64,000 bases of DNA from Ectobacillus antri (GTDB lineage Bacteria; Bacillota; Bacilli; Bacillales; Bacillaceae_G). The DNA is taken from positions 1 through 64,000 of the forward strand of contig NZ_RIAV01000009.1 of NCBI RefSeq assembly GCF_003852715.1. The letters run 5' to 3'. This document shows positions 1 through 64,000 of the stretch, piece by piece (the first letter of the stretch is position 1; every line of letters starts with the position of its first letter). Position numbers and translations under genes: made by a program. Under the pieces are notes generated by a model. The model was not told where the DNA came from. It worked only from the letters and a program-made list of their open reading frames with translations, and did no database searches.

Positions 1-1
1 C

Positions 2-85
2 TACTACAACCATAAACGGATCAAGGCAAAATTAAAGGGCATGAGCCCGGTTCAATACCGGGCTCATGCCCAAGAGGCTGCCTGA
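2..85 (+). CDS. IS3-family transposase (OrfB), C-terminal end, cut by window edge
   Basis: Frame 2 reads 27 codons to TGA at 83-85. The residues NHKRIKAKLKGMSPVQYR are the characteristic C-terminus of the DDE integrase-type OrfB of IS3-family elements (IS150/IS3 groups). The terminal inverted repeat follows 9 bases after the stop, as expected. Only the last 27 codons are visible, so it cannot be judged whether the element is intact. It lies directly beside the 3' end of the convergent small gene at 136-387. Confidence 0.85.
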   Translation, partial: YYNHKRIKAKLKGMSPVQYRAHAQEAA

Positions 86-93
86 CACACCCG

Positions 94-118
94 TGTCTAA
101 CTTTTGGGGGCCAGTTCA
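94..118. repeat. Right terminal inverted repeat of the IS3-family element
   Basis: TGTCTAACTTTTGGGGG followed by CCAGTTCA has the form of IS3-family ends (reverse complement begins TGAACTGG..CCCCCAAAAG). It directly follows the transposase stop. The left end and target duplication are outside the window. Confidence 0.75.
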
Positions 119-135
119 ATTTTTGGGCGCTTTTT

Positions 136-387
136 TCATTGTTTGTGAAATTGTGCCATTTTAACAAACATATCCATATTTTCGTTCAATCCGCACACAG
201 CACATTGTACACGATAATCTGGCCCTTGATAGGACATATGAAAAGGTCCTGCATCTTCAGCAAATTCCTGTTCCACGCTGCCGGATTGCGGATTGAGTTT
301 TACTTGTTTTACTTGTTTTACTTGCTGCGCAATTAAATTAAAACGCGTTCGGTTTGTCTTACAGGACGGACAAAGTAAAGGTTCTAT
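136..387 (-). CDS. Small double-CxxC (zinc-ribbon-like) protein, probable non-AUG (ATA) start
   Basis: On the minus strand a perfect AGGAGGT (394-400) precedes an 83-codon frame. It begins ATA-GAA-CCT at 387, 7 bases downstream of the Shine-Dalgarno, and runs to TGA at 136-138. The protein has CPSC near the N-terminus and CAVC near residue 64, a spacing that could bind one zinc ion. Between them is a QVKQVKQVK stretch from a 9-bp tandem repeat. No ATG, GTG or TTG lies at a usable distance, so an ATA (or ATC at 390) start is inferred. Family and function are not recognised. The stop lies 18 bases from the IS3 end. Confidence 0.55.
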   Translation of the reverse strand: MEPLLCPSCKTNRTRFNLIAQQVKQVKQVKLNPQSGSVEQEFAEDAGPFHMSYQGPDYRVQCAVCGLNENMDMFVKMAQFHKQ

Positions 388-454
388 GATATCACCTCCT
401 GTTTTTAGCTTGACATAAATGGGAATTCTTATACAGAAGAGATATGTACACCTA

Positions 455-482
455 TTGCAAAAAAATACAAATGCGATATACT
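455..482 (+). promoter_or_regulatory. Sigma-A promoter for the 490-706 RNA
   Basis: TTGCAA (455-460), 16-bp spacer, TATACT (477-482). It points toward the structured RNA region; transcription would start near 489. Confidence 0.5.
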
Positions 483-489
483 AAAAGAG

Positions 490-706
490 AATTACATTAT
501 AAACATGTAAGGGAGACTATGTATATGTTAGGTGCCGTTCTTAACTAACCGTAATTTCATACGGTCAATTGCAAGCTTACCTATCTTGAAAAAAACGACA
601 AGATTAGGTTTATTTAGCTATGCCTGCGATTGATAGTTAAGAACGATAGTCATAGCATCCGAACCATTGTGTCCTTTTCGGCTGTGCGCTTTCGCACAGC
701 CTTTTT
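490..706 (+). ncRNA. Candidate structured RNA (leader or small RNA) with three-way-junction fold
   Basis: No credible gene lies between the promoter at 455-482 and the terminator at 680-706. An 11-bp closing helix pairs GTTCTTAACTA (537-547) with TAGTTAAGAAC (634-644). Inside it are ACCGTA/TACGGT (548-553 with 560-565) and ACCTATCTTG/CAAGATTAGGT (579-588 with 599-609, one bulge). A strong terminator follows. The shape resembles a riboswitch or a stand-alone small RNA, but no known class was recognised from its conserved core. A second terminator (727-757) separates it from the MutS2-like gene. Confidence 0.45.
680..706 (+). terminator. Rho-independent terminator
   Basis: GGCTGTGCG (680-688) pairs with CGCACAGCC (693-701) around a CTTT loop, followed by TTTTT. 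Confidence 0.85.
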
Positions 707-726
707 GTATAGGCACAAGTGTATCT

Positions 727-758
727 GCGCAATGAACTAAGTTCATTGCGCTTTTTTT
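727..758 (+). terminator. Rho-independent terminator, second of a tandem pair
   Basis: GCGCAATGAAC (727-737) pairs perfectly with GTTCATTGCGC (741-751), loop TAA, then seven T. It sits just upstream of the ribosome site of the MutS2-like gene, so that gene needs readthrough or a promoter inside this region. Confidence 0.8.
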
Positions 759-779
759 ATAAAAAAGGAGGAACAAACA

Positions 780-2702
780 TTGAATACAGACACATTTACG
801 GTCTTAGGTTTACATCACATTAAAGAAGAAGTAGCTCATTATGCCATAACTGATTTGGGTAAGGCGCAGGTGCGTGCCTTGGATCCCCACACAAACTTAA
901 AACAAATTCGTGCGTTGCTAGATGAGATAACCGAAGCGAAACGCATCTTAGAAAAAAGCACTAGCGTACCAATTCATGGTTTAAACGGGATGGATTATTT
1001 ACTGAAAAGCTTGAACAAAGGGATATCTCTTCGTCCAGATCAATTAGTGGGATTATACGATTTCTTAGATTGCTGTCGTAAACTGAAGCGTTTTATGGAA
1101 GACAAGGTACCCATTGCACCGCGTGTAGCATCTTACGTGTATGGCATTGAGGAGTTACCACATTTAGCCGAGGAGATCTATCGTTGTATTCGGAATGGGA
1201 TGGTAGATGATTACGCGAGTAAATCTCTTGAAAAGGTTCGAAAACAAATACGAACCCATGAAGAACGTTTGAAAGAAAAAATCCAACAACTTCTCAAGAA
1301 ATACAAAACGTACTTACAAGAAAGCATTGTGAGTGAGCGAGATGGACGCTATGTACTTGCGCTCAAAAAAGAACACAAAGGTAAAGTGAGTGGAGCAGTC
1401 CTTGATGTATCTGCATCTGGCTCTACTTTATATATAGAGCCAGATGAATTAACGCGTGGGCAGGAGCAACTGCTTTTATTACGTGTGGAAGAGGAAATAG
1501 AATGTCAACGTATTTTGAGCTATTTGACAGGGCTTGTAGAAGAACAAGAACCTTCTATCCACTTGGCTGTAGAAACGATGGTGCATTACGATGTACTGTT
1601 TGCCAAAGCCAAATATAGCCGTGCAATTGGAGGACGTAGTGTAGAAGTGAACGAATCTCATTATATTTCTTTGAAATCGGCTCGTCATCCTTTACTAGGT
1701 GAGAAAGCTGTACCCCTTACCGTTGAAATGGGAGAAAACTATCATGCCTTAGTTATTACAGGACCTAATACCGGTGGTAAAACGGTGACAATTAAAACGG
1801 TCGGTTTATTAACACTAATGGTGCAATGTGGTTTACATGTTCCTGTTGAAGAAGGAAGTCATATTGCTGTTTTTCAACATATTTGGGTAGATATTGGTGA
1901 TGGGCAGAGCATTGAGCAAAACTTAAGTACATTCAGTTCACGCATTGTCAATATTATTCAAATTTTAAAGCAAACAAACGATCGAAGCCTTGTATTACTT
2001 GATGAGCTGGGTTCAGGAACAGACCCTGGCGAAGGAATGGGTCTCGCAACAGTAATTTTACAGGAGCTGTACAAAAAAGGAGCTACCTTGCTTGCAACGA
2101 CGCATTATAGTGAAATTAAAGATTTTGCAAATCAGCAGGAAGGCTTTATTAACGGTTCTATGGAGTTTGATTTACAAACATTACGTCCTACGTATCGACT
2201 ACTAATCGGAAAGGGTGGGGACAGTCAGGCATTTGCAATTGCATTGCGTCTTGGTATGCATCCAAAGCTGATCACAGCGGCACATATGATTACGTATAAA
2301 GAAGAGAAAGAATATGAAACAGTCGCAGAGACTTCTGCCAAAAAAGAAATGGATAAACAATTAGCAACGAACCGATATATCAAACGACATCGTGAAGGAA
2401 AAGAAAAGCAAATTCATGTACCAACATTTGTCATAGGTGATAATGTGCAAATTACCGAGACAGGCGAGTTTGGAATTGTTTATCAAGGTCCGGATGATAC
2501 AGGTAATTATGTTGTACAGGTCAAGGGTGAAAAGCGAATGTATAATCATAAGCGGCTAAAGTTGTACATTGCTGCTGCTGAATTATATCCGGAAGATTAC
2601 GACTTTGCGATTATTTTTGATACAAAGGAGAATCGTAAAAAACAGCGTATAATGGAAAAACGCCATGTGGACGGCTTAACAATTGAAAGAAAAGAAGAAT
2701 AA
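780..2702 (+). CDS. MutS2-like DNA-binding ATPase lacking the Smr nuclease domain
   Basis: TTG start with AAGGAGG 8-9 bases upstream. The 640-residue protein has the MutS core plus clamp/lever helices. The P-loop GPNTGGKT is at about 328-335 and the Walker B/ABC-signature region LLDELGSGTDPGEG near 406-419. Canonical MutS2 is about 780-790 residues with a C-terminal Smr endonuclease domain. Here the ATPase is followed only by a charged segment and a short beta-rich region (about 545-640), so it is a paralogue class without Smr rather than MutS2 proper. Proposed role by family: binding branched DNA or collided ribosomes with ATP turnover. A terminator closes the gene as a monocistron. Confidence 0.85.
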   Translation: MNTDTFTVLGLHHIKEEVAHYAITDLGKAQVRALDPHTNLKQIRALLDEITEAKRILEKSTSVPIHGLNGMDYLLKSLNKGISLRPDQLVGLYDFLDCCRKLKRFMEDKVPIAPRVASYVYGIEELPHLAEEIYRCIRNGMVDDYASKSLEKVRKQIRTHEERLKEKIQQLLKKYKTYLQESIVSERDGRYVLALKKEHKGKVSGAVLDVSASGSTLYIEPDELTRGQEQLLLLRVEEEIECQRILSYLTGLVEEQEPSIHLAVETMVHYDVLFAKAKYSRAIGGRSVEVNESHYISLKSARHPLLGEKAVPLTVEMGENYHALVITGPNTGGKTVTIKTVGLLTLMVQCGLHVPVEEGSHIAVFQHIWVDIGDGQSIEQNLSTFSSRIVNIIQILKQTNDRSLVLLDELGSGTDPGEGMGLATVILQELYKKGATLLATTHYSEIKDFANQQEGFINGSMEFDLQTLRPTYRLLIGKGGDSQAFAIALRLGMHPKLITAAHMITYKEEKEYETVAETSAKKEMDKQLATNRYIKRHREGKEKQIHVPTFVIGDNVQITETGEFGIVYQGPDDTGNYVVQVKGEKRMYNHKRLKLYIAAAELYPEDYDFAIIFDTKENRKKQRIMEKRHVDGLTIERKEE

Positions 2703-2729
2703 AAAAACCCGCAACTGCGGGTTTTTTTG
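2702..2729. terminator. Rho-independent terminator between convergent genes
   Basis: AAACCCGC-AACT-GCGGGTTTTTTT directly after the MutS2-like stop. The A-rich and T-rich flanks allow use in both directions, serving the convergent MFS gene. Confidence 0.85.
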
Positions 2730-2751
2730 TTAGATTGTATGAAAGGTTCCG

Positions 2752-3954
2752 TTAAGAGGATTGAGATTCTTTTGTTTCCAAAGACATAGCTTTTGGTCTA
2801 GATAGTAGTAAAAATAAAATCAGAAGGGAAACTAGACCGAAGATTAGCACCATATACTGCAGACCGATTGTGTCTAAAAATAAGCCTGTAGCCAGTAAGA
2901 CGACCTGAAACATCACGCGCTCAAACATATTGCGAAAAGAAAACAAGCGTCCGTGGTAGGTTTTTGCAATTTTAGTTTGGAAAACAGTTGAAGCAACCGG
3001 GAAAAATCCACCTACACCAAGACCAAAAATTGTAAAGGAGACAAGTGACATCCATTTGATATTGCTAAAAAATAATGAAAGATGTGCAAATGCAATAATA
3101 AAACTGTACGTATACATCAAACGCTGCGGAGAAGTCCGTTTAGACGCATATTTAACAAAAAAAGCACCTAACATAAATGCAACACCTTCCACAGTATATA
3201 ACAAACCTTTGATTGCCGGATCTTTCTGCATTTCGCTAATGTTAATCACCATTAAGTTAAATCCACCGATAAACAAAAGGGGAATAATGTTGAGAACTAA
3301 TGTATTAAATGCAACAGGAACTTCTTTTAAAATGCGAAATACCTCAGTAAATCCTGCTTTTTGATTGGTTGCATTTTTGGAGGGCTGTACAGGCGTATCT
3401 TGAAATTCTAACAAATATGTCGAAGCAAATAAAAGCGCATATGCTAGCATAGAAAAGCCATACATATACTCAAGACTTAACACAACAAGCAAAACGCCCC
3501 CAATGGAAGTCCCTGCAATTCTAGCAATCGTGGCGACATTCATGTGCATACCATTCATTTGTAAGAGATCTTGATCACGTACGACAAGAGGAATGACTGC
3601 TTGCAAAGCCGGAAAGTAAAAAGCAGCTGAAATTTGAATCGCAACCATGAAGAATACCATGTACCAAACATTATCAAAGTGCAGGGCAAGAAACATAAAT
3701 ACAACACTTACTACGCGTCCAAATCCTGCGTATAATAAAATCTTTTTCTTAGAAGCTTGGTCAATTAATCTTCCAGCTAGCGGGCCAACCATAACGCCTG
3801 CCAACAATCCTGCAAACATAATTAAAGATTTCTTGAAGTCTGACGGAATATGTCGCTGCATAAACTCTAAATTACCGATAATGCCTAGCCATAAACCAAT
3901 ACCTGCAATAAATTCACCCATTAAGATAATCCAAACGTTTTTATTTTTCCACAT
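2752..3954 (-). CDS. MFS transporter (efflux-type, about 12 membrane segments)
   Basis: The 400-residue protein has alternating hydrophobic segments typical of the major facilitator superfamily. The loop after the second helix (GPLAGRLIDQASKKKIL) is the family's motif-A variant for cation-driven efflux. It resembles the MefA/macrolide-efflux-like group of Bacillus MFS proteins, but the substrate cannot be read from sequence. ATG at 3954 follows an AGAGGA ribosome site. It is convergent with the MutS2-like gene, sharing its terminator, and stands alone. Confidence 0.8.
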   Translation of the reverse strand: MWKNKNVWIILMGEFIAGIGLWLGIIGNLEFMQRHIPSDFKKSLIMFAGLLAGVMVGPLAGRLIDQASKKKILLYAGFGRVVSVVFMFLALHFDNVWYMVFFMVAIQISAAFYFPALQAVIPLVVRDQDLLQMNGMHMNVATIARIAGTSIGGVLLVVLSLEYMYGFSMLAYALLFASTYLLEFQDTPVQPSKNATNQKAGFTEVFRILKEVPVAFNTLVLNIIPLLFIGGFNLMVINISEMQKDPAIKGLLYTVEGVAFMLGAFFVKYASKRTSPQRLMYTYSFIIAFAHLSLFFSNIKWMSLVSFTIFGLGVGGFFPVASTVFQTKIAKTYHGRLFSFRNMFERVMFQVVLLATGLFLDTIGLQYMVLIFGLVSLLILFLLLSRPKAMSLETKESQSS

Positions 3955-4150
3955 AAGATGTCCTCTGCCTTTTAGTTTATATGATGTATTAATTACTTAA
4001 TGAAATAAAAAAGAAACCATCATATCAATTTAAACTGTCCATCACAAAGGTGTCAAGAATATTATGAAAATATGAGATTTTTTCGATTATTATGGTTTTA
4101 TTCCGTGTATACTGTATGTGGACGTACTTACAAGCAAGGAAGTATGGAAA

Positions 4151-4353
4151 ATGGTGAAACGAATCACAAGACATACAGTAGAATTATTAGCGCCTGTAGG
4201 GAATGGGGAATGTCTAGAAGGACGAACCTATATACCATCTAAAGCGGAATGGAACAAATTGAAGCAGCCTCTTTAACAGATATTGATTATATTTACGCAG
4301 ATTTTGAATTTACAACGGACTATCCAAAGGCAGTAGTGTATGGCGCTCATTAA
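4151..4353 (+). pseudogene. Remnant of a U32-family peptidase gene
   Basis: ATG at 4151 opens a 41-codon frame containing ELLAPVGNGECLE, the N-terminal signature of U32 (collagenase-like/YrrO-type) peptidases, ending TAA at 4274-4276. An overlapping second frame continues with IDYIYADFEFTTDYPKAV and stops at 4351-4353, resembling a more C-terminal part of the same family. The two pieces are in different frames and hundreds of residues are missing, so this is a deletion-plus-frameshift remnant. The U32 assignment is from motif memory. Confidence 0.55.
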
Positions 4354-4470
4354 AGGCGACTAATCAGCTTGGTGTCACAAGAGGACAACTTATCAAAAAA
4401 GAAAATGTGAGTCGAACAAATGTGCAATAAAACTCGCAAATGTGGGTTTTATCTTATATAGGGGGATTCT

Positions 4471-4656
4471 ATGAAAAAGAACCGTTTTCATTGCTGTGCA
4501 ACTTGTGTGCATTTTGCTGTAGTGAAATCAACAAATATTGGATACATCTGTACCAGATTGCAATACGAAACGAAACCGGACTATGTATTCAATTGTTGGG
4601 ATCCAAGATCTGCTGTACAAAAATTGATTAAAAAAGAAGATAAAGAAAGAGGATAA
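4471..4656 (+). CDS. Small Cys-rich protein of unknown function
   Basis: 61 codons with TAGGGGGA upstream of ATG. It contains CCATC near residues 8-12, then C32 and C45, so a metal site is possible. It ends one base before the ATG of the Mug-type glycosylase and is probably co-transcribed with it. A shorter alternative frame overlaps, but ribosome site and Cys spacing favour this one. No family assignment. Confidence 0.6.
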   Translation: MKKNRFHCCATCVHFAVVKSTNIGYICTRLQYETKPDYVFNCWDPRSAVQKLIKKEDKERG

Positions 4657-4657
4657 A

Positions 4658-5218
4658 ATGAAAGAAGCCTTTGAAGAAAAATGGTTACCTACTTATATTA
4701 AACCCAATATTACCGTATTGTTTTGTGGCATTAACCCTGGGCGTATTTCAGCTACCGAAGGATATCATTACGCAAATCAGGCAAATTTATTTTGGCGTGG
4801 GCTGTTTGAAGGTGGACTTACTCCGTATCAACTCAAGCCCGAGGAAACAGCACAGCTCCTTCGCTGGAATTACGGTATTACAGATCTGGTAGCTCGCCCA
4901 ACTAGATCATCCGGCGATTTACACACGCAAGATTACAAGATGGGTGCAATTGAATTTCAGCTTCTTGTTATCACGTACAAACCCAAAGTGATTTGTTTTA
5001 ACGGCATCACCGCTTTTCGACATGCAACAGGAAAAAAGAAAGAGAAGATAAAACTTGGTATACAAAACGGTTTATTTTTTGGAAATGAATCATGGGAAGG
5101 GTGTTATGTGTTTGTAATTCCATCTACAAGTGGTGCTAATGCTAGCTTTTCTAGAGATGAAAGACTTGCGATGTTCAGAAGGCTACATGATTTCCTAAAA
5201 GAAAAAGGGTGGCAATAA
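4658..5218 (+). CDS. mug: Mismatch-specific G:U/G:T DNA glycosylase (Mug family)
   Basis: 186 residues, close to the usual 165-190 for family-2 uracil-DNA glycosylases. Motif A GINPG is at 24-28, where the Asn activates the catalytic water. A motif-B equivalent IPSTSGANA lies near 154-162, the loop that wedges into the helix. It removes uracil or thymine mispaired with G, feeding base-excision repair. GAAAGAGG precedes the ATG. Only one base separates it from the upstream small Cys-rich gene. Motif B differs from the NPSGLNR form of E. coli Mug but fits Bacillus homologues. Confidence 0.85.
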   Translation: MKEAFEEKWLPTYIKPNITVLFCGINPGRISATEGYHYANQANLFWRGLFEGGLTPYQLKPEETAQLLRWNYGITDLVARPTRSSGDLHTQDYKMGAIEFQLLVITYKPKVICFNGITAFRHATGKKKEKIKLGIQNGLFFGNESWEGCYVFVIPSTSGANASFSRDERLAMFRRLHDFLKEKGWQ

Positions 5219-5226
5219 GCCCCCCT

Positions 5227-5547
5227 TTATTCGGAAATAATCTCGTATTCTTCATCTTCTAAAAGCAAAATTTTAAAACGCTTTTCTTTTGTTGTAACAG
5301 CAATTACATCATAAGCGCCTAAATGTTTTGTTTTGTTTGGAGAAGCATTGAGCATCCCTTCAACAGAGTCAATTAAAATATCTTCCTCCATATACGCAGG
5401 GGGAATTGTCAATTCCTCTGTTTCTAGTACACAATTGTACATTGTTGCAAGTAACTCAGGTGAAGGATTTTCTTCTTGCACATCAATAATCTCTTTAATA
5501 CTTTCAAAGTGTTCTTCTTTTGGTTGGTAAACGCGGATTTTCGCCAT
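5227..5547 (-). CDS. Conserved hypothetical acidic protein
   Basis: 106 residues, rich in Glu and Asp, with no membrane segment or recognised motif. ATG at 5547 follows GGAGAA on the minus strand. It is convergent with the Mug-type gene 8 bases away and no obvious terminator lies between. The N-terminus (MAKIRVYQPKEEHFESI) suggests an alpha/beta fold, but no function can be assigned. Confidence 0.6.
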   Translation of the reverse strand: MAKIRVYQPKEEHFESIKEIIDVQEENPSPELLATMYNCVLETEELTIPPAYMEEDILIDSVEGMLNASPNKTKHLGAYDVIAVTTKEKRFKILLLEDEEYEIISE

Positions 5548-5674
5548 AGAAATTCTCCTTTATGTATCAAACTCTTTGTTATTATAACGCGAGTGTTTCT
5601 AAAAATTCAAATGACAAGGAAAATACAGGTTCACTTGCCAAGAATGTGTTATCGGCAAATCAGAATAACGGAGC

Positions 5675-5680
5675 TATAAT
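5675..5680 (+). promoter_or_regulatory. -10 box for the SRP-like RNA
   Basis: A perfect TATAAT sits 10 bases before the base of the SRP-like hairpin. No good -35 is seen at 17 bp; TTATCG at 5649 is 20 bp away. Confidence 0.45.
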
Positions 5681-5687
5681 GTAGTTA

Positions 5688-5767
5688 CATCTCTGACAAA
5701 CTTACGCACGGAACAGGGTCAGGTCTTGACGGAAGCAGCTCACCAGCGTAAATTGTGCAGAGTTTTT
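5688..5767 (+). ncRNA. Compact signal-recognition-particle-like RNA (4.5S type)
   Basis: GGGTCAGGTC (5716-5725) and GGAAGCAGC (5731-5739) are the two strands of SRP domain IV, the Ffh-binding symmetric and asymmetric loops, capped by a UGAC tetraloop of the URRC type. The stem continues outward as TTACGC (5702-5707) with GCGTAA (5746-5751), then CTCTG (5691-5695) with CAGAG (5758-5762), and ends in TTTTT. A TATAAT at 5675-5680 would start transcription close to 5688. The result is an 80-nt single hairpin. Bacillus normally uses a roughly 270-nt SRP RNA with an Alu domain, so this is either a second, minimal SRP RNA or a decayed copy. Confidence 0.7.
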
Positions 5768-5887
5768 CTAGTTTGTACGCAGTATATGACGAATAGATAC
5801 ATAATATGTAAAAATAATTCATGGAATTTGTCTGCTTTTATCAGACTTTGCGCTTGCCGAGGAAATAATAATAAACGGGAAATTTCC

Positions 5888-6715
5888 TTATTTCAATTGA
5901 CGGTAGACGAGTTTTTCCCATATGCGCCAAGGTAGTATCTTTTTTATCCATATCGTCAGAGAAACACCTTTTCCTACTGCATAACGTAAGGACGGATCTG
6001 TTGTTTCTATAATACGTATAATTTTTTGTGCGACTTCTAAAGGATTTCCAAGTGACGAACTTCCTGCAGAAATGTGTTGCTCCAATCGTTGCATGTACGT
6101 ATAATACGGTGAATCTGGCTGTGAAGGTGAAACTTCACGACCTGAAGACCAAATATTGGTTTGAAAAGACCCGGGTTCTATTAAGACAACGTGAATACCA
6201 AATGGCCTAAGCTCCAAACGCAAGCTTTCACTCCAACCCTCTAAAGCGTGCTTGGACGCAACATAGGGGGATAAACCAGGAAAACCAATGAGTCCACTGA
6301 TACTGCTCATATTGATAATATAGCCACTCTGTCTTTTTCTCATTAGTGGCAGCACAGCTTGTGTGACAGAAATAGCACCAAAGAAATTGGTTTCGAATTG
6401 TTTTTTATAAGAAGCGATGGATATCTCTTCTGTAAAGCCTCCCATAGCAAACCCAGCATTGTTTACAAGTACATCTACTCGGTGTAGCTGTCTTACATAA
6501 GATTCCCACTGTTTTAAAGATGTCTCACAGGCCACGTCCAATTCGTAGAGAACAATCTCAACATTTTGTAAGCTAGCCTGCTCTAAAAGCGCAGCGCCTT
6601 TTTCTATAGTTCTCACTGTTGCAATAACATGAAATCCTTTTTTGGCTAATTCTAACGCAGCCAAAAAACCAAACCCACTTGAAGCTCCAGTTACAATCGC
6701 AACCTTTTGATCCAT
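5888..6715 (-). CDS. Short-chain dehydrogenase/reductase (classical SDR)
   Basis: 275 residues. The NAD(P)-binding motif TGASSGFG is at 9-16, NNAG at 85-88, a catalytic Ser in the INMSSISG strand and YxxxK at Y151/K155. The arginine after the second strand (TVRT) suggests NADP preference. The C-terminal extension with basic residues (ending LVYRQLK) is found in retinol- or sterol-like SDRs that associate with membranes. Substrate unknown. It is monocistronic, with no gene between it and the SRP-like RNA. Confidence 0.85.
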   Translation of the reverse strand: MDQKVAIVTGASSGFGFLAALELAKKGFHVIATVRTIEKGAALLEQASLQNVEIVLYELDVACETSLKQWESYVRQLHRVDVLVNNAGFAMGGFTEEISIASYKKQFETNFFGAISVTQAVLPLMRKRQSGYIINMSSISGLIGFPGLSPYVASKHALEGWSESLRLELRPFGIHVVLIEPGSFQTNIWSSGREVSPSQPDSPYYTYMQRLEQHISAGSSSLGNPLEVAQKIIRIIETTDPSLRYAVGKGVSLTIWIKKILPWRIWEKLVYRQLK

Positions 6716-6789
6716 CCGTTTGCCCCCATTCGTTTTCTTTCTAACTATGCAGTTTAATTGAAATGTAAATAAAAGAACGCTTTTCTATT

Positions 6790-6957
6790 GGCTGTGTTAA
6801 AACCTGATACTGCTAGTGGCACTTGTTGATTGGAAGAAAGGGTTAAGAAGCAAGTCAAAGGGAGACCCGGCAGGCGCATAGCGCTGAGGAGGCTCCCTGA
6901 TCGCCCACGGAAAGCGACCCATCCCAACGGAAATCAACAACAAACTTTAACAACACC
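6790..6957. repeat. Interspersed Bacillus-type inverted-repeat element
   Basis: Nested inverted repeats bound the element: TGTTAAA (6795-6801) with TTTAACA (6946-6952), and TTGTTGATT (6823-6831) with AATCAACAA (6932-6940). The inside is GC-richer than the flanks and contains GGAGACCCGGCAGGCGCA, GAGGAGGCTCCCTGATCGCC and CGGAAAGCGA. These blocks match, from memory, a repeat common in many Bacillus and Geobacillus genomes. It has no reading frame and lies between divergent genes. Confidence 0.6.
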
Positions 6958-7059
6958 TTTGTATTTATAATATATATCATATCTTATTTTCACTAGAACT
7001 TCCCTACTAAAACATGTAGAATAATAGATACATGCAACGTATGAGAGCGGGGGATATGA

Positions 7060-7851
7060 ATGCTATATTATAGAACTTACACAACAGAACAGCACAGCCC
7101 TTGGGTCGTATTTATTCATGGAGCAGGCGGCAGTTCGTCCATTTGGTATAAGCAGGTGAAAGAGTTTAAAAAATACTTTAATGTATTATTAATAGATTTA
7201 AGAGGTCACGGTAAATCGCAAAAAGGTAGTTGGAAAAAAGGAGATACGTTTGTGCAGGTAGCTGATGAGGTGATACAAGTGTTGAATCACCTACATATTA
7301 AAAGTGCGCACTTTGTTGGTATTTCTCTTGGAACAATTGTCATTCAAACGATGGCACATAAGTACCCAGAGCGCATCCGCTCTATGGTTTTAGGAGGAGC
7401 GGTCGTCACGCTAAATTTCCGTACGAGTTTCTTGCTTTCAGTAGGTCATGTTGGTAAGTATATTATACCTTATATGTGGTTATATCGCTTATTTGCGTGG
7501 ATTATTATGCCAAAGCGAAGTCACACAGAATCAAGGCATGCTTTTGTTAGGCAAGCAGCCAAGATGTGTCAAAAGGAGTTTATTCGGTGGTTTTCACTGA
7601 CAAAAGCCGTGCAGCCATTTTTAAAAAAGCTACAAACAGACTTTTTCGGCATTCCTACACTTTTTGTAATGGGAGAAGAAGACTATTTATTCCGCGCACC
7701 TGTGAAAGCGCTTGTACAAAGACAACAAGATGTGAGTCTGGTTTGCATTGAAGGTGCTGGTCATGTGTGTAATATTGATCAACCAGATCGCTTCAATGAA
7801 ATATCACTTCGGTTCATTCAACAACCGAAGCAATGGAAGCGTGCGCAATGA
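7060..7851 (+). CDS. Alpha/beta hydrolase
   Basis: 263 residues. The oxyanion-hole segment FIHGAGG is at 18-24, the nucleophile elbow GISLG at 87-91 (Ser89), an acid in MGEEDYLF near 205-212, and a catalytic His in GAGHVCNIDQP near 231-241. This is the full triad of esterase, lactonase or haloperoxidase-like hydrolases. The ATG at 7060 lies 9-10 bases after GCGGGGG. A cap of about 60 residues between strands is basic and aromatic. Substrate not predictable. Confidence 0.8.
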   Translation: MLYYRTYTTEQHSPWVVFIHGAGGSSSIWYKQVKEFKKYFNVLLIDLRGHGKSQKGSWKKGDTFVQVADEVIQVLNHLHIKSAHFVGISLGTIVIQTMAHKYPERIRSMVLGGAVVTLNFRTSFLLSVGHVGKYIIPYMWLYRLFAWIIMPKRSHTESRHAFVRQAAKMCQKEFIRWFSLTKAVQPFLKKLQTDFFGIPTLFVMGEEDYLFRAPVKALVQRQQDVSLVCIEGAGHVCNIDQPDRFNEISLRFIQQPKQWKRAQ

Positions 7852-7876
7852 AAAGACTGTTTATGATAAGGGGGAT

Positions 7877-8051
7877 ATGATGGCCTATACGGCTACAAGC
7901 CTGCTTTCACAGCGGACAAACCCGTTAATACGGGAAAACTCTTAACAAGTTAGAATCCCTTGTCGCATGCGGATTATTTTTGCGATCCAGGTATTATTGA
8001 TACAGTAACCGATGGTTTGGCGCGTGTATGGAGACAAGTAAATCGTAGATA
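7877..8051 (+). pseudogene. Possible frameshifted small-gene remnant
   Basis: A good ribosome site (AAGGGGGA) precedes ATG at 7877. One frame reads only 22 codons. Two other frames carry the coherent-looking pieces YGYKPAFTADKPVNTG and SHADYFCDPGIIDTVTDG, ending TAA at 8049-8051, just before a terminator. It looks like a gene of about 60 codons broken by frameshifts; the family is not recognised. Confidence 0.3.
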
Positions 8052-8078
8052 AAAACACACCAGATGCGGTGTGTTTTT
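8051..8078. terminator. Rho-independent terminator
   Basis: AAAACACACC-AGATGC-GGTGTGTTTTT, between the 7877 remnant and the convergent DUF1836 gene. Confidence 0.8.
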
Positions 8079-8838
8079 ATCTATCATGGGAAAGTTGCAT
8101 ATTTTGCAGAAAAAGGGTGGCAGATAAATAACGCTTGGCCATCATTTGAAAATAAGCAGTATGAACAGATAAAGTAGCAATGATAATCACATTCCGAATT
8201 GCCTCGCGCTGTGTTTCAGTTGTATTTGGAAAAGACATAGCAAGTTCTGCTGCTTTAGCTTTAATCGTCTCTTCAATACATGCAATGGTACTTTTGTCTG
8301 TTTCTATATACACCTTATCGTTATGTGTAAGCTCTTCAAACAAAGATGAGTATGCTTCGTACAGAAAAATAGGATTAATTAAATCATCATCTCTGTTATC
8401 TGGATCATTGACAATTAATTGAAGCAATTTACGAATTGATTCAAAATCAAGAGCAGTTTTTAAATCCTCGACTATAAATAAGAGTGCCACTTGCTCCAGT
8501 GCGTATTTTTTACCACGTTGTGGTGTACTAATCATTTCTTTTACATCACGCTTTACCCAATTTTGTAATGCAGTAAGGGAAAAGTTTGTATTTTCAATTT
8601 GGTTACCAAGCGCTGAGATTTCTGTCAATGAAAAACCAATGTCCTGTTCTTTTGTTCGCATGATTTTTTCTAATACAGGAGATAATGTAGCCCCCGCTAG
8701 AAGAGAATTGATTGTTTCTTCTTTATGTGTCCGACGCCAGGCTTCTTGCATAATCGTCAATGGTTGTTTTTCGTGCCAGCCTTTTAATGACAACAGTAAG
8801 TTTGCCATTTCTTTTCTAGTGAGAAGAAAGGTAATCAT
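8077..8838 (-). CDS. DUF1836 family transcriptional regulator
   Basis: 253 residues. The segment from about 90 to 150 (FSLTALQNWVKRDV then KKYALEQVALLFIVEDLK) is the MerR-like winged-helix region that defines DUF1836 proteins of Bacillus. The C-terminal half is helical. ATG at 8838 follows GGAGAA. It is divergent from the membrane-protein/YxcD pair at 9139-9851. The perfect dyad AAGTTC-TTAT-GAACTT sits 22 bases upstream of its start and a near copy lies in the divergent promoter, so it probably represses both itself and its neighbours. Confidence 0.75.
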   Translation of the reverse strand: MITFLLTRKEMANLLLSLKGWHEKQPLTIMQEAWRRTHKEETINSLLAGATLSPVLEKIMRTKEQDIGFSLTEISALGNQIENTNFSLTALQNWVKRDVKEMISTPQRGKKYALEQVALLFIVEDLKTALDFESIRKLLQLIVNDPDNRDDDLINPIFLYEAYSSLFEELTHNDKVYIETDKSTIACIEETIKAKAAELAMSFPNTTETQREAIRNVIIIATLSVHTAYFQMMAKRYLSATLFLQNMQLSHDR

Positions 8839-8859
8839 AAACGTTTCTCCATTTCTTTT

Positions 8860-8875
8860 AAGTTCTTATGAACTT
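8860..8875. promoter_or_regulatory. Predicted operator upstream of the DUF1836 regulator
   Basis: Perfect 16-bp dyad AAGTTCTTATGAACTT in the 5' leader of the regulator gene. It is repeated with one half-site mismatch at 9048-9063. Confidence 0.55.
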
Positions 8876-9018
8876 ATCATAGTTTGCGTACAGCCGAAAG
8901 TCAATTGTGATATACAAAAGATAATGAAAAACTGAAGTGTATTATTAACAGATACACTCATGCAAGTAGTGATGATTAAGGTCATATGAAAAGTAGATAT
9001 GAATATAGCAAATTATAC

Positions 9019-9063
9019 TTGATTTCTCTTTTGTAAGTTCATATAATAGGTTCATAGGAACTT
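9019..9063 (+). promoter_or_regulatory. Promoter of the 9139 operon with overlapping operators
   Basis: TTGATT (9019-9024), 17-bp spacer, TATAAT (9042-9047). The half-site AAGTTC (9035-9040) lies in the spacer. The 16-bp site AGGTTC-ATAG-GAACTT (9048-9063) covers the start point. Binding there would block RNA polymerase. Confidence 0.6.
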
Positions 9064-9138
9064 AAAGCAAGTTGTTATTTGGAAATTTTTCTTGTTTTAA
9101 GGTGTACAAGCTAAATACATCATAAGGAGAACATTCAC

Positions 9139-9573
9139 ATGCGTAACAAAATAATGGCAATGATTACAGCGTTTGCACTTACCTTTGCGACTCTTAGTTT
9201 CACAACAGTAGATTATGCTGCAGCAAAGGGCTATAAATCAGGAAAACGATCCTTTACACCCAGCCAAAATCAAACAGTTCCGACCAATAAAAATCAAAAC
9301 TCGAATATTAAGCAAACAACACCTTCTAAGCCAACTCCATCGGCTACAACTAAACCGAAAAGCAAAGCGGGAAGCTTCGCCAAAGGTTTGTTACTTGGTG
9401 GCCTTGGTGGCTTATTGTTAGGTAGTTTATTTGCAGGACTTGGTCCAATTGGAACAGTCTTAGCATTTATGATAAATATGATGTTATTTGTAGGTATCAT
9501 TATGATTACAGCCAAGCTATTTAAAGCGTACAAGAAAAAACGTCAGAAAGAGCGTGAAGCATGGAAACGGTAA
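9139..9573 (+). CDS. Secreted/membrane protein with Gly-rich transmembrane hairpin
   Basis: 144 residues. It has an N-terminal signal sequence (hydrophobic 6-27, AAA before KGYKSGKR), a Ser/Thr/Pro/Asn linker (about 35-75), then GLLLGGLGGLLLGSLFAGLGP and a second hydrophobic segment ending in a basic tail (KKKRQKEREAWKR). Similar Bacillus proteins are often labelled Tim44-like from low-complexity similarity; that label is doubtful. TAAGGAGA precedes ATG. Its last 13 bases overlap the YxcD-like gene, so the two are translationally coupled and share the DUF1836-operator promoter. Confidence 0.7.
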   Translation: MRNKIMAMITAFALTFATLSFTTVDYAAAKGYKSGKRSFTPSQNQTVPTNKNQNSNIKQTTPSKPTPSATTKPKSKAGSFAKGLLLGGLGGLLLGSLFAGLGPIGTVLAFMINMMLFVGIIMITAKLFKAYKKKRQKEREAWKR

Positions 9574-9851
9574 AAATTTCTGAGCAAGAAATTATCAATG
9601 CGCTATGCGTGTATATTGCAGATAAAAGACAGGTAGCGCCTACAGATGTTTTAGCTGAACTGATGTATGACGATGAATATGGATTTTCAGCCGAGGTGGA
9701 AGTAAACGGCCGCACACAAATTTTAATTAAAGCGAATTTAATCGAAGCACTTCGTTTATGGTTAGAAGAACGTGGGTTAGACCCATTTGCGGCTCGTTTG
9801 CAACTGAAGCTTGATGAGGACGAGGGTATTATCGCCATTGCGACATTTTAA
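9561..9851 (+). CDS. YxcD/DUF2653 family protein
   Basis: 96 residues, acidic, alpha/beta. The pattern ISEQEIINALCVYIADK near the N-terminus and FSAEVEVNGRTQ in the middle fit the YxcD (DUF2653) family of Bacillus, function unknown. The start overlaps the upstream gene by 13 bases and GAGCGTGAAG serves as ribosome site. The operon ends at the terminator just downstream. Pairing with the membrane protein suggests a common cell-envelope role, which is inference. Confidence 0.7.
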   Translation: METVKISEQEIINALCVYIADKRQVAPTDVLAELMYDDEYGFSAEVEVNGRTQILIKANLIEALRLWLEERGLDPFAARLQLKLDEDEGIIAIATF

Positions 9852-9876
9852 GAAGAGCATATGCTCTTCTTTTTTT
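9850..9876 (+). terminator. Rho-independent terminator
   Basis: Palindrome AGAAGAGCATATGCTCTTCT followed by a T tract, directly after the YxcD-like stop. Confidence 0.8.
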
Positions 9877-9887
9877 GTATGGTTTTG

Positions 9888-9903
9888 TTCATCTTGTATT
9901 CAT
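9888..9903 (+). promoter_or_regulatory. Predicted response-regulator box at the two-component operon
   Basis: Direct repeat TTCAT-CTTGTA-TTCAT with 11-bp period. The same arrangement recurs upstream of the ABC transporter at 12109-12124. Confidence 0.45.
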
Positions 9904-9987
9904 AAAGATGTTATACCATAACAATAGTGTGCTATCTTTGTAAAGGACATGCTAATAGTAGCATGAATGAAATAGGGAGTGAAACTG

Positions 9988-10665
9988 ATGATACATATAT
10001 TGATTGCGGATGATGATATACATATTCGTACGCTACTGCGTCATTATTTGCAGCAAGAAGGCTACCTTTTATTAGAAGCGGAAGATGGTGCTGTTGCTTC
10101 ACACCTCTTAGAAACGGAAACAATTCATTTAGCTATTGTTGATATTATGATGCCTTATAAAAATGGGTATGAGTTATGTGAAGAAATTCGAAGGCATTAT
10201 GATATACCAGTCATCATTTTGTCGGCAAAAGAACAACTCCTCGATAAAGAGCGCGGGTTTTTGGCAGGAACAGACGATTATTTGGTGAAGCCCTTCGAGC
10301 CAAAAGAGTTGTTGTTTCGGGTAAAAGCATTGTTGCGGCGCTATCAACTTGTACATGCAGATATCATTACAGTTGGCGATACGTTAATTGATCGAAGAAG
10401 TTATGAAGTACGATGTGGAGGTAGTACGATCTTATTGCCACTCAAGGAATTTGAGCTTTTGGCACAACTTGCAAGTCACCCAGGGCGCACGTTCACACGT
10501 GAGCAGTTAATTGATTTGATTTGGGGAATAGATTTCGAAGGAGATGCTCGTACCGTCGATGTACATGTGAAACGTTTACGGGAACGCTTTTCTAATCGGA
10601 CACATGCGTTTATCATCTCCACCGTTCGGGGAGTAGGCTATAAATTAGAGGTGAAGGCCTTTTGA
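9988..10665 (+). CDS. OmpR/PhoB-family response regulator
   Basis: 225 residues. Receiver domain with the acidic pocket ADDD at 7-10, phosphoacceptor Asp52 (VDIMMP) and conserved Lys in VKPFEP near 101, then a C-terminal winged helix (about 130-224; GRTFTREQLIDLIWG, RTVDVHVKRLR, VRGVGYKLE). The ATG at 9988 is chosen because AGGGAG lies 8 bases upstream; a GTG at 9979 would overlap that site. The stop overlaps the kinase start by four bases. The likely regulon is its own operon and the ABC transporter at 12189-13960. Confidence 0.9.
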   Translation: MIHILIADDDIHIRTLLRHYLQQEGYLLLEAEDGAVASHLLETETIHLAIVDIMMPYKNGYELCEEIRRHYDIPVIILSAKEQLLDKERGFLAGTDDYLVKPFEPKELLFRVKALLRRYQLVHADIITVGDTLIDRRSYEVRCGGSTILLPLKEFELLAQLASHPGRTFTREQLIDLIWGIDFEGDARTVDVHVKRLRERFSNRTHAFIISTVRGVGYKLEVKAF

Positions 10666-12041
10666 AGACATTATATATTCGCTTTGTACTAACGGCTATT
10701 TGTATTTTAATTAGTAGCAGTTTACTCGCTTTTTTTCTAACAAACGCGTATTACCAAGTTTATTTAAAACCGTTCAATGACAAAAAAATTACGAAAATTG
10801 CCCAAGAGACTGCAGCGTTCGTTACTACGCTTCCCAGTGTTGCACTATCTGACTATATGGAAACTGTCGCTCACTCAGGTTATCAAATTTATATCACAAA
10901 TGAACAGGGACGAGATGCTTACTATGGTAATGCGTTTAAAACAAAATACCTGCCACATACTGTTGTTGCAACTGTATTAGACGGAAAAGTGTATCATGGT
11001 ATCAAGAATTTTCCAAAGAGGTTGTTCATTACTGGCTTTTTTGATGATGAATTACTTAATACTATCGGTGTTCCATTTCAGATAGATGGCAACAAGTATG
11101 CCTTGTTCATTCGTCCGGATGTAGAATTACAATTCGGAGAGATGCGCATCTTTTTTGCGCAATTACTTTTATTAAGTTTAGTTTTGACAGTGCTGTTTAT
11201 ATTCATTGGAACACGATATATTGTAAGGCCTATTCAAATCTTAACGAAAGCAACAACGAAAATTGCCCAAGGTGATTATAATATACAGCTTGCAGTTGAT
11301 CGGAAGGATGAAATTGGAACATTGGCAAAGTCATTTGAACGTATGACAGAAAGCATACAACGTTTAGAAGAGATGCGACAAGAATTTGTCGCAAATGTTT
11401 CTCATGAAATTCAATCGCCGCTCACTTCTATCCAAGGCTTTTCACACGCTCTACGTACGGAACATGTGACGGAAGAAGAACGAAAACAATATGCTTCCAT
11501 TATAGAGGAAGAAAGTAGGCGCATGTCTGTTATGAGTAAGCAATTACTTCTTTTAGCTTCCTTGGATAAAGAGCGCGATATATTGGAGTGGACGACATTT
11601 GATATAAGAGAACAAATTCAACAAATCATTCATGCCACCGCCTGGTCCTGGCGTGAAAAAGAATTGGGAATTGAGATGGATTTACCATCTACATATATAA
11701 AAGGTGACAAGCGCTTTTTGCATCAGGTTTGGCTCAATCTTATTCAAAATAGCATTAAGTTTACAGAACCTGGTGGTACAATTCTCATATCGGTCCGTAT
11801 GATAGAAAAAGATTCCATTCAAGTAACGATACAAGATACAGGGCAGGGAATCCACGAAGAGGATATGCCTTATATATTTGATCGGTATTATAAAGGAGAT
11901 AAGGCTAGAACAAGAAAAGAAAGTGGAAGTGGACTAGGTCTTTCCATTGTGAAGAAAATCATCTATTTACATAAAGGAACGATTACAGTACAAAGCGAAG
12001 TAGGAAAAGGCACTGTCTTTCAAGTTATACTTCCACGCTAA
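10662..12041 (+). CDS. Membrane sensor histidine kinase
   Basis: 459 residues from a TTG start coupled to the regulator stop, with GAGGTGAAGG upstream. Transmembrane segments at about 8-28 and 165-188 flank an extracellular domain of about 135 residues. HAMP follows (IVRPIQILTKATTKIAQGDY), then HisKA with His near 248 (FVANVSHEIQSPL). The ATPase domain has N box NLIQNSIKF, G1 DTGQGI and G2 SGLGLSIV. It has a large sensor domain, unlike BceS-type kinases, so a soluble ligand or envelope stress is more likely than transporter-flux sensing. Confidence 0.9.
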   Translation: MKTLYIRFVLTAICILISSSLLAFFLTNAYYQVYLKPFNDKKITKIAQETAAFVTTLPSVALSDYMETVAHSGYQIYITNEQGRDAYYGNAFKTKYLPHTVVATVLDGKVYHGIKNFPKRLFITGFFDDELLNTIGVPFQIDGNKYALFIRPDVELQFGEMRIFFAQLLLLSLVLTVLFIFIGTRYIVRPIQILTKATTKIAQGDYNIQLAVDRKDEIGTLAKSFERMTESIQRLEEMRQEFVANVSHEIQSPLTSIQGFSHALRTEHVTEEERKQYASIIEEESRRMSVMSKQLLLLASLDKERDILEWTTFDIREQIQQIIHATAWSWREKELGIEMDLPSTYIKGDKRFLHQVWLNLIQNSIKFTEPGGTILISVRMIEKDSIQVTIQDTGQGIHEEDMPYIFDRYYKGDKARTRKESGSGLGLSIVKKIIYLHKGTITVQSEVGKGTVFQVILPR

Positions 12042-12082
12042 AAACGGGACAAAGCGGCCAAGGTCGTATTGTCCCGTTTTTA
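12040..12082 (+). terminator. Rho-independent terminator
   Basis: AAAAACGGGACAA (12040-12052) pairs with TTGTCCCGTTTTT (12069-12081) after the kinase stop. Confidence 0.85.
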
Positions 12083-12087
12083 GTGAT

Positions 12088-12124
12088 TTCATCAAATGTA
12101 AACAGTTGTTCATATTGCGTTCAT
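12088..12124 (+). promoter_or_regulatory. Predicted response-regulator boxes upstream of the ABC transporter
   Basis: TTCAT at 12088, 12109 and 12120. The last two have the 11-bp period seen at 9888-9903; the first is 21 bp (two turns) upstream. Confidence 0.45.
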
Positions 12125-12188
12125 GTTCCTTTTTTACCATGTTCTTGCATAGAAGTTACCTACAAACAAGGAAATGGAGTTGAACGAT

Positions 12189-13289
12189 ATGTTTTTAGCA
12201 ATACGAGAATTAAGGCACGGGAAATTTCGCTATCTGCTAATTGGGTGTATTATGCTGCTTGTCTCATGGCTGACGTTCATTGTATCCGGATTGGCCAATG
12301 GTCTTGCCCTAGATAACGCATCTGCTATGAAAAATATGAAGGGAGATTATGTACTCCTGCAAAAACAAGCAGAGCAAAAGCTTGCTAGATCTGTACTTCC
12401 ACCCACTCTATTAGAGGAAGTGCAGCAGCATGCGGAACAAGCCGCCTCATTAACACAAGCGACTCTAACACTAACGACAGAGAAACAAAACAAGAAAATA
12501 GATGTTACTGTTTTTGGAACAGAGGCAGACAGTATACTTATGCCAACAGTCACAGAAGGAAAAAGCTTGGGGCAGGTTGGCAAACAAGAGGTCATTGCTG
12601 ATATATCCCTAAAAGAAAACGGAATTAAAATTGGTGATATATTGCAAAACGAGGATAGTGAAATCAAAGTTAAGGTCGTAGGATTTGCAAAAGGACAGCT
12701 GTTTAGTCATATGCCTGTCTTATATACAGATAATGGAAGTTTCCGAAACTTAATGAAGCTTACCGGAAAACAAACGAAACCTTCTTATAATGCAATTGTT
12801 ATAGAAGGAACTCCTGATATAAAGAAAACATTGGAAACCAAGATTTCAGATGTAGAGGTGATAACAAAGGAAGAGGCAACACACGGTATTCCTGGTTATA
12901 AGGAAGAACAGGGTTCACTTACCATGATGATCACATTTCTTGTCATTATTGCGGCATTTGTACAAGCGGTATTCTTTTATGTGATTACACTGCAAAAAAC
13001 AAATCAGTTTGGCATATTAAAAGCAATAGGAGCCAAGACATCTTACTTAGCAAGAAATTTGATCGGTCAGGTTCTTTTACTTGCAAGTGGAGCTGTAATC
13101 GTGAGCATCCTTCTTACTTTCGGAACGAGTGCCTTGCTTCCAGCTAGTATACCGTTTGAGCTGAACGGCAGCATGCTACTTCAGTATTCCGGACTGCTCA
13201 TCACTGTAGCGGTAGGTGGGGCTCTGTTATCGTTGCGCCGCATTGCAAAAATAGATGCTATTGAAGCGATTGGGAGGATGGAAGTATGA
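12189..13289 (+). CDS. ABC transporter permease (MacB/FtsX type)
   Basis: About 366 residues from ATG 12189, chosen because GGAG lies 9 bases upstream; the ATG at 12174 would overlap that ribosome site. One N-terminal membrane helix (about 17-37) is followed by an extracellular domain of about 200 residues and three C-terminal helices (YVITLQKTNQFGILKAIGA motif), the FtsX/MacB topology used for mechanotransmission rather than bulk transport. It overlaps the ATPase gene by four bases. Proposed role: export or envelope-stress removal controlled by the upstream two-component system. Confidence 0.85.
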   Translation: MFLAIRELRHGKFRYLLIGCIMLLVSWLTFIVSGLANGLALDNASAMKNMKGDYVLLQKQAEQKLARSVLPPTLLEEVQQHAEQAASLTQATLTLTTEKQNKKIDVTVFGTEADSILMPTVTEGKSLGQVGKQEVIADISLKENGIKIGDILQNEDSEIKVKVVGFAKGQLFSHMPVLYTDNGSFRNLMKLTGKQTKPSYNAIVIEGTPDIKKTLETKISDVEVITKEEATHGIPGYKEEQGSLTMMITFLVIIAAFVQAVFFYVITLQKTNQFGILKAIGAKTSYLARNLIGQVLLLASGAVIVSILLTFGTSALLPASIPFELNGSMLLQYSGLLITVAVGGALLSLRRIAKIDAIEAIGRMEV

Positions 13290-13960
13290 AAGATAAACTT
13301 GTACTTGAAAACATTAGCAAAGTATATGGGGAAGGTGAAACGGCAGTCACTGCACTACAGGAGGTCTCACTTCGTGTAAAACAAGGAGAATTTGTCGCGG
13401 TAATGGGACCTTCAGGTTCTGGAAAAAGCACCTTTTTATCCATTGCAGGTGCCTTGTTGACACCTTCAGGGGGAACAATAGCAATTGACGGACGTGATAT
13501 TACAAATCTTTCTTCCAAAGAGCTACATGATGTTCGTATTCACGATATTGGTTTTGTGTTTCAAGCAGCGAATCTAGTTCCGTATCTGCATATATGGGAT
13601 CAATTATTGCTTGTACCAAGACTGGCAAAGAACATGGGAAAACAAGAGGAGGAAAAAGCAAAGACTTTATTAGAACGTTTAGGGCTTGCACACCGTATGC
13701 GACATTACCCTGAACACTTGTCAGGAGGAGAACGACAACGTGTGGCTATCGCTCGTGCTTTTATGAACGATCCAGCTGTTATTTTGGCGGACGAACCAAC
13801 CGCAAGTTTGGATTCAAAACGAGGGCGAGAAATCGTTGAGATGTTGGCACAAGAAGTCAAAACAAGAGGAAAAGCAGCTGTGATGGTCACGCATGACGAA
13901 CGAGTGTTAGATGTATGTGATCGCATTGTGACAATCAAAGATGGTGTTTTATATAACTAA
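13286..13960 (+). CDS. ABC transporter ATP-binding protein (LolD/MacB-like)
   Basis: 224 residues. Walker A GPSGSGKST at 41-49, Q-loop FVFQAANL, signature LSGGERQRVA near 146, Walker B VILADEPTASLD near 166-177, H-loop MVTHDER. It is closest to the MacB/LolD/YtrE class that partners FtsX-like permeases. GGGAGGATGGAAG precedes ATG, and translation is coupled to the permease through the ATGA overlap. Confidence 0.92.
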   Translation: MKDKLVLENISKVYGEGETAVTALQEVSLRVKQGEFVAVMGPSGSGKSTFLSIAGALLTPSGGTIAIDGRDITNLSSKELHDVRIHDIGFVFQAANLVPYLHIWDQLLLVPRLAKNMGKQEEEKAKTLLERLGLAHRMRHYPEHLSGGERQRVAIARAFMNDPAVILADEPTASLDSKRGREIVEMLAQEVKTRGKAAVMVTHDERVLDVCDRIVTIKDGVLYN

Positions 13961-14042
13961 TCGTATCAAACGAGAGATGATTTTATCTTGTGAGATGAAG
14001 TACAATATAATAGAAAGAAATTATACGAAAAAGGTGTTTGCT

Positions 14043-15170
14043 ATGAAAAATTATATTGTGATTGGCGGCGGTATTTTAGGCGCTTCCGCTGCTTATCATC
14101 TTGCAAAAGAAGGCGTCTCTGTCACATTAATTGACCGACAAGACCCCGGACAAGCAACAGCGGTTGCAGCCGGCATTATTTGCCCTTGGTTGTCACAGCG
14201 TCGTAATCAAGCTTGGTATCAACTTGTTAAGAAGGGAGCTGCTTATTACGAAACGCTTATACGAGATCTTGCACATTGGGGTGAGATGGATACAAGTTAT
14301 AAAAAAGTCGGTGCGCTCAGTTTACACACAGACGCAGATAAATTAGAGAAGATAGAAGAGCGTACTCGTAAACGTTTAGAAGACGCACCGGAGATAGGAA
14401 GGGTTACAAGACTGTCGCCTGAAGAAGCAGGGACGAAGTTTCCAGTATTGGCACCCGAATATGCTGCTGTTCATGTAAGCGGCGGCGCGCGTGTGAATGG
14501 ACGTGCTTTAAGAGATGCACTAATAAGGGCAGCTCAAAAAGCAGGTGCTTCCGTCCTATACGGTAGCGCAACATTGCTTTATGATAAACAACTTATAAGG
14601 GGCGTCAAGGTAGAAGAAGAAACGCTTGATGCTGACGAGGTGTTGGTAACGGCAGGTGCCTGGGCAAATGAAGTATTGGCGCCCCTTGGAGTAAATTTTC
14701 TTGTTTCGCACCAAAAAGCGCAAATTGCACATCTTCAATTAGAAGAGAATAGCACAGGAGAATGGCCTGTTGTGATGCCCCCAAATAATCAATATTTACT
14801 GGCTTTTGAGAATGGACAAATAGTGGCAGGTGCTACCCATGAGGATCATCCCAACTGGGATTTGCGCGTCACGGTAGGTGGTGTGAATGAAGTAATTGGT
14901 AAAGCAGTTGCCGTTGCACCGGGACTTTCTAATGCAACACTTACTGAAGTTAAGGTCGGCTTCAGACCGTTCACACCTGGATTTTTACCTGTAATCGGAC
15001 GTGTGCCAGGCTACAGCGGATTATTAATTGCAAATGGGTTAGGTGCTTCTGGTTTAACAATGGGCCCTTATCTCGGCTGGCAGCTCGCCAAGATTGCCTT
15101 ACATCAACCAGTGGACATTGATCTTAGTTTGTATGATGTAACGCATGCGATTGAATCCCCTGAATTGTAA
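14043..15170 (+). CDS. FAD-dependent amine/D-amino-acid oxidoreductase (DadA/GlyO-like)
   Basis: 375 residues from ATG 14043, preceded by AAAAGGTG; the frame is open upstream but without a ribosome site. The dinucleotide-binding motif GGGILGASAAYHLA is near 9-22 with acidic ELD-equivalent LIDRQ. The C-terminal FAD-contact region is GFRPFTPGFLPVIGR and GLGASGLTMGPYLG. The fold is that of DadA, glycine oxidase or sarcosine oxidase monomers. The substrate is not defined by the sequence. It stands alone after the ABC operon. Confidence 0.85.
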   Translation: MKNYIVIGGGILGASAAYHLAKEGVSVTLIDRQDPGQATAVAAGIICPWLSQRRNQAWYQLVKKGAAYYETLIRDLAHWGEMDTSYKKVGALSLHTDADKLEKIEERTRKRLEDAPEIGRVTRLSPEEAGTKFPVLAPEYAAVHVSGGARVNGRALRDALIRAAQKAGASVLYGSATLLYDKQLIRGVKVEEETLDADEVLVTAGAWANEVLAPLGVNFLVSHQKAQIAHLQLEENSTGEWPVVMPPNNQYLLAFENGQIVAGATHEDHPNWDLRVTVGGVNEVIGKAVAVAPGLSNATLTEVKVGFRPFTPGFLPVIGRVPGYSGLLIANGLGASGLTMGPYLGWQLAKIALHQPVDIDLSLYDVTHAIESPEL

Positions 15171-15178
15171 TTAAACAT

Positions 15179-15207
15179 TTGACAGATTATAGTTCCTATG
15201 GTAATAA
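15179..15207 (+). promoter_or_regulatory. htpG promoter
   Basis: TTGACA (15179-15184), 17-bp spacer, TAATAA (15202-15207). The start point falls at or near the CIRCE element. Confidence 0.55.
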
Positions 15208-15215
15208 AATAAGTG

Positions 15216-15242
15216 CTAGCACTTTGAAAAACAGAGTGCTAA
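15216..15242. promoter_or_regulatory. CIRCE operator (HrcA site) in front of htpG
   Basis: CTAGCACTT, nine-base spacer, GAGTGCTAA. This matches the CIRCE consensus TTAGCACTC-N9-GAGTGCTAA at 16 of 18 arm positions, with the exact spacer length. It lies just downstream of the promoter, the usual HrcA position. Confidence 0.8.
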
Positions 15243-15269
15243 CACTGTAAATAGAAAGGGGACTGTATC

Positions 15270-17141
15270 ATGGAAAAAAAGCAATTTCAAGCTGAATCTA
15301 AACGCTTATTAGAAATGATGATTAACTCCATTTATTCTCAAAAAGAGATTTTCCTGCGCGAGTTGATTTCCAACGCAAGCGATGCCATCGATAAAATGTA
15401 CTATAAAGCTTTAACAGATGAAAGCATCACATTCGATCAAAGTCAATACTACATAAAAGTAACACCAAACAAAGAGAACCGTACACTTACTATTACGGAT
15501 ACAGGGATCGGAATGACAAAGGAAGAACTGGAAACGAACCTGGGTATCATAGCGAAAAGCGGTTCTCTTGCCTTCAAGACAGAAAATGAGAGCAAAGATG
15601 GTCATGATATCATCGGTCAATTCGGCGTTGGCTTCTATTCAGCCTTTATGGTCGCAGATGTGGTGACAGTGATTACAAAAGCATTTGACAGTGATCAAGC
15701 ATACAAGTGGGAGTCAGAGGGAGCAGACGGTTATACAATTGAACCATGCGAAAAAGAAACTAGAGGTACAGAAATCATCTTAAAAATCAAAGAGAATATC
15801 GAAGAAGAAACATATGATGAGTATCTAGAAGAATATCGCCTGCGTGCCATCATTAAGAAATACTCTGATTTTATCCGTTATCCAATTAAGATGGATGTTA
15901 GTGAAACAAAGCCAAAAGAGGGTAGCGAAGGTGAATTTGAAAGTGTACAAGAAGAGAAAACCATCAACAGCATGGTACCAATTTGGCGCAAAAACAAAAG
16001 CGAGCTCACAACAGAAGATTACGAGAACTTTTATGCAGAAAAGCGTTATGGCTTTGATAAACCACTAAAGCACGTCCATATCAGCGTAGATGGTGCAGTT
16101 CGCTACAATGCAATTTTGTTTATTCCAGAACAAATGCCGTTTGACTATTACACAAAAGAGTTTGAAAAAGGTCTTGAATTGTATTCTAGTGGCGTTTTAA
16201 TTATGGAAAAATGCTCAGACTTGCTTCCAGACTACTTTAGTTTCGTAAAAGGTATGGTTGATTCTGAAGATCTATCATTGAATATTTCAAGGGAGATTCT
16301 ACAGCATGATCGTCAATTGAAGCTCATCGCAAAAAATATCAAAAGCAAAATTAAAACACAACTTCAGGCATTACTCCGTGACGATAGAGAGAAGTATGAA
16401 ACATTCTACAAATCGTTTGGTCGTCAATTGAAGTATGGCGTATACAGTGATTTCGGTGCAAACAAAGATACCTTACAGGATCTATTATTGTTCTATTCTT
16501 CTAAAGAGAAAAAGATGGTTACCCTTGACGAATATGTATCGCGTATGCCAGAAAGTCAAAAATACATCTACTATGCATCTGGTGAAAGCAATGAACGTAT
16601 TGAGAAAATGCCACAAACGGAAGCTGTTGCAGAAGCTGGGTATGAAATTTTGTACTTTACAGATGAAGTGGACGAATTTGCGATTAAAATGCTCATGACG
16701 TATAAAGAGAAGGAATTTAAATCTGTTTCTAGCGGCGATTTAGGAATTGAAACAAATGAGCAAAACAAAGACGTAACAGAAGAGCAAAAAGCGCTGTTTG
16801 ACTCTATGAAAGAATTACTTGCTGGCAAGGTCAAAGACGTTCGTCCATCAAAGCGTTTAAAAACACATCCAGTTTGCTTCTCTACAGAAGGAGAAGTTAC
16901 AATTGAGATGGAAAAAATCTTGAAGGCAATGCCGCATAACGAAAATATTCAAGCAGAGAAAGTTTTAGAAATTAATATCAATCATGAAGTATTCCAATCG
17001 CTGCAAGATGCATTCGCTCAGGATAAAGAAAAGCTACAGCTATATACAAGCTTATTATATCATCAGGCATTGCTGATTGAGGGATTACCAATTGAAGATC
17101 CGGTAGAATTTACGAATGACATTTGTAAAGTGATGGTGTGA
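15270..17141 (+). CDS. htpG: Molecular chaperone HtpG (bacterial Hsp90)
   Basis: 623 residues, the normal HtpG length. The GHKL ATPase motifs are present: [12 protein letters not shown] with the catalytic Glu, DTGIGM, and [15 protein letters not shown]. Middle domain and C-terminal dimerisation domain are full length. ATG follows GAAAGGGG. It is an ATP-driven chaperone for partly folded clients. The CIRCE site upstream predicts HrcA repression; in B. subtilis htpG is instead an HrcA-independent heat-shock gene. A terminator follows. Confidence 0.97.
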
Positions 17142-17172
17142 TAAAAGGCGCGGAGAAATCCGTGCCTTTTGT
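17141..17172 (+). terminator. Rho-independent terminator of htpG
   Basis: AAAAGGC-GCGGA-GAAA-TCCGT-GCCTTTTG directly after the htpG stop. Confidence 0.75.
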
Positions 17173-17362
17173 TATGCTAAATTCAATGAGAACATCAAGA
17201 GTATCATTTGTTTATCTTAAATACTTTTAATAAATGAATGTGTTTTTATTTATGTCCTCATACTAAAGTAGGAGAATTTATTATCCTCAAGTACGTGTTT
17301 TAATATGAATGTCTTTAATTATAATAGATAACAACAATATTTATTAGAAAGGAGCGTATGTT

Positions 17363-17815
17363 GTGCGTAACATTAAGTTATATGAAACACATATCTATAC
17401 AAAAAACTTGAAGAAAGCTATTGAATTTTATCAAAGCTTGGGACTAGAGCTTAGTTATGCAGTATATGAGCGAAAGGTAGCCTTTTTCTATTTAGGTGAT
17501 ATTTCAAAAAAGGAGCAACTATTAGGGATATGGGAAGTATCTCAAGAGCGCTTTATTAAATCTCATTTTGCATTTTATGTGTCATATGATGAATTATTAC
17601 AATCTCCATCGTATTTACGTGCAAGAGGTATTTCACTTGTTCCTGATTTTGGATTAGATACGAGTGAACCAATTGTTCATCCTTGGATGCCGGCAGCTAG
17701 TTACTATTTCAAAGATTTGGATGGAAATCTACTTGAATATATAACCTTATTGGATGGAGAAGCAAAACCTAATTTAGAACCTATGCACCTGAGTCAGTGG
17801 TTTAGAAGTAAATAG
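17363..17815 (+). CDS. VOC (glyoxalase/bleomycin-resistance fold) protein
   Basis: 150 residues from GTG 17363, nine bases after AGGAG. Two beta-alpha-beta-beta-beta modules are visible: KLYETHIYTKNLKKAIEFYQSLGLELSY at the N-terminus, with a His metal ligand, and YYFKDLDGNLLEYI with a Glu ligand near the C-terminus. The reaction is unknown. It is followed 24 bases later by a broken paralogue, so the pair arose by duplication or as a two-gene operon. Confidence 0.75.
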   Translation: MRNIKLYETHIYTKNLKKAIEFYQSLGLELSYAVYERKVAFFYLGDISKKEQLLGIWEVSQERFIKSHFAFYVSYDELLQSPSYLRARGISLVPDFGLDTSEPIVHPWMPAASYYFKDLDGNLLEYITLLDGEAKPNLEPMHLSQWFRSK

Positions 17816-17839
17816 AGACAAAAAGAAGGGGAAGTTAAC

Positions 17840-18301
17840 GTGATTAACGGGCTTTTTGAAATACATATTAATGTTTCTAATGCAGATATTTCTGTGGAAT
17901 TTTATGAAAATGGTTTGGGATTAGAACGTATATTTTATGATAACAAAAGACGATCTTATTTTTTTATTGGGTTGGTAACCCAGGTGAGGCAATGTTAGGT
18001 ATAAGAGAAAACTATCCATCAACTGATATACAACGCCAACATTTTGCATTTAAAACATCCGTTGAAGAGTTAAAACGAGCAGCAGATTGGCTAAGAAAGA
18101 AAGGTATTCAGCCCGAGAATTTTTTTTGGAGAGAATCCCGAGGAGTTGTATGTGTTTTCATTTATGCCTGCCGTGTCTATTTATTTCAAAGATCCAGACG
18201 GACATTCCTTGGAATTATTAGCAATGTGACCACATCCACCGCAACCTCAATACGGGATTGTTAGTTGGAAGAAATGGGAACAGCTACACGAGAAAAAGTA
18301 A
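17840..18301 (+). pseudogene. Frameshifted VOC-family gene
   Basis: GTG 17840 with AAGGGGAAG upstream opens FEIHINVSNADISVEFYENG. The frame breaks near 17970 and continues in another frame with NPGEAMLGIRENYPSTD. A second break lies near a T8 tract at 18120. The third piece (PEELYVFSFMPAV, YFKDPDGHSLELLAM) ends in TGA, followed in frame by more coding-like sequence to TAA 18299-18301. At least two frameshifts and one in-frame stop make this a decayed paralogue of the gene at 17363-17815. Confidence 0.8.
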
Positions 18302-18313
18302 ATTTGTATGTGT

Positions 18314-18345
18314 AAAATAGGCGACCTGTACAGGTCGCCTATTTT
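18314..18345. terminator. Bidirectional terminator
   Basis: AAAATAGGCGACC-TGTA-GGTCGCCTATTTT class perfect hairpin after the VOC pseudogene. Confidence 0.8.
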
Positions 18346-18474
18346 ATATGTATTGCTGTATCCACAAACTAATTTCATTAGTTTGTGCTTGTAATTAAAC
18401 TAATATTGATATATATTTTACTAAAGGTGTTAGTTTTTTGGTTTTTACTATTGGTTTTATTAAGGAGGCCTAGT

Positions 18475-19143
18475 GTGTTTACTTTAAAAAGACTATCGAA
18501 TTGTCATTTAGATGAAGTAGTGGAGGCATGGAACTTAGGATTTCAAGGATATTTTGTAAACATGGAAACCACAACAGAGAAATTCCTTAAACGTTTTGTG
18601 TCAGAAGGATTATCACCTGATTTATCCATAGTTGTTTTTAACGGAAATAAGCCAGTGGGCTTGTTGTTGAACGGAATCAGAGAATTAGGAGGTTTGGAAC
18701 GTCGGCACAGCCATAGCTCTCCCTTATCGACAAAAAGGAATCGGAAAGATGCTGATAAATAAAGCCTTCGATATCTATCAGGAAAATCTTGTAGAAACCG
18801 CAATTCTGGAGGCGATCACCGATAATCATGCAGCTATCGGACTGTATACGTCATTGGGGTACGAAAAAACCGATATTTTACATTATATGGGACAAAAAGG
18901 GAAGATTTCATATCCTGTCTCACAACCAACGTCTTAGCAAATCGAAGTTGACCTTCCGCGACGAATACAATTCTTATCATTCTATAACCATGCTGCTCCA
19001 TGGCAAACGCAATGGTTTAACGTAACGGATGGAAAAAGCGGCTATCATGAGGGACTCACAAGGAAGCCCGATAGGATATGCTCTATACAAGGAAACATTT
19101 GACGATTCCAACATAAAACAAGTAATGTATTGTATCAATGTGT
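18475..19143 (+). pseudogene. Broken GNAT acetyltransferase gene
   Basis: GTG 18475 with AAGGAGG at 18462-18468. Frame 1 encodes a GNAT N-terminus (FTLKRLSNCHLDEVVEAW and NGNKPVGLLLNGIRELGG). It breaks near 18700 and resumes in another frame with ALPYRQKGIGKMLINKAF, the acetyl-CoA binding loop, and NHAAIGLYTSLGYEKTD, stopping at 18935-18937. Downstream frames still hold DLPRRIQFLSFYNHAAPW and RDSQGSPIGYALYKETFDD, so the original was a longer, tandem-domain GNAT protein. Its 3' end joins an unrelated hydrolase fragment. Confidence 0.75.
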
Positions 19144-19338
19144 GTTGCGGGACAGCTGCGAGCCGCCTTTCCGTTTCCAGCGTTAGCGACCTTGAATAAA
19201 GAAGTAGCACTAAAGAGTGCACAAAAGTTACGTGGATGTCAACCTGCTGTGTTAGCAGTAGGACACGGGAACTTGCTAAAAAATCCTGTACCGGCTATGG
19301 ACAAAGCGATTATGAGGACTTCTCGTAAAATCCATTAA
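19144..19338 (+). pseudogene. C-terminal fragment of an MBL-fold metallohydrolase
   Basis: The frame encodes AGQLRAAFPFPALATLNKEV then GCQPAVLAVGHGNLLKNPV and stops at 19336-19338. This is the C-terminal part of Bacillus metallo-beta-lactamase-fold hydrolases, including the final GHG motif. No N-terminal half is present and no ribosome site is seen; the upstream neighbour is the GNAT remnant. A deletion probably fused two dying genes. Confidence 0.6.
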
Positions 19339-19368
19339 AGGTGCGTGTACACCTACGGAAGGGGACAC

Positions 19369-19701
19369 ATGATGAAGAACATCAATTTAGCCTTGCGTTT
19401 CTGTTTAGAAGTATGTGCGCTGTTGGCAATAGGATATTGGGGATTTGTTGTTGGAACTACACTTATGCATAAGGTGTTGCTGAGTTTAGGTGTCCCTCTG
19501 ATTACAGCTCTCATCTGGGCGACATTTGGTGCACCAGGAGCGAAGAGAAGATTATCCGAAAGTTCTCGTGTATTGCTTGAGCTTGTAATCTTAGGGACCG
19601 CTGTAATACTGCTATATAGAACAGGCAGCACGATGCTGGCAGTTCTCTTGGCCGCATTGATTGTAATCAATCGAACACTAATGTACGTATGGAAACAATA
19701 G
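19369..19701 (+). CDS. YrdB/DUF2568 family small membrane protein
   Basis: 110-111 residues with four hydrophobic segments. The core GYWGFVVGTTLMHKVLLS and WATFGAPGAKRRLSE fits the YrdB family (DUF2568) of Bacillus, function unknown. The start is ATG 19369 or 19372, after GAAGGGG; the upstream extension to 19345 lacks a site. Confidence 0.75.
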   Translation: MMKNINLALRFCLEVCALLAIGYWGFVVGTTLMHKVLLSLGVPLITALIWATFGAPGAKRRLSESSRVLLELVILGTAVILLYRTGSTMLAVLLAALIVINRTLMYVWKQ

Positions 19702-19763
19702 CATGAATATAAAAGTTGACGGGGCTACATGATTATTACATTTTAACAACGTGGGTGAATAGA

Positions 19764-19838
19764 ATGAATTTTATTATATTTACATTTCTTTTTGTAGTTG
19801 TTTGCGGCTGGCTGGATTATAAACTAGATATAAAATAA
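19764..19838 (+). CDS. Putative 24-residue membrane microprotein
   Basis: ATG with GGGTGAAT upstream encodes MNFIIFTFLFVVVCGWLDYK plus four residues, a single hydrophobic helix with a charged tail. It ends 19 bases before the next gene. Translation is plausible but unsupported beyond the ribosome site and hydrophobic pattern. Confidence 0.35.
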   Translation: MNFIIFTFLFVVVCGWLDYKLDIK

Positions 19839-19857
19839 AGAAAGAGCGTGATAGCAT

Positions 19858-20430
19858 ATGTTCGCAGGACATTTTGGTGTTGCAGCGGCCGCGAAGGCAA
19901 AAGCTCCTCGTGTGCCGCTTTGGGCATTGATGGTAGGAACACAGCTTATTGATATAATTTTTGTCCCCCTATTACTAAGCCGAATCGAAGGGATGGAACA
20001 AGTTCAACAGAAAAGTTATGGGGGAATGTTGATCTTTGCCCAATATTCCCATTCTTTAATTGGCGCCTTGCTGATTAGTGCAATTGTATGGGTATTAGCA
20101 AGAATATTTTGGGGTAATCAAGGAGCTGTTTTTCTGGCGGGTGTTGTATTGAGTCATTGGTTTTTGGACTTACTTGTGCATCGCGCAGACTTACCTATTT
20201 TACCCGGTAATATGGGAGATCTTCCTCTGCTTGGTTTTGGCCTGTGGGAATCTTCTGTGACAAGTGTGATAATAGAATTCATCCTTATCTTGATTGGTAT
20301 GATCTTTTACACGCGATCCGCCCTGCAAAGGGGACAAGAAAAAAAACGCAGACGTGCTGTCATTGCTAGTGCTGTCATGAGCATTCTTTTGGTATTAGCG
20401 CTCTTGACCGATTTTCTAGGTGTGTCATGA
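19858..20430 (+). CDS. Membrane-bound hydrolase-like protein (YdjM/DUF457-like)
   Basis: 190 residues with about five transmembrane segments. Conserved polar residues within membranes (MFAGHFGVAAAAKAKAP at the start, YSHSLIGALL, VLSHWFLDLLVHRADLP) resemble the metal-ligand pattern of the LexA-regulated YdjM/DUF457 inner-membrane family. The activity of that family is unproven. AAGAAAGAGCGTGATAG precedes ATG. Confidence 0.65.
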   Translation: MFAGHFGVAAAAKAKAPRVPLWALMVGTQLIDIIFVPLLLSRIEGMEQVQQKSYGGMLIFAQYSHSLIGALLISAIVWVLARIFWGNQGAVFLAGVVLSHWFLDLLVHRADLPILPGNMGDLPLLGFGLWESSVTSVIIEFILILIGMIFYTRSALQRGQEKKRRRAVIASAVMSILLVLALLTDFLGVS

Positions 20431-20520
20431 TTCCTGCGTTACTAGACAAAGTTCTTTACTATTTATGTTATGAACAGATCAGCTTTCGCTCAGGGGGATA
20501 AAGGGTTAGGAAAAATCAGT

Positions 20521-20927
20521 ATGAAGTTTTATATTAAGTCCCAACCTTAGAAGAATATCAATATCTATGCTCGAGTGTGGGCTGGCAAGAGCATATGAAT
20601 TTCGAGGTTGCAGAGATATCATTGAAAAATTCCGTTTTCGCTGTGACAGTTAAAGACGGTAATGAAATAATAGGTATGGGTAGAATTGTTGGGGATAAGG
20701 CGATTTATTTTTATATTCAAGACATAGTGGTGCATCCTGCCTATCAAGGAAAGGGGATTGGAGGGGAAATCATGAATGCGTTGATCACATATTTAAAAGA
20801 AAATGCCCCTGATAAGGCGTTCGTTGGATTATTCGCATCGGAAGGAAAAGATAGCTTTTACGGACAGTATAATTTTAAAGATTATTCCCCTCATATGACC
20901 GGGATGTTCACTGTAATCATAAAGTAA
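20521..20927 (+). pseudogene. GNAT acetyltransferase with N-terminal frameshift
   Basis: ATG 20521 reads MKFYIK and would stop at once. One base away the frame continues PTLEEYQYLCSSVGWQEHM and then a complete GNAT core (DIVVHPAYQGKGIGGEIM, the acetyl-CoA loop). Translation could restart at GTG 20577 and give 116 residues, but no ribosome site is there. The simplest reading is a recent single-base frameshift near 20538. Confidence 0.65.
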
Positions 20928-21068
20928 ACTCATTATTTTTATTCTTGTAACTGCTAAATTGCTTAGAGAACTTAAGTAAATCGATTTATAATTACGAATA
21001 AAGAAATATATGTACTAAATTTGAGATGTAAATGATTAAGTGTCTTAAAAATTAGGATATATCCTTAT

Positions 21069-21104
21069 ATTAAAAGTCCTGCTCTTTATAGCGGGACTTT
21101 TAAT
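21069..21104. terminator. Bidirectional terminator
   Basis: TTAAAAGTCC (21069) and GGACTTTTAA form a stem over a loop containing TGCTCTTTATAGCG. The region 20928-21265 otherwise holds a small hairpin TAGACATACGTCTA with a T tract (about 21159-21183) and no gene. Confidence 0.7.
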
Positions 21105-21265
21105 ATATATGATAAGTAAGTCTGTTCTGAAAAGACAAACGTACATATTGAATGAATTAGACATACGTCTAGCCTTTTTTAAAACAATTTGCATATACAT
21201 AAACTATAACTAGTTATCGGACAAGTAGATACTAGTAGATTGAGAAAGGAAGAATCAATACAACA

Positions 21266-22621
21266 ATGGATATTCACATGATGATTTCAGTGTTCGTATT
21301 CTTAATCACAACTGCAGTAATTTTTTGGAGGCCAAAAGGGATTAGCGAAGCATGGCCGGCAGCAATTGGCGCAGGAATAGTATTGTTGACAGGTGTTGTA
21401 TCTCATGCTGATATCCTGGATATTATCCAGAAGATTGGCGGAGCCTCAATTACCATTATTGCAACGATCGTCATGGCTGTCATATTAGAAAGTTTCGGTT
21501 TTTTTCATTGGTCAGCTGCGCGACTGGCACAGTTAGCAAAAGGTTCAGGTTATAAATTATATTGGTACATTCAATTATTATGTTTTTTAATGACCCTGTT
21601 ATTTAACAACGATGGTAGTATCCTTATTACGACCCCTATTTTAATTTTACTTCTCAAAAATCTACAGCTAAAGCCTCACCAACAAATTCCCTACCTATTA
21701 ACTGGTGCATTAATTGCTACAGCATCAAGTGCTCCTATTGGCGTAAGTAATATCGTTAACTTAATAGCATTGAAAATCGTTAATATGTCTCTTTATATGC
21801 ATACTGCAATGATGTTTATACCTTCATCATTAGGTTTGGTTTTTATGTCTTGGCTAATGTATGTAGTAGTAAAGAAAGAACTTCCTAAGAAATTACCAGA
21901 TTCAGTGTATGACGTTGAGCAAATATTTTTTACGAAGAATTTTCATCCCTTAAAAGGGCATGCATCCGTTGAGACAAAAAGTCAACGCACAAAATTTATG
22001 GTAAAAATCTTATTATTTGTTTTTATCATACGCTGTTCACTCTTTGTTGCATCATTCTTAGCAATTCCAATTGAGATTGTTGCGGTGTTAGGTTCACTGA
22101 TTTTGCTTGTATGGAGATGGTATCAATTACGCACCAATCCGATTGATATATTAAAGAAAACACCTTGGCACATCCTGATCTTTGCCTTTTCTATGTATGT
22201 ACTTATTTATGGCCTTCACAATGCAGGATTGACAACATTTCTTTTACAAATATGTGAACCAATTGTTAAACAAGGCTTATTTGAAGCAAGCTTCATTATG
22301 GGTGGCTTAGTGTCCATATTATCCAACTTTTTCAACAATCATCCAGCTTTATTGATTGGAACTATCACATTAACAGAAATGAATCTGGACCCTATCACTT
22401 TAAAAACGATGTATTTAGCGAGCATCATCGGCAGCGATGTAGGTTCATTATTGCTACCTATTGGAACATTAGCCTCTTTAATTTGGATGCATATTTTAAG
22501 ACAAAACAACATCAAAGTTACATGGAAGGATTACTTAAGCGTATCGTTAATTGTCATTCCAGTATCAGTGATGGTCACCTTGTTCTTGTTATATAACTGG
22601 ATACAAATCATTTTTTCCTAA
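21266..22621 (+). CDS. ArsB/NhaD superfamily ion transporter
   Basis: 451 residues with about 11-12 transmembrane helices. The LLFNNDGSILITTPILILLL and FNNHPALLIGTITL segments are the paired hairpin motifs of the ArsB/NhaD/SLC13 ion-transporter superfamily. Bacillus homologues are often called arsenic transporters, but no arsR or arsC lies nearby, so the substrate (arsenite, Na+/H+ or a dicarboxylate) is open. AGGAAG lies 13 bases before ATG, a wide spacing. A bidirectional terminator follows. Confidence 0.75.
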   Translation: MDIHMMISVFVFLITTAVIFWRPKGISEAWPAAIGAGIVLLTGVVSHADILDIIQKIGGASITIIATIVMAVILESFGFFHWSAARLAQLAKGSGYKLYWYIQLLCFLMTLLFNNDGSILITTPILILLLKNLQLKPHQQIPYLLTGALIATASSAPIGVSNIVNLIALKIVNMSLYMHTAMMFIPSSLGLVFMSWLMYVVVKKELPKKLPDSVYDVEQIFFTKNFHPLKGHASVETKSQRTKFMVKILLFVFIIRCSLFVASFLAIPIEIVAVLGSLILLVWRWYQLRTNPIDILKKTPWHILIFAFSMYVLIYGLHNAGLTTFLLQICEPIVKQGLFEASFIMGGLVSILSNFFNNHPALLIGTITLTEMNLDPITLKTMYLASIIGSDVGSLLLPIGTLASLIWMHILRQNNIKVTWKDYLSVSLIVIPVSVMVTLFLLYNWIQIIFS

Positions 22622-22667
22622 AACGAGTCTGAATCTGTTCTATTTCTTTTCCTTTTTACGAATAAAG

Positions 22668-22712
22668 AAGCCTCTTTTTTTCAATATGTTATAGGAAAGA
22701 AGAGGCTTTCTA
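22668..22712. terminator. Rho-independent terminator
   Basis: AAGCCTCTT (22668-22676) pairs with AAGAGGCTT (22700-22708), flanked by T and A tracts. Confidence 0.7.
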
Positions 22713-22872
22713 TATGAGTACAACTAGAAAAACCGACATGGGGTGGGAAAGAAGAAGAGACAATGTATGGTTGCGGTCAAAGCTTAAGAGATACGCGTGT
22801 CAAGTAAGAATATACACGCGTAGCGAGGCGTTCTGGCGCTATGATTTTCTTGCTGTTTATATGTCGCAAAGA

Positions 22873-22960
22873 TAATTACTGCTCCAAATGGACCACCGCC
22901 TTTTGAGATATTGGTCTTCGCTAGTTCACATGCGTGTTCTAAAAAAGAAACATGGTTCAT
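22873..22960 (-). pseudogene. N-terminal stub of a guanine/cytidine-deaminase-family gene
   Basis: Minus-strand ATG at 22960, after AGAGTG, encodes MNHVSFLEHACELAKTNI then SKGGGPFGAVI, the start of the CMP/dCMP-deaminase fold as in guanine deaminase. Similarity ends after about 29 codons, before the zinc motif HAE, and the frame runs into unrelated sequence. This is a truncated remnant. The region 22713-22872 holds only a 54-codon plus-strand frame of doubtful reality. Confidence 0.55.
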
Positions 22961-23092
22961 ACTATCACTCTTTTAATATCAAAAATGTATACTACCTACA
23001 ATAAGCAAGGGAGCCGAAATATATAAGCAGATTTTTATGAACTATGTGTGCCTTGGAAAAGCATTGCAATGTAAAGTCCTATACTTTTTATC

Positions 23093-23102
23093 ATGTTATA
23101 AT
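23093..23102 (+). promoter_or_regulatory. Extended -10 promoter of recQ
   Basis: ATGTTATAAT provides TG plus TATAAT (23097-23102). The start point would fall only about 17 bases before the start codon, at the ribosome site, giving a very short leader. Confidence 0.5.
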
Positions 23103-23125
23103 GGAGAAAAAGGAGGGCGAATCTG

Positions 23126-25234
23126 TTGCTTGCAAAAGCGAAACAATATTTACAACAGTACTTTGGTTACGAATCATTTCGGAACGGACAAGAGGAGATC
23201 ATTACACGTGTATTATCAGGTTATAACACGGCTGGGATTATGCCAACCGGTGGGGGAAAGTCCATTTGTTATCAAATTCCCGCGCTGATTCTTCCTGGTA
23301 TTACCCTCGTCATATCACCGCTTATTTCTCTCATGAAAGATCAAGTTGATGCTCTCGAACAAGTTGGTATCTCTGCCACATATTTAAACAGTAGCTTGTC
23401 GATGAAGGAGACAAGGGAGCGTATGCATGATATACAGCATGGTATATATAAAATGTTGTATATTGCACCGGAACGACTGGAATCTTCTGCTTTTCTAGAG
23501 CAATTAAAAGAGCTCCCTGTTTCACTTGTCGCAGTTGATGAAGCGCATTGCATCTCACAGTGGGGACACGATTTTCGCCCAAGCTATTTGCGCATCCGTC
23601 ATTTATTAACACAATTCTCAAAACAACCGACGGTTTTAGCGCTAACAGCCACAGCTACTCCGCAGGTATGTGAGGATATTTGTGAGGCTTTGGGCATCAT
23701 TCCTGAAAGTGCGGTTGTGACGGGTTTTGCGCGTACCAATCTCTCTTTTAAAATTGTGAAGGGACAAAATCGCTTAGCGTATGTGAAGCAATATATAGAA
23801 ACAAATAAAAATGAAGCAAGCATCATTTACGCTGCCACTCGTAAAGAAGTAGATCATGTATATGAATTTTTACAAAAGCAAGGTATATGTGTCGGACGTT
23901 ATCATGCTGGGATGAGCGATGATGAAAGAGGAAGGCAACAGGATTTGTTTCTGCAAGATGATATTACTGTAATGGTGGCAACAAATGCTTTTGGGATGGG
24001 AATTGACAAATCAAATGTGCGAAGTGTTCTTCATTATCAGCTCCCCAAAAATATGGAGAGTTACTACCAGGAGGCGGGACGTGCCGGACGTGACGGTCTA
24101 GATAGTGAATGTATTTTGTTGTTTTCACCGCAGGATATACAAGTGCAGCGCTATCTCATTGAACAATCTCATTATGAAGAGAGAAAAAACCAGGAGCTTC
24201 ATAAGCTGCGTCAGATGAAGGATTATTGTTATACAGAAGGATGCTTGCAGGGCTTTATTCTTCAATACTTTGGAGAAAATGACCCGAAGCCGTGCGGACG
24301 TTGCAGCAATTGTGTTGATGAACGTACTAGCGTAGATGTGACACGCGATGCACAAATGGTACTTTCCTGTATGATTCGAATGGGAGAAAGATTCGGTAAA
24401 ACCATAATTAGTCAAGTTCTTACCGGCTCATCTAATAAAAAGGTGCTCGAATTAGGTTTTGATAAATTGACTACATATGGAATTATGAAGGACCGGGCAG
24501 CAAAGGATGTAGCTGATTTGATTGATTTTCTCACATCCGAGCAATATATTGGGGTTACAAGTGGGCAATATCCAGTTTTATTTGTGAGTAATGAAGGAAA
24601 AGAAGTATTACTTGGAAAAAAACAAGTACTACGAAAGGAACAAATGCAAATTGTGCAAGCTTCTACTGATGATACTTTATTTGAAATGCTGCGCGGACTA
24701 CGTAAGGAAATTGCCGCTGAAGAAGGTGTACCACCGTTCGTTATTTTCTCTGATCAGACACTTCGTGATATGGTAGCAAAATTACCACAAACGACTGAAG
24801 AAATGCTCGGTGTAAAAGGCGTCGGTCAGCAAAAGCAAGAGCGCTACGGGAAGCGTTTTATAGCTATTATCGATAGGTATGTGACTGAGAATGGCGTAAG
24901 ACCGTCAAGCCAAAGGGTTGTAACGAAGGAAAAGAAAGAAGCTTCACATCTTGTAACTTATGAGTTATACAAGCAAGGCTACACTTTACGCGATATTGCC
25001 AAAGAACGAAATTTATCCCTACTCACAATTGAAAATCATATTCTGCAATGTGCGGAGGAAGGAAAGGAAGTGCAGTGGGAACACTTTTTTTCTCAGGAGC
25101 AGGAAGTAGTAATACGAGAGGTAATTATAGAAAGGGGCGGTGAGAAATTAAAGCCGCTGAAAGAAGCGTTACCTGACGATGTAAGTTATTTTACTATTAA
25201 AGCTGTTTTAGCAAAAATGCGATTGAATCGATAA
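23126..25234 (+). CDS. recQ: ATP-dependent DNA helicase RecQ
   Basis: 702 residues from TTG 23126, nine bases after AAGGAGG. Motif 0 FGYESFRNGQ, Walker A TGGGKS, DEAH box AVDEAHCISQWGHDFR, motif III TATAT and motif VI QEAGRAGRDG are present. The RecQ-Ct zinc site is C-x(n)-CLQG..C..C (about 370-400), followed by a winged helix, HRDC (about 515-590, PPFVIFSDQTL) and a C-terminal helix-turn-helix domain (YELYKQGYTLRDIAKERNLS). This full set is typical of the long Bacillus RecQ. It unwinds 3'-5' at stalled forks and in RecF-pathway recombination. Confidence 0.95.
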   Translation: MLAKAKQYLQQYFGYESFRNGQEEIITRVLSGYNTAGIMPTGGGKSICYQIPALILPGITLVISPLISLMKDQVDALEQVGISATYLNSSLSMKETRERMHDIQHGIYKMLYIAPERLESSAFLEQLKELPVSLVAVDEAHCISQWGHDFRPSYLRIRHLLTQFSKQPTVLALTATATPQVCEDICEALGIIPESAVVTGFARTNLSFKIVKGQNRLAYVKQYIETNKNEASIIYAATRKEVDHVYEFLQKQGICVGRYHAGMSDDERGRQQDLFLQDDITVMVATNAFGMGIDKSNVRSVLHYQLPKNMESYYQEAGRAGRDGLDSECILLFSPQDIQVQRYLIEQSHYEERKNQELHKLRQMKDYCYTEGCLQGFILQYFGENDPKPCGRCSNCVDERTSVDVTRDAQMVLSCMIRMGERFGKTIISQVLTGSSNKKVLELGFDKLTTYGIMKDRAAKDVADLIDFLTSEQYIGVTSGQYPVLFVSNEGKEVLLGKKQVLRKEQMQIVQASTDDTLFEMLRGLRKEIAAEEGVPPFVIFSDQTLRDMVAKLPQTTEEMLGVKGVGQQKQERYGKRFIAIIDRYVTENGVRPSSQRVVTKEKKEASHLVTYELYKQGYTLRDIAKERNLSLLTIENHILQCAEEGKEVQWEHFFSQEQEVVIREVIIERGGEKLKPLKEALPDDVSYFTIKAVLAKMRLNR

Positions 25235-25249
25235 ATAGCTAGTAAAAAG

Positions 25250-25285
25250 CCAATCTAATGATGTTAGATTGGCTTTTTATGTATG
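25250..25285. terminator. Bidirectional terminator after recQ
   Basis: AAAAAGCCAATCTAA-TGATG-TTAGATTGGCTTTTT, a perfect 15-bp stem. Confidence 0.9.
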
Positions 25286-25295
25286 CTTTTTCTAT

Positions 25296-25483
25296 TCACT
25301 TAGGTAAATTCAATTGCCAAGATACGCCAAACTTGTCGTTCAGCCACGCAAATTTCTTGCTAAATCCGTAGTTCCCAAGTGGCATGAGTAATTGTCCATC
25401 TTTCAAAAGGTTTTCATACCAATCATGAATTTCTTCTTCAGACTGACACGTTACATAAATAGAGAAGGATGGTGTGAGGTCAA
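25296..25483 (-). pseudogene. C-terminal fragment of a PhnB-like VOC protein
   Basis: Minus strand, ending TGA at 25296-25298. The encoded residues SEEEIHDWYENLLKDGQ, LLMPLGNYGFSKKFAWL and DKFGVSWQLNLP are the second half of PhnB/YjdN-like (3-demethylubiquinone methyltransferase-type) VOC proteins. The 5' half is missing beyond about 25483, where unrelated sequence begins. No start codon or ribosome site is present. Confidence 0.65.
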
Positions 25484-25728
25484 ATGACTATCAATGCACA
25501 TAAATTAATCAGTGGATTAGACCAGAGAATAACTGTTATCAATAAAAATATTATGTTAACAAAAAAAGAGAAAAGAACAGCCTTCTAGGGACGTTGAAAG
25601 AGTGAAGTTAATAGGACAGATACCTGGGGACATAAAACCTCGTCACGAGGATTCTGGAGCTTCTGAAGAAGTATTATTAGAATTACAATTTTTATACCTC
25701 TTTTCTTTTCTATTTTCATAGAAAGATG
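25484..25728 (+). pseudogene. Possible frameshifted short gene, unknown
   Basis: ATG 25484 opens 34 codons (MTINAHKLISGLDQRITVI..) to TAG at 25586-25588. The overlapping frame continues RDVERVKLIGQIPGDIKP then RHEDSGASEEVLLELQ with no break, suggesting one gene with a single frameshift. The family is unknown and there is no clear ribosome site. This fills the gap between the VOC fragment and the recombinase. Confidence 0.3.
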
Positions 25729-25880
25729 TAAAATATAAACAAGAAACAAAAGATATATTTTGTTTCATTATGAAAATGATATGAAAACTTATGAAATAAG
25801 AGAAAGAAAGAAATTAGTAAATATAGGAATGAAACATAGTACAATAATGTTTTATCCAATAAAAGTAAATGGAGTGTGCA

Positions 25881-26603
25881 ATGGAGAAGAAGGAATACGC
25901 TGCATATGTATACCTCACAGAGGGAGAATACATATATTTAACGAATAAATACGGAGAGAGAGAATTGCAAAAGCGCATTACAGCGTTAAGCGAGAAAAAA
26001 CGTCGTGACGAGACAAAGCGCAACTTAAAATCAGACTACCGAGCCATTATAAGTGAAGGAATGAAGGTAGTTGAGCCGATTCGCGATAAGTATATGATTG
26101 AGCAAATGAAGCAGGTGCTGCGCAAGCAGTCAGAGCGTAATTGGTTTTTATTTGTTATGGGGATTAATACTGGCTTACGTATTTCTGATTTACTTCAATT
26201 GCGTGTACAAGACGTACGGAATAGAACCCATATCGAGATTCAGGAAGAAAAAACAAAAAAACGGAAGCGTTTTTTAATTAACTTGGATCTGCGAGAAACA
26301 ATTCTCACATACACTAAACACATGGAAGAGGAAGATTATCTGTTTCCATCGCAAAAAACAGATTTACCCTTGCAACGCGTGCAAGCATATAAAATTTTAC
26401 GATCAGCCGCTGAGAAAGTAGGATTGTCGCATATTGGATCACATACGTGCCGGAAGACGTTTGGTTATTGGCATTATCAGATGTATCAAGATGTAGCGCT
26501 TTTGCAAAATATATTGAATCACTCTCATCCTAGTATTACCCTAAAATATATTGGGATTAATCAAGAAATGATGGACAAAAGCCTAGAACGCTTTAGTTTA
26601 TAG
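25881..26603 (+). CDS. Small tyrosine recombinase with an unusual N-terminal domain
   Basis: 240 residues from ATG 25881, with GGAG 6 bases upstream; the in-frame ATG at 25869 overlaps that site. The C-terminal about 175 residues are a complete tyrosine-recombinase catalytic domain: Arg in NTGLRISDLL, HTCRKTFG (His-x-x-Arg), the HSHP box, and Tyr in ITLKYIG. The N-terminus (LTEGEYIYLTNKYGERELQ and KRNLKSDYRAI) is not a SAM-like core-binding domain; it resembles the C-terminal motif of phage DnaD-type replication proteins. It stands alone before the dynamin-like gene; no attachment sites were identified. Confidence 0.75.
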   Translation: MEKKEYAAYVYLTEGEYIYLTNKYGERELQKRITALSEKKRRDETKRNLKSDYRAIISEGMKVVEPIRDKYMIEQMKQVLRKQSERNWFLFVMGINTGLRISDLLQLRVQDVRNRTHIEIQEEKTKKRKRFLINLDLRETILTYTKHMEEEDYLFPSQKTDLPLQRVQAYKILRSAAEKVGLSHIGSHTCRKTFGYWHYQMYQDVALLQNILNHSHPSITLKYIGINQEMMDKSLERFSL

Positions 26604-26737
26604 CAGGATTGTTTTGAAATTGAAACATAATTGCAATCTATTTGCGAAACTTTCCTGCTAGAATTAGGAAGACAACCGATAGTATCATGTGTCGTTCGGT
26701 GAAAAAGAGAAAAATAGAAATTGTAGCGGGTGAAAAT

Positions 26738-29467
26738 ATGACTGAAAAACATTTTATTAATAAAGCGTTTTATGAAACGTTTATGGTAGATCAAGAAGGA
26801 AAACACCCAGTTGCCGTATTAGGGGAAGCATACTTTCATGAAACGGAGCTGGACAGTGAAAACCTGTCGCATATTCGCTATGCGCAGGGTGAGGTCTATT
26901 ATCATTTTAAAGATTATGAAGCTGCCATTTATAAATGGGAAAAAGTAAAAGGGACATTTGTAGCTTGGGCGCAAAAAAATATGGCTGATGCTTATTTTCA
27001 GCTAGGAAACACAACAAAAGCAGAAGAGTTATATAAAAGTGTGCAAACTGATTCAGATTCTTTAACATCAGAAATCGCGCTGCAGTTGTTCTCTCTTTAC
27101 TTAGAGCAAGAGCGGAAAGAACATGCCTTTCGTGTAATCAAGGAAGCTGTGGTGCAAAATCCAGACTATCCGAACGTGACATCGTTGGCTCGAACATTTT
27201 ATGAAGAAGAGCAGGATTGGTCCAGTGCAATTGAGCTGGCCGTAAATGAAATTATACGTACAAAATCAACCGCATGGATGCAAGTGCTCATTGGATACAT
27301 ACAAAAAGGATTTACTAAAGACACAGAGCCAGATTATTTCTCTGAAGTGTTACGTGCTGTATATGAAGCAGATATACCACGTTTTCGTGAAATGGTTTCG
27401 GCGCATTGGAACAGCTATCGCCAATCCTCATACGACCTGAAATGGCTACAAGCGATAAACAACTTATTTGACGGAATTGGCTATGCAGAAACAGCTTGGG
27501 AAGAAATTTCGGATTTGTATCGAAGCACATACAAGCGCTTAATCAGTGGTTCTTATTTTATTACAGAGTTTGAACATCTCGTACCGAACTTATTGGCAAA
27601 CTGGTTAAAAATTGCCAATCAAACGGATGCTTTATTTGCGGCGGCGGCTGTATTAGCTTGGGAAGGATTGTTCCCTTCTACTATAGAAAGAAACACTTTG
27701 CAGCATGCAGAACATGTTTTATATGACTACAAAGAGCAAAATCCAGGACTCGAAGAGGGTTTGCATTTGTTAGATACTGTATTAGCATGGGCTGAGCAAA
27801 ATGAATTCCCTCTTGATGTTCGTGTCAGATGGATGATGGAAAAGCTTCTACATGCAGATAACAGCCATGTACTTGTAACGGGTATAAACGGCAGCGGAAA
27901 ATCGTATTTTATTAATTCCATTCTTGGTGAGCAAGTACTTGGCGCAAACAGCCCGGGAACGATTATTATTGAAGATGCACCTCAAGTATCCGTACAAATT
28001 GTATCTCAAGAGGGGCAATCGGAAATGAGTGTAGAGGAGTTTTATGAAATCACAGCTCACGGTAATGAACAAGATGTAGCTTTTACATTCCAACTACCAT
28101 CTCCTTTCCTACAAAAATATGAGTTATCTTTTATTGATACACCAGAATTTGCGAATCAACCAATTGAAAATAACCGCTTATTCCGTTACTTGCATTATGG
28201 AGATAGCTTGTTGTTCGTGCTAAATGCGCATGAGCCCTTCACCGCGCGCGAACAAGAAATCGTATTAACGTTGCAGGAGCAAGCGCCAAACTTACCCATT
28301 CATTTTGTGTTAAATAAATTGGATGGTATGCGCCGAGAAGATATAGTAAGACTGCTTGAAGATGTGCAAATGCGTGTACAGCCATATTTCCCGAATGCAC
28401 GTGTATTCGCTGCACACGCGAATGAGATTGGGACATACATGCAGGCACTCGCTCGCTCTGTACGTCCAGCAGAGCGTCGCACAAGTCAAGTGCTAAGCGC
28501 AGTGCGTAACGTCTTAATTGATGTAATGGAACAACGAATTGCAGCAGAAAACAGCTTGATGGAATCTATTCACTGGAATGAAGATATGCTCGTCAAGTTA
28601 AACGGCTTTATCAATAATTTGACCGCATTAGAAGCAGAGAAATATAAAGTGATTGCATCCTCTTATCGCGACATTAAAGAAAATATCGCTGTTGATATGC
28701 GCCGTGACATTCCGGTGCTCTTACAAGGAGCTACTTCTCTCATCCACGATGAGCAAGACTTCCGTAATATTCATGTTACCTTGAATGAGCAAATGAATGA
28801 TATGATACAGGATTATGTTACAGAAAAGATATTACCAAAGTTAACAGTTGCCCTCCGCAACTGGCTAGATGAAGTAAAGGAAGAATTGTCACAAAGTCAA
28901 ACTTATTTATATGAAACAAGTGAAGCATTCAATACGTTATATGAAGAAGAAAAAATGCAATTAACCGGTGACTTTAAGATATTGGAAGATTGGCGCCGTG
29001 ATACGGAGCGTATGTTACGCCGCATCCGTATTGCCGACATTAACATTTTGCTTCGTTTTACACCGGGACAATTTTTGTTGAAAAGCGCTGGTAAACTATT
29101 GGGTGGATTCTCACAAAATAAGCAGCTGCTTGAAAACCAGTATCGCAAATATATAGAGAATGAAGATTATACAGAAGTGACACAGGAAGTGATTCGCATG
29201 TGTTTTGAGCAATTCACATTGTTTGAACGCGCACTAGAAGAAGATGTATCTATGTTCTTCGCTGAACCATTCCGTATCTTGAAAGAAACAGTAGAAGAAA
29301 CACATATGGAAATTCAACAGCAACGTGATAAACATAGTGCGATGAAGGCGAATCCAGAAGTGTTCCAAGATCCGCTTAAATTGTTCCATTTGCGTCTGCG
29401 TCAGCAGGAAGTGATTCGCAATATGCGCTATGTAACACAAATGCCGGAAGTAGAACCTATCGGTTAA
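26738..29467 (+). CDS. TPR-dynamin-like GTPase
   Basis: About 909 residues from ATG 26738 (GCGGGTGAAA upstream). The N-terminal about 190 residues are TPR-like helices (YAQGEVYYHFKDYEAAIYKW, KNMADAYFQLGNTTKAEELY). A dynamin-type GTPase domain starts near 382: G1 GINGSGKS, G3-like FIDTPEF, G4 LNKLDG near 525. A long helical stalk (about 590-890) contains one hydrophobic patch (LLRFTPGQFLLKSAGKLLGG) that could touch membrane. Bacterial dynamins remodel membranes or guard against phage and membrane damage. Monocistronic; a terminator follows. Confidence 0.8.
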   Translation: MTEKHFINKAFYETFMVDQEGKHPVAVLGEAYFHETELDSENLSHIRYAQGEVYYHFKDYEAAIYKWEKVKGTFVAWAQKNMADAYFQLGNTTKAEELYKSVQTDSDSLTSEIALQLFSLYLEQERKEHAFRVIKEAVVQNPDYPNVTSLARTFYEEEQDWSSAIELAVNEIIRTKSTAWMQVLIGYIQKGFTKDTEPDYFSEVLRAVYEADIPRFREMVSAHWNSYRQSSYDLKWLQAINNLFDGIGYAETAWEEISDLYRSTYKRLISGSYFITEFEHLVPNLLANWLKIANQTDALFAAAAVLAWEGLFPSTIERNTLQHAEHVLYDYKEQNPGLEEGLHLLDTVLAWAEQNEFPLDVRVRWMMEKLLHADNSHVLVTGINGSGKSYFINSILGEQVLGANSPGTIIIEDAPQVSVQIVSQEGQSEMSVEEFYEITAHGNEQDVAFTFQLPSPFLQKYELSFIDTPEFANQPIENNRLFRYLHYGDSLLFVLNAHEPFTAREQEIVLTLQEQAPNLPIHFVLNKLDGMRREDIVRLLEDVQMRVQPYFPNARVFAAHANEIGTYMQALARSVRPAERRTSQVLSAVRNVLIDVMEQRIAAENSLMESIHWNEDMLVKLNGFINNLTALEAEKYKVIASSYRDIKENIAVDMRRDIPVLLQGATSLIHDEQDFRNIHVTLNEQMNDMIQDYVTEKILPKLTVALRNWLDEVKEELSQSQTYLYETSEAFNTLYEEEKMQLTGDFKILEDWRRDTERMLRRIRIADINILLRFTPGQFLLKSAGKLLGGFSQNKQLLENQYRKYIENEDYTEVTQEVIRMCFEQFTLFERALEEDVSMFFAEPFRILKETVEETHMEIQQQRDKHSAMKANPEVFQDPLKLFHLRLRQQEVIRNMRYVTQMPEVEPIG

Positions 29468-29469
29468 TG

Positions 29470-29501
29470 TAAAAAAGTCACCAAAACGGTGGCTTTTTTA
29501 T
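29470..29501 (+). terminator. Rho-independent terminator
   Basis: AAAAAGTCACC-AAAAC-GGTGGCTTTTTTA after the dynamin-like gene. The region 29502-29755 holds no gene that can be supported. Confidence 0.8.
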
Positions 29502-29755
29502 TGTTTAGAATGCTGCTTGATAAGGATGGTATAATTCTACGCTCTTATTATAAGGGACACATAGCTTTTTAAATATGTAAACACCTCATTTTTTACTTAC
29601 ACGGACATCTCTCAGGACTTTTGTGTAGCCACATCTCGCTCATTCTTCAAAGAGAATTTCAGTTTTTTCATCTGTACTCATATAGATGATTTCCCAATTG
29701 TCGCATTTGCATATATAATAGAATATAAACATACATAACAAAGGCGGGGAAAGCA

Positions 29756-30616
29756 ATGACAGTACAAATTATTACCGACAGCGGGGCAGATTTACCAAAG
29801 GATTTGTTGGTGCAGTATAATATCGATGTAATTCCGCTTCGGGTATATGATGAGCAGGATACGGAGTTCCTTGATAGTGTGACGCTAGCACCTAAACAAT
29901 TATTTGACGGTATGAGAGCTGGACAAGTATATAAAACATCGCTTCCGTTTTATGAAACGATTCGTCAAACATTTGTAACATATGCTGCGAAGAACATACC
30001 ATGTCTGTATTTGGCCTTTTCTTCAGAGTTATCGGGTACTTATCAATCTGCAATGCTTGTAAAGCAAGATGTAGAAGAAGAGTATACGGAAGCAACCATT
30101 TCTATTATAGACACAAAATGTGCTTCAACAGGACAAGGGCTTGTTGTACTAGAAGCGGCCAAGCTAGCGCAGCAAGGCAAAACAATTGAAGAAATTTGTA
30201 ATCATGTCACGTTTTTAACACAGCATGTAGAGCATATCTTTACAGTAGATGATTTGCAAACTCTCGTGCGCGGGGGTCGAGTAAGTAAAGTGGCAGGCTT
30301 TATTGGAGGTCTCTTAAACATCAAACCTCTTCTCCATGTAGAGGAGGGAAAGCTCATTCCAATTGAGAAGATTCGCGGACGTAAGAAAGTCTTGCAGCGC
30401 ATGATCGATATAATGGCTGAGCGAGGAAGCGATTTAGAAAACCAAGTGATCGGCATTAGTCATGGCGATGATTTAGAAGCTGCGCAAAAATTACAAGAAA
30501 TGATTCAAGAGCGTTTTGGTACGCAAACATTTGTTATTAATTCCATTGGAGCGGCCATCGGTGCACATGCAGGACCGGGAACATTAGCCCTATTTTTCTT
30601 AAACCAAACGAAATAA
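29756..30616 (+). CDS. DegV family fatty-acid-binding protein
   Basis: 286 residues, full length. The N-terminal domain IITDSGADLPKDL and the ligand-site motifs KTSLPFYETI and FSSELSGTYQSA match DegV/FakB. The second domain has the conserved TLVRGGRVSKV and GAHAGPGTLALFF. DegV proteins bind a fatty acid and can present it to the FakA kinase for phosphorylation into phospholipid synthesis. GGCGGGGAAAG precedes ATG. It is the last clear host enzyme before the prophage. Confidence 0.9.
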   Translation: MTVQIITDSGADLPKDLLVQYNIDVIPLRVYDEQDTEFLDSVTLAPKQLFDGMRAGQVYKTSLPFYETIRQTFVTYAAKNIPCLYLAFSSELSGTYQSAMLVKQDVEEEYTEATISIIDTKCASTGQGLVVLEAAKLAQQGKTIEEICNHVTFLTQHVEHIFTVDDLQTLVRGGRVSKVAGFIGGLLNIKPLLHVEEGKLIPIEKIRGRKKVLQRMIDIMAERGSDLENQVIGISHGDDLEAAQKLQEMIQERFGTQTFVINSIGAAIGAHAGPGTLALFFLNQTK

Positions 30617-30629
30617 CACTCATTCTTAC

Positions 30630-30662
30630 ACTCCAACATGAATCTGTTTGGAGTGTTTTTTA
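30630..30662 (+). terminator. Rho-independent terminator
   Basis: ACACTCCAA-CATGAATCTG-TTTGGAGTGTTTTTT after the DegV gene. Confidence 0.85.
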
Positions 30663-30815
30663 CTTTTTCATATCATCGTAACTTTTGATACTAAACGTCT
30701 TATATACTGGAACACATACCTGTACATAACATGCAGGTGTATTTTTAGCTTTTCACTTATGTCATTTTCCCTTACAATCATAGTGAAAACCTATTTTAGA
30801 GAAAAGGATACATAT

Positions 30816-31016
30816 ATGAGCGAAATTACCAATCCTATTTTAATGTTTATTGCTATTATTCTAACCATTATTGCTTCTTTTACAGCTTTTGATTTGTTAT
30901 TACTAGTCAAAACCGCACGGCAAAACAAATTATTTTTATTTCTCGGCAGTGTTTTTTCTTTAGCAACAGGCATATGGATTACAAGTTTTTTTGGCTTATT
31001 TAAAACAGAAGGTTAA
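30816..31016 (+). CDS. Short MHYT-like two-helix membrane protein
   Basis: 66 residues from ATG 30816 (AAAAGGA seven bases upstream). Two hydrophobic segments with the pattern SLATGIWITSFFGLF resemble the first repeat of MHYT sensor domains (usually about 190 residues with three repeats). It is either a stand-alone mini-MHYT protein or a gene shortened on its 3' side. A terminator and the prophage integrase follow at once. Confidence 0.55.
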   Translation: MSEITNPILMFIAIILTIIASFTAFDLLLLVKTARQNKLFLFLGSVFSLATGIWITSFFGLFKTEG

Positions 31017-31040
31017 TTACTTGTAAACGTTGATAAATAA

Positions 31041-31071
31041 GGGTTTCTCGACTATGAGAAACCCTGTTTTT
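31041..31071. terminator. Terminator at the left prophage boundary
   Basis: AGGGTTTCTC-GACTAT-GAGAAACCCTGTTTTT. It separates host and phage transcription. The left attachment site should lie in or near 31017-31104, which also holds two TGACCACATT copies; the core cannot be fixed without the right end. Confidence 0.75.
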
Positions 31072-31104
31072 GTTCATTTGACCACATTTTGACCACATTG
31101 ATAT

Positions 31105-32220
31105 TTATTTTGCGTTTTTGAACAGTAAATCGTCTATTTTTTGAGCCGCTTCTTCTTGCATGCCCTTTAACACATGAGAATAGGTTTTGAGGGTAACTGT
31201 AGGGTTCACGTGTCCTAATCGTTCCGCGACAACTTTTATATGCACACCCGCTTTTAAAAGTAATGTAGCGTGTGTATGACGAAGATCATGAAAACGGATG
31301 CGAGGCAAACCAGACATCTTTAAATATTTATTCCATACCTTCCAAAAGTTTTCGTTACATGTATGATGCCCTGTAAGCGTGCAAGCAACAAGATCTAAGT
31401 CTTTATATGCAACACCCTGGCTCAATTTTTCTTGTTTTACTTTCAAACGGTGTTTAAGCAATTCTTGTATTGTGAATTCCGGTAACATGATAGAGCGTTT
31501 TGAACTTGCGGTTTTAGCATCTAAAATGAGTTGATTCTGTGCAGATAAAGTCTGTTTAACATGAATTGTCTTATTATCAAAATCAATATCTTGCCACCGT
31601 AATCCTAATATTTCACCACGTCGCATACCAGTGGTTGCAGCTAGTAAAAACGCAATGCGATAACGACTAGGTCTACACACTTCTAAAAAATGATTGAGTT
31701 GCACTTCATCCCATACCCTTGTAGGAGCAGCAGTTTCCCTAGGTTTTTCTGTAAATTCTGCGGGATTTCGTTTTATATAGCCCATTTCTACGGCTCGTTT
31801 TAAAGATTGATTTAACAGTTTGTGGACTTTGTATATAGTGGAAGAAGAGTGTGTATCACTCATATCATTATATAGTTTCTGTAAATGAGCCGTTTTTAGA
31901 TTTTCTAGCCGAACTTGTCCAATTTTAGGTATAATGTAATGGTCGATAGATCGTTCATACATAAAATACGTGCTTTCCTTTAAGTTTATCTTTTTAGATT
32001 GTAACCAAAACCGCAGGAAAGACTCCAGTGTATCTTTCGATGTTTCGATATAAGACCCTTCTTGTATTTCTGTTTGAAGCTTGGCCAAAGCGGCTTGAGC
32101 TTCTTTTTTTGTGGAAAATCCACCTTTTGTCTTTTGTTTTCTTTTTCCAGTGGCTTCATCTCGCCCTATGTCTATTGTATAAGACCACGTTTTCCCGCGT
32201 TTTCGAATGTATCCCTTCAT
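31105..32220 (-). CDS. int: Phage tyrosine integrase
   Basis: 371 residues with the three-domain plan of Tn916/lambda-type integrases. An arm-binding domain (MKGYIRKRGKTWSYTIDIG, KGGFSTKKEAQAAL) is followed by a SAM-like core-binding domain (about 65-155) and a catalytic domain with Arg in TTGMRRGEILGLRW, HDLRHTH, GHVNPTVTLKTYSH (His/Trp box and Tyr nucleophile). It faces the host boundary, so attL should lie just beyond its 3' end. ATG at 32220 follows GGGAGAAACG. A bidirectional terminator separates it from the repressor gene transcribed in the same direction. Confidence 0.93.
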   Translation of the reverse strand: MKGYIRKRGKTWSYTIDIGRDEATGKRKQKTKGGFSTKKEAQAALAKLQTEIQEGSYIETSKDTLESFLRFWLQSKKINLKESTYFMYERSIDHYIIPKIGQVRLENLKTAHLQKLYNDMSDTHSSSTIYKVHKLLNQSLKRAVEMGYIKRNPAEFTEKPRETAAPTRVWDEVQLNHFLEVCRPSRYRIAFLLAATTGMRRGEILGLRWQDIDFDNKTIHVKQTLSAQNQLILDAKTASSKRSIMLPEFTIQELLKHRLKVKQEKLSQGVAYKDLDLVACTLTGHHTCNENFWKVWNKYLKMSGLPRIRFHDLRHTHATLLLKAGVHIKVVAERLGHVNPTVTLKTYSHVLKGMQEEAAQKIDDLLFKNAK

Positions 32221-32296
32221 CGTTTCTCCCTTCTTTCTATTTATTTGTACACTCTACCTTTATCACGTCACAAACGTTTTATCAACAAAAATAAAA

Positions 32297-32319
32297 AAAG
32301 GACTGCATATCAGTCCTTT
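32297..32319. terminator. Bidirectional hairpin overlapping the repressor stop codon
   Basis: AAAGGACT-GCATATC-AGTCCTTT with A/T tracts on both sides. Confidence 0.7.
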
Positions 32320-32657
32320 AAAAATGGTTCCACTAACTTCATATAATTGATAAGGTGCTCTAAAAGTTTTTTCTGTTGATGTTCCGGAAGTTGTTTTATT
32401 CTATGCATAATTTCTACAACTTCATCTGGGTACTCTTGATCTACTACGTCGTCAGCTTGAATGCCTAATATGTAATCTGCAGATACACTGTATAACTCGG
32501 ATAATTTCTTGATTGTGTCAGCATTAGGGACGCGATGACTTAAACCTTCATTTTCGTATCCTGTGTATGTACTGCGGCTAACGTTTAAGTATTGCGCCAC
32601 ATCCTCTTGCTTCAAGTTATGCAGTTTACGTAAGTGAACTAAACGTCTTTGTAACAC
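32310..32657 (-). CDS. CI-like XRE-family prophage repressor
   Basis: 115 residues from GTG 32657 (GGGGAA eight bases upstream); the frame is open further 5' but that stretch is the operator/promoter region. The HTH is at about 13-35 (LKQEDVAQYLNVSRSTYTGYE), followed by a typical SINR-type linker (LSELYSVSADYILGI) and a helical tail likely for dimerisation. No protease or RecA-cleavage domain is visible. It is divergent from the Cro-like gene. Matching GTCGC dyads lie in the intervening 160 bases. Confidence 0.85.
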   Translation of the reverse strand: MLQRRLVHLRKLHNLKQEDVAQYLNVSRSTYTGYENEGLSHRVPNADTIKKLSELYSVSADYILGIQADDVVDQEYPDEVVEIMHRIKQLPEHQQKKLLEHLINYMKLVEPFLKD

Positions 32658-32700
32658 AGTCAGTTCCCCATCTCTTGTATATTGTACATCTATTATATAC

Positions 32701-32787
32701 GTCGCATATAGCGACATAAAGAAAAAAATGGATATGTCGCATTGTTTTAAAAATTTTGTGTACAAGTCGTCATTTGCGACTTATAAT
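32701..32787. promoter_or_regulatory. CI/Cro operator region
   Basis: Perfect 15-bp dyad GTCGCATATAGCGAC (32701-32715), a half-site GTCGCA (32736-32741), and a near-perfect dyad GTCGTCATTTGCGAC (32766-32780) immediately before TATAAT (32782-32787), the -10 of the rightward promoter. The first dyad overlaps the probable leftward repressor promoter. Confidence 0.65.
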
Positions 32788-32823
32788 GATAACAAAGTTA
32801 GGTAGTATTTAGGAGATGGTATC

Positions 32824-33012
32824 GTGCGTGAATGGTTAATTGATTTAAGACGCCAAAAGGGTTACACCCAGAAGGACGTAGCAGATGCAGTGGGGATCTC
32901 TCGCAATTATTACTCGGAAATCGAAAAAGGTAAAAGTTTAAGAGGAAAAGTAGCGTATGACATTGCAAAGTTTCTTAATTTTAAAATGGAAAAATTTTAT
33001 GAAAAAAGATAA
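32824..33012 (+). CDS. Cro-like XRE regulator
   Basis: 62 residues from GTG 32824 (GGAGATGG upstream), essentially a single HTH domain: LRRQKGYTQKDVADAVGISR and NYYSEIEKGK. It is the first gene of the rightward transcript, opposite the CI-like repressor, the position of Cro. A short inverted repeat with a T tract (33020-33040) follows and may end or attenuate this transcript. Confidence 0.8.
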   Translation: MREWLIDLRRQKGYTQKDVADAVGISRNYYSEIEKGKSLRGKVAYDIAKFLNFKMEKFYEKR

Positions 33013-33019
33013 AAATTGT

Positions 33020-33033
33020 AGAACGAACGTTCT
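33020..33033. promoter_or_regulatory. LexA (SOS) box-like dyad upstream of aimR
   Basis: AGAACGAACGTTCT contains GAAC-N4-GTTC, the core of the Bacillus LexA/DinR box (CGAAC-N4-GTTCG). It also has the shape of a 6-bp hairpin followed by GTTTTTGG, so a weak terminator of the Cro-like gene is the alternative. Confidence 0.4.
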
Positions 33034-33169
33034 GTTTTTGGTAAAATTATCTTATTAAATCAAATATAGGTCTTGAGTTTTAATAATTATTCTAACGAAA
33101 AATAATCAGAATTTTGAGATATTTTTTAGTAACTATTACTTATGTTTTTGTTAGATTAGGGGGAGGGCA

Positions 33170-34357
33170 ATGCAAAAGGTTTTTGAAAAAATAAAAGTAG
33201 GACTAGAAAAACAGGAGATTAGTAATAGGAAATTGGCGAAAATCACAAAAATAAGCCATACTGCAATCAACAAAATAATGAATGGGGGATATACACCTGA
33301 TTTCATTGTTTTTATAAAAATCATACAGTTAGCTTACCCTGATGATTTAGAAAAGCAGAAAGAGTCTTTAAGATCTTACTGTGAACATATGTCTCCAGTA
33401 AATACACGTATTGCACTCGAATTTTTGAGTATGTATGGTGATGTAGAATTACTAGAAGAAGTCATAAAAAAGAGTGAAATACTCTTTGATGAGGTAAAAA
33501 AAGAAAAAAAGAGATTAAGTAAATCACTACACACAAATAAGCAACTTGTTGATTTATATAGTTTATTATGCAAACGAAGTACAATGAGCATCTCTAGCAA
33601 AGAGTATTATGTTAATGTTAAAGATATGTTAAAATCTTGCAAAATAACATCTGAGGAAGTCAAAGTAATTTCTGAATTCGCACTAATATATTCGTTTATG
33701 GATTCATTCGATTATAAAGTGGCACGCGAATATACAGAACGATTAATTCCTTATATTGAGCAAGTGAAAAATAGTACCCTTAATAGGTTATATAAATTTC
33801 GTGCTCAAGAGGTTTTACTCAATTGTTATCATAGAGCAAATGATACGGAAATGACTAGAATGATTTTGCAAAAAATAATTGATGATGCGGATAATCATTA
33901 TATAGGAATGTTAGCTGGCGCTTACTGTGTATTAGGTGAAACTTATGTTTTTTCTGATTTTACTCAAGCAAAGCTATATATGGAAAAGGCACTAGAAATC
34001 ATAAAAGTACCTACAAATAAAAAATTGAAAACCAGAAAAGAAAACATTAAAACAACTTTAGATTTTTTATACATACTTCATGAGATTGATCTTCACTTGA
34101 TACAACCAACACATCCCGCGGAACAAGCTTTTTTGCTGGCTAAACTGAAAAGGTTTGATGAAGCTATAGGTTTGTTAGAGGCGTTGTTAGCTAAAAATGG
34201 AGAATTAAGTGCCATACAGCACTATTATTTAGGGTATACTTATCTAAAAAAAGGAGATACAGACATCTCAAAAATCCATTTCGAGGAATCTTTAGAAAAA
34301 TTTAAAAAAACTTCAGATTTCTTCTATATTAAACTTCCAATGGAATATAAAAATTGA
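33170..34357 (+). CDS. aimR: AimR-family arbitrium receptor (lysis-lysogeny regulator)
   Basis: 395 residues, close to the 378-390 of the phi3T/SPbeta receptors. The N-terminal HTH at about 15-37 (ISNRKLAKITKISHTAINKI) is followed by an all-helical TPR-like repeat region to the end (AFALIYSFMDSFDYKVARE-type repeats, GMLAGAYCVLGETYVFSDF, HYYLGYTYLKKGDTDISKIH), which forms the peptide-binding superhelix and dimer interface in AimR proteins. TTAGGGGGAGGGC precedes ATG 33170. The peptide precursor aimP starts 32 bases downstream. By family knowledge, apo-AimR dimers activate aimX and lysis, and peptide binding turns this off, favouring lysogeny. Confidence 0.88.
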   Translation: MQKVFEKIKVGLEKQEISNRKLAKITKISHTAINKIMNGGYTPDFIVFIKIIQLAYPDDLEKQKESLRSYCEHMSPVNTRIALEFLSMYGDVELLEEVIKKSEILFDEVKKEKKRLSKSLHTNKQLVDLYSLLCKRSTMSISSKEYYVNVKDMLKSCKITSEEVKVISEFALIYSFMDSFDYKVAREYTERLIPYIEQVKNSTLNRLYKFRAQEVLLNCYHRANDTEMTRMILQKIIDDADNHYIGMLAGAYCVLGETYVFSDFTQAKLYMEKALEIIKVPTNKKLKTRKENIKTTLDFLYILHEIDLHLIQPTHPAEQAFLLAKLKRFDEAIGLLEALLAKNGELSAIQHYYLGYTYLKKGDTDISKIHFEESLEKFKKTSDFFYIKLPMEYKN

Positions 34358-34388
34358 TATAATTAGATTATAAAAAAGAGGTGATACA

Positions 34389-34541
34389 GTGAAATCCGTG
34401 TTATTAAAATCTATTATGGCTTTTGCAATTGTATTAGGTTTTGGATTTGTAGACATTCAATCAGTTGAAACAAATCAATACAAAAATGTAGCTGGTGGAA
34501 TAATTAAATCATTCTCCGACCCAGGACCTGGAGTAGGTTAA
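34389..34541 (+). CDS. aimP: AimP arbitrium peptide precursor
   Basis: 50 codons from GTG 34389, with AGAGGTG six bases upstream. A basic N-terminus (MKSVLLKS) is followed by a hydrophobic signal segment (IMAFAIVLGFGFVDI), a polar pro-region, and the C-terminus SFSDPGPGVG. Position, size and plan are those of AimP. The secreted form is trimmed to a C-terminal oligopeptide, usually six residues. Here that would be PGPGVG, or the seven-residue DPGPGVG if cut before Asp as in the DP-starting phi105-type peptide. No RGA ending is present, so it should be specific for a receptor different from SPbeta and phi3T. Confidence 0.85.
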   Translation: MKSVLLKSIMAFAIVLGFGFVDIQSVETNQYKNVAGGIIKSFSDPGPGVG

Positions 34542-34554
34542 TACATACAAAACG

Positions 34555-34590
34555 ATGACGACCGTCAATATGATGGTCGTCATTCGTCAT
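34555..34590 (+). terminator. Hairpin between aimP and the aimX-position ORF
   Basis: ATGACGACC (34555-34563) pairs with GGTCGTCAT (34575-34583). The following TCGTCATTT is only weakly U-rich, so it may be an attenuator rather than a full stop. Confidence 0.45.
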
Positions 34591-34600
34591 TTAAAGAACT

Positions 34601-34636
34601 TGGAAACAAAAAGTGCATATGCACAAAATATTTCCA
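34601..34636. promoter_or_regulatory. Bipartite dyad, candidate AimR operator
   Basis: TGGAAA (34601-34606) and TTTCCA (34631-34636) are perfect inverted half-sites separated by 24 bp. A second perfect palindrome GTGCATATGCAC (34613-34624) has exactly the same centre (34618.5). Known AimR operators are inverted half-sites separated by about 25 bp in front of aimX, which is the position here. Confidence 0.55.
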
Positions 34637-34679
34637 CCTAAAAAATGGTATTGAAATGTGATAAGGGGGATGAAGAGCA

Positions 34680-34829
34680 ATGGATCAAGCGACACTTTGC
34701 ACCAAACAAAAAAATAAAGAGCTGGAGGATAAAATTAAAGCGATACTGACAGCAGAAGCATTGGGTAAGCCGGTACCAGATATACTCGCGCTTGCAAAAG
34801 AACTTTTGGCAAAACAAAAAAGCGCATGA
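34680..34829 (+). CDS. Small ORF in the aimX position
   Basis: 49 residues from ATG 34680, nine bases after AAGGGGGA. The helical, Lys/Glu/Ala-rich sequence (KELEDKIKAILTAEALGKPV, ALAKELLAKQKSA) has no recognised family. It lies directly downstream of the candidate AimR operator and ends in a bidirectional terminator, so the transcript 34640-34842 is the best aimX candidate. In phi3T/SPbeta aimX is a short transcript, also with a small ORF, that antagonises the repressor system. Whether RNA or peptide acts here is unknown. Confidence 0.55.
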   Translation: MDQATLCTKQKNKELEDKIKAILTAEALGKPVPDILALAKELLAKQKSA

Positions 34830-34843
34830 TTATTGCGCTTTTT
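34816..34843. terminator. Bidirectional terminator
   Basis: AAAAAGCGCA-TGATTAT-TGCGCTTTTT between convergent genes. Confidence 0.8.
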
Positions 34844-35192
34844 ATTTTTGAATCTTATATAAGTTATTTATCATTTCTTCCATGACAAATTGATGTTCCT
34901 CAGTTAGTTTCATGTATGTTTCTATTACTTTTCGTGTCCTGTCATCAATTTGTAATTGTTGCTCTTCAGTTAGTTTTTCGTTATCAGATCTTCCTAATAA
35001 ATAATCTATACTTACTTCATATAATTCCGCTATCTTCACTAATATTTCATGGTCAGGCTGTCTTTTTCCATATTCGTAATTAGCATAAGTAGCCATATTT
35101 TTTAAGCCAATCTTTTTTGCAACAAACGTCTTTGACCATCCCTTTCTTTCCCTCAATTGTTGTAAACGTTTCGCGGTAATTTCCATGCTCAT
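34842..35192 (-). CDS. Second XRE-family repressor
   Basis: 116 residues from ATG 35192 (GAGAGGGA upstream). N-terminal HTH (LQQLRERKGWSKTFVAKKIG, ATYANYEYGKRQPD) with the ELYEVSIDYLLGR linker of SinR/ImmR-type repressors, and a helical C-terminus. It lies after the arbitrium genes, divergent from the small XRE protein at 35474. The intergenic 280 bases are full of repeats. It could be the target of the aimX product; this is inference from position. Confidence 0.8.
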   Translation of the reverse strand: MSMEITAKRLQQLRERKGWSKTFVAKKIGLKNMATYANYEYGKRQPDHEILVKIAELYEVSIDYLLGRSDNEKLTEEQQLQIDDRTRKVIETYMKLTEEHQFVMEEMINNLYKIQK

Positions 35193-35244
35193 ATATTTCC
35201 CTCTCCTCTTATATCTCATTCTAAGGTATCTATGTGTAAGGTAC

Positions 35245-35290
35245 TTTAAAGTAAGTTAAAGTAAGTTAAAGTAAGTTAAAGTAAGTTAAG
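35245..35290. repeat. Tandem 10-bp repeats in the repressor upstream region
   Basis: GTAAGTTAAA occurs three times exactly (35251-35280), followed by GTAAGTTAAG and preceded by GTACTTTAAA. The period is one helical turn. The array is bounded by AAGGTAC-type ends, suggesting an array of protein-binding half-sites. Confidence 0.75.
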
Positions 35291-35313
35291 GTACAAATTC
35301 TAAAATTAAGAAA

Positions 35314-35330
35314 TGTAACTGTCAGTTACA
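35314..35330. promoter_or_regulatory. 17-bp dyad operator candidate
   Basis: TGTAACTGTCAGTTACA, perfect dyad around a central T, between the divergent repressors. Confidence 0.5.
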
Positions 35331-35401
35331 TCTATTGTACAGTATTACACATAAAATTACACGTGTCGATAAAAAATTTAATCAAAAAGAATAAAAAATG
35401 T

Positions 35402-35430
35402 TTGACTTAAACAAAATGTAGAGGTAAGAT
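35402..35430 (+). promoter_or_regulatory. Rightward early promoter
   Basis: TTGACT (35402-35407), 17-bp spacer, TAAGAT (35425-35430), reading into the XRE gene at 35474 and the early operon. Confidence 0.6.
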
Positions 35431-35441
35431 AAAAACATAAG

Positions 35442-35458
35442 TTAAACGAAAAGTTTAA
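35442..35458. promoter_or_regulatory. TTAAAC-N5-GTTTAA operator, copy 1
   Basis: TTAAACGAAAAGTTTAA lies between the promoter and the ribosome site of the XRE gene. An identical-arm copy lies just after the gene. Confidence 0.55.
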
Positions 35459-35473
35459 AAAGAGGTGGAGTTA

Positions 35474-35677
35474 TTGCGATACACACATGAAAAACTTCGT
35501 GCTCGTAGAAAGAAAAGCGGGATCTCGCTGACGTTCATCGCGAAAGAACTTGGGTATATAGGTGCCAGCGGATACTACAATATAGAAATTGGTCGTAAAA
35601 AACCAGATGTGCAACAGGCTCGAATCATTGCTGGCATACTTAATACAACGATAGAAGAACTTTTTTTTGAAAATTAG
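35474..35677 (+). CDS. Small XRE-family DNA-binding protein
   Basis: 67 residues from TTG 35474, six bases after AGAGGTG; GTG 35465 is within the ribosome site. It is a single HTH (LRARRKKSGISLTFIAKELG, GYYNIEIGRKKP) with NTTIEELFFEN at the end. Matching TTAAAC-N5-GTTTAA dyads flank the gene on both sides, suggesting autoregulation and control of the downstream early operon. Confidence 0.8.
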   Translation: MRYTHEKLRARRKKSGISLTFIAKELGYIGASGYYNIEIGRKKPDVQQARIIAGILNTTIEELFFEN

Positions 35678-35694
35678 TTAAACGATTTGTTTAA
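35678..35694. promoter_or_regulatory. TTAAAC-N5-GTTTAA operator, copy 2
   Basis: TTAAACGATTTGTTTAA, with a further TTAAAC at 35695-35700, directly after the XRE stop and before the next ribosome site. Confidence 0.5.
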
Positions 35695-35731
35695 TTAAAC
35701 AACTTGAATAACACTAGGGGGAGTGGAAATC

Positions 35732-35998
35732 ATGTCTTTCGAACAACAGTTACAAGTCCTCATTGAAGAGACTGTAGAACGTATGATTCCCAAAATCGTG
35801 GAGAAGTTAGGTGGCGTTTCACCCAAACCGACTATGACGGTAGAAGAGACTATGGAAGTGCTCGGCGTTTCGAAAAACCGCATGTACGAGTTACTTCAGT
35901 TGGACAACTTCCCAGCCATTAAGCCAGGCAAGCGCTGGGTCATCTTAACGGATGGGTTACATCAATGGATGAAGGAAGATGCAAGAAAAGTCCTGTAA
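35732..35998 (+). CDS. Helix-turn-helix (excisionase-like) DNA-binding protein
   Basis: 88 residues from ATG 35732 (AGGGGGAG upstream). The C-terminal half (TMTVEETMEVLGVSKNRMY, PAIKPGKRWVILTDGLHQWM) is the MerR/excisionase-type HTH_17 fold; the N-terminal about 40 residues are helical (EQQLQVLIEETVERMIPKIV). Such proteins act as phage excisionases or early transcription factors; distance from the integrase makes the second more likely. Confidence 0.75.
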   Translation: MSFEQQLQVLIEETVERMIPKIVEKLGGVSPKPTMTVEETMEVLGVSKNRMYELLQLDNFPAIKPGKRWVILTDGLHQWMKEDARKVL

Positions 35999-36011
35999 AG
36001 GAGGTGAAAAC

Positions 36012-36170
36012 ATGGTTGAAAACACAACAAACTTACTGCTTATCACGTTGGGTTTTGGTCTTGGGTTGTTCATTCTTTTTATGGTGGTTGGCACGATGTA
36101 CTTGTTCATCGAAGAAAATGAACGGTTGGATGCAGAGAACAAAGAATTACGAAAGAGAGTGAGGATGTAA
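36012..36170 (+). CDS. Small single-pass membrane protein
   Basis: 52 residues from ATG 36012, after GGAGGTG. One transmembrane helix (LLLITLGFGLGLFILFMVV) is followed by a charged coiled-coil-like tail (EENERLDAENKELRKRV). Early phage membrane proteins of this shape are common and unassigned; superinfection exclusion is only a possibility. Confidence 0.6.
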   Translation: MVENTTNLLLITLGFGLGLFILFMVVGTMYLFIEENERLDAENKELRKRVRM

Positions 36171-36171
36171 C

Positions 36172-36534
36172 ATGATTGGTTCCATTAAAAAATACATGCT
36201 TAGCACAAGGGTATTACCAGAAGATATCGACCGTGCTGTCGAGCTGCATAACTACATCGCATACTGTTGTGCGAGACAGTTTAAGTCGGCTGATATTGCG
36301 AACGAAGTAGAAGCGGACAAGCAGTTTAAGTTCTATCAGTTAGAGCAGTTACAAGCGGAAATGCAGTTGCTAGAACTGGAGAAAAAGCGAAAAGAGCATG
36401 AACGAACAGCAGAGCTTCTAGAGGATTTAGTAAAGCGTGGATTACAAGGTGTCGCGAACGTCATCATGGAGGCGCAAGGTCGGGGTCAATGTGAAACTAA
36501 GCTACAGTTACTTACTTTAGAGGAGGTGAGATAA
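36172..36534 (+). CDS. Phage hypothetical protein, coiled coil
   Basis: 120 residues. The middle (YQLEQLQAEMQLLELEKKRK) is a clear coiled coil, N-terminal RVLPEDIDRAVELHNYIAYC. It starts one base after the preceding stop and ends adjacent to the next ATG, so it is part of a tight operon. No family recognised. Confidence 0.65.
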   Translation: MIGSIKKYMLSTRVLPEDIDRAVELHNYIAYCCARQFKSADIANEVEADKQFKFYQLEQLQAEMQLLELEKKRKEHERTAELLEDLVKRGLQGVANVIMEAQGRGQCETKLQLLTLEEVR

Positions 36535-36726
36535 ATGATTGAAAACGGCATGTTAATCGGAAACGCACATGACAGTTGCACGAAAGACTTCGATGAATAC
36601 TGTAGCATCTGTGATGGCGAGCTGTACTACGGCATGAAGTATTACCAACTCGGTGCAATCTTCGTTTGTGAAAAGTGTGAAAATCGAGTGTTGGAAATTG
36701 CTCTTGTGCGAGTAGCTGGAGAATAA
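36535..36726 (+). CDS. Small zinc-ribbon-like phage protein
   Basis: 63 residues with CSIC near 22-25 and CEKC near 46-49, the spacing of a treble-clef or ribbon zinc site. GGAGGTGAG at the end of the previous gene serves as ribosome site. Function unknown. Confidence 0.65.
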   Translation: MIENGMLIGNAHDSCTKDFDEYCSICDGELYYGMKYYQLGAIFVCEKCENRVLEIALVRVAGE

Positions 36727-36750
36727 AAAACATTAACAGAGGTGAAAGAA

Positions 36751-36951
36751 ATGAAAGTGGAAGTGAAACCAGCAGGCGTATCCATGATTGAGTTTCATCA
36801 GTCCGTGTACCGCAGCTTGATTGAACGTTATACAGAAAGTAACGATCCGCACTTAAAAGCAACAGCGAACACATACAAGCATTTTGTGGCACAGCTTGAA
36901 CAAATTCGCCAGCTAGTCACAGGTGAAGGTATTGAAGATTCACCATTCTAA
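36751..36951 (+). CDS. Phage hypothetical protein
   Basis: 66 residues from ATG 36751, six bases after GAGGTG; GTG 36742 falls in the ribosome site. Helical (EFHQSVYRSLIERYTES). No family recognised. A terminator-like hairpin follows. Confidence 0.6.
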   Translation: MKVEVKPAGVSMIEFHQSVYRSLIERYTESNDPHLKATANTYKHFVAQLEQIRQLVTGEGIEDSPF

Positions 36952-36954
36952 CAA

Positions 36955-36983
36955 AAAAAGAGCCTTGGCAGGGGCTCTTCCAA
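36955..36983 (+). terminator. Hairpin inside the early operon
   Basis: AAAGAGCC-TTGGCAGG-GGCTCTT followed by CCAAAAAA. The missing U tract suggests partial termination or RNA processing rather than a strong stop. Confidence 0.45.
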
Positions 36984-37027
36984 AAAAACATCTACGGTTA
37001 TTATAACCGAAACGGAGGGAAATGTAC

Positions 37028-37507
37028 ATGAAATTGTACGAACTTACCAATCAATATCGTCAACTGGTTGACATGGTTGACGAACTGGACCAACAAACAT
37101 TGGCAGATACGCTAGAAAGCATCAGCGATCTGATTGAAGATAAAGCGGAAAATATCGCGTTTGTCATCCGCACACTAGAAGCAGAAGCGAAGGTAATTAA
37201 AGAAGAAGAGGAACGTCTACAGGCGCTTCGAAAAGCACGTGAAGCGCGCGTAAGCAACTTGAAGGATTATCTCTTACACCAGTTAGAAACGGCAGGTATC
37301 AGCAAAATCAAACGTCCTAAGGTGATGATAAGCATCACCAACAATCCGGCCAGTGTGAGGGTGTTGGATGAAACGATGATACCGGATATCTACAAAATCC
37401 CACAAGCGCCAAAGCTTGATAAGAAAGCGGTGCTGGCAGAGCTGAAGAACGGTGGGTTTGTCATCGGAGCGGAATTACAACAAGGAAAGGGCGTGCGTAT
37501 TAAATGA
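37028..37507 (+). CDS. Siphovirus Gp157-family protein
   Basis: 159 residues from ATG 37028 (CGGAGGG eight bases upstream). The N-terminal coiled coil (MKLYELTNQYRQLVDMVDEL, RTLEAEAKVIKEEEERLQAL) and C-terminal beta region with SITNNPASVRVLDE define Gp157, linked in streptococcal phage to phage resistance and found beside single-strand annealing genes. It overlaps the ERF gene by four bases. Confidence 0.85.
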   Translation: MKLYELTNQYRQLVDMVDELDQQTLADTLESISDLIEDKAENIAFVIRTLEAEAKVIKEEEERLQALRKAREARVSNLKDYLLHQLETAGISKIKRPKVMISITNNPASVRVLDETMIPDIYKIPQAPKLDKKAVLAELKNGGFVIGAELQQGKGVRIK

Positions 37508-38178
37508 CAAACGAAAAACAACTAGTCCGCAAACTGTCTGAAGTCATGAACGAGGTAAAGTACATCCAGAAGAAAGGCTACAACAGCTTTCATAAATATC
37601 GCTATGCAACAGAAAGCGATGTAGCTGAAAAAATACGGGAAGAGTTAGCGAAACGAAACATCATCATGATTCCAAGTGTGTTGTCACAAGAAGCTCGTGA
37701 ACATACAAATCAACGTGGTAATCGCGAGTATATTGTAACAGTTATGATGCAGTTCACTTTTTACGATGGAGATACAGGTGAAGATATTACCTTCCAGATG
37801 GGCGGTCAAGGTCAGGATGCTGGTGATAAAGGGATATACAAAGCTATGACAGGCGCACAAAAATATGCGTTGATGAAAGCCTTCATGATTCCGACAGGTG
37901 ATGACCCAGAAGCTGACGAGGGCGTAGACGAAAGAAATCAGAGCGAATCACAAAAACAGCAATCATCCAATAAACCAACTACTGCGCAAACAAAGACGAT
38001 ATTCGCTAAGATTACCACGCTCGGCAAGGTAACAGGGAAAACAGTAGAAGGCATTAAGTCATCACTATGCAAGAACATCGGTGTTGCTTCTATAGATGAT
38101 ATGAACAAGTCGCAAGCAAGCAAAGCAATTGAGTTATTGAGCGAGTGGGAAAAGCTTGCTGCAGATAAAACCGCATAG
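37504..38178 (+). CDS. ERF-family single-strand annealing recombinase
   Basis: 224 residues. The ERF core (LVRKLSEVMNEVKYIQKKG, FHKYRYATESDV, GQDAGDKGIYKAMTGAQKYA and FMIPTGDDPEAD) covers residues 1-140. A Gln/Ser/Thr-rich linker leads to a C-terminal helical region (TTLGKVTGKTVEGIKSSL). It anneals homologous single strands for phage recombination and genome circularisation, together with SSB and RecU encoded downstream. Coupled to the Gp157 gene by an ATGA overlap. Confidence 0.88.
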   Translation: MTNEKQLVRKLSEVMNEVKYIQKKGYNSFHKYRYATESDVAEKIREELAKRNIIMIPSVLSQEAREHTNQRGNREYIVTVMMQFTFYDGDTGEDITFQMGGQGQDAGDKGIYKAMTGAQKYALMKAFMIPTGDDPEADEGVDERNQSESQKQQSSNKPTTAQTKTIFAKITTLGKVTGKTVEGIKSSLCKNIGVASIDDMNKSQASKAIELLSEWEKLAADKTA

Positions 38179-38203
38179 GGTTCGGTCATCCGAGCCCTGC
38201 GGG

Positions 38204-38213
38204 GTGGACACAA
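38204..38213 (+). repeat. Cassette 5' boundary motif, copy 1
   Basis: GTGGACACAA just upstream of the gene at 38239. It is related to GTAGACACATACTGTGA at 41324 and 45361, which also precede inserted small genes. Confidence 0.45.
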
Positions 38214-38238
38214 AATGCGTAATAAAGGAGAGGTTAAA

Positions 38239-38607
38239 TTGAGTAAAGAAAATCAACTAATTATAAGCGATAGAAATCAATTTAAAACCGTAATGTTGTT
38301 TCATGTTATTGAAATGGAAAATGAATATGAATACGAACAACAAGTAGGCTGTAACGAAGATATGGAGGAATTCATGAAGTTGTATTTCGATAAAAACTGG
38401 AAAGAGTTCTTCATGGATACCTATGTTGACCACCGAAAGGTGTGTGATGTTGGATTCAATGGTTTGTTGATTGTAGCTAAGAATGAAATGGGTGTAGTTA
38501 GATACCAAATGGACAGAAGCGAACGACTTGCTGTCACATTTAATCATGAAGTGCTAGGTGATGAAAATGCAACTAAGATAAAAAAGATAAGAGAAATAAT
38601 CGGTTAA
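38239..38607 (+). CDS. Cassette gene A, unknown function
   Basis: 122 residues from TTG 38239 (AAAGGAGAGG upstream). Acidic, with an N-terminal beta strand pattern (FKTVMLFHVIEMENEYEYE) and VAKNEMGVVRYQMDRSER. It is AT-richer than the ERF and initiator genes around it. It is bracketed by a GTGGACACA motif upstream and AGTCCGAAGA at 38616, the same boundary pair found around the Tad2 homologue, so an accessory or anti-defence role is proposed by analogy only. Confidence 0.6.
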   Translation: MSKENQLIISDRNQFKTVMLFHVIEMENEYEYEQQVGCNEDMEEFMKLYFDKNWKEFFMDTYVDHRKVCDVGFNGLLIVAKNEMGVVRYQMDRSERLAVTFNHEVLGDENATKIKKIREIIG

Positions 38608-38610
38608 TAC

Positions 38611-38626
38611 GTCATAGTCCGAAGAA
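38611..38626 (+). repeat. Cassette 3' boundary motif, copy 1
   Basis: GTCATAGTCCGAAGAA. The core AGTCCGAAGA (38616-38625) recurs at 41618 (one change), 42136 and 45691, each after a small inserted gene. Confidence 0.65.
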
Positions 38627-38661
38627 ACAATGAATGATCGGTAACAAAGGAGGTTCACAAC

Positions 38662-39684
38662 ATGAACAGTAAAGTGTTCGAAATTAACGCGCTTCATTTT
38701 CACGGAAACATCATTGATGATGGGTGGTTCCTTAACATACGAAAAGGGAAAAAGCCTTACATGCTGGCAATCATGATTTTAGGAGAAATCGTGTACTGGT
38801 ATCGACCAACTGTATCCAGAGATGAGGAAACAGACCAAACGGTTTTTAAACAGAAATTTAAAGCAGATAAGTTACAACGCAGCTATAAACAGTTTGCTCA
38901 AAAGTACGATGTATCTCGTGATGTAGTGAAAGCAGCTTGTGACCATCTGGTGGAAATGAAGTTAATCACTACAGAGTTTCGAACAATCGTTGTGAACGGC
39001 AGTGCATTAAACAACGTCATGTTTGTGGAACCAGTACCAGAGGAAATAAAGAAGATCAGTATTTCATATATGGCGCTACAAGATACCCGCCCTAGGTATC
39101 AAAAATCGGAGGAGACTCCCCTTGAAAATACCACCACCCTCCCCTTAGAAATCGGAGGAGACTCCCCTGAAAAATCGGAGGAGACTCCCCTTGAAAATCG
39201 GAGGACGTATACAGAGATTACTACAGAGAGTTCTACAAAGAATTCTACAGATATAAAGAGTAAAAAAAATAGCCCGGACATCCGTCCGAGCACACCAGCA
39301 CCAACTGGTCAATCATCTACTTCTAGTATAGACAAGCCTAAAGAAAAAAATACCATTCCGTTTGCGGAAATTGTGAATTATCTCAACGAACAAGCGATTA
39401 CCGATTACAAAGCCACATCAAAAGAAATACAGCGATTGATTCGAGCTCGTTGGAAAGATGGATATCGTGTAGAGGACTTTAAAAAGGTAATCGATACAAA
39501 AGTAGCAGAATGGCTGAATGATCCGAAGATGAACATGTATTTACGACCAAGTACATTGTTCGGCAACAAGTTTACCGATTATCACGGACAACGTCCTGTA
39601 AGGAAAGGGGTAGTCAAATATGCAACACCTCAACAACAGCATTCAAGATATGCAGGCGACAACGATGTCAAGCTACCTTTCTGA
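38662..39684 (+). CDS. Phage replication initiator (winged helix plus conserved phage C-terminal domain)
   Basis: 340 residues after AAAGGAGG. The N-terminal about 130 residues form a winged-helix domain (KQFAQKYDVSRDVVKAACDHL, VEMKLITTEFRTI). A low-complexity linker contains repeated SEETPLE units. The C-terminal domain (AEIVNYLNEQAITDYKATSK to LRPSTLFGNKFTDY) is the conserved module of phage replication proteins (TIGR02220 type) that contacts the helicase loader. The next gene is a DnaC-like loader. DNA repeats encoding the linker are candidate origin iterons. Confidence 0.88.
   Translation: MNSKVFEINALHFHGNIIDDGWFLNIRKGKKPYMLAIMILGEIVYWYRPTVSRDEETDQTVFKQKFKADKLQRSYKQFAQKYDVSRDVVKAACDHLVEMKLITTEFRTIVVNGSALNNVMFVEPVPEEIKKISISYMALQDTRPRYQKSEETPLENTTTLPLEIGGDSPEKSEETPLENRRTYTEITTESSTKNSTDIKSKKNSPDIRPSTPAPTGQSSTSSIDKPKEKNTIPFAEIVNYLNEQAITDYKATSKEIQRLIRARWKDGYRVEDFKKVIDTKVAEWLNDPKMNMYLRPSTLFGNKFTDYHGQRPVRKGVVKYATPQQQHSRYAGDNDVKLPF
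39103..39206. repeat. Direct repeats within the initiator gene, candidate phage origin
   Basis: Three near-identical copies of AATCGGAGGAGACTCCCCT plus GAAAA (39103-39128, 39149-39173, 39172-39197) and a partial fourth (to 39206). Each holds the small dyad GGAG-GAGA-CTCC. Location inside the initiator gene is the classic place for a phage origin (compare lambda O). Confidence 0.6.
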
Positions 39685-40435
39685 TACGTGCGATAACCAT
39701 AGCAAGCCGGTACAAATGATGATGTTAAACGGACAGAAGGTATGTCCAAGATGCTTCTGCCAGTCACTAGATACAGCACTGCAGCAAGAAAAGCAACGTG
39801 ACTACGAGCAGTATAAAGCAAGTGAGAAACGCATGGTGTTCTACCGAGAAAGCATGATAGCGGACCAAACGATTCGAGATGCTTCATTTGATACCTATGT
39901 ATGTGAATGCGCTGAAACGGCGGAGAACTTTCAAAAAGCAAGACAGGCTGCGGCTGATTACCGAAAAGGAGAGGTGTTCACCCTCTTCTTGGCCGGTAAG
40001 CCGGGCACAGGAAAAAGCCATCTTGCTTACAGTATCGCGAAAGAAGTAAATGAGGACGGCGACAAGCGCACACTGTTCATTACAATTGACCAACTCTTAC
40101 AGCGCATTAAAAGCACGTTCAGTAAGGATGCAAAAGAAACGGAGCACAGTATCATACAAAGTCTGATTGAAGCGGACTTCTTGGTACTGGATGATTTAGG
40201 CGCAGAGCTTGGTGATCTCAACGGAGACAACAAGGCGACCAACTTCATTAACAGGGTATTGTTCTCCGTGCTGGAAGGACGACAAGGCAAACCGCTCATC
40301 ATCACGACAAACCTAACAGGCGATAAAATCAGGCAAGCGTACGATGACCGCAGTGTATCGCGTATGTTTAGAGGATTCCGGCATATCAAGTTTAAGACGG
40401 CGAAAGACAAACGAATGATAGAAATTCCATTCTAG
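39620..40435 (+). CDS. DnaC/DnaI-like helicase loader ATPase
   Basis: 271 residues from ATG 39620 (AAAGGGG upstream), overlapping the initiator gene by 65 bases. The N-terminal region has a CPRCFC cysteine motif (about 42-47) as in DnaI zinc domains. AAA+ motifs: Walker A AGKPGTGKSHLA, Walker B FLVLDDLGAEL, sensor-1 IITTNLT, arginine finger region SVSRMFRGF. It loads the replicative helicase at the origin. Ends with a ribosome site for the next small gene. Confidence 0.9.
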   Translation: MQHLNNSIQDMQATTMSSYLSDTCDNHSKPVQMMMLNGQKVCPRCFCQSLDTALQQEKQRDYEQYKASEKRMVFYRESMIADQTIRDASFDTYVCECAETAENFQKARQAAADYRKGEVFTLFLAGKPGTGKSHLAYSIAKEVNEDGDKRTLFITIDQLLQRIKSTFSKDAKETEHSIIQSLIEADFLVLDDLGAELGDLNGDNKATNFINRVLFSVLEGRQGKPLIITTNLTGDKIRQAYDDRSVSRMFRGFRHIKFKTAKDKRMIEIPF

Positions 40436-40446
40436 GAGGGATAGAG

Positions 40447-40641
40447 ATGTGTACATGTGATGGCAAAGGGGTTGTGTATGAAGCAGCAGGATTAGGGATG
40501 TATACGATTCAGCCTTGTTCCTGCCAACCAACAGGCAGAGAAAAATACGACGAAACGATGCGTATCTTCCGCGAGAGATTTAACGCCGCTCTCGCCGCTT
40601 TAGAAGTACAACAATACGACGAGGTACGCAAGTATGGGTAG
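40447..40641 (+). CDS. Small Cys-motif phage protein
   Basis: 64 residues. The N-terminus MCTCDGKGVVYEAAGLGMYT and then PCSCQP carries a CxC..CxC pattern as in DnaJ-like zinc modules, followed by a helical tail. GGAGGGATAGAG precedes ATG; it overlaps the next gene by 8 bases. Function unknown. Confidence 0.65.
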   Translation: MCTCDGKGVVYEAAGLGMYTIQPCSCQPTGREKYDETMRIFRERFNAALAALEVQQYDEVRKYG

Positions 40642-40900
40642 ACCAGTCGGAGCCGCAGATACCGGGCGTACGTGGCGAAAAGGGCGGTCAGAACGATACA
40701 TCGCACTAGAGAATTTCGATTTGCTGTTTGATTGGACAGAAGTACGTGATTTTGTGGAGATGTGGGAAGCGGGCATTAGCTTCCCTGACATCGCCAAGAA
40801 AATGAAACGGCATCAAATTGAGTTGGCAGCACTATTGCTCGATTTGGGAGATGCAGAAAAAATACAGCCGCGCGCAGGCGGTCTAGGAGGATTTATATGA
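40634..40900 (+). CDS. Phage hypothetical HTH-like protein
   Basis: 88 residues. A core ([39 protein letters not shown]) resembles a helix-turn-helix of phage early proteins. It overlaps both neighbours (start inside the upstream gene, ATGA with ssb). Function unknown. Confidence 0.65.
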
Positions 40901-41319
40901 TCAATGCAGTCACATTAGTTGGAAGGTTAACTAAGGACCCGGAATTACGTTATACGCAAAATGGAGTAGCAACTGCAAACTTTACACTGGCAGTCAACCG
41001 CACATTCTCGAATCAGCAAGGAGAGCGCGAAGCGGATTTCATCAACTGCGTGGTATGGCGCAAGCCGGCAGAGAACACAGCGAACTACTGCCGCAAAGGT
41101 CAGTTGGTTGGGGTGACAGGTCGCATCCAAACGCGGAATTACGAGGGGCAAGATGGCAAGAAGGTATATGTGACAGAGGTCGTGGCAGATAGTGTGCAGT
41201 TCCTAGAGGGTAAGAAGGACGGCGGGCAAGACCAAACGAGTAAACAGGACAGAGTGAAAGATCCATTTGTGATGACTGGCGGTGTAATAGAAATTTCAGA
41301 CGAAGACTTACCGTTCTGA
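40897..41319 (+). CDS. ssb: Single-stranded DNA-binding protein
   Basis: 140 residues. OB-fold signatures [67 protein letters not shown], and the acidic C-terminal tip ISDEDLPF that recruits repair and replication partners. Phage-encoded copy serving replication and ERF annealing. The inserted cassettes begin immediately after its stop. Confidence 0.95.
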
Positions 41320-41323
41320 CGGA

Positions 41324-41340
41324 GTAGACACATACTGTGA
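41324..41340 (+). repeat. Cassette 5' boundary motif, copy 2
   Basis: GTAGACACATACTGTGA, five bases after the ssb stop. An identical 17-mer is at 45361-45377, before the Tad2 homologue. Confidence 0.75.
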
Positions 41341-41360
41341 CATGAGAGAGGAGAATAAAG

Positions 41361-41612
41361 ATGTTAAAAGTTAAACTGGTTAATTTTGATGATTTAACGG
41401 AAGAGGAAAGAGAAATTCAACCTAATAACGGTTGGGGTAAAGAATACGCAAACTACATTAAAATCACAGATGGTACTGAAACTTTAATGATTTTATCTGA
41501 TTCAGCAGAACCCGAAGATGCTACTTTCAATAGAGATTTCAAAAACGTAATAAAAGCAATAGAAATGGCTTACTTGAAAGGCTTAAAGGACGGTAAGAAA
41601 TTAAATAAGTAG
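41361..41612 (+). CDS. Cassette gene B, unknown function
   Basis: 83 residues, acidic in the first half (FDDLTEEEREIQPNNGWGKE) with a helical C-terminus (IEMAYLKGLKDGKKLNK). GAGAGAGGAG precedes ATG. AT-rich codon use unlike ssb. It is bracketed by the boundary motifs at 41324 and 41618. No family recognised. Confidence 0.6.
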   Translation: MLKVKLVNFDDLTEEEREIQPNNGWGKEYANYIKITDGTETLMILSDSAEPEDATFNRDFKNVIKAIEMAYLKGLKDGKKLNK

Positions 41613-41617
41613 TTAAC

Positions 41618-41653
41618 AGTCCGAGGAGATATCGCTACATACACATACTGTGA
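41618..41653 (+). repeat. Fused 3' and 5' cassette boundary motifs
   Basis: AGTCCGAGGAGATATCGC (41618-41635) runs directly into ACACATACTGTGA (41641-41653). The 3' motif of cassette B abuts the 5' motif of cassette C with no gene between. Confidence 0.7.
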
Positions 41654-41680
41654 AATAAAAATAAACTTTAGGAGGTGTAT

Positions 41681-41923
41681 ATGATGAATGAATTGACGGA
41701 ATTAGAGTGTTTGTTATCGTTTCCTGATTTAACACTGTTAAATTCTTTTAAAAATGGTTCGCAAGGAGAGAATGACTTTTACAAATTTATGAGGTTAGTA
41801 AGAAATCTAAAACAAAATTCAGATGAACAAGAAACATATATCAAATTATTACAACAAGACATCAAATTATTACAACAAGACGTAATCGAAATGAGAGATA
41901 GTACAGATTGGGATAGAGGGTGA
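41681..41923 (+). CDS. Cassette gene C, unknown function
   Basis: 80-81 residues from ATG 41681 or 41684 (AGGAGGTG upstream). The N-terminus MMNELTELECLLSFPDL is followed by a coiled-coil tail with a doubled IKLLQQD unit, from an exact 21-bp DNA duplication (41840-41860 and 41861-41881). AT-rich. No family recognised. Confidence 0.55.
   Translation: MMNELTELECLLSFPDLTLLNSFKNGSQGENDFYKFMRLVRNLKQNSDEQETYIKLLQQDIKLLQQDVIEMRDSTDWDRG
41840..41881. repeat. Exact 21-bp tandem duplication
   Basis: Two copies of a 21-bp unit starting ATCAAATTATTACAACAAG, in frame inside cassette gene C, adding one coiled-coil heptad. Confidence 0.85.
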
Positions 41924-41997
41924 AATTAAACGTGCATTGTATGGATTGATTTTTCTAAACCTTACTACAAGTAAACTTATTGCGAAGGAGGTAGGTT

Positions 41998-42126
41998 ATG
42001 AAAAAGCGTTTAAGAAAGAAATTAAAATTATGTTGTATTTGTAAAAAGAAAGTTGATATTACAGGTTTTTACGGAAAAAATGGCGACTATTATTGGTGTA
42101 TAGATTGCATGAATGACGACTACTAA
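41998..42126 (+). CDS. Cassette gene D, tiny zinc-ribbon protein
   Basis: 42 residues from ATG 41998 (GAAGGAGG upstream). Basic N-terminus (MKKRLRKKLKL), then CCICKKK and CIDCMN, giving CxxC-x(16-20)-CxxC, a zinc ribbon. It is followed ten bases later by the 3' boundary motif. Function unknown; nucleic-acid binding is likely. Confidence 0.6.
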   Translation: MKKRLRKKLKLCCICKKKVDITGFYGKNGDYYWCIDCMNDDY

Positions 42127-42129
42127 TAA

Positions 42130-42157
42130 TGTCGCAGTCCGAAGAGATAGCGACACA
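42130..42157 (+). repeat. Cassette 3' boundary motif, copy 3, in a hairpin
   Basis: TGTCGC (42130-42135) and GCGACA (42150-42155) flank AGTCCGAAGAGATA, forming a hairpin ahead of the glutaredoxin-like gene. Confidence 0.65.
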
Positions 42158-42175
42158 AGGGGGAGGAGCAACAAC

Positions 42176-42403
42176 ATGATTATTGTTTACACGAAAACAC
42201 AATGTCCAGAGTGCAGTAAGGTCAAATTTGGTCTAAGTGCTGCAGGCGTAGCATACGAAACACGCAACATTGAAGAAAGTGACCAGTACAAACAAGAACA
42301 TGCGCAGTACGGTTACAGTGCGGTGCCGGTGACAGTGTTTCCAAGCGGTAAGGTGTTAGTCGGGTTTGACCACGGGGACTTTTCTATGGAGTTGGGATTA
42401 TGA
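42176..42403 (+). CDS. Glutaredoxin/NrdH-like thiol-redox protein
   Basis: 75 residues from ATG 42176 (GGGGGAGGAG upstream). Thioredoxin-fold signatures: MIIVYTKTQCPECSKVKFGL with the CPEC redox motif at 10-13, and the cis-Pro segment SAVPVTVFPSG. It probably reduces a ribonucleotide reductase or host thiols during phage growth. Overlaps the next gene by four bases. Confidence 0.85.
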   Translation: MIIVYTKTQCPECSKVKFGLSAAGVAYETRNIEESDQYKQEHAQYGYSAVPVTVFPSGKVLVGFDHGDFSMELGL

Positions 42404-42738
42404 CACAACAAGCGGATTTAATCGAGGTCACGCAAGAGCTTCGAGAGGCGACCAAACGATTAGATAAAGCATCACGTACTATATTCCAGTTAGCGAAAGC
42501 AAAAGCGGAGATGGAACGGACATATCGGGAAGAGTTAGCGAAGGTGATGATGGAGCTGCGTGCGGAAGGTGTGCAAGCAGCTCTCATCCCCGACATTGCA
42601 AGAGGGAAGTGTTCGTATCTCAAATATGAGAGAGATTTAGCGGCAGATACACATAAAAGTGCATTGTCAGCGTTAGAAGCGATTAAGACAAGTTGCTCGG
42701 CATTGCAAACGATTTGTCGTTATCACGAGGTTATGTAG
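42400..42738 (+). CDS. Phage coiled-coil hypothetical protein
   Basis: 112 residues, mostly helical (ELREATKRLDKASRTIFQLA, AEMERTYREELAKVMMELRA) with Cys at the C-terminal part (SCSALQTICRYHE). ATGA-coupled to the glutaredoxin-like gene. No family recognised. Confidence 0.65.
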   Translation: MTQQADLIEVTQELREATKRLDKASRTIFQLAKAKAEMERTYREELAKVMMELRAEGVQAALIPDIARGKCSYLKYERDLAADTHKSALSALEAIKTSCSALQTICRYHEVM

Positions 42739-42909
42739 ATGGTCATTGTTGGGTGCATGTTAGCAGCAGGATTATGGTGGACAGGCGCTATGCTCACACT
42801 GGCGTTGTTCCAAGGGGCAAGAGAGTGCGAATGCGGAGAATGGAGGGATAGAGATGGCGAACAAAAAGAAACAGCGCAAACGGCTCAAGAGAGCGATGAA
42901 ACAACGTGA
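42739..42909 (+). CDS. Small membrane protein with C-terminal cysteines
   Basis: 56 residues directly after the upstream stop (TAG-ATG). One hydrophobic helix (VGCMLAAGLWWTGAMLTLAL), then CECGEW and an acidic tail. No strong ribosome site, so translation probably depends on coupling. Overlaps the next small gene. Confidence 0.5.
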   Translation: MVIVGCMLAAGLWWTGAMLTLALFQGARECECGEWRDRDGEQKETAQTAQESDETT

Positions 42910-42976
42910 GAAGGAAGGATGGAAACGAGACTGGCGTAGGTATTGGGTAGCGGTGGGGTTGCTCGAGCATGAATGA
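42854..42976 (+). CDS. Tiny basic protein
   Basis: 40 residues from ATG 42854 (GGAGGGATAGAG upstream). The sequence is strongly basic (MANKKKQRKRLKRAMKQREK) with aromatic residues after it. It overlaps both neighbours. A nucleic-acid-binding role is plausible, unproven. Confidence 0.5.
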   Translation: MANKKKQRKRLKRAMKQREKEGWKRDWRRYWVAVGLLEHE

Positions 42977-43136
42977 GGTTGTGAAGCGGGCATATAGAGC
43001 CGGGCAGGAAGCGCAAATGAAAGCGGACGGTAAGCGTTTAGGAGAGAAGCTGCGGACGTTGAACGAGATAAAGGGCATTGGACCTGAATTACATAAACGG
43101 ATCGTGGCGCACTTTGCGAAGGAGGAGAAACGATGA
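42969..43136 (+). CDS. Small protein with HhH-like segment
   Basis: 55 residues, ATGA overlap at both ends. The segment IKGIGPELHKRIVAHF resembles a helix-hairpin-helix DNA-binding motif. Function unknown. Confidence 0.5.
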   Translation: MNEVVKRAYRAGQEAQMKADGKRLGEKLRTLNEIKGIGPELHKRIVAHFAKEEKR

Positions 43137-43606
43137 AATTACAGCAGTTTTTTGAAGCGCAAGAGCGATTAGATAACAAGGTGGTTGAAGTACACAACTT
43201 GAAAGGGCAAAGCCTTACAGCGAACGTGACAATGGCTTTATTCGTAGAGTTAGGGGAATTGGCAAATGAAATCGAGTTCTTCAAACACTGGAAGAAGAAC
43301 AAACGTAACAATAAGGACAAGCAGTGGGATGAATGGGCGGACTGCTGGCATTTCCTTATCAGCTTAGGCAATAAGTACGGACACAGCGACAAGTTAGAAG
43401 AAATAAATACAAACTTGATTTATGGTGTACACGAAGCATTTGACACATTATATAAAACGGATTTTTCTAGGTTGCATGAGTATATGCGCGCGTTGAGGTT
43501 GTTAGTGACAATCGGAAAATCTATTGGCATGACAGAAGAGGACATGAGCCAAACATACTTCACGAAGAACCAAACCAACTACGAGCGATTGGCGAGTGGA
43601 TATTAA
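43133..43606 (+). CDS. Dimeric all-alpha dUTPase (dUTPase_2 family)
   Basis: 157 residues. The MazG-fold metal motifs are present: VELGELANEIEFFKHWKK (ExxxE) and WDEWADCWHFLISLGNKYG (ExxD). This family hydrolyses dUTP/dUDP to dUMP, protecting phage DNA from uracil and the host glycosylases. Phage dUTPases can also act as derepressors of staphylococcal islands. ATGA coupling upstream and TAATG downstream. Confidence 0.85.
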   Translation: MKLQQFFEAQERLDNKVVEVHNLKGQSLTANVTMALFVELGELANEIEFFKHWKKNKRNNKDKQWDEWADCWHFLISLGNKYGHSDKLEEINTNLIYGVHEAFDTLYKTDFSRLHEYMRALRLLVTIGKSIGMTEEDMSQTYFTKNQTNYERLASGY

Positions 43607-44079
43607 TGGCAGTCGGCAGAGGGGAACTATTTGAGCGACGTATTGAACTAGCATGCCGGCAGTACGAAGAACAAGGAATCGCGATGATCCACCGCACAGA
43701 AGGAAAATGGCGCGGAACCAGTCGAGGGAAAGCGTATCTATCTGCCAGCGAGAAAGGGATGCCGGATTTTCTCGGCTCCCACGCCGGACAGGCGGTAGCG
43801 ATTGAAGCAAAGAGTACAGCGCGTAAATCATGGGAGCTGCGTAACTGGAAGCCGGAGCAAGTCGAGCGCATGCGGAAACATCGTGAACAAGGCGCACAGG
43901 CTTGGATATTACTAGAATGGCAGTTTGCTAACGAGGTGTACCGCATACCGTTTGTAACCGCGTATGAATGGTGGAAAGAATCGGTGTTAGGCGGTCGTAA
44001 GAGTGTACCGTACAGCGAGATGAGTAAGGGTGTGCAGGTGAAAGAAGGGCGCGGGGTGACGTTGGATTTCTTAATTTAA
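43606..44079 (+). CDS. RecU-like Holliday junction resolvase
   Basis: 157 residues. GRGELFERRIELACRQYEEQ is the N-terminal RecU signature. The nuclease core GMPDFLG...AIEAKSTARKSW carries the Asp, Glu and Lys metal ligands, and WILLEWQFANEVYRIPF follows. It resolves recombination intermediates, consistent with ERF and SSB upstream. Its TAATG start overlaps the dUTPase stop. Confidence 0.88.
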   Translation: MAVGRGELFERRIELACRQYEEQGIAMIHRTEGKWRGTSRGKAYLSASEKGMPDFLGSHAGQAVAIEAKSTARKSWELRNWKPEQVERMRKHREQGAQAWILLEWQFANEVYRIPFVTAYEWWKESVLGGRKSVPYSEMSKGVQVKEGRGVTLDFLI

Positions 44080-44102
44080 ACAAGAAATAAGGAGGGGATA
44101 GC

Positions 44103-44741
44103 GTGACAACCTTAACACGACAAGAAAAACGTGCGCTACGGCTAAAAATCACGCGCATGATGGATGAAACGTGTGGTGCGTGTGACAAAAAGCCAGCAGG
44201 GATAAGTGGGGAAGTGAAAATAGCGTGGTGCATACGCCAGTGTCCGTTCGCGAAAGAATTACAACAATTAGCTGCACCACTCAATACAAGCGAACGTATG
44301 AAGCCACGAAAGCCGAAAGTGCAATTGAAATACGAAAAACATGTCAATGAGATTGTGTTTATGCTGTATGAAGGATTATCGATACCAAAAATAGCGGAAA
44401 AATACAATGTGAACCGCTCGACACTGCAAATGGGTGTGAATAAACTTGTAAAACGTGGATTGATGCCAAGTCCAGAACAGATTCAAAGAGAGCGTATGGA
44501 GAATTGGATTCAAAAGTACGCATTGCCATTGTTACGAGCAGGAAAGACAGTTGGGGAAACTGCACTTCATTTACAGATAAAACAAACGACACTCAACATG
44601 CGTTTACATAAATACGGATATCGTAAGGGGGATGGATCATGGCGGCAGGTGCAGGAACAGGAAGTTACACAGGGAGCAGTAGACGAAAAGGGCAACCACG
44701 ATTCGGGCGGAAAGAAGACACGTACGATTACAGTCAAGTAA
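44103..44741 (+). CDS. Zinc-finger/HTH phage regulatory protein
   Basis: 212 residues from GTG 44103 (AAGGAGGGG upstream). N-terminal cysteines CGACDK and CIRQCPF could bind zinc. Two HTH-like repeats follow (YEGLSIPKIAEKYNVNRSTL and RAGKTVGETALHLQIKQTTL). The last 103 bases overlap the next gene in another frame. It is probably a phage-specific transcription factor in the middle/late switch. Confidence 0.7.
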   Translation: MTTLTRQEKRALRLKITRMMDETCGACDKKPAGISGEVKIAWCIRQCPFAKELQQLAAPLNTSERMKPRKPKVQLKYEKHVNEIVFMLYEGLSIPKIAEKYNVNRSTLQMGVNKLVKRGLMPSPEQIQRERMENWIQKYALPLLRAGKTVGETALHLQIKQTTLNMRLHKYGYRKGDGSWRQVQEQEVTQGAVDEKGNHDSGGKKTRTITVK

Positions 44742-45364
44742 CCACATACACACTAAGTGAGGAGGAATTGGAGATGGTGAGACAAGGTGGTAAGTTCAAA
44801 TCGCAAGAAGAGTGGGATGGGATTTGTAAGGAAGCGGCTGAACTGTTAGAGAGAGGAAAGAAACTTTCATTTGCCGCAAATAAGCTAGGCGTGAACGAAA
44901 AGACACTGCATTACAACCTAAAACAGCGTAATTTGACGACAAGAGCACAAGGGAATACCAAAGGTGCGGAGGTGCCACAAACAGCCACAGAAGCGAAACT
45001 GGAAGCTGTGAGAGAAGAGCTGAAAAAAGCAGTCGAATCGAAAGAAGGGAACGTGAAGAGTGAGTTACAACTCATGCTCGATAACATGCGCAAAGAGCGC
45101 GATCAATGGCTGGAGAACTACGATACCTTACAAAAAGACAACACACGGCTAGAGGTAGAAGTACGGGACCTACGTGAGACTGTGAGTATCAAAGAGAAAG
45201 AGCTTGCGAGATTGCAAGGGGAACTGAACAGGGCGCAGGCTGAATTGGTAGAGGCGCGCATGGTCAACGCACATACGGTGGTGGACGATAGACAAACGGA
45301 GCGTATCACAATGCTAAAACGACTCATTGAGACGCAGCATGATGTGATTGAGGCGTTGTTGTAG
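44639..45364 (+). CDS. HTH plus long coiled-coil phage protein
   Basis: 241 residues from ATG 44639; AAGGGGGATGG lies upstream inside the preceding gene, supporting the 103-base overlap. N-terminal Gly/Arg-rich stretch, an HTH-like region related to those of the upstream gene (LSFAANKLGVNEKTLHYNLK), then a coiled coil of about 130 residues. The two genes probably share origin of the HTH unit. The next boundary motif starts exactly at its stop codon. Confidence 0.7.
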   Translation: MAAGAGTGSYTGSSRRKGQPRFGRKEDTYDYSQVTTYTLSEEELEMVRQGGKFKSQEEWDGICKEAAELLERGKKLSFAANKLGVNEKTLHYNLKQRNLTTRAQGNTKGAEVPQTATEAKLEAVREELKKAVESKEGNVKSELQLMLDNMRKERDQWLENYDTLQKDNTRLEVEVRDLRETVSIKEKELARLQGELNRAQAELVEARMVNAHTVVDDRQTERITMLKRLIETQHDVIEALL

Positions 45365-45380
45365 ACACATACTGTGAAAT
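45361..45380 (+). repeat. Cassette 5' boundary motif, copy 4
   Basis: GTAGACACATACTGTGAAAT, first 17 bases identical to 41324-41340. It overlaps the TAG stop of the upstream gene. Confidence 0.75.
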
Positions 45381-45407
45381 AAAAACTAAAGCGGAGGGAC
45401 GTTAATT

Positions 45408-45668
45408 ATGGATTTTGGTAAAGCAATTGAAGCATTAAAAGAAGGTAAGCAAGTGACACGCAAAGGCTGGAACGGTAAAGAAATGTTTCTTTATATGATT
45501 AAAGGTACAGATTTTCAGAACGCCTTTAAGTATGGATATGGCGAATATTATGGAGAACCAGTTTTCACAGATTCCATCGTTATGAAAACAGCACAAAACA
45601 CATTGGTTGTTGGTTGGTTAGCTTCTCAAACTGATTTACTGGCAGATGACTGGGTGGTTTTAAATTAA
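45408..45668 (+). CDS. tad2: DUF2829/Tad2-like protein (candidate anti-Thoeris)
   Basis: 86 residues, full length for the family. Signature MDFGKAIEALKEGKQVTRKG then WNGKEMFLYMIKG at the start and DWVVLN at the end, the DUF2829 core. DUF2829 is the Tad2 family, whose phage members tetramerise and sequester the gcADPR signal of Thoeris ThsB, blocking ThsA. It lies in a cassette bounded by the repeated motifs at 45361 and 45691, after GCGGAGGG. Not every DUF2829 protein has been tested, so activity here is inferred. Confidence 0.8.
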   Translation: MDFGKAIEALKEGKQVTRKGWNGKEMFLYMIKGTDFQNAFKYGYGEYYGEPVFTDSIVMKTAQNTLVVGWLASQTDLLADDWVVLN

Positions 45669-45685
45669 GAAAACCAATTCTTTGA

Positions 45686-45702
45686 TTCATAGTCCGAAGA
45701 AG
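45686..45702 (+). repeat. Cassette 3' boundary motif, copy 4
   Basis: TTCATAGTCCGAAGAAG. Shares TCATAGTCCGAAGAA with 38612-38626. Confidence 0.65.
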
Positions 45703-45722
45703 AAACGAAGGGAGAGGAAGCT

Positions 45723-46202
45723 GTGAACGACTTACTCCAGCAATACAAATTCACGTTGAAACGTATCAAAGAAGCGCAAGTTACAGCTTCAGACGAGGAT
45801 AGAAAGCTATTAGGTGGTATGGCAAGCGATGTACAATATGCGATTGACTGGATATCGCTTGGAGGTAGACCAGGGAACAGGCGAGGGGTAGAGAGACGTT
45901 CGGTATATCAGAACACACGGTATATCGACCCAAGCGTATTTGAGAAGGTGTTTGCGGCAACAGAGCCAGAACCGGAGCGTGAACTCGATACATGGTCGCA
46001 ACTGATGATAGAGGATGCAATGAGCACGTTAACGGAAAGAGAGAGGGAATTGTTCGTAATGCGTAAGGTGAACATGATGAGTTATGGTGAGATTGCCAAG
46101 CTGTGTCGCATACATAGACAGTCAGCAAAAGATGCGGTGGAGCGGGCGGAAAAGAAAATACGAAAGCAAGTACAAGAAAGCCTATTCTGCAATGCGGGAT
46201 AG
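45723..46202 (+). CDS. ArpU/Xpf-like late transcription regulator (sigma-70 region-4-like)
   Basis: 159 residues from GTG 45723 (GGGAGAGG upstream). The C-terminal sigma region-4 HTH (STLTERERELFVMRKVNMMS, YGEIAKLCRIHRQSAKDAVE) is typical of ArpU/Xpf-type positive control factors of Bacillus phages, which switch on the late operon. It is the last early gene, directly before the 290-base gap and the terminase genes. Confidence 0.85.
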   Translation: MNDLLQQYKFTLKRIKEAQVTASDEDRKLLGGMASDVQYAIDWISLGGRPGNRRGVERRSVYQNTRYIDPSVFEKVFAATEPEPERELDTWSQLMIEDAMSTLTERERELFVMRKVNMMSYGEIAKLCRIHRQSAKDAVERAEKKIRKQVQESLFCNAG

Positions 46203-46252
46203 GTTATTTTTTTACCTTACAGTTGCCACCTATATATGACGGTATAAATTTG

Positions 46253-46318
46253 ATACTGTGCGGAAACACAGTATTCCTTCGTTCATTTGGTAAATGAGCG
46301 TCCTTTTGTTGCTTTCAG
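46253..46318 (+). terminator. Tandem hairpins ending the early operon
   Basis: ATACTGTG (46253-46260) with CACAGTAT (46267-46274), then CGTTCATTT (46280-46288) with AAATGAGCG (46292-46300), followed by TCCTTTTGTTGC. The second is the likely terminator. The intergenic 46203-46494 otherwise holds the structured element at 46392-46458. Confidence 0.6.
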
Positions 46319-46391
46319 TCTATAACGCGCATATATCTTATCCCCTGTATATGCGTTGTAGGCTGATGGGAGCAAGTGAGCTCGCTCGCAC

Positions 46392-46458
46392 GGGTAGCTG
46401 TGGGTTCTCCTCGGCGGGGACGTTAAACATTTGCCGCACTGTGCAACAAACGCTACCC
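46392..46458 (+). ncRNA. Candidate structured RNA or packaging-site element before terminase
   Basis: A 7-bp closing helix GGGTAGC (46392-46398)/GCTACCC (46452-46458) encloses two hairpins: GTTCTCC/GGGGAC (46404-46410 with 46416-46421) and TTTG..GCA/TGC..CAAA (46430-46450). Together they form a three-way junction of 67 nt. It is GC-richer than its surroundings and non-coding. Position just before terS fits a leader RNA, a cos/pac site or a packaging RNA. It resembles a tRNA outline but lacks a T-arm. Confidence 0.4.
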
Positions 46459-46494
46459 AATTGATAAAAGCAATTAGCGTGTGAGGTGGTGGAA

Positions 46495-46932
46495 GTGACA
46501 CTTAATGAGAGACAAAAGGCGTTTGCGGATTATTACATCCAGTTAGGGAGCGCAGAAGCCGCGGCAAGGAAAGCAGGATACAGTGAACGATATGCTAGAG
46601 GGAATGCGCATAAGTTAGTTGCAAATAGTGGCATTAAGGCATATATCGAGGAACGTAACAAGCAGATAGAGAGCCGTAGGATAGCTGATATGACCGAGGT
46701 AAAGGAGTTCTGGACATATGTCCTGCGGGATAACAATGCGGAGTCTAAGGACCGTTTAAAGGCTTCTGAATACATTGCGAAAACGAATGCCGCGTTTGTT
46801 GAGAAAGTACAGCATAGCGGCGAGATGACACAAAACGTCAACGCAACAGTGGAAGTAGATTATAAGAAGTATACGTTAGAGGAGTTGAAACAGCTTGAAG
46901 CACTTGCTGCCAAACTTACTCAATCTGAATGA
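46495..46932 (+). CDS. terS: Terminase small subunit
   Basis: 145 residues from GTG 46495, six bases after GAGGTG; earlier GTG codons lie in that site. The N-terminal HTH (LNERQKAFADYYIQLGSAEA, AARKAGYSERYARGNAHKLV) recognises the packaging site. The middle helices oligomerise and the C-terminus contacts the large subunit (Terminase_2 family). The large-subunit gene starts inside its end. Confidence 0.9.
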   Translation: MTLNERQKAFADYYIQLGSAEAAARKAGYSERYARGNAHKLVANSGIKAYIEERNKQIESRRIADMTEVKEFWTYVLRDNNAESKDRLKASEYIAKTNAAFVEKVQHSGEMTQNVNATVEVDYKKYTLEELKQLEALAAKLTQSE

Positions 46933-48364
46933 GATCCAGAAGGAATTGGCACGGCGAGATTATGAATCCTATGTGTCGTATGTGCATGAAAAGCGATACA
47001 AGAGTGCACCGCATAACCGCTTTATATGCAGTAAGCTACAAGATGCGATAGAGCGCCGTAAACGCATGATAACAGGTGAGGAACCAATGAAGGTACAATA
47101 TCTTGCCTTTAACCTACCGCCGCGTCATGGTAAAAGTATGACGATTACAGAGACGTTTCCGAGTTACTTCCTTGGTCACTTTCCAGATGACCGTGTGATT
47201 GAGTTATCGTACGGTACTAATTTCGCAGAACGATTCGGTAAGAAGAACCGTGAGAAAGTGGAGTTGTACGCAAATGAATTATTCGGCGTGGAGCTCAATA
47301 AGCGCAGCTCTAGTTCAACAGACTGGGATATTGAAGGCACACGCGGTGGCATGATTAGCCGCGGTATTTTGGCTGGTGTCACAGGGCAAGGTGCGGATTT
47401 AATGATTATTGATGACCCGATTAAGAACCGTGAAGAAGCGGATAGTGAGACGTATCGTGAAAAGATATGGCTAGAATGGATTGATTCTCTATCTACACGC
47501 TTACATCCAGGTGCGATTTGCATTCTTATCTTAACAAGGTGGCATGAGGATGATCTGCAAGGGCGGTTACTGAATCCAGAATACGCGGAGCCGTTACCGT
47601 GGCAAGTGTATAATCTGCCATTAGAAGCAGAACAAAACGACTTACTAGGTAGAGCGCAAGGTGAACCGCTTTGGCCAGAGAGATACGGTATTGACTTTAT
47701 TGAAGAACGCAAACGTTATCCGCAGTCATTCAACGCATTGTACCAAGGGCGACCAACGTCACAGGAAGGGAACTTGCTGAAGCGTGACTGGTGGCAGTAC
47801 TATGATACGTTACCAGAGCTTGCAATTGAGCTTATCAGCGTGGATGCCGCGTTTAAGGATGAAGATGATAACGACTATGTGGCGGTGCAAGTATGGGGGA
47901 AATCAGGCGCGAACGTCTATTTGAAAGATAGCGTGAAAGCGCGTATGAACTTTCCAACTACCCTACAAACGATACGTAACATGGTACGCAAGCATCCGAA
48001 TGCGCATGTCAAACTGGTAGAAGATAAAGCAAATGGTTCTGCTATCATCAGTATGTTACAACGTGAGATAGGCGGTATGATACCGGTTAACCCACAAGGC
48101 GGCAAGGTCGCACGTGTGAATGCGATATCTGCTTATATTGAAGCAGGAAACGTGTATCTACCACGACAAGCAGAATGGGTACACGACTTTGTGGAAGAAT
48201 GCGCCAGCTTCCCAAAAGGAAAAAACGACGATCAGGTTGATTGCATGAGTCAAGCGTTGAATCGTTTGTATTACAATGCAGGCGACTTAGAAGCACAACG
48301 TAAACCACAACTAGCCTATCCATTCCGTAGCACAGAACGCGAGGAGGATTATATATCATGGTAA
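46895..48364 (+). CDS. terL: Terminase large subunit (packaging ATPase/nuclease)
   Basis: 489 residues from TTG 46895, overlapping terS by 38 bases. ATPase domain with Walker A PPRHGKSM, Walker B DLMIIDDPIKN and coupling motif ILTRWHEDD. Nuclease domain with Asp in ELISVDAAFKDEDDNDYVAV, LVEDKANGS and DDQVDCMSQAL. It drives DNA into the prohead and cuts the concatemer. Length and motif order are standard. Confidence 0.93.
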   Translation: MKHLLPNLLNLNEIQKELARRDYESYVSYVHEKRYKSAPHNRFICSKLQDAIERRKRMITGEEPMKVQYLAFNLPPRHGKSMTITETFPSYFLGHFPDDRVIELSYGTNFAERFGKKNREKVELYANELFGVELNKRSSSSTDWDIEGTRGGMISRGILAGVTGQGADLMIIDDPIKNREEADSETYREKIWLEWIDSLSTRLHPGAICILILTRWHEDDLQGRLLNPEYAEPLPWQVYNLPLEAEQNDLLGRAQGEPLWPERYGIDFIEERKRYPQSFNALYQGRPTSQEGNLLKRDWWQYYDTLPELAIELISVDAAFKDEDDNDYVAVQVWGKSGANVYLKDSVKARMNFPTTLQTIRNMVRKHPNAHVKLVEDKANGSAIISMLQREIGGMIPVNPQGGKVARVNAISAYIEAGNVYLPRQAEWVHDFVEECASFPKGKNDDQVDCMSQALNRLYYNAGDLEAQRKPQLAYPFRSTEREEDYISW

Positions 48365-48594
48365 TAACACTCGCTTTATTGATTCCTGTTACAGCCCTTG
48401 TAACGGGCTATTTTACGTTGAAAGCCGTACAGCTAGGGTTACGGTGGCAGATTGAAGTACGGAGCGAACAGCCGCCGAGTATGGAGACACCTGTTACACA
48501 AGTACAGCGTGTGGTGCAGGAGCGGCAAGAGTTTAAAGATACACAAGAGCAAATCGCAGTCATGAATGAGTGGCTCAATGGAGAAGTGAGGTGA
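48358..48594 (+). CDS. Small phage membrane protein
   Basis: 78 residues. One N-terminal membrane helix (ITLALLIPVTALVTGYFTL) then a polar Gln/Glu-rich tail. It overlaps the terL end (GAGGAGG there is its ribosome site). Unknown role in the packaging/head cluster. Confidence 0.65.
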   Translation: MVITLALLIPVTALVTGYFTLKAVQLGLRWQIEVRSEQPPSMETPVTQVQRVVQERQEFKDTQEQIAVMNEWLNGEVR

Positions 48595-48598
48595 GTAC

Positions 48599-50362
48599 AT
48601 GAAGCAGGAGAGTATGCTACAGGCTGCGCAGGTGGTAGAGAAGCAGTATAAGGATGTTCTTGAGTATAAACGCAGCATGGGCTTTCTAACGAAGTGGGCG
48701 GAACATGAGAGATTCTATGCAGGTGACCAATGGCCGGCACCGACGGAACGCACGAAGAACCTACCACGTCCGGTGTTTAATATCGTACAGCGGATTGTGG
48801 ACCACAAGGTAGCATCTGTTATGAGCGAGAACATCAAGATGGTGTTCAGCGCAATGGATGTAGAGGATGGATCGCCAGAAGCAGAGGGCGCAGATAAGTT
48901 CACGCGCTACTCGGAAACGAACTGGGAGCTTATCAAACAAGACCAACTCAATGAAGATATGCTGCAGTCGTGCGGAATAGGTGGCACAGGTCTTATCCAT
49001 TACTACTTTGACCCGAACAAAACAGGTGGGAATAAGGTGAAGTACCAAGGACACTTGTGCGGTGAAATCATTGACGTTGTCAATTACTTTCCCGGTGATC
49101 CGCAACAGCCTGATATCCAAAAGCAACCGTACTTTATCATCACATCGCGTGAACTTGTGAGCAACGTACGCAAGCAAGCAGAGGAAAATGGAGTAAGCCG
49201 CGAACTTGCGCTTATGATTACATCTGATAAGGAAAGTGCAGACCAAGCGTACGATATGGCAAAGCAAGAAATGACGAGTGACGAAAAGGTTATCGTACTC
49301 ACGAAGTATTGGAAAGAGAACGGCAACGTCTATTTCATGAAAGTATCGAGCGGTATCGTATGTAAACCACAGACGAATACAGGATTAAAGGTGTATCCAC
49401 TTGCTGGTATGCACTGGCGGAAACGGAAAGGTTCTGCATTTGGTGTAGGTGAAATAGAAGGATTGATACCGAACCAAAAGAGCATTAACTTCTTGATCGC
49501 GATGCAAATCAAATCGGTGCAAGATAGTGGATGGCCGAAGCTACTGGTACGACCAGGTGCATTGAAGCGGAATCCAACGAACACACCGGGTGAAATTCTA
49601 TTCGACAACTCACCGTCGGGTGAGTGGGGCATTAAACACTTAGAACCTGCGCCAATGTCAAATATGGTCAATAACCTTGTGAGTGAGCTTATGACGTATA
49701 CGAAGGAAACAGTAGGTGCAAATGAGAACGCACTCGGTGAACAGGTAGGAAGTGACCTTAACGCCGCCGCAATCATGGCACTACAGAAGGCTTCCAGTGT
49801 ACCAATTGAAAGCATTAAGCGTCGCTTCTATCAGTTTGTAGAGGATGTTGGGCGTATATGGGAAGACATGTGGAAGGTGTATTACAACATGGAGAGGAAC
49901 GTCGTCGTGAAAGACGATGAACAGCAGGATGTGGTTATCCCATTCAAAGGCGATACGTACAAAGATGTAGATATGGTGCTTAAAATTGATATCGGTCCGT
50001 CATCGTCGTATTCGGAGTCTCTTATGATGGCTTCACTCGACAAGTTATTTGATGGGCAATACATCAGCCTAGAAGATTATTTGGAATTTGCGCCTAAAAA
50101 CGTGATTCCGTTTAAAGATAGATTGCTGAAAAAGGTACAACAGCAGATGGAAATGCAACGTGAGCAGGCGATACAGCAAGCCACACAACAAGTGATGGCG
50201 GAGGAACAGATGCAACAGGCGCCAGAGGAAACAGACTTAAACATGGATGTACAGATGCTGTATGAACAGGCACCAGACGAACTGAAGATGCAAATTGACC
50301 AAATGGTACAACAAGGGATGAGTAACAGACAGATTATCGAGACACTTGCCACTATGATGTAA
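48599..50362 (+). CDS. P22-like portal protein
   Basis: 587 residues. N-terminal LTKWAEHERFYAGDQWPAP, wing/stem region with SINFLIAMQIKSVQDSGWPK and GANENALGEQVGSDLNAAAI, and a Gln-rich C-terminal barrel-like tail (QQMEMQREQAIQQATQQVM), features of podoviral P22-type portals (often 580-720 residues). Dodecameric ring for DNA entry and tail attachment. GAGGTGAG precedes ATG. Confidence 0.85.
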   Translation: MKQESMLQAAQVVEKQYKDVLEYKRSMGFLTKWAEHERFYAGDQWPAPTERTKNLPRPVFNIVQRIVDHKVASVMSENIKMVFSAMDVEDGSPEAEGADKFTRYSETNWELIKQDQLNEDMLQSCGIGGTGLIHYYFDPNKTGGNKVKYQGHLCGEIIDVVNYFPGDPQQPDIQKQPYFIITSRELVSNVRKQAEENGVSRELALMITSDKESADQAYDMAKQEMTSDEKVIVLTKYWKENGNVYFMKVSSGIVCKPQTNTGLKVYPLAGMHWRKRKGSAFGVGEIEGLIPNQKSINFLIAMQIKSVQDSGWPKLLVRPGALKRNPTNTPGEILFDNSPSGEWGIKHLEPAPMSNMVNNLVSELMTYTKETVGANENALGEQVGSDLNAAAIMALQKASSVPIESIKRRFYQFVEDVGRIWEDMWKVYYNMERNVVVKDDEQQDVVIPFKGDTYKDVDMVLKIDIGPSSSYSESLMMASLDKLFDGQYISLEDYLEFAPKNVIPFKDRLLKKVQQQMEMQREQAIQQATQQVMAEEQMQQAPEETDLNMDVQMLYEQAPDELKMQIDQMVQQGMSNRQIIETLATMM

Positions 50363-50432
50363 GTGTTTTTTATTTTGACCTCAGCATGTCGTTAAACTGC
50401 ATGTGCCAACCATAGCACAAGGAGGAATAAAA

Positions 50433-51182
50433 ATGAGTGAATTCTTGACAGAAGGAAGCCACCAAACTTCCGCAGATCCAATCGAAACACCTGTAACAGA
50501 ACCGCAAGCACAGCCAGATACACAACCGGAAGCCCCGCCACAGGCTTTTACGGTGAAATACAACAAAGAAGAAATGCAGATTCCTTACGATCAAGCACCA
50601 GATTACATTCAAAAAGGCTTGAATTATGAGAAGGTGCAACAACGTGCGACTACGTACGAGCAACAATTGCAACGTTTGGCACAGATGAGCGGCTACCAAA
50701 CCCTCGATGAGTTGAATCATGCAATCGAGCAGTACGAGAAAGCGCAGGAGAGACAACGCTATGAGCAGGCTGGGATTGACCCAGACACATTTAATCAGTT
50801 GCTGTCACAACATCCTGATATACAGTACGCACAGCAATTACGCCAAGAGCAGGAACAACAAGCGCGTATCTCACAAGAGGTAAGCGAACTGCGCAGTATG
50901 TTTCCGGACGTGGAGTTTGACCAAATCCCACAAGCTGCATGGCAATTGAAGGAGCAAAGCGGTATTAGCTTGCTTGATGCTTACTTACGCACGAACTATC
51001 AAACGTTAGCGCAGCAAAAAGAGCAAGAAGCAATACAAAAATTACAAAACAACCAAACCGCTTCACCAGGCACACTTAGCGGCGGCGACACGACACACAA
51101 TGTGAGTGTAAGTCAATTGAGTGCGAAAGACTTCAAACAACTCAAAGAGAGTGTGCTACGAGGTGAGAGACGGACATTCTAA
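50433..51182 (+). CDS. Head scaffolding protein
   Basis: 249 residues from ATG 50433 (AAGGAGG upstream). Acidic Pro/Gln-rich N-terminus, central long helix (YEQQLQRLAQMSGYQTLDEL to QQARISQEVSELRSMFP) and a C-terminal capsid-binding helix (LSAKDFKQLKESVLRGERR). Placement between portal and capsid genes and the high helix content identify the scaffold. Confidence 0.8.
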   Translation: MSEFLTEGSHQTSADPIETPVTEPQAQPDTQPEAPPQAFTVKYNKEEMQIPYDQAPDYIQKGLNYEKVQQRATTYEQQLQRLAQMSGYQTLDELNHAIEQYEKAQERQRYEQAGIDPDTFNQLLSQHPDIQYAQQLRQEQEQQARISQEVSELRSMFPDVEFDQIPQAAWQLKEQSGISLLDAYLRTNYQTLAQQKEQEAIQKLQNNQTASPGTLSGGDTTHNVSVSQLSAKDFKQLKESVLRGERRTF

Positions 51183-51195
51183 GGAGGAATAACAC

Positions 51196-52152
51196 ATGCC
51201 TACAAAAGTTCAATCTTACGCAGCATCTGGTGCAACTTACAACACTCTAACAGCGGAGCAAGCCGAGTTTTATCAACGTACCATGCTTGACCGTTTGGTG
51301 GATGAAACATGCTTCATGAAATACGGTAAGAAACAAAACATTCCGAAACATGCAGGCGCTACAACGAGCTGGAGACGTTTGGACTTACCAGCACCGTCTA
51401 CAACACCAATCACGGAAGGTGTAACACCAGATGGATTGGACCTAACAATTAACAAGATTACAGCGACTGTACAACAATTCGGTGCATGGACGAAGATTTC
51501 TGATTTCGTAGACTTGACTGGATTAGATCCATTGCTAACAGAGACAGCGGAAATGTTCGGTGAGCATTCTGGTATCTCTATGGATATTGTAATTCGTGAT
51601 ATCGTGGCGGCAGGTACACAAGTGCAACGTGCAGGAAACCGCGCATCTCGTGTAACGGTAGCGGCAGGTGATAAAATTACAGCAGCTGATATCATTAAGA
51701 TGCGTACAACGTTCAAAAAGAACAACGTGAAGCCAATTACTTTGCCAAACGGCGGTAAAGGCTATTTAGCGTTCACGCATCCAGAGGTAGTTGCAAACAT
51801 CATGGCATTGCAAGAGTGGAAAGACCAAAACACATATGTAGATACGAAGAATCGCGAGCAAGGTATCGCAGGTCAAATGTACGGTATTTACTTCTTAGAA
51901 GCCACATTAGCGCCAGTGTTTACAGGTGCAGGAGCTGCGGCAATCGACGTATACGGTACAATCGTGATTGGTGAAGGCGCGTACGGTATTCCAGATGTAG
52001 CTGGTTCTTCTAAGCCGGAAATGTTGGTATTTGAAGGAGGTAACACAGAAAACCCACTTGCATTGTACAAAACAGCAGGTTGGAAGTCTGTGTTCACAGC
52101 TGCTCGCTTGAACGAAAAATGTATCATTCGATACGAATCTGCGATTTCTTAA
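51196..52152 (+). CDS. Major capsid protein (N4-gp56 family)
   Basis: 318 residues after AAGGAGG. The N-terminal YQRTMLDRLVDETCFMKYGK and TSWRRLDLPAPSTTPITEGV, and the C-terminal TAARLNEKCIIRYESAIS, match the N4 gp56/Phage-coat type of HK97-fold capsid proteins found mainly in podoviruses. No N-terminal delta domain, consistent with a separate scaffold. Followed by a terminator, probably giving differential transcript levels. Confidence 0.88.
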   Translation: MPTKVQSYAASGATYNTLTAEQAEFYQRTMLDRLVDETCFMKYGKKQNIPKHAGATTSWRRLDLPAPSTTPITEGVTPDGLDLTINKITATVQQFGAWTKISDFVDLTGLDPLLTETAEMFGEHSGISMDIVIRDIVAAGTQVQRAGNRASRVTVAAGDKITAADIIKMRTTFKKNNVKPITLPNGGKGYLAFTHPEVVANIMALQEWKDQNTYVDTKNREQGIAGQMYGIYFLEATLAPVFTGAGAAAIDVYGTIVIGEGAYGIPDVAGSSKPEMLVFEGGNTENPLALYKTAGWKSVFTAARLNEKCIIRYESAIS

Positions 52153-52154
52153 TC

Positions 52155-52186
52155 CAATGAGGGGCTTCGGCTCCTCTTTTTTACTA
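52155..52186 (+). terminator. Rho-independent terminator after the capsid gene
   Basis: GAGGGGC-TTCG-GCTCCTC followed by TTTTTT. Confidence 0.8.
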
Positions 52187-52201
52187 TAAGGAGGTATTTA
52201 G

Positions 52202-52471
52202 ATGACACGTAAATCCGAAGTGGCTATTGAAAAAGAATTTACAAGTGAATATGAGCGTCAACAAGCAGAACCGAAAGTGCGATTGTTTATTCCGAAGGAT
52301 CCATTGAACCCTGCGAATGCAGTATGGGTGAGTGTGAACGGTGTAGGACGTTACTTAGCAGTAGGGAAACAAATCGAAGTGCCTGCCAGTGTAGCAGAAG
52401 CATGGCAAGAATCGTATACAGCGACACAAGAGGCATACGCAAGAATGTCATTGAATGTGGAAATTGGGTAG
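52202..52471 (+). CDS. Small virion-region protein
   Basis: 89 residues after AAGGAGG. Acidic start, then beta-rich VRLFIPKDPLNPANAVWVS and VNGVGRYLAVGKQIEVPASV, a pattern seen in small head proteins encoded after capsid genes. Probably a head protein; not recognised further. Confidence 0.65.
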   Translation: MTRKSEVAIEKEFTSEYERQQAEPKVRLFIPKDPLNPANAVWVSVNGVGRYLAVGKQIEVPASVAEAWQESYTATQEAYARMSLNVEIG

Positions 52472-52500
52472 CACTCTAATCAAATAGGGTGCTTTTTTTA
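52468..52500 (+). terminator. Rho-independent terminator
   Basis: AGCACTCT-AATCAAAT-AGGGTGCT followed by TTTTTTT. Confidence 0.7.
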
Positions 52501-52517
52501 TGTAAAGGGGGAGACTT

Positions 52518-54041
52518 ATGCCAAACGTAACGGCGAGGCCTGTCGGTTTAAGTACAGGTGAAATCAAAACATCCTTTATTGATACAACGAGCACCAGTAA
52601 CGTAGTGTACACGTATCCAATCCAGCAAGAATATTTCATGATTGAGAACCAAGGGAGTGCAGACATTCTTGTTACAATTGGTGGCTATACAGATCGTGTA
52701 GTCAAACCGAACGAGAAGTGGGATATAACAACGAACTTTACGGAATTTACAATTCGCTCCGCCGTAAACTCACAAGCGTTCCTTGCGACTGCTTACGATA
52801 GACCGATTACAGACGGAACCCTGCCCACAACGGTGCAAACATTATCGGATACAGTGAGCGGTCTTAGTGCGCAGTTGGCGGATGTAGAAAATTCTTTAAG
52901 TAATGTCTCTAAAAGGACAACGTTAGCAAATACTGTTGTGATATTTGGTGACTCTATTACTGCTCGATTTAACGATGGGGGGACAAATCAAAACTTTTAC
53001 GGATACACTGGATACTTTTATTGGGCGAATATTTGGTTACGTCAACGCCTGAAAGTGCTTAATAATGCTGGCATCTCAGGTAACACAACTACTCAAATGT
53101 TAAATAGAATTCAAACCGATGTATTAGCATATAAGCCCTCGTGGTGCATCGTTGAAGGTGGAGTAAATGATGTAATTTCAGGAAATTCGTTTTCAATCAT
53201 TAGAGACAATTTGAAAACTATTTTTGAGACACTAGTTGCTAATAATACTCAAGTCGTAGCAACTACCATTATGCCTTATGATGCCGCAACTACGGCACAA
53301 AAGAACATTCTATATCAAGTGAATAACTGGATTAAAGAATATTGTTGGGCAAATCCACACATGATTTTATGCGATTGGAGTCCTTTAGTGACAAATCCAT
53401 CAAACGGCAACTGGGTTGCTGATTGTACATCTGACGGTACTCATCCAAGCACAAAAGGAGCAGCAATACTTGGAGAGAAACTCGCTAAAACATTAAGTGA
53501 ATTTATTCCTATTATTGATTTACTCCCATCTAATAATGCAGACCCAACAAATTTATGCCCAAATGGTATGTTTGATGGCAATGCAGGAACAGGCGTTGCT
53601 ACGTCATGGACAGTGAATGGTGGTGGAACTTACACTACATCTAAGGTAACAAGAACAGACGAAATAAAAGGCGAGTGGCAACAAATCAATCAAACAGTAG
53701 ATGGAGCAACAAGACTGCAACTTTTTATAAAACAAACTGATGTGACTAAATTTGGAGCAGGAGATAAGGTTGTGGCGCAATTTGAATTTCAAAATGACAA
53801 CCCCAATACACTGTCTCTAAGCCTCAAACTTAGCGAAGAGGGTGGATCAAATACTACAGTAATGGCTCCTTACACAAATGATGCGACAGGAATCTTCCCA
53901 TATAACCCAACATTTGGTGTTTTGCGAACCCCAATACTCACAGTTACCAATGGAGCAGTAAGATTAAACATAAGTATTTATATCAGAGGGACAGGGACAG
54001 TCCGAATTGGTCGTGCAACTATTAGTAAAGTAAATATCTAA
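52518..54041 (+). CDS. Virion appendage with SGNH/GDSL hydrolase domain
   Basis: 507 residues (AAAGGGGGAG upstream). Residues 1-100 form a beta-rich virion-attachment domain (NVVYTYPIQQEYFMIENQGS, PNEKWDIT). A short coiled coil follows (TVQTLSDTVSGLSAQLADVE). An SGNH hydrolase spans about 138-340: block I FGDSIT with Ser146, NAGISGN, GGVND, and the Asp/His pair DGTHPS near 306-311. The C-terminal 340-507 is a jelly-roll carbohydrate-binding-like domain. The hydrolase part is AT-richer than the N-terminal part, as if swapped in. Likely deacetylates or de-esterifies a surface glycan. Confidence 0.85.
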   Translation: MPNVTARPVGLSTGEIKTSFIDTTSTSNVVYTYPIQQEYFMIENQGSADILVTIGGYTDRVVKPNEKWDITTNFTEFTIRSAVNSQAFLATAYDRPITDGTLPTTVQTLSDTVSGLSAQLADVENSLSNVSKRTTLANTVVIFGDSITARFNDGGTNQNFYGYTGYFYWANIWLRQRLKVLNNAGISGNTTTQMLNRIQTDVLAYKPSWCIVEGGVNDVISGNSFSIIRDNLKTIFETLVANNTQVVATTIMPYDAATTAQKNILYQVNNWIKEYCWANPHMILCDWSPLVTNPSNGNWVADCTSDGTHPSTKGAAILGEKLAKTLSEFIPIIDLLPSNNADPTNLCPNGMFDGNAGTGVATSWTVNGGGTYTTSKVTRTDEIKGEWQQINQTVDGATRLQLFIKQTDVTKFGAGDKVVAQFEFQNDNPNTLSLSLKLSEEGGSNTTVMAPYTNDATGIFPYNPTFGVLRTPILTVTNGAVRLNISIYIRGTGTVRIGRATISKVNI

Positions 54042-54083
54042 TTCGTATTCGGACGATACTGCGACATAACAGGTATGTATGAG

Positions 54084-54110
54084 AGAGGGCTCAATGAGTC
54101 CTCTTTTTTA
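54084..54110 (+). terminator. Rho-independent terminator
   Basis: AGAGGGCTCAATGAGTCCTCT followed by TTTTT. A very similar hairpin occurs at 63704-63727. Confidence 0.65.
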
Positions 54111-54129
54111 TATAGAAAGGAGGGGTTGC

Positions 54130-54684
54130 ATGAACTTACAGCAAATCATCGAACAGGTGAATACAGACCTAGACGACACGTTAGAAAATGCAGTTATCAC
54201 CGGATGGGTGAACCGTGCCATGGATATTATCTCGGCTGTTACACGCTACGAGAAACGGGTCACCTTGTTGTTTGAGGATGGTGTAGGGGATTATCCGTTA
54301 CCGCCTGATTGTCTGAAACTTATGCACGTGATTGGAGATAGCGGAGAACTTCCTTTACTCAAACTGACAGATCGTATGAGTGCAGGATACAAACGATGGG
54401 GTAATACAATCGGTTTCCAAAACATCAGCGGTGTATCAGTGGATGTGTATTACCAAGCAAGGTTACCGCACTTAGTTACACCAGATGACGAACCGGTTAT
54501 ACCGCCGCAGTTTCATGACCTGTTTATTCTATATGCAGTCGCACGTGCGAAGTACCAGGATGAGGAAGAAGGTTTGGTGCTGCAACGCGATGCAAACAAC
54601 GAATTTGGGCGCAGGGTGGAAGATTTACGTAAGTATTATGCGCAGCAAGAGACGTATCACATTGATGCAGTTTACACCATGTAA
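54130..54684 (+). CDS. Tail adaptor / head-completion protein (P22 gp4-like)
   Basis: 184 residues from ATG 54130 (AAAGGAGGGG upstream). Helical N-terminus (LQQIIEQVNTDLDDTLENAV), ITGWVNRAMDIISAVTRYEK, then YPLPPDCLKLMHVIGDSG and FHDLFILYAVARAKYQDEEE, the pattern of podoviral adaptor proteins that bind below the portal and carry the nozzle. Context (between appendage and tailspike, before the gp10-like gene) supports it. Confidence 0.75.
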   Translation: MNLQQIIEQVNTDLDDTLENAVITGWVNRAMDIISAVTRYEKRVTLLFEDGVGDYPLPPDCLKLMHVIGDSGELPLLKLTDRMSAGYKRWGNTIGFQNISGVSVDVYYQARLPHLVTPDDEPVIPPQFHDLFILYAVARAKYQDEEEGLVLQRDANNEFGRRVEDLRKYYAQQETYHIDAVYTM

Positions 54685-54695
54685 GGAGGGGGATT

Positions 54696-56714
54696 ATGCC
54701 GTATATTGAGCCGACCATGCTAGGAAATAAAATAAAAGTGGAGTTACCTGATGTAACAGAAGTTAGAACTTTAGCGGAAGATGCCAAACGTTTAAGTGAA
54801 CAGAATGATAAACAAGTATCTCAAATTACACAAAAAACAGACTGGATTGATGTAAGGGAATATGGAGCAAAAGGTGATGGTATTACAGATGACACTCTTG
54901 CTTTAAAAACAGCAATTATGTATGCGGAAACGATGAAGAGACGTTTGTATATCCCTACAGGTGTGTATATCGTTAGTGATACATTAGAGTTTGGTGAAAT
55001 CCATATCTTTGGAGATGGTGTTGATAAATGGGTTCCATCATTTCCAGATCAAGCAAAAGAGGAAAGTGTAGGGACGCATTTACGTTTTGTGGGGAATGGT
55101 GTAAAAAAACATACTTTACAAGGCACGAGTGATATGAGGGTATCAGGTGGATGGCGTACAAATGGGAGTTCTACAAACACAGAAAATCAATACTATAAGT
55201 TACTGAACTTTATGAATACTGACTCTTCTGGTATAACTCCTGCATCTTCAAAGTTGTTCAGCGTCGCTTTACGTGTAAAAGCAACAACACAAAACTGGTC
55301 TATCCGCAACCTCCGTATATATCCTTCGTATGATGGTTTGAATGGATATAATCAAAAACTAGGTGGATTGGGTGATGAATGGGATGTAGGTTTGTATGTT
55401 GATAATGTTGAATTTGGAACAGTTGAAAATGTACAAATTGTAGGATACTGGCGTATGGCAGCTACTCTGTTATCCCATGCAAGAACACAAGCAGGTCAAT
55501 ATGAAGCAGGAGCGGAACATAATAAGTTTATTCGTTCGATGTTTCAGGGTTTTCGTGGTGTATCTATTCGTGGTGGTGATTACTTTAGGACTACAGCTGT
55601 AACATCCAGCACCATTGAAATCCCTTGGACAGTTTCTAATCCGGTTCCAACTAGTTCAGACCTTTCTAATGCTATCGGGCTTAGATTTGGAACGACTGTG
55701 TTTTCATGGACAGGCGCTAGTCAAACAGGGGATAAACTTACCTTGACAGGTGTTACACCAAATCCTTTAACAAGTGGTGTGTCCGTTGGCTCGGTGTTAC
55801 GAAATAATATCTATACAACAGGTTTGGCTGGAACGGTATTTCAAGATTGTTATATCTGTGGTTTAGAGCATTTTAGTGGCAAATCTGCAGATGAACTAGG
55901 GTTAGGTATTGGTGTATCTATAGCTATAGAAGCCAATAATGCTCGAGGTGTTAGGATTACAGGTAGTACAAAAATTGCAACACGTGAACAGGTGCTACTC
56001 TTCTTATTAGAAGCAGATGACTGGGAAATATCGGGTGATTTAGAGCCTGCATCATGGAAAAAAGCAGATGAGTCTAGTGGTAACACAGGTGGTCGGTTAA
56101 TAGCTACTCCAACAACACCAACTGATCCGGCTGTATTATATCCTGCAGGGAACACATCACGGTTAAATGTATTCTCTGATTACATTTCCGACCATGTTGA
56201 CATGGAACCTTATTACACAAGGGCAAACACTCGTTTTTCTGATAATGGATTTTTCGAGCCAAGGGACTTATATATTAAGTCAAAGGCATTTCCTGCAACA
56301 GATATAGGTTCTGTTGTACGCGGTAACAAGAAATATGGTGTGCGGATTCAGAAAGAAGATGGAAGTGATGTTATATCTATTTCTCCTTCTGGCACAATTG
56401 ATATGAAAAACAATGTAAATATCGAAACTGGAACACTGAGTGCGACAAATAGTTCAAACTTGCAATTACGCACAAATACAACGAATCGCCTTACTATATT
56501 TAGCGGTAGTGGAAATGTTGTACCGGGTGCAGATAACGCACAAACATTAGGTGCAACTTCAAGTAGATGGTCGCAAACACATAGTATGCAACATATTCTT
56601 TACCCAATAACATCTGTAACTGCAGTAAATAACTCCTTATTTATTGATAGTGCAGACAACAAATTAAAATTCAAAGACAATACAGGTGTAGTTCGGATTA
56701 TTACGGTAACGTAG
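54696..56714 (+). CDS. Tailspike with pectate-lyase-type beta-helix
   Basis: 672 residues after AAGGAGGGGG. A short N-terminal adaptor region with coiled coil (VRTLAEDAKRLSEQNDKQVS) leads into DVREYGAKGDGITDDTLALK, the Pectate_lyase_3 entry motif of phage depolymerase beta-helices. The C-terminus (TLGATSSRWSQTHSMQHILY) resembles a trimerisation/release region. Function: binding and probably cleaving a host surface polysaccharide. Confidence 0.87.
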   Translation: MPYIEPTMLGNKIKVELPDVTEVRTLAEDAKRLSEQNDKQVSQITQKTDWIDVREYGAKGDGITDDTLALKTAIMYAETMKRRLYIPTGVYIVSDTLEFGEIHIFGDGVDKWVPSFPDQAKEESVGTHLRFVGNGVKKHTLQGTSDMRVSGGWRTNGSSTNTENQYYKLLNFMNTDSSGITPASSKLFSVALRVKATTQNWSIRNLRIYPSYDGLNGYNQKLGGLGDEWDVGLYVDNVEFGTVENVQIVGYWRMAATLLSHARTQAGQYEAGAEHNKFIRSMFQGFRGVSIRGGDYFRTTAVTSSTIEIPWTVSNPVPTSSDLSNAIGLRFGTTVFSWTGASQTGDKLTLTGVTPNPLTSGVSVGSVLRNNIYTTGLAGTVFQDCYICGLEHFSGKSADELGLGIGVSIAIEANNARGVRITGSTKIATREQVLLFLLEADDWEISGDLEPASWKKADESSGNTGGRLIATPTTPTDPAVLYPAGNTSRLNVFSDYISDHVDMEPYYTRANTRFSDNGFFEPRDLYIKSKAFPATDIGSVVRGNKKYGVRIQKEDGSDVISISPSGTIDMKNNVNIETGTLSATNSSNLQLRTNTTNRLTIFSGSGNVVPGADNAQTLGATSSRWSQTHSMQHILYPITSVTAVNNSLFIDSADNKLKFKDNTGVVRIITVT

Positions 56715-56724
56715 GAGGTGACGT

Positions 56725-58287
56725 ATGCCGAAGCAATATTATCCACTAAAAGATTTTAGTCTCGGTTTAAACGACAAAGCGGCTGCGCACTTACTAGATG
56801 ACAGAGAACTGGCAGAAGCGACGAATGTCGTGCTTGGTACGGGGTGGGTATCTAAACGGAATGGGTATGAGCAATATGCCACGTTTCCTGCGCCCGTACG
56901 GAAGATTTACAACTACTTAAAGGTAAATGGTCATATGGAGTTGTTGGTTGTCTCAGATAAGCTGTATACGCAGGATGACACGATATGTACAGCGATACCA
57001 GGAACGGTCGGCAATGGTGACCGATTCTCGATGATTACTGTGAAAGATAGAAGTGTAAACGATGTGGCGCTTATCGCAGATGGTGGTATGTTGAAACGCT
57101 ATAACGGTATAGATGTCGCGGTTGTTACACCACATTTACCGAATACGCAAGAACAAGAGAATCCCGGTCTGAATGAGTTAGGGAACTTAAGTGCGTTCCG
57201 TGCGCTTACAATGCACAAAGGACGTTTATACGCAGCTGCACATCCTGTCCATAAGAATCGCGTCTCATTCAGTCACATCGATCCAACACTTGGTTTTTCT
57301 GTGTATGACTATTTCCCTGCCGTAAACTTCTTTGATATCGCGACAAATGACAACGACGAGATTATTGAGCTGCGCACATTTCGCGATACGTTGGTCATCT
57401 TCTGTCGTAATACGATATGGGCCTTGTACGGTAATACAACCAGTGAGTTTCAGTTGCTAAAGATTAACGTACCGACTGGATGTGTGGCACCAAAGAGTGT
57501 AACAGCTGTAGAAAATAACCTGTTTTATCTCAGTGATACACATGTCTATGCGTTGTTCGCGACAGATTTTAATACCGTAAGTGCACAGGTCATATCGGAC
57601 AAGGTAGAAAACACATTGAAAGGCATTTCTTCATCGGAAAAAGCGAAAGCAACCGGTGTATTTCACGAAAACAAATACTATCTTTCGTTTCCATCCGGTT
57701 TGACACTGGTATATGATGTGCTGTTGCAAGCATGGACCAAATACACGAATATCCAAGCCAACACGTTCCTTGTGAGAGAGGGGCGTTTATTTTTTGGGTC
57801 GGAAAACAAAAATGTCTATCGTTTTGGGGATGTGTACCACGATGAGGGGCAACCGATTCCGTTTCTGTTGAAGACCAAACGTTTGGATTTTGGCAGCATG
57901 ATGAACGATAAGAAACTGCGGCGTATGTGGATACAATCCAAGCAATATGAAGAATCTGCAAGCGGTTATACGATAGATGCGGTATTTGAAGATGAGACAA
58001 AGCGGTTAGTGAGCAACATCATCAATGATGAATTGTTTCCCAAATGGGATGAAGATCCTTGGGATACTGCTGTATGGGATGCAGTCCCGCATTCCAATCC
58101 AAACAGTGCGAAATGGGATGAGGCGGTATGGGATAGTAGCCGCTGGGACTTCTTAGAGATTCAACAAGAAGAGGTCCGTATCCGTGAAAAATCACGAACG
58201 CTACAACTCGTTATCAGTAATGATGTCCGGTATCAACCTGTCACGATTTATGGTATCGAGTTTGAATATAAACCAAGAAAACCATAG
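56725..58287 (+). CDS. Tail nozzle / packaged-DNA stabilisation protein (P22 gp10-like)
   Basis: 520 residues (GGAGGTGACG upstream). N-terminal FSLGLNDKAAAHLLDDRELA and EATNVVLGTGWVSKRNGYEQ mark the family of podoviral tail nozzle/stabilisation proteins with a beta-propeller core (VSDKLYTQD, VIFCRNTIWALYGN). Near the C-terminus is a Trp/Asp-rich run with WDEDPWDTAVWDAV and WDEAVWDSSRWDF. It plugs the portal after packaging. Confidence 0.75.
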   Translation: MPKQYYPLKDFSLGLNDKAAAHLLDDRELAEATNVVLGTGWVSKRNGYEQYATFPAPVRKIYNYLKVNGHMELLVVSDKLYTQDDTICTAIPGTVGNGDRFSMITVKDRSVNDVALIADGGMLKRYNGIDVAVVTPHLPNTQEQENPGLNELGNLSAFRALTMHKGRLYAAAHPVHKNRVSFSHIDPTLGFSVYDYFPAVNFFDIATNDNDEIIELRTFRDTLVIFCRNTIWALYGNTTSEFQLLKINVPTGCVAPKSVTAVENNLFYLSDTHVYALFATDFNTVSAQVISDKVENTLKGISSSEKAKATGVFHENKYYLSFPSGLTLVYDVLLQAWTKYTNIQANTFLVREGRLFFGSENKNVYRFGDVYHDEGQPIPFLLKTKRLDFGSMMNDKKLRRMWIQSKQYEESASGYTIDAVFEDETKRLVSNIINDELFPKWDEDPWDTAVWDAVPHSNPNSAKWDEAVWDSSRWDFLEIQQEEVRIREKSRTLQLVISNDVRYQPVTIYGIEFEYKPRKP

Positions 58288-58298
58288 GAGGGGAATAC

Positions 58299-58745
58299 AT
58301 GCCAAATTTAACAAGGTTATATAACTTCCAACCGGGTACACCTATTTCTTCTTCACAAATGAATCAAGAATTAAATCAACTCGTGAATGGCGTGAACAAC
58401 ACGTATTCCAAGACAGAATCAGATGCCAATTTTCTGAAGAAAACAGCATTAGCCACAGCTACACCACTTATGCAAAGTGGCTGGGTTTCACGTTCGGGCT
58501 CGGAGAGTGCATATAAGTTTATTCGTACGCAAGAAGGATTGGTGCATGTTGTTGGGAGTATTATAAATGGCGCTACAGGGATTAACAGTGTGATATCTAA
58601 TATCCCTCCGGGTTTTGAACCGGCGAAAATAGAGTACATGGTAGTCGGTAGTGGATTAGTGCGGTTCCAAGGCTCGCAAGTTTCAGTTGCACGTTCGCTA
58701 CCGACAGCCGAAGTATTCTTCAATATGACGTATTCTACAGTGTGA
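58299..58745 (+). CDS. Tail-region structural protein
   Basis: 148 residues after AGGAGGGG. The N-terminus (YNFQPGTPISSSQMNQELNQ) is typical of a virion-anchoring segment; the rest is beta-rich with IPPGFEPAKIEYMVVGSG, as in tail or head fibre tips. Exact role unknown. Confidence 0.65.
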   Translation: MPNLTRLYNFQPGTPISSSQMNQELNQLVNGVNNTYSKTESDANFLKKTALATATPLMQSGWVSRSGSESAYKFIRTQEGLVHVVGSIINGATGINSVISNIPPGFEPAKIEYMVVGSGLVRFQGSQVSVARSLPTAEVFFNMTYSTV

Positions 58746-58757
58746 GGAGGATGAGAT

Positions 58758-59474
58758 ATGGCAGACCTTACATTTACCGCACCGTACCGGGCGGCGATGA
58801 CAACGAAACAAGCACAAGCGCAGGCAGGGAATGAATTGTCTGCGCTGTATCAACGTGCCTTGCAAAACGTGAAATCTCAATTGTATAACAACCAAGTCAT
58901 GGCAGCAGAACAGGCGGCTGCACGTGGCTTATCACATTCCGGCTTGGCACAGGATGCACAGAACAAGCTCATGTTGGGTGCACAGGGACAGATTGGCGAC
59001 ATGGAAGCAGAACGCGCTTCTAAGGTAGCTGCACTTGCAAGGCAAATCCTTGAACGTGACCAAGATGTAGGTTTCCGCGAACGACAGCAAGCGTATAGTG
59101 AATGGAACGGACAGCAAGGATTGCGCATGGAACAAGACCGTTTTAACTATCAGAAAGAGCGTGACAAAGTTGCAGATGGACAGTGGCAACAAGAGTTTTC
59201 GCTCCAAAAGCAACGAGCCGCTTCTAGTGGAAGGGGAGGTAGTGGCGGCAGTAGAGGGCGTTCTGGCTCCCCGAGACCAGCTTATCAAGCAGACCCACAA
59301 GCGCCAAAAATCAACTTACCGGATACGTTCCAAAGTTACATTGATGCGAAGGTGCCGACAACCAATAGTTACGCAGGCTTCATGAAGCAAGCACGATTAA
59401 TCGAACCAGAAGCAGCAAATGCGTATTACATTGACCAAGCGAAGGATGCAAGAAGAAAAGCGTACGGGGGGTAA
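58758..59474 (+). CDS. Putative ejection-module protein
   Basis: 238 residues (GAGGAGGATGAG upstream). Ala/Gln-rich helices (NVKSQLYNNQVMAAEQAAAR, ERQQAYSEWNGQQGLRMEQD), a Gly/Ser/Arg linker (about 154-172), and a C-terminal domain (LPDTFQSYIDAKVPTTNSY). The composition is that of podoviral internal/ejection proteins; it is paired with the giant protein that follows 3 bases later. Confidence 0.6.
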   Translation: MADLTFTAPYRAAMTTKQAQAQAGNELSALYQRALQNVKSQLYNNQVMAAEQAAARGLSHSGLAQDAQNKLMLGAQGQIGDMEAERASKVAALARQILERDQDVGFRERQQAYSEWNGQQGLRMEQDRFNYQKERDKVADGQWQQEFSLQKQRAASSGRGGSGGSRGRSGSPRPAYQADPQAPKINLPDTFQSYIDAKVPTTNSYAGFMKQARLIEPEAANAYYIDQAKDARRKAYGG

Positions 59475-59477
59475 CAT

Positions 59478-62400
59478 ATGGCGTACAAACCAAAAGAATG
59501 GGAAGAAACCTTATTCGGTAAGGTGGATGGCCGTAAGGTAAAAGATAAGCAAGCCTATTACAACGATGCGCTGACAAAAGAAACGCAAAACTGGATGGCA
59601 CAAAAGAATGTAAAGGGGGATGTTGGTTCTTACAAGAACCACATCTCTCGTTATTATGACGATCAGGACCGTATCAACGGATTTAACTCATTCCTCGAGA
59701 AGTTTAAAAAGAAGAATGAAGAATCACAAAAGAAAGCGTCTGAATCGTTTGTCAGAGATAATCCGCAACTGGTCAAGGATTATCGCGACATGGGCGGTAC
59801 ATCACAGTACGTCACACAAGAAGCATACGATGAACAGAAACGGATTACGGACGGATTCTCTCGTTTGCAGAGTGCCAAGAAAGAGCAAGAAAAGACACAA
59901 AAGAAAAGTGAACCATCTTTTCTAGGAGACGTTGCTTACACGCTGAAGAAATGGGGACAAGCTGCCAATCCGTTTGATGATGTATCTGCTAAAGAAGCGA
60001 TTAGCGACTTTACGAAGAACGGCTTTAAAGGTACAGATACAAAAGAAGTAAACCGCTTTGCGAACCGTACGTTGAATTCAGCCACGCTCAATGCTTCCGA
60101 TGCACTCATGAAGGGTGTACGCGGGGAAGATGCTATCACATGGCAGAATAAACGCGAGGGGCTTGGTAACAACGCAGCAGACTTTATCTCGACAGGCCTT
60201 GGTTATGTGGTACCAGGTGCGTTGGGTGCAAAAGCTATAAAAGGCACAAAACTAGCCGCAGATACATCTAAAACAGGACTAGCACGTGTCGGACAGTGGG
60301 CGAAAGAAGGAGCGGCTATTGGCGGTGGTATCTCGCTTGCAGAAACGCCTGCTAAAGCCTATTTAAATCCCGACCAAGGGGTAAGTGACCATGCGCAACG
60401 AATCGCTTTAGAGACAGGATTAGGGGCATTAGGTGACGTTGCAATACGTGGTGCAGGAGAAGGATTAACGAAAGTGTTGCAGGCAATTAACAAGGATAAG
60501 GCGTTCAAACAACTAGACACGATTATGCAAGGTAAAGACCCGAACGCTCCGCTTCGTGCGAACCTACCAGAACAGGCACCACAACAGGGCAATACACGAA
60601 GTTTACCGAACAAAATGGAAGCTATTACGCCTGCACGAAATGAAGCGGCACCGAGTTTAGCATCCGCTGCAGCTAAAGTACCACAAGTAAATACGGCGAG
60701 GACTCCCATTGCTCCAACTTCCGCACAAGCATTACCAGAAGGTGTACAAGCTATGACATCACCTGCTATTCCGTTACCACAAGCAAGTGGAGCGGCAAAC
60801 GGTACTATCACAAGGCAACAGCTTCTGGACAATTTACGTAATCGGTTTGGAGTAACCATTCGTACAGGACGACTAAGCGCACCAGAGGATGTACAAGGAA
60901 TATATAAAGTGACACCTGAAGTAATTCGTTCACGGAATCATGGTGATTTACAGGTCATCTCACACGAAATTGGTCATCACCTTGACAAACAACTTCAATT
61001 GTCAAATCCAAAATTTGATGCAGAGTTGATGGCACTTGGTCAGAAAACATCAGGACAAGGTTATACGCCGGACCAAGTGCGATCAGAAGGATTAGCAGAA
61101 TTTATGCGTTTATATATGGTGGAACCACAAGTTGCACAGCAACAAGCGCCACAATTAGCGCAGTTTCTTGATAGTCAATTACCAAAAGACATTCAAGCAA
61201 AAATCATGGATACGCGTAGTGATTTTCAGACATGGATTAACCAAGGTGCTATCAATCAAACAATCGGTCAAATGAACATTCATGGTAGTAAAAATCCTAT
61301 TCAGAACCTAAAAGAAAAACTGCAAAACCTGCCTAAAACTGCTGAAGAACTATATACAGAAGGTGTAGATAAATTATTACCTCTTTCTAAAGTAGAAAAA
61401 GAATTGGCAGGTACAGAGAAAAAGGTTCTTGGTGGTCTATATAAGATTAAAAACTTGCCAGATGCTTCAGAGTCTCTCTATAAACAAGCGCGTCTTGCGG
61501 CTGGGACACCACGTGCTGCTGAACAGAAGCTACAAGAACTACGGAAAATTCTTGCTCCGATTGTAAATAGTAAAGACTTTACATTAAAAGAATTCCGTTC
61601 TTATATCGCCATGAAACAAGCGCGTGATTTAGAAAATCACGGTATCCAATCTGGTTTTACTAAGGAACAAATTGAAGAAGTGTTACAAAAATTTGATAAT
61701 GTTCCTGAAATGAAGAAAGCACAGCAAGATTTACTCGCTTATAACAACTCTTTATTAGATATTTTGACTGATGCGCAAGTGAAAACAAAAGAATCGGTAG
61801 AAGCCATGCGTAAAAAATACCCAAACTACACACCATTCTTTCGATACTTTGATGAGGAATCTTCAGGCGGGCTAACAGGTAACGGGTTTGTTGATTTAAA
61901 TGATCCGGTTAAACGTATGACTGGTTCTAGTCGTGATATTATTGACCCGTTAGAAAGTATTATTCGTAATACATTTACTACAATGAAGACGGCTGCGCAC
62001 AACAAAGTCGGCTTACAACTGAAGCGTTTATCACAAAAAGAAGGTGCTGGTGGGTTAATTGAACGTTTGGAAGGAAAACAGCCAGTAAGCAAGGAAAACA
62101 TTGTCACGGTATTTGAAAACGGTGAGCGCGTGCAATATCAATTATCGCCAGAGCTCTACCGTTCTATGAAAGCACTGGATAAGGAATCACTCGGTAAGTG
62201 GTTCCAACTTGCAGCAAAACCTACTGATTGGCTACGTGCCGGTGCGACACTAACACCTGAATTTGCTTTACGAAATCCGATTCGTGACCAATTCAACGCG
62301 ACTGTTGTCAGTGATGTAGGCTATAACCCGATTGACTTTTTCCGTGGGTTAAAAGAGGTAACGAAAGCAAAAAGCGGGAAAGCCTCACCTGTCTATGACG

Positions 62401-63704
62401 AATGGGTAAAACAAGGCGGTGCTTACGGTGGGTATCTCTCTGCGGATCGTGACGTACTGAAGCAGAACTTGGATAATCTTACACAAGAGGGAAGTAAGGT
62501 ACAACGTTTGGCTAAGAATGCGGTGAAACCAAGCAAGTGGCTAGAAGGGTTGCAAAAACTATCTGAAATCTCCGAGGAATCTACAAAAATAGGTGCCTAT
62601 AAAAAAGGATTGAAGAAGGGATTATCACCTGAAGAAAGTGCCTATCAAGCTCGTGAACTTATGGACTTTAATCGTATGGGTGACAAGATGCAGGGTGTGA
62701 ACCAAATCTACGCCTTTCTGAATGCGAACGTACAAGGGAAAGACAAATTGATTCGTGCTTTCCGTGAAAATCCTGTACGTACAGCTGCACGCATCACAGG
62801 ACTTACAGTACCACCTACCGCACTTGCATATGCCAGCTATAATTGGGCGAACGAAAAGCAGAAAGAGCTTATCGACAATATGCCGCAGTGGGAGAAGGAG
62901 ACGTACTGGGCAGTTGCTGTACCAGGTACAGATGAAGTGGCACGGATTCCGAAGCCGTTTGATATCAACGCGGTGCCGAATGCGATGGAAAAAGGCATAG
63001 ATTACTTTGCTAAAGGGGATAAATACGCGTTTGAAGATAAGAAGGACAGCGATGTATGGAAGACGGTTGCTACTGCAGCTACACCAACTTTCTTAAAACC
63101 ATTTTCCGAAAATGCTATGAATCACTCTTTATTTACAGGTGGTCCTATCGTTCCGCAACGTGACCAAGCGAATTCACCAGGTAAACAATTCGGTCCTACG
63201 ACAAGTGAAACAGCAAAATTCGTTGGAGAGACTACCAATTCGTCACCTTATAAATTAGATAACCTATACCGTTCCTATACTGCGGGATTAGGTCAATATC
63301 CGCTAAAAGGATTGGATAAGGTCATTACAGCTCTATCTGGTAAAGAAGCACCAACACCAGTCGGAAAGTCCTTTACAGAATCTGTACCAGGTGTTAAAGC
63401 ATTCTTCTCGAACGATTTAAGTGGTGGTAAGGTTATGGATGATTACTATCGCATCATGGAGAAGCAACAGCAAATCGCAGCGGATGCCAAAGACGAAGGA
63501 AAAGAAGCACCAAACAAATCGCAAATGACCGCGTTTAACAAAGTCAACAAAGATATGGGAGAACTGCGTGCAATGTATCGTCAAGTCATGGCAGATACAG
63601 AAATGTCACCGGATGCAAAACGTACAGAGGTTGATAAGCTCAACAAACAAATGAAAGAACTGGCGCGGCAAGGTGTACGCATCTTCCGTCCGGATTACAA
63701 GTAG
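59478..63704 (+). CDS. Giant ejection protein with zinc-metallopeptidase motif
   Basis: 1408 residues. The N-terminal 1-200 is charged and helical; about 220-290 holds Gly/Ala-rich segments that could touch membrane (DFISTGLGYVVPGALGAKAI). HEIGHH at 496-501, followed by SEGLAEF near 536-542, forms a zincin motif (HExxH plus a downstream Glu). The C-terminal two thirds is helical with LRNPIRDQFNATVVSDVGY and FRPDYK at the end, like the large polyvalent-protein associated domains of phage ejection proteins. It probably enters the host with the DNA, the protease acting on the wall or on host proteins. Confidence 0.75.
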   Translation: MAYKPKEWEETLFGKVDGRKVKDKQAYYNDALTKETQNWMAQKNVKGDVGSYKNHISRYYDDQDRINGFNSFLEKFKKKNEESQKKASESFVRDNPQLVKDYRDMGGTSQYVTQEAYDEQKRITDGFSRLQSAKKEQEKTQKKSEPSFLGDVAYTLKKWGQAANPFDDVSAKEAISDFTKNGFKGTDTKEVNRFANRTLNSATLNASDALMKGVRGEDAITWQNKREGLGNNAADFISTGLGYVVPGALGAKAIKGTKLAADTSKTGLARVGQWAKEGAAIGGGISLAETPAKAYLNPDQGVSDHAQRIALETGLGALGDVAIRGAGEGLTKVLQAINKDKAFKQLDTIMQGKDPNAPLRANLPEQAPQQGNTRSLPNKMEAITPARNEAAPSLASAAAKVPQVNTARTPIAPTSAQALPEGVQAMTSPAIPLPQASGAANGTITRQQLLDNLRNRFGVTIRTGRLSAPEDVQGIYKVTPEVIRSRNHGDLQVISHEIGHHLDKQLQLSNPKFDAELMALGQKTSGQGYTPDQVRSEGLAEFMRLYMVEPQVAQQQAPQLAQFLDSQLPKDIQAKIMDTRSDFQTWINQGAINQTIGQMNIHGSKNPIQNLKEKLQNLPKTAEELYTEGVDKLLPLSKVEKELAGTEKKVLGGLYKIKNLPDASESLYKQARLAAGTPRAAEQKLQELRKILAPIVNSKDFTLKEFRSYIAMKQARDLENHGIQSGFTKEQIEEVLQKFDNVPEMKKAQQDLLAYNNSLLDILTDAQVKTKESVEAMRKKYPNYTPFFRYFDEESSGGLTGNGFVDLNDPVKRMTGSSRDIIDPLESIIRNTFTTMKTAAHNKVGLQLKRLSQKEGAGGLIERLEGKQPVSKENIVTVFENGERVQYQLSPELYRSMKALDKESLGKWFQLAAKPTDWLRAGATLTPEFALRNPIRDQFNATVVSDVGYNPIDFFRGLKEVTKAKSGKASPVYDEWVKQGGAYGGYLSADRDVLKQNLDNLTQEGSKVQRLAKNAVKPSKWLEGLQKLSEISEESTKIGAYKKGLKKGLSPEESAYQARELMDFNRMGDKMQGVNQIYAFLNANVQGKDKLIRAFRENPVRTAARITGLTVPPTALAYASYNWANEKQKELIDNMPQWEKETYWAVAVPGTDEVARIPKPFDINAVPNAMEKGIDYFAKGDKYAFEDKKDSDVWKTVATAATPTFLKPFSENAMNHSLFTGGPIVPQRDQANSPGKQFGPTTSETAKFVGETTNSSPYKLDNLYRSYTAGLGQYPLKGLDKVITALSGKEAPTPVGKSFTESVPGVKAFFSNDLSGGKVMDDYYRIMEKQQQIAADAKDEGKEAPNKSQMTAFNKVNKDMGELRAMYRQVMADTEMSPDAKRTEVDKLNKQMKELARQGVRIFRPDYK

Positions 63705-63728
63705 AGGGCTCAATGAGCTCTCTTTCTT
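63704..63728 (+). terminator. Rho-independent terminator
   Basis: GAGGGCTC-AAT-GAGCTCTC followed by TTTCTTTA, after the giant ejection gene. Confidence 0.7.
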
Positions 63729-63750
63729 TATATCTAAAGGAGGTTATGGA

Positions 63751-64000
63751 ATGTCAATTAGCATGGAAGGGTTACGTATTGTGCACGCCTATTTGTTTGG
63801 CGGTGTGAAGTTTTTGGATTTACTGGTGGTGTTAATGTTCGTGGACATTATCACAGGGGTGCTACGTGCAATCAAAGAGAAACGTTTGCGGAGCCGTAGT
63901 GCCATGTATGGATACGCTCGAAAAATTGCCGTGTTCGGCATTATCATTTTAGCAAATATCATTGATGTCATCTTGTCGTTACAAGGAACCATAGCTTTTG
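63751..64000 (+). CDS. Phage holin (PF05105/TcdE-type), cut by window edge
   Basis: 83 codons visible from ATG 63751 (AAAGGAGG upstream). Two or more hydrophobic helices (KFLDLLVVLMFVDIITGVL, KIAVFGIIILANIIDVIL) separated by the basic RAIKEKRLRSRSAMYGY loop match the toxin-secretion/phage-lysis holin family. The endolysin is expected just beyond the edge. Confidence 0.85.
   Translation, partial: MSISMEGLRIVHAYLFGGVKFLDLLVVLMFVDIITGVLRAIKEKRLRSRSAMYGYARKIAVFGIIILANIIDVILSLQGTIAF

Follow-up and report, generated by a model that had tools for sequence, protein, structure and literature searches.

The first, B. subtilis-centred view of arbitrium peptides was dominated by the RGA ending, because five of the six peptide families that make up 80% of the sequences in the 2017 survey end in RGA (PMC6458997, in part). 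SPbeta and Katmira, the latter belonging to clade 2, have peptides of this type, and R228 of both receptors holds the C-terminus of the peptide (PMC6458997 and PMC9232636, both in part). Researchers have also described systems with a different peptide end. Phage vB_BtS_B83, placed in clade 7 of Stokar-Avihail et al. (2019), carries an AimR, an AimP-like precursor of 46 aa ending in ADPGGSVG, and a small ORF among cI/Cro-like genes, and it is probably a circular plasmid prophage (PMC6669507, in part). A study of structural phylogenies calls the DPG motif widespread in the mature peptides of an AimR subfamily, Paenibacillaceae RRNPPA subfamily 08, without presenting these Paenibacillaceae systems as phage systems (PMC12700828, in part).

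Here, we analysed a stretch of 64,000 nucleotides of the Ectobacillus antri genome (contig NZ_RIAV01000009.1, positions 1 to 64,000; "the window"), in which an integrated prophage very probably carries an arbitrium module for the lysis-lysogeny choice, with a peptide of the DPG type. As in B83, a receptor is accompanied by a DPG-type precursor and a small ORF among cI/Cro-like genes, but the peptide letters differ (DPGPGVG in the window) and the window's prophage is integrated; B83 is likened to it by peptide and description, and subfamily 08 by description.

Results

The features of the locus are collected in Table 1. The aimR product clearly exceeded the cut-offs of both curated AimR models (NCBIfam lysogeny_AimR, NF038310, 314.5 bits against 70; Pfam AimR, PF22871, 117.5 bits against 26.7), scored 312.8 bits with phrog_1728, and has an HTH_3 domain spanning residues 12-52 (24.0 bits, cut-off 23). 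In a PDB sequence search, the top ten matches were all AimR entries, 9f36 being the first (E 5.5e-9). When an AlphaFold model built from five sequences (pLDDT 84.6, pTM 0.77) was ranked with VIA-align, AimR entries took the first 13 places with Z from 31.7 to 25.4 (6s7i: Z 31.7, 358 residues aligned, rmsd 3.5), and below them stood Rap (19.6), NprR (18.6) and PlcR (17.4). The alignment behind the model contained four further AimRs and so favours an AimR-like result; this fold match therefore does not confirm the family assignment independently, whereas the assignment from sequence profiles owes nothing to that alignment. The preliminary description had proposed an AimR/AimP pair and a check by AimR profile search against a Rap/PlcR-type regulator, and the profiles, PDB matches, fold ranking and prophage setting bear the pair out.

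The receptor has 26-29% identity to its nearest relatives in the alignment. With this protein as query, no close relative was found in the named genome collection or IMG/VR, and the phage and plasmid collections gave distant matches only (23-29% identity; 7 and 6 records, respectively). No phage record shared sequence with the DNA of 31000-41400 in a near-mode search, and no AimR was among the 50 matches listed for the model in the viral structure library (best TM 0.34).

Table 1 Positions in the window of the features discussed in the text
Feature	Position	Strand	Remarks
14-bp attachment core TTTTTTGGCTTATT, left copy	30987..31000	+	right copy at contig position 70458-70471
Tyrosine integrase of prophage	31105..32220	-	Phage_integrase PF00589, phrog_1
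XRE-type repressor-like protein	32310..32765	-	HTH_3
Small XRE-type protein	32824..33012	+	HTH_3
LexA-box-like palindrome AGAACGAACGTTCT	33020..33033	.	12 of 14 to consensus; 136 bases before aimR start codon
aimR, HTH + TPR arbitrium receptor, 395 aa	33170..34357	+	ATG start; NF038310, PF22871, phrog_1728 matches
Ribosome-binding-like site AGAGGTG of aimP	34377..34383	+	read from sequence; 5 bases before GTG
aimP, 50-aa arbitrium peptide precursor	34389..34541	+	GTG start, ends SDPGPGVG; position and DPG end as beside related AimRs
Codons of proposed heptapeptide DPGPGVG	34518..34538	+	placed by the repeats of related precursors
Strong hairpin directly after aimP	34555..34583	+	34545-34600: -22.9 kcal/mol, z -5.96; no T run
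Dyad TGGAAA-24-TTTCCA around GTGCATATGCAC, candidate AimR operator	34601..34636	.	13 of 18 pairs
49-aa ORF, aimX position	34680..34829	+	putative role, from position only
Intrinsic-terminator-like stem, end of 49-aa ORF	34817..34843	+	stem prediction
cI-like XRE repressor	34842..35219	-	HTH_3, phrog_8
Cro-like XRE protein, divergent from cI-like gene	35465..35677	+	HTH_3

The aimP product (MKSVLLKSIMAFAIVLGFGFVDIQSVETNQYKNVAGGIIKSFSDPGPGVG) has Lys and a markedly hydrophobic segment, MKSVLLKSIMAFAIVLGFGF, in its N-terminus (hydropathy of the best ten residues 2.77). This resembles a Sec signal peptide, so that AimP is putatively secreted. Both reading frames, the 395-residue receptor and the 50-codon signal-peptide-type precursor ending in SDPGPGVG, lie where they had been placed, and only the intergenic gap had to be corrected, as it counts 31 bases (34358-34388) and not 32. 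No model in the profile libraries matched the 50-aa AimP at E 0.1; AimP-like precursors recur at the same position beside the AimR genes of relatives.

This AimR is the only one over the cut-off in the host genome (3.49 Mb, 74 contigs), and the aimR-aimP pair sits among the control genes of a prophage of ~39.5 kb that seems complete, as read from its genes. From the integrase on, these are excisionase-like, Erf-like, replication, DnaC-like, terminase, portal and major head genes, followed by those for a tail-spike-like protein, head closure, holin and an amidase endolysin. The flanks of the prophage form one uninterrupted gene in two of the three other genomes of the genus, indicating that a host sensor-kinase gene is interrupted by the prophage (in the congener tested, the gene encodes an MHYT-PAS-histidine kinase), and the third genome matched the right-hand flank only. 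It is this uninterrupted gene in the congeners' sequences, rather than the 14-bp repeat, that carries the attachment-site call, as a second repeat of equal length exists and makes the repeat alone weak. Precise excision should restore the split kinase gene. The virion genes within 46486-63704 include those for the portal, head closure, the tail-spike-like protein and a 1408-aa protein with LPD38. Among the prophage proteins tested, none matched a tail-tube or tape-measure protein, and a virion gene set of this composition suggests a short-tailed phage carrying arbitrium. The phage protein at 52518-54041, in the virion-gene region, has a GDSL lipase/acylhydrolase domain.

AimR genes were searched for in 397 order-level and 398 class-level genomes, and matches over the cut-off were found in 79 and 14 of them, respectively; the two samples overlap and hold one genome per species, so that species rather than phages are counted, and related receptors do not represent independent cases. 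The 124 loci analysed comprise 120 from the searched genomes, the window's included, and four taken from named records, including a phage chosen for its known RGA peptide. From 142 loci, 22 had been dropped (L001, a second copy of the window locus; L004-L008 and L047-L062, below the AimR cut-off), and by hand count 26 further order-level matches over the cut-off, mostly weaker, lie outside the set. A fixed rule, which asked for a start close to the end of aimR, a hydrophobic N-terminus and K/R, gave precursor calls in 51 of the 124 loci, and the remaining 73 mix true absence with misses of the rule. There were at least two such misses, L012 and L025, which were added by hand to the comparison of DP precursors and to the tree, L012 also to the pocket alignment. 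DP follows the signal region in 34 of the 51 called precursors and DPG in 15, whereas an RGA end occurs in 2, and 15 are of other types.

The tree of 123 receptors, from which L144 was excluded, as it was from the alignment, for an in-frame stop, includes 53 with an assigned precursor (17 DPG, 19 DP, 15 other, 2 RGA). The window AimR falls in a five-member clade with L145, L009, L146 and L025 (support 0.713), all with DPG, and the next node unites 13 members (support 0.992), with DPG in all nine assigned precursors and four unassigned. The precursor ends nearest to that of the window are RDPGGGMG, QDPGGGL, VDPGGG and TDPGTGIGN. The five-member clade includes the receptors of two plasmids, which, unlike the window's, are not in integrated prophages, namely Anoxybacillus sp. 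B7M1 plasmid NZ_CP015437 (precursor ...QDPGGGL; 27% receptor identity to the window) and Bacillus arachidis plasmid NZ_CP127373 (...VDPGGG; 22%). The former also shares the layout of the window, with receptor, precursor, small ORF, HTH(-) and HTH(+). The peptide end had at first been taken as unusual, a reading that is not supported by the survey counts, the clade composition and the DPG motif already in print (PMC12700828 and PMC6669507, both in part). In the papers searched, the exact string DPGPGVG was not found. By its sequence, the system of the window is arbitrium with a peptide end of the known DPG type.

Repeated units in related precursors bear on the place of cleavage. The comparison covered 37 DP precursors, three of them (L012, L025 and the B83 peptide) added by hand. 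More than one DP was present in eight, and six of these repeat a whole unit (L012, L076, L080, L111, L136, L138), for example DPGDPGMG or DPVEPPIK. Judged by eye among units that were picked from DP-containing precursors, Asp is the first residue of the unit in all six, and the residue before the unit varies in five (L111 has Ala in both places, and in L138 Asp precedes two of the three units). There are also repeated precursors with units without DP (L042, L067, L122, L141). The distance from the last Asp to the precursor end is most commonly eight residues (13/37) and then seven (5/37, the window included), with a range of 4-23. Within the five-member clade, DPG starts 5, 6, 7, 7 and 8 residues from the end, indicating that the peptide is marked by a conserved start and not by a fixed length.

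We mapped the receptor pocket on the 123-receptor alignment, in which the window and Katmira AimRs share ~22% identity, so that all pairings are provisional; the mapping is also rough because the nearest relatives of the window AimR are only 26-29% identical. The fold is that of the SPbeta and Katmira receptors, and Katmira N202, F276, E300 and D360 are kept as N218, F299, E318 and D383, but the position of R228 is taken by Gly (G246). Together with this low-identity pairing, a precursor end of PGVG in place of RGA sets the system apart from the RGA type. The preliminary description held that the pocket must differ from the Arg-recognising type, and this stands in part, the change from R228 to Gly agreeing with it and the four kept residues speaking against it. 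D360 contacts the Arg of RGA; since 17 of 19 DP and 8 of 16 DPG receptors have Asp at this position, its presence does not imply an Arg ligand. At the N202 position, Asn occurs in only two of the 16 DPG receptors, including that of the window. A preference of DP-type receptors for Arg/Lys at the N206 position (R222 in the window) was considered and is too weak to claim, with K/R in 20 of 35 DP/DPG receptors versus 38 of 88 others (hand sums).

Downstream of aimP, the strong hairpin may possibly form the end of the aimR-aimP transcript, and similar hairpins were seen by eye 3' of aimP in L009, L012, L025 and L033. The dyad that follows is a candidate AimR operator before the aimX-position gene, by analogy with the AimR box of Katmira, which lies downstream of aimP and has 6-bp arms separated by 25 bp (PMC9232636, in part). 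Shape and place fit, with arms 24 bp apart in the window, whereas the box sequence differs. When sequences were shuffled, its score came up once in 1000 trials for the 138-base gap and nine times in 2000 for an 89-base sub-gap. At least 11 other places in the window reach or pass this score, so that position, not score alone, argues for the candidate; the pattern itself recurs in the window only at 32112-32149, within the integrase gene. No common box was recognised downstream of aimP in the 19 loci compared, the window included, and the aligned window AimR does not keep N30, N32 and Y35, the residues that read the bases.

The 49-aa ORF has a ribosome-site match. It matched no family over the cut-off in the profile libraries, the only match being of HAD type below the cut-off (E 0.066), no relative was found in the plasmid collection, and its alignment with the Anoxybacillus plasmid ORF was not significant (E 0.22). 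A Spo0E-like identity was considered because Alo13 controls a spo0E-like gene, and it was rejected since there was no Pfam match even at E 0.1. Rfam gave no match within 31000-36500.

Between the small XRE gene and aimR lies a LexA-box-like palindrome, scored against CGAACRNRYGTTYG, which we take to be the LexA-box consensus. The sites before host lexA, recA and uvrB (CGAACTTATGTTTG, CGAATAGGTGTTCG and CGAATATTTGTTCG) each agree with this consensus in 13 of 14 positions. The core is expected by chance 0.59 times per window, and across the genome it is no more frequent than its reversed control (8 sites forward and 5 reverse, versus 13 and 14). None of the other eight core sites in the genome was seen by eye before a classical SOS gene, and none of the other loci of the 124-locus set has the core within 400 bases upstream of aimR. 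The sequence before aimR is thus no more than weakly suggestive of a real LexA site. If it were real, aimR would be under SOS control, and SOS and quorum inputs would be joined at this gene. Induction of SPbeta after SOS has been described as requiring AimR, in a study where the way in which SOS removes the phage repressor was undetermined (PMC8612738, in part).

Discussion

The receptor family and fold, the gene order, the secreted-type precursor, the DPG end shared by its clade and the prophage setting are established, and we infer that the peptide acts and that the system controls lysogeny. AimP would be exported, cleavage in front of Asp44 would release the heptapeptide DPGPGVG from it, and the host oligopeptide permease would take this peptide up again. 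In the absence of peptide, an AimR dimer would bind the dyad at 34601-34636 and activate the 49-codon aimX-position transcript, favouring lysis; in its presence, AimR would release the dyad, favouring lysogeny.

Other readings of the receptor fare far worse. The HTH/TPR architecture is common to NprR and PlcR, and one could think of a Rap, NprR or PlcR-type regulator with a Phr-like peptide, but the scores with NF038310 and PF22871 far exceed the cut-offs of these curated AimR models, the AimR structures rank well above those of all three families, and Rap proteins lack an HTH (PMC9765709, in part), yet HTH_3 is present here. We reject this identity for the 33170-34357 protein on profile scores and fold ranking and, unless the curated models are in error, consider its probability negligible. 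It is also quite improbable, if less so, that an AimR-like receptor has been recruited elsewhere, e.g. for the control of a host process, and no longer sets lysis against lysogeny. Such cases have precedents, since a precursor accompanies only 11% of the AimR genes outside prophages, phage-plasmids and plasmids (PMC9765709, in part) and in Paenibacillus host genes are under the control of the Alo13 system (PMC7425212, in part). The receptor of the window, however, has its precursor, adjoins cI-like and Cro-like genes, and belongs to a prophage whose genes include those for integrase, replication, terminase, portal, head, holin and endolysin, all of which argues against such a recruitment.

Within that module, the active peptide could instead be the last six residues, PGPGVG, as the hexapeptide rule of SPbeta- and Wbeta-type systems would have it. 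Clade 2 peptides have been proposed to be six residues long, which was confirmed for Katmira GIVRGA (PMC9232636, in part), the Wbeta hexapeptide EIKPGG is inactive without its first residue (PMC8878798, in part), and mature AloP13, SHGRGG, is also a hexapeptide (PMC7425212, in part). Against this, the unit begins at Asp in every repeating DP precursor with a mostly varying residue before it, and the DPG start in the five-member clade does not keep to one distance from the end. We therefore regard PGPGVG as unlikely, though much less so than a recruited receptor, and prefer a cut before Asp44 because the repeated units of the relatives start at Asp; the evidence leans towards the seven-residue DPGPGVG, which the preliminary description had offered as an alternative and which is now the better supported form. 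Multi-copy precursors are known for AimR systems (PMC9765709, in part), and that their repeats mark the cleavage site is what we infer in the present analysis. The window adds a well-preserved case to the DPG branch of arbitrium, together with a candidate operator that is short, and it yields the clear prediction that the peptide is DPGPGVG, not PGPGVG. A broader reading, in which the DPG clade would use a second code for arbitrium (cleavage in front of a conserved Asp, peptides mostly of 7-8 and not 6 residues, and a pocket without the R228 anchor) and aimR of this phage would in addition be under host LexA, through which DNA damage would act directly on the quorum receptor, is doubtful as a whole.

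The survey also gave some observations on other AimR loci. Among the matches listed, four AimR matches lie close together at G133:C1:4444365-4450180 and another four at G023:C7:92029-100434, both in genomes of the order to which the window belongs. The AimP-position precursors of L067, L042, L122 and L141 contain repeats of quite other letters, such as the three YDVDFRVR units of L067. L144 (CP045534) is a plasmid AimR-like gene in which the in-frame stop follows 169 codons.
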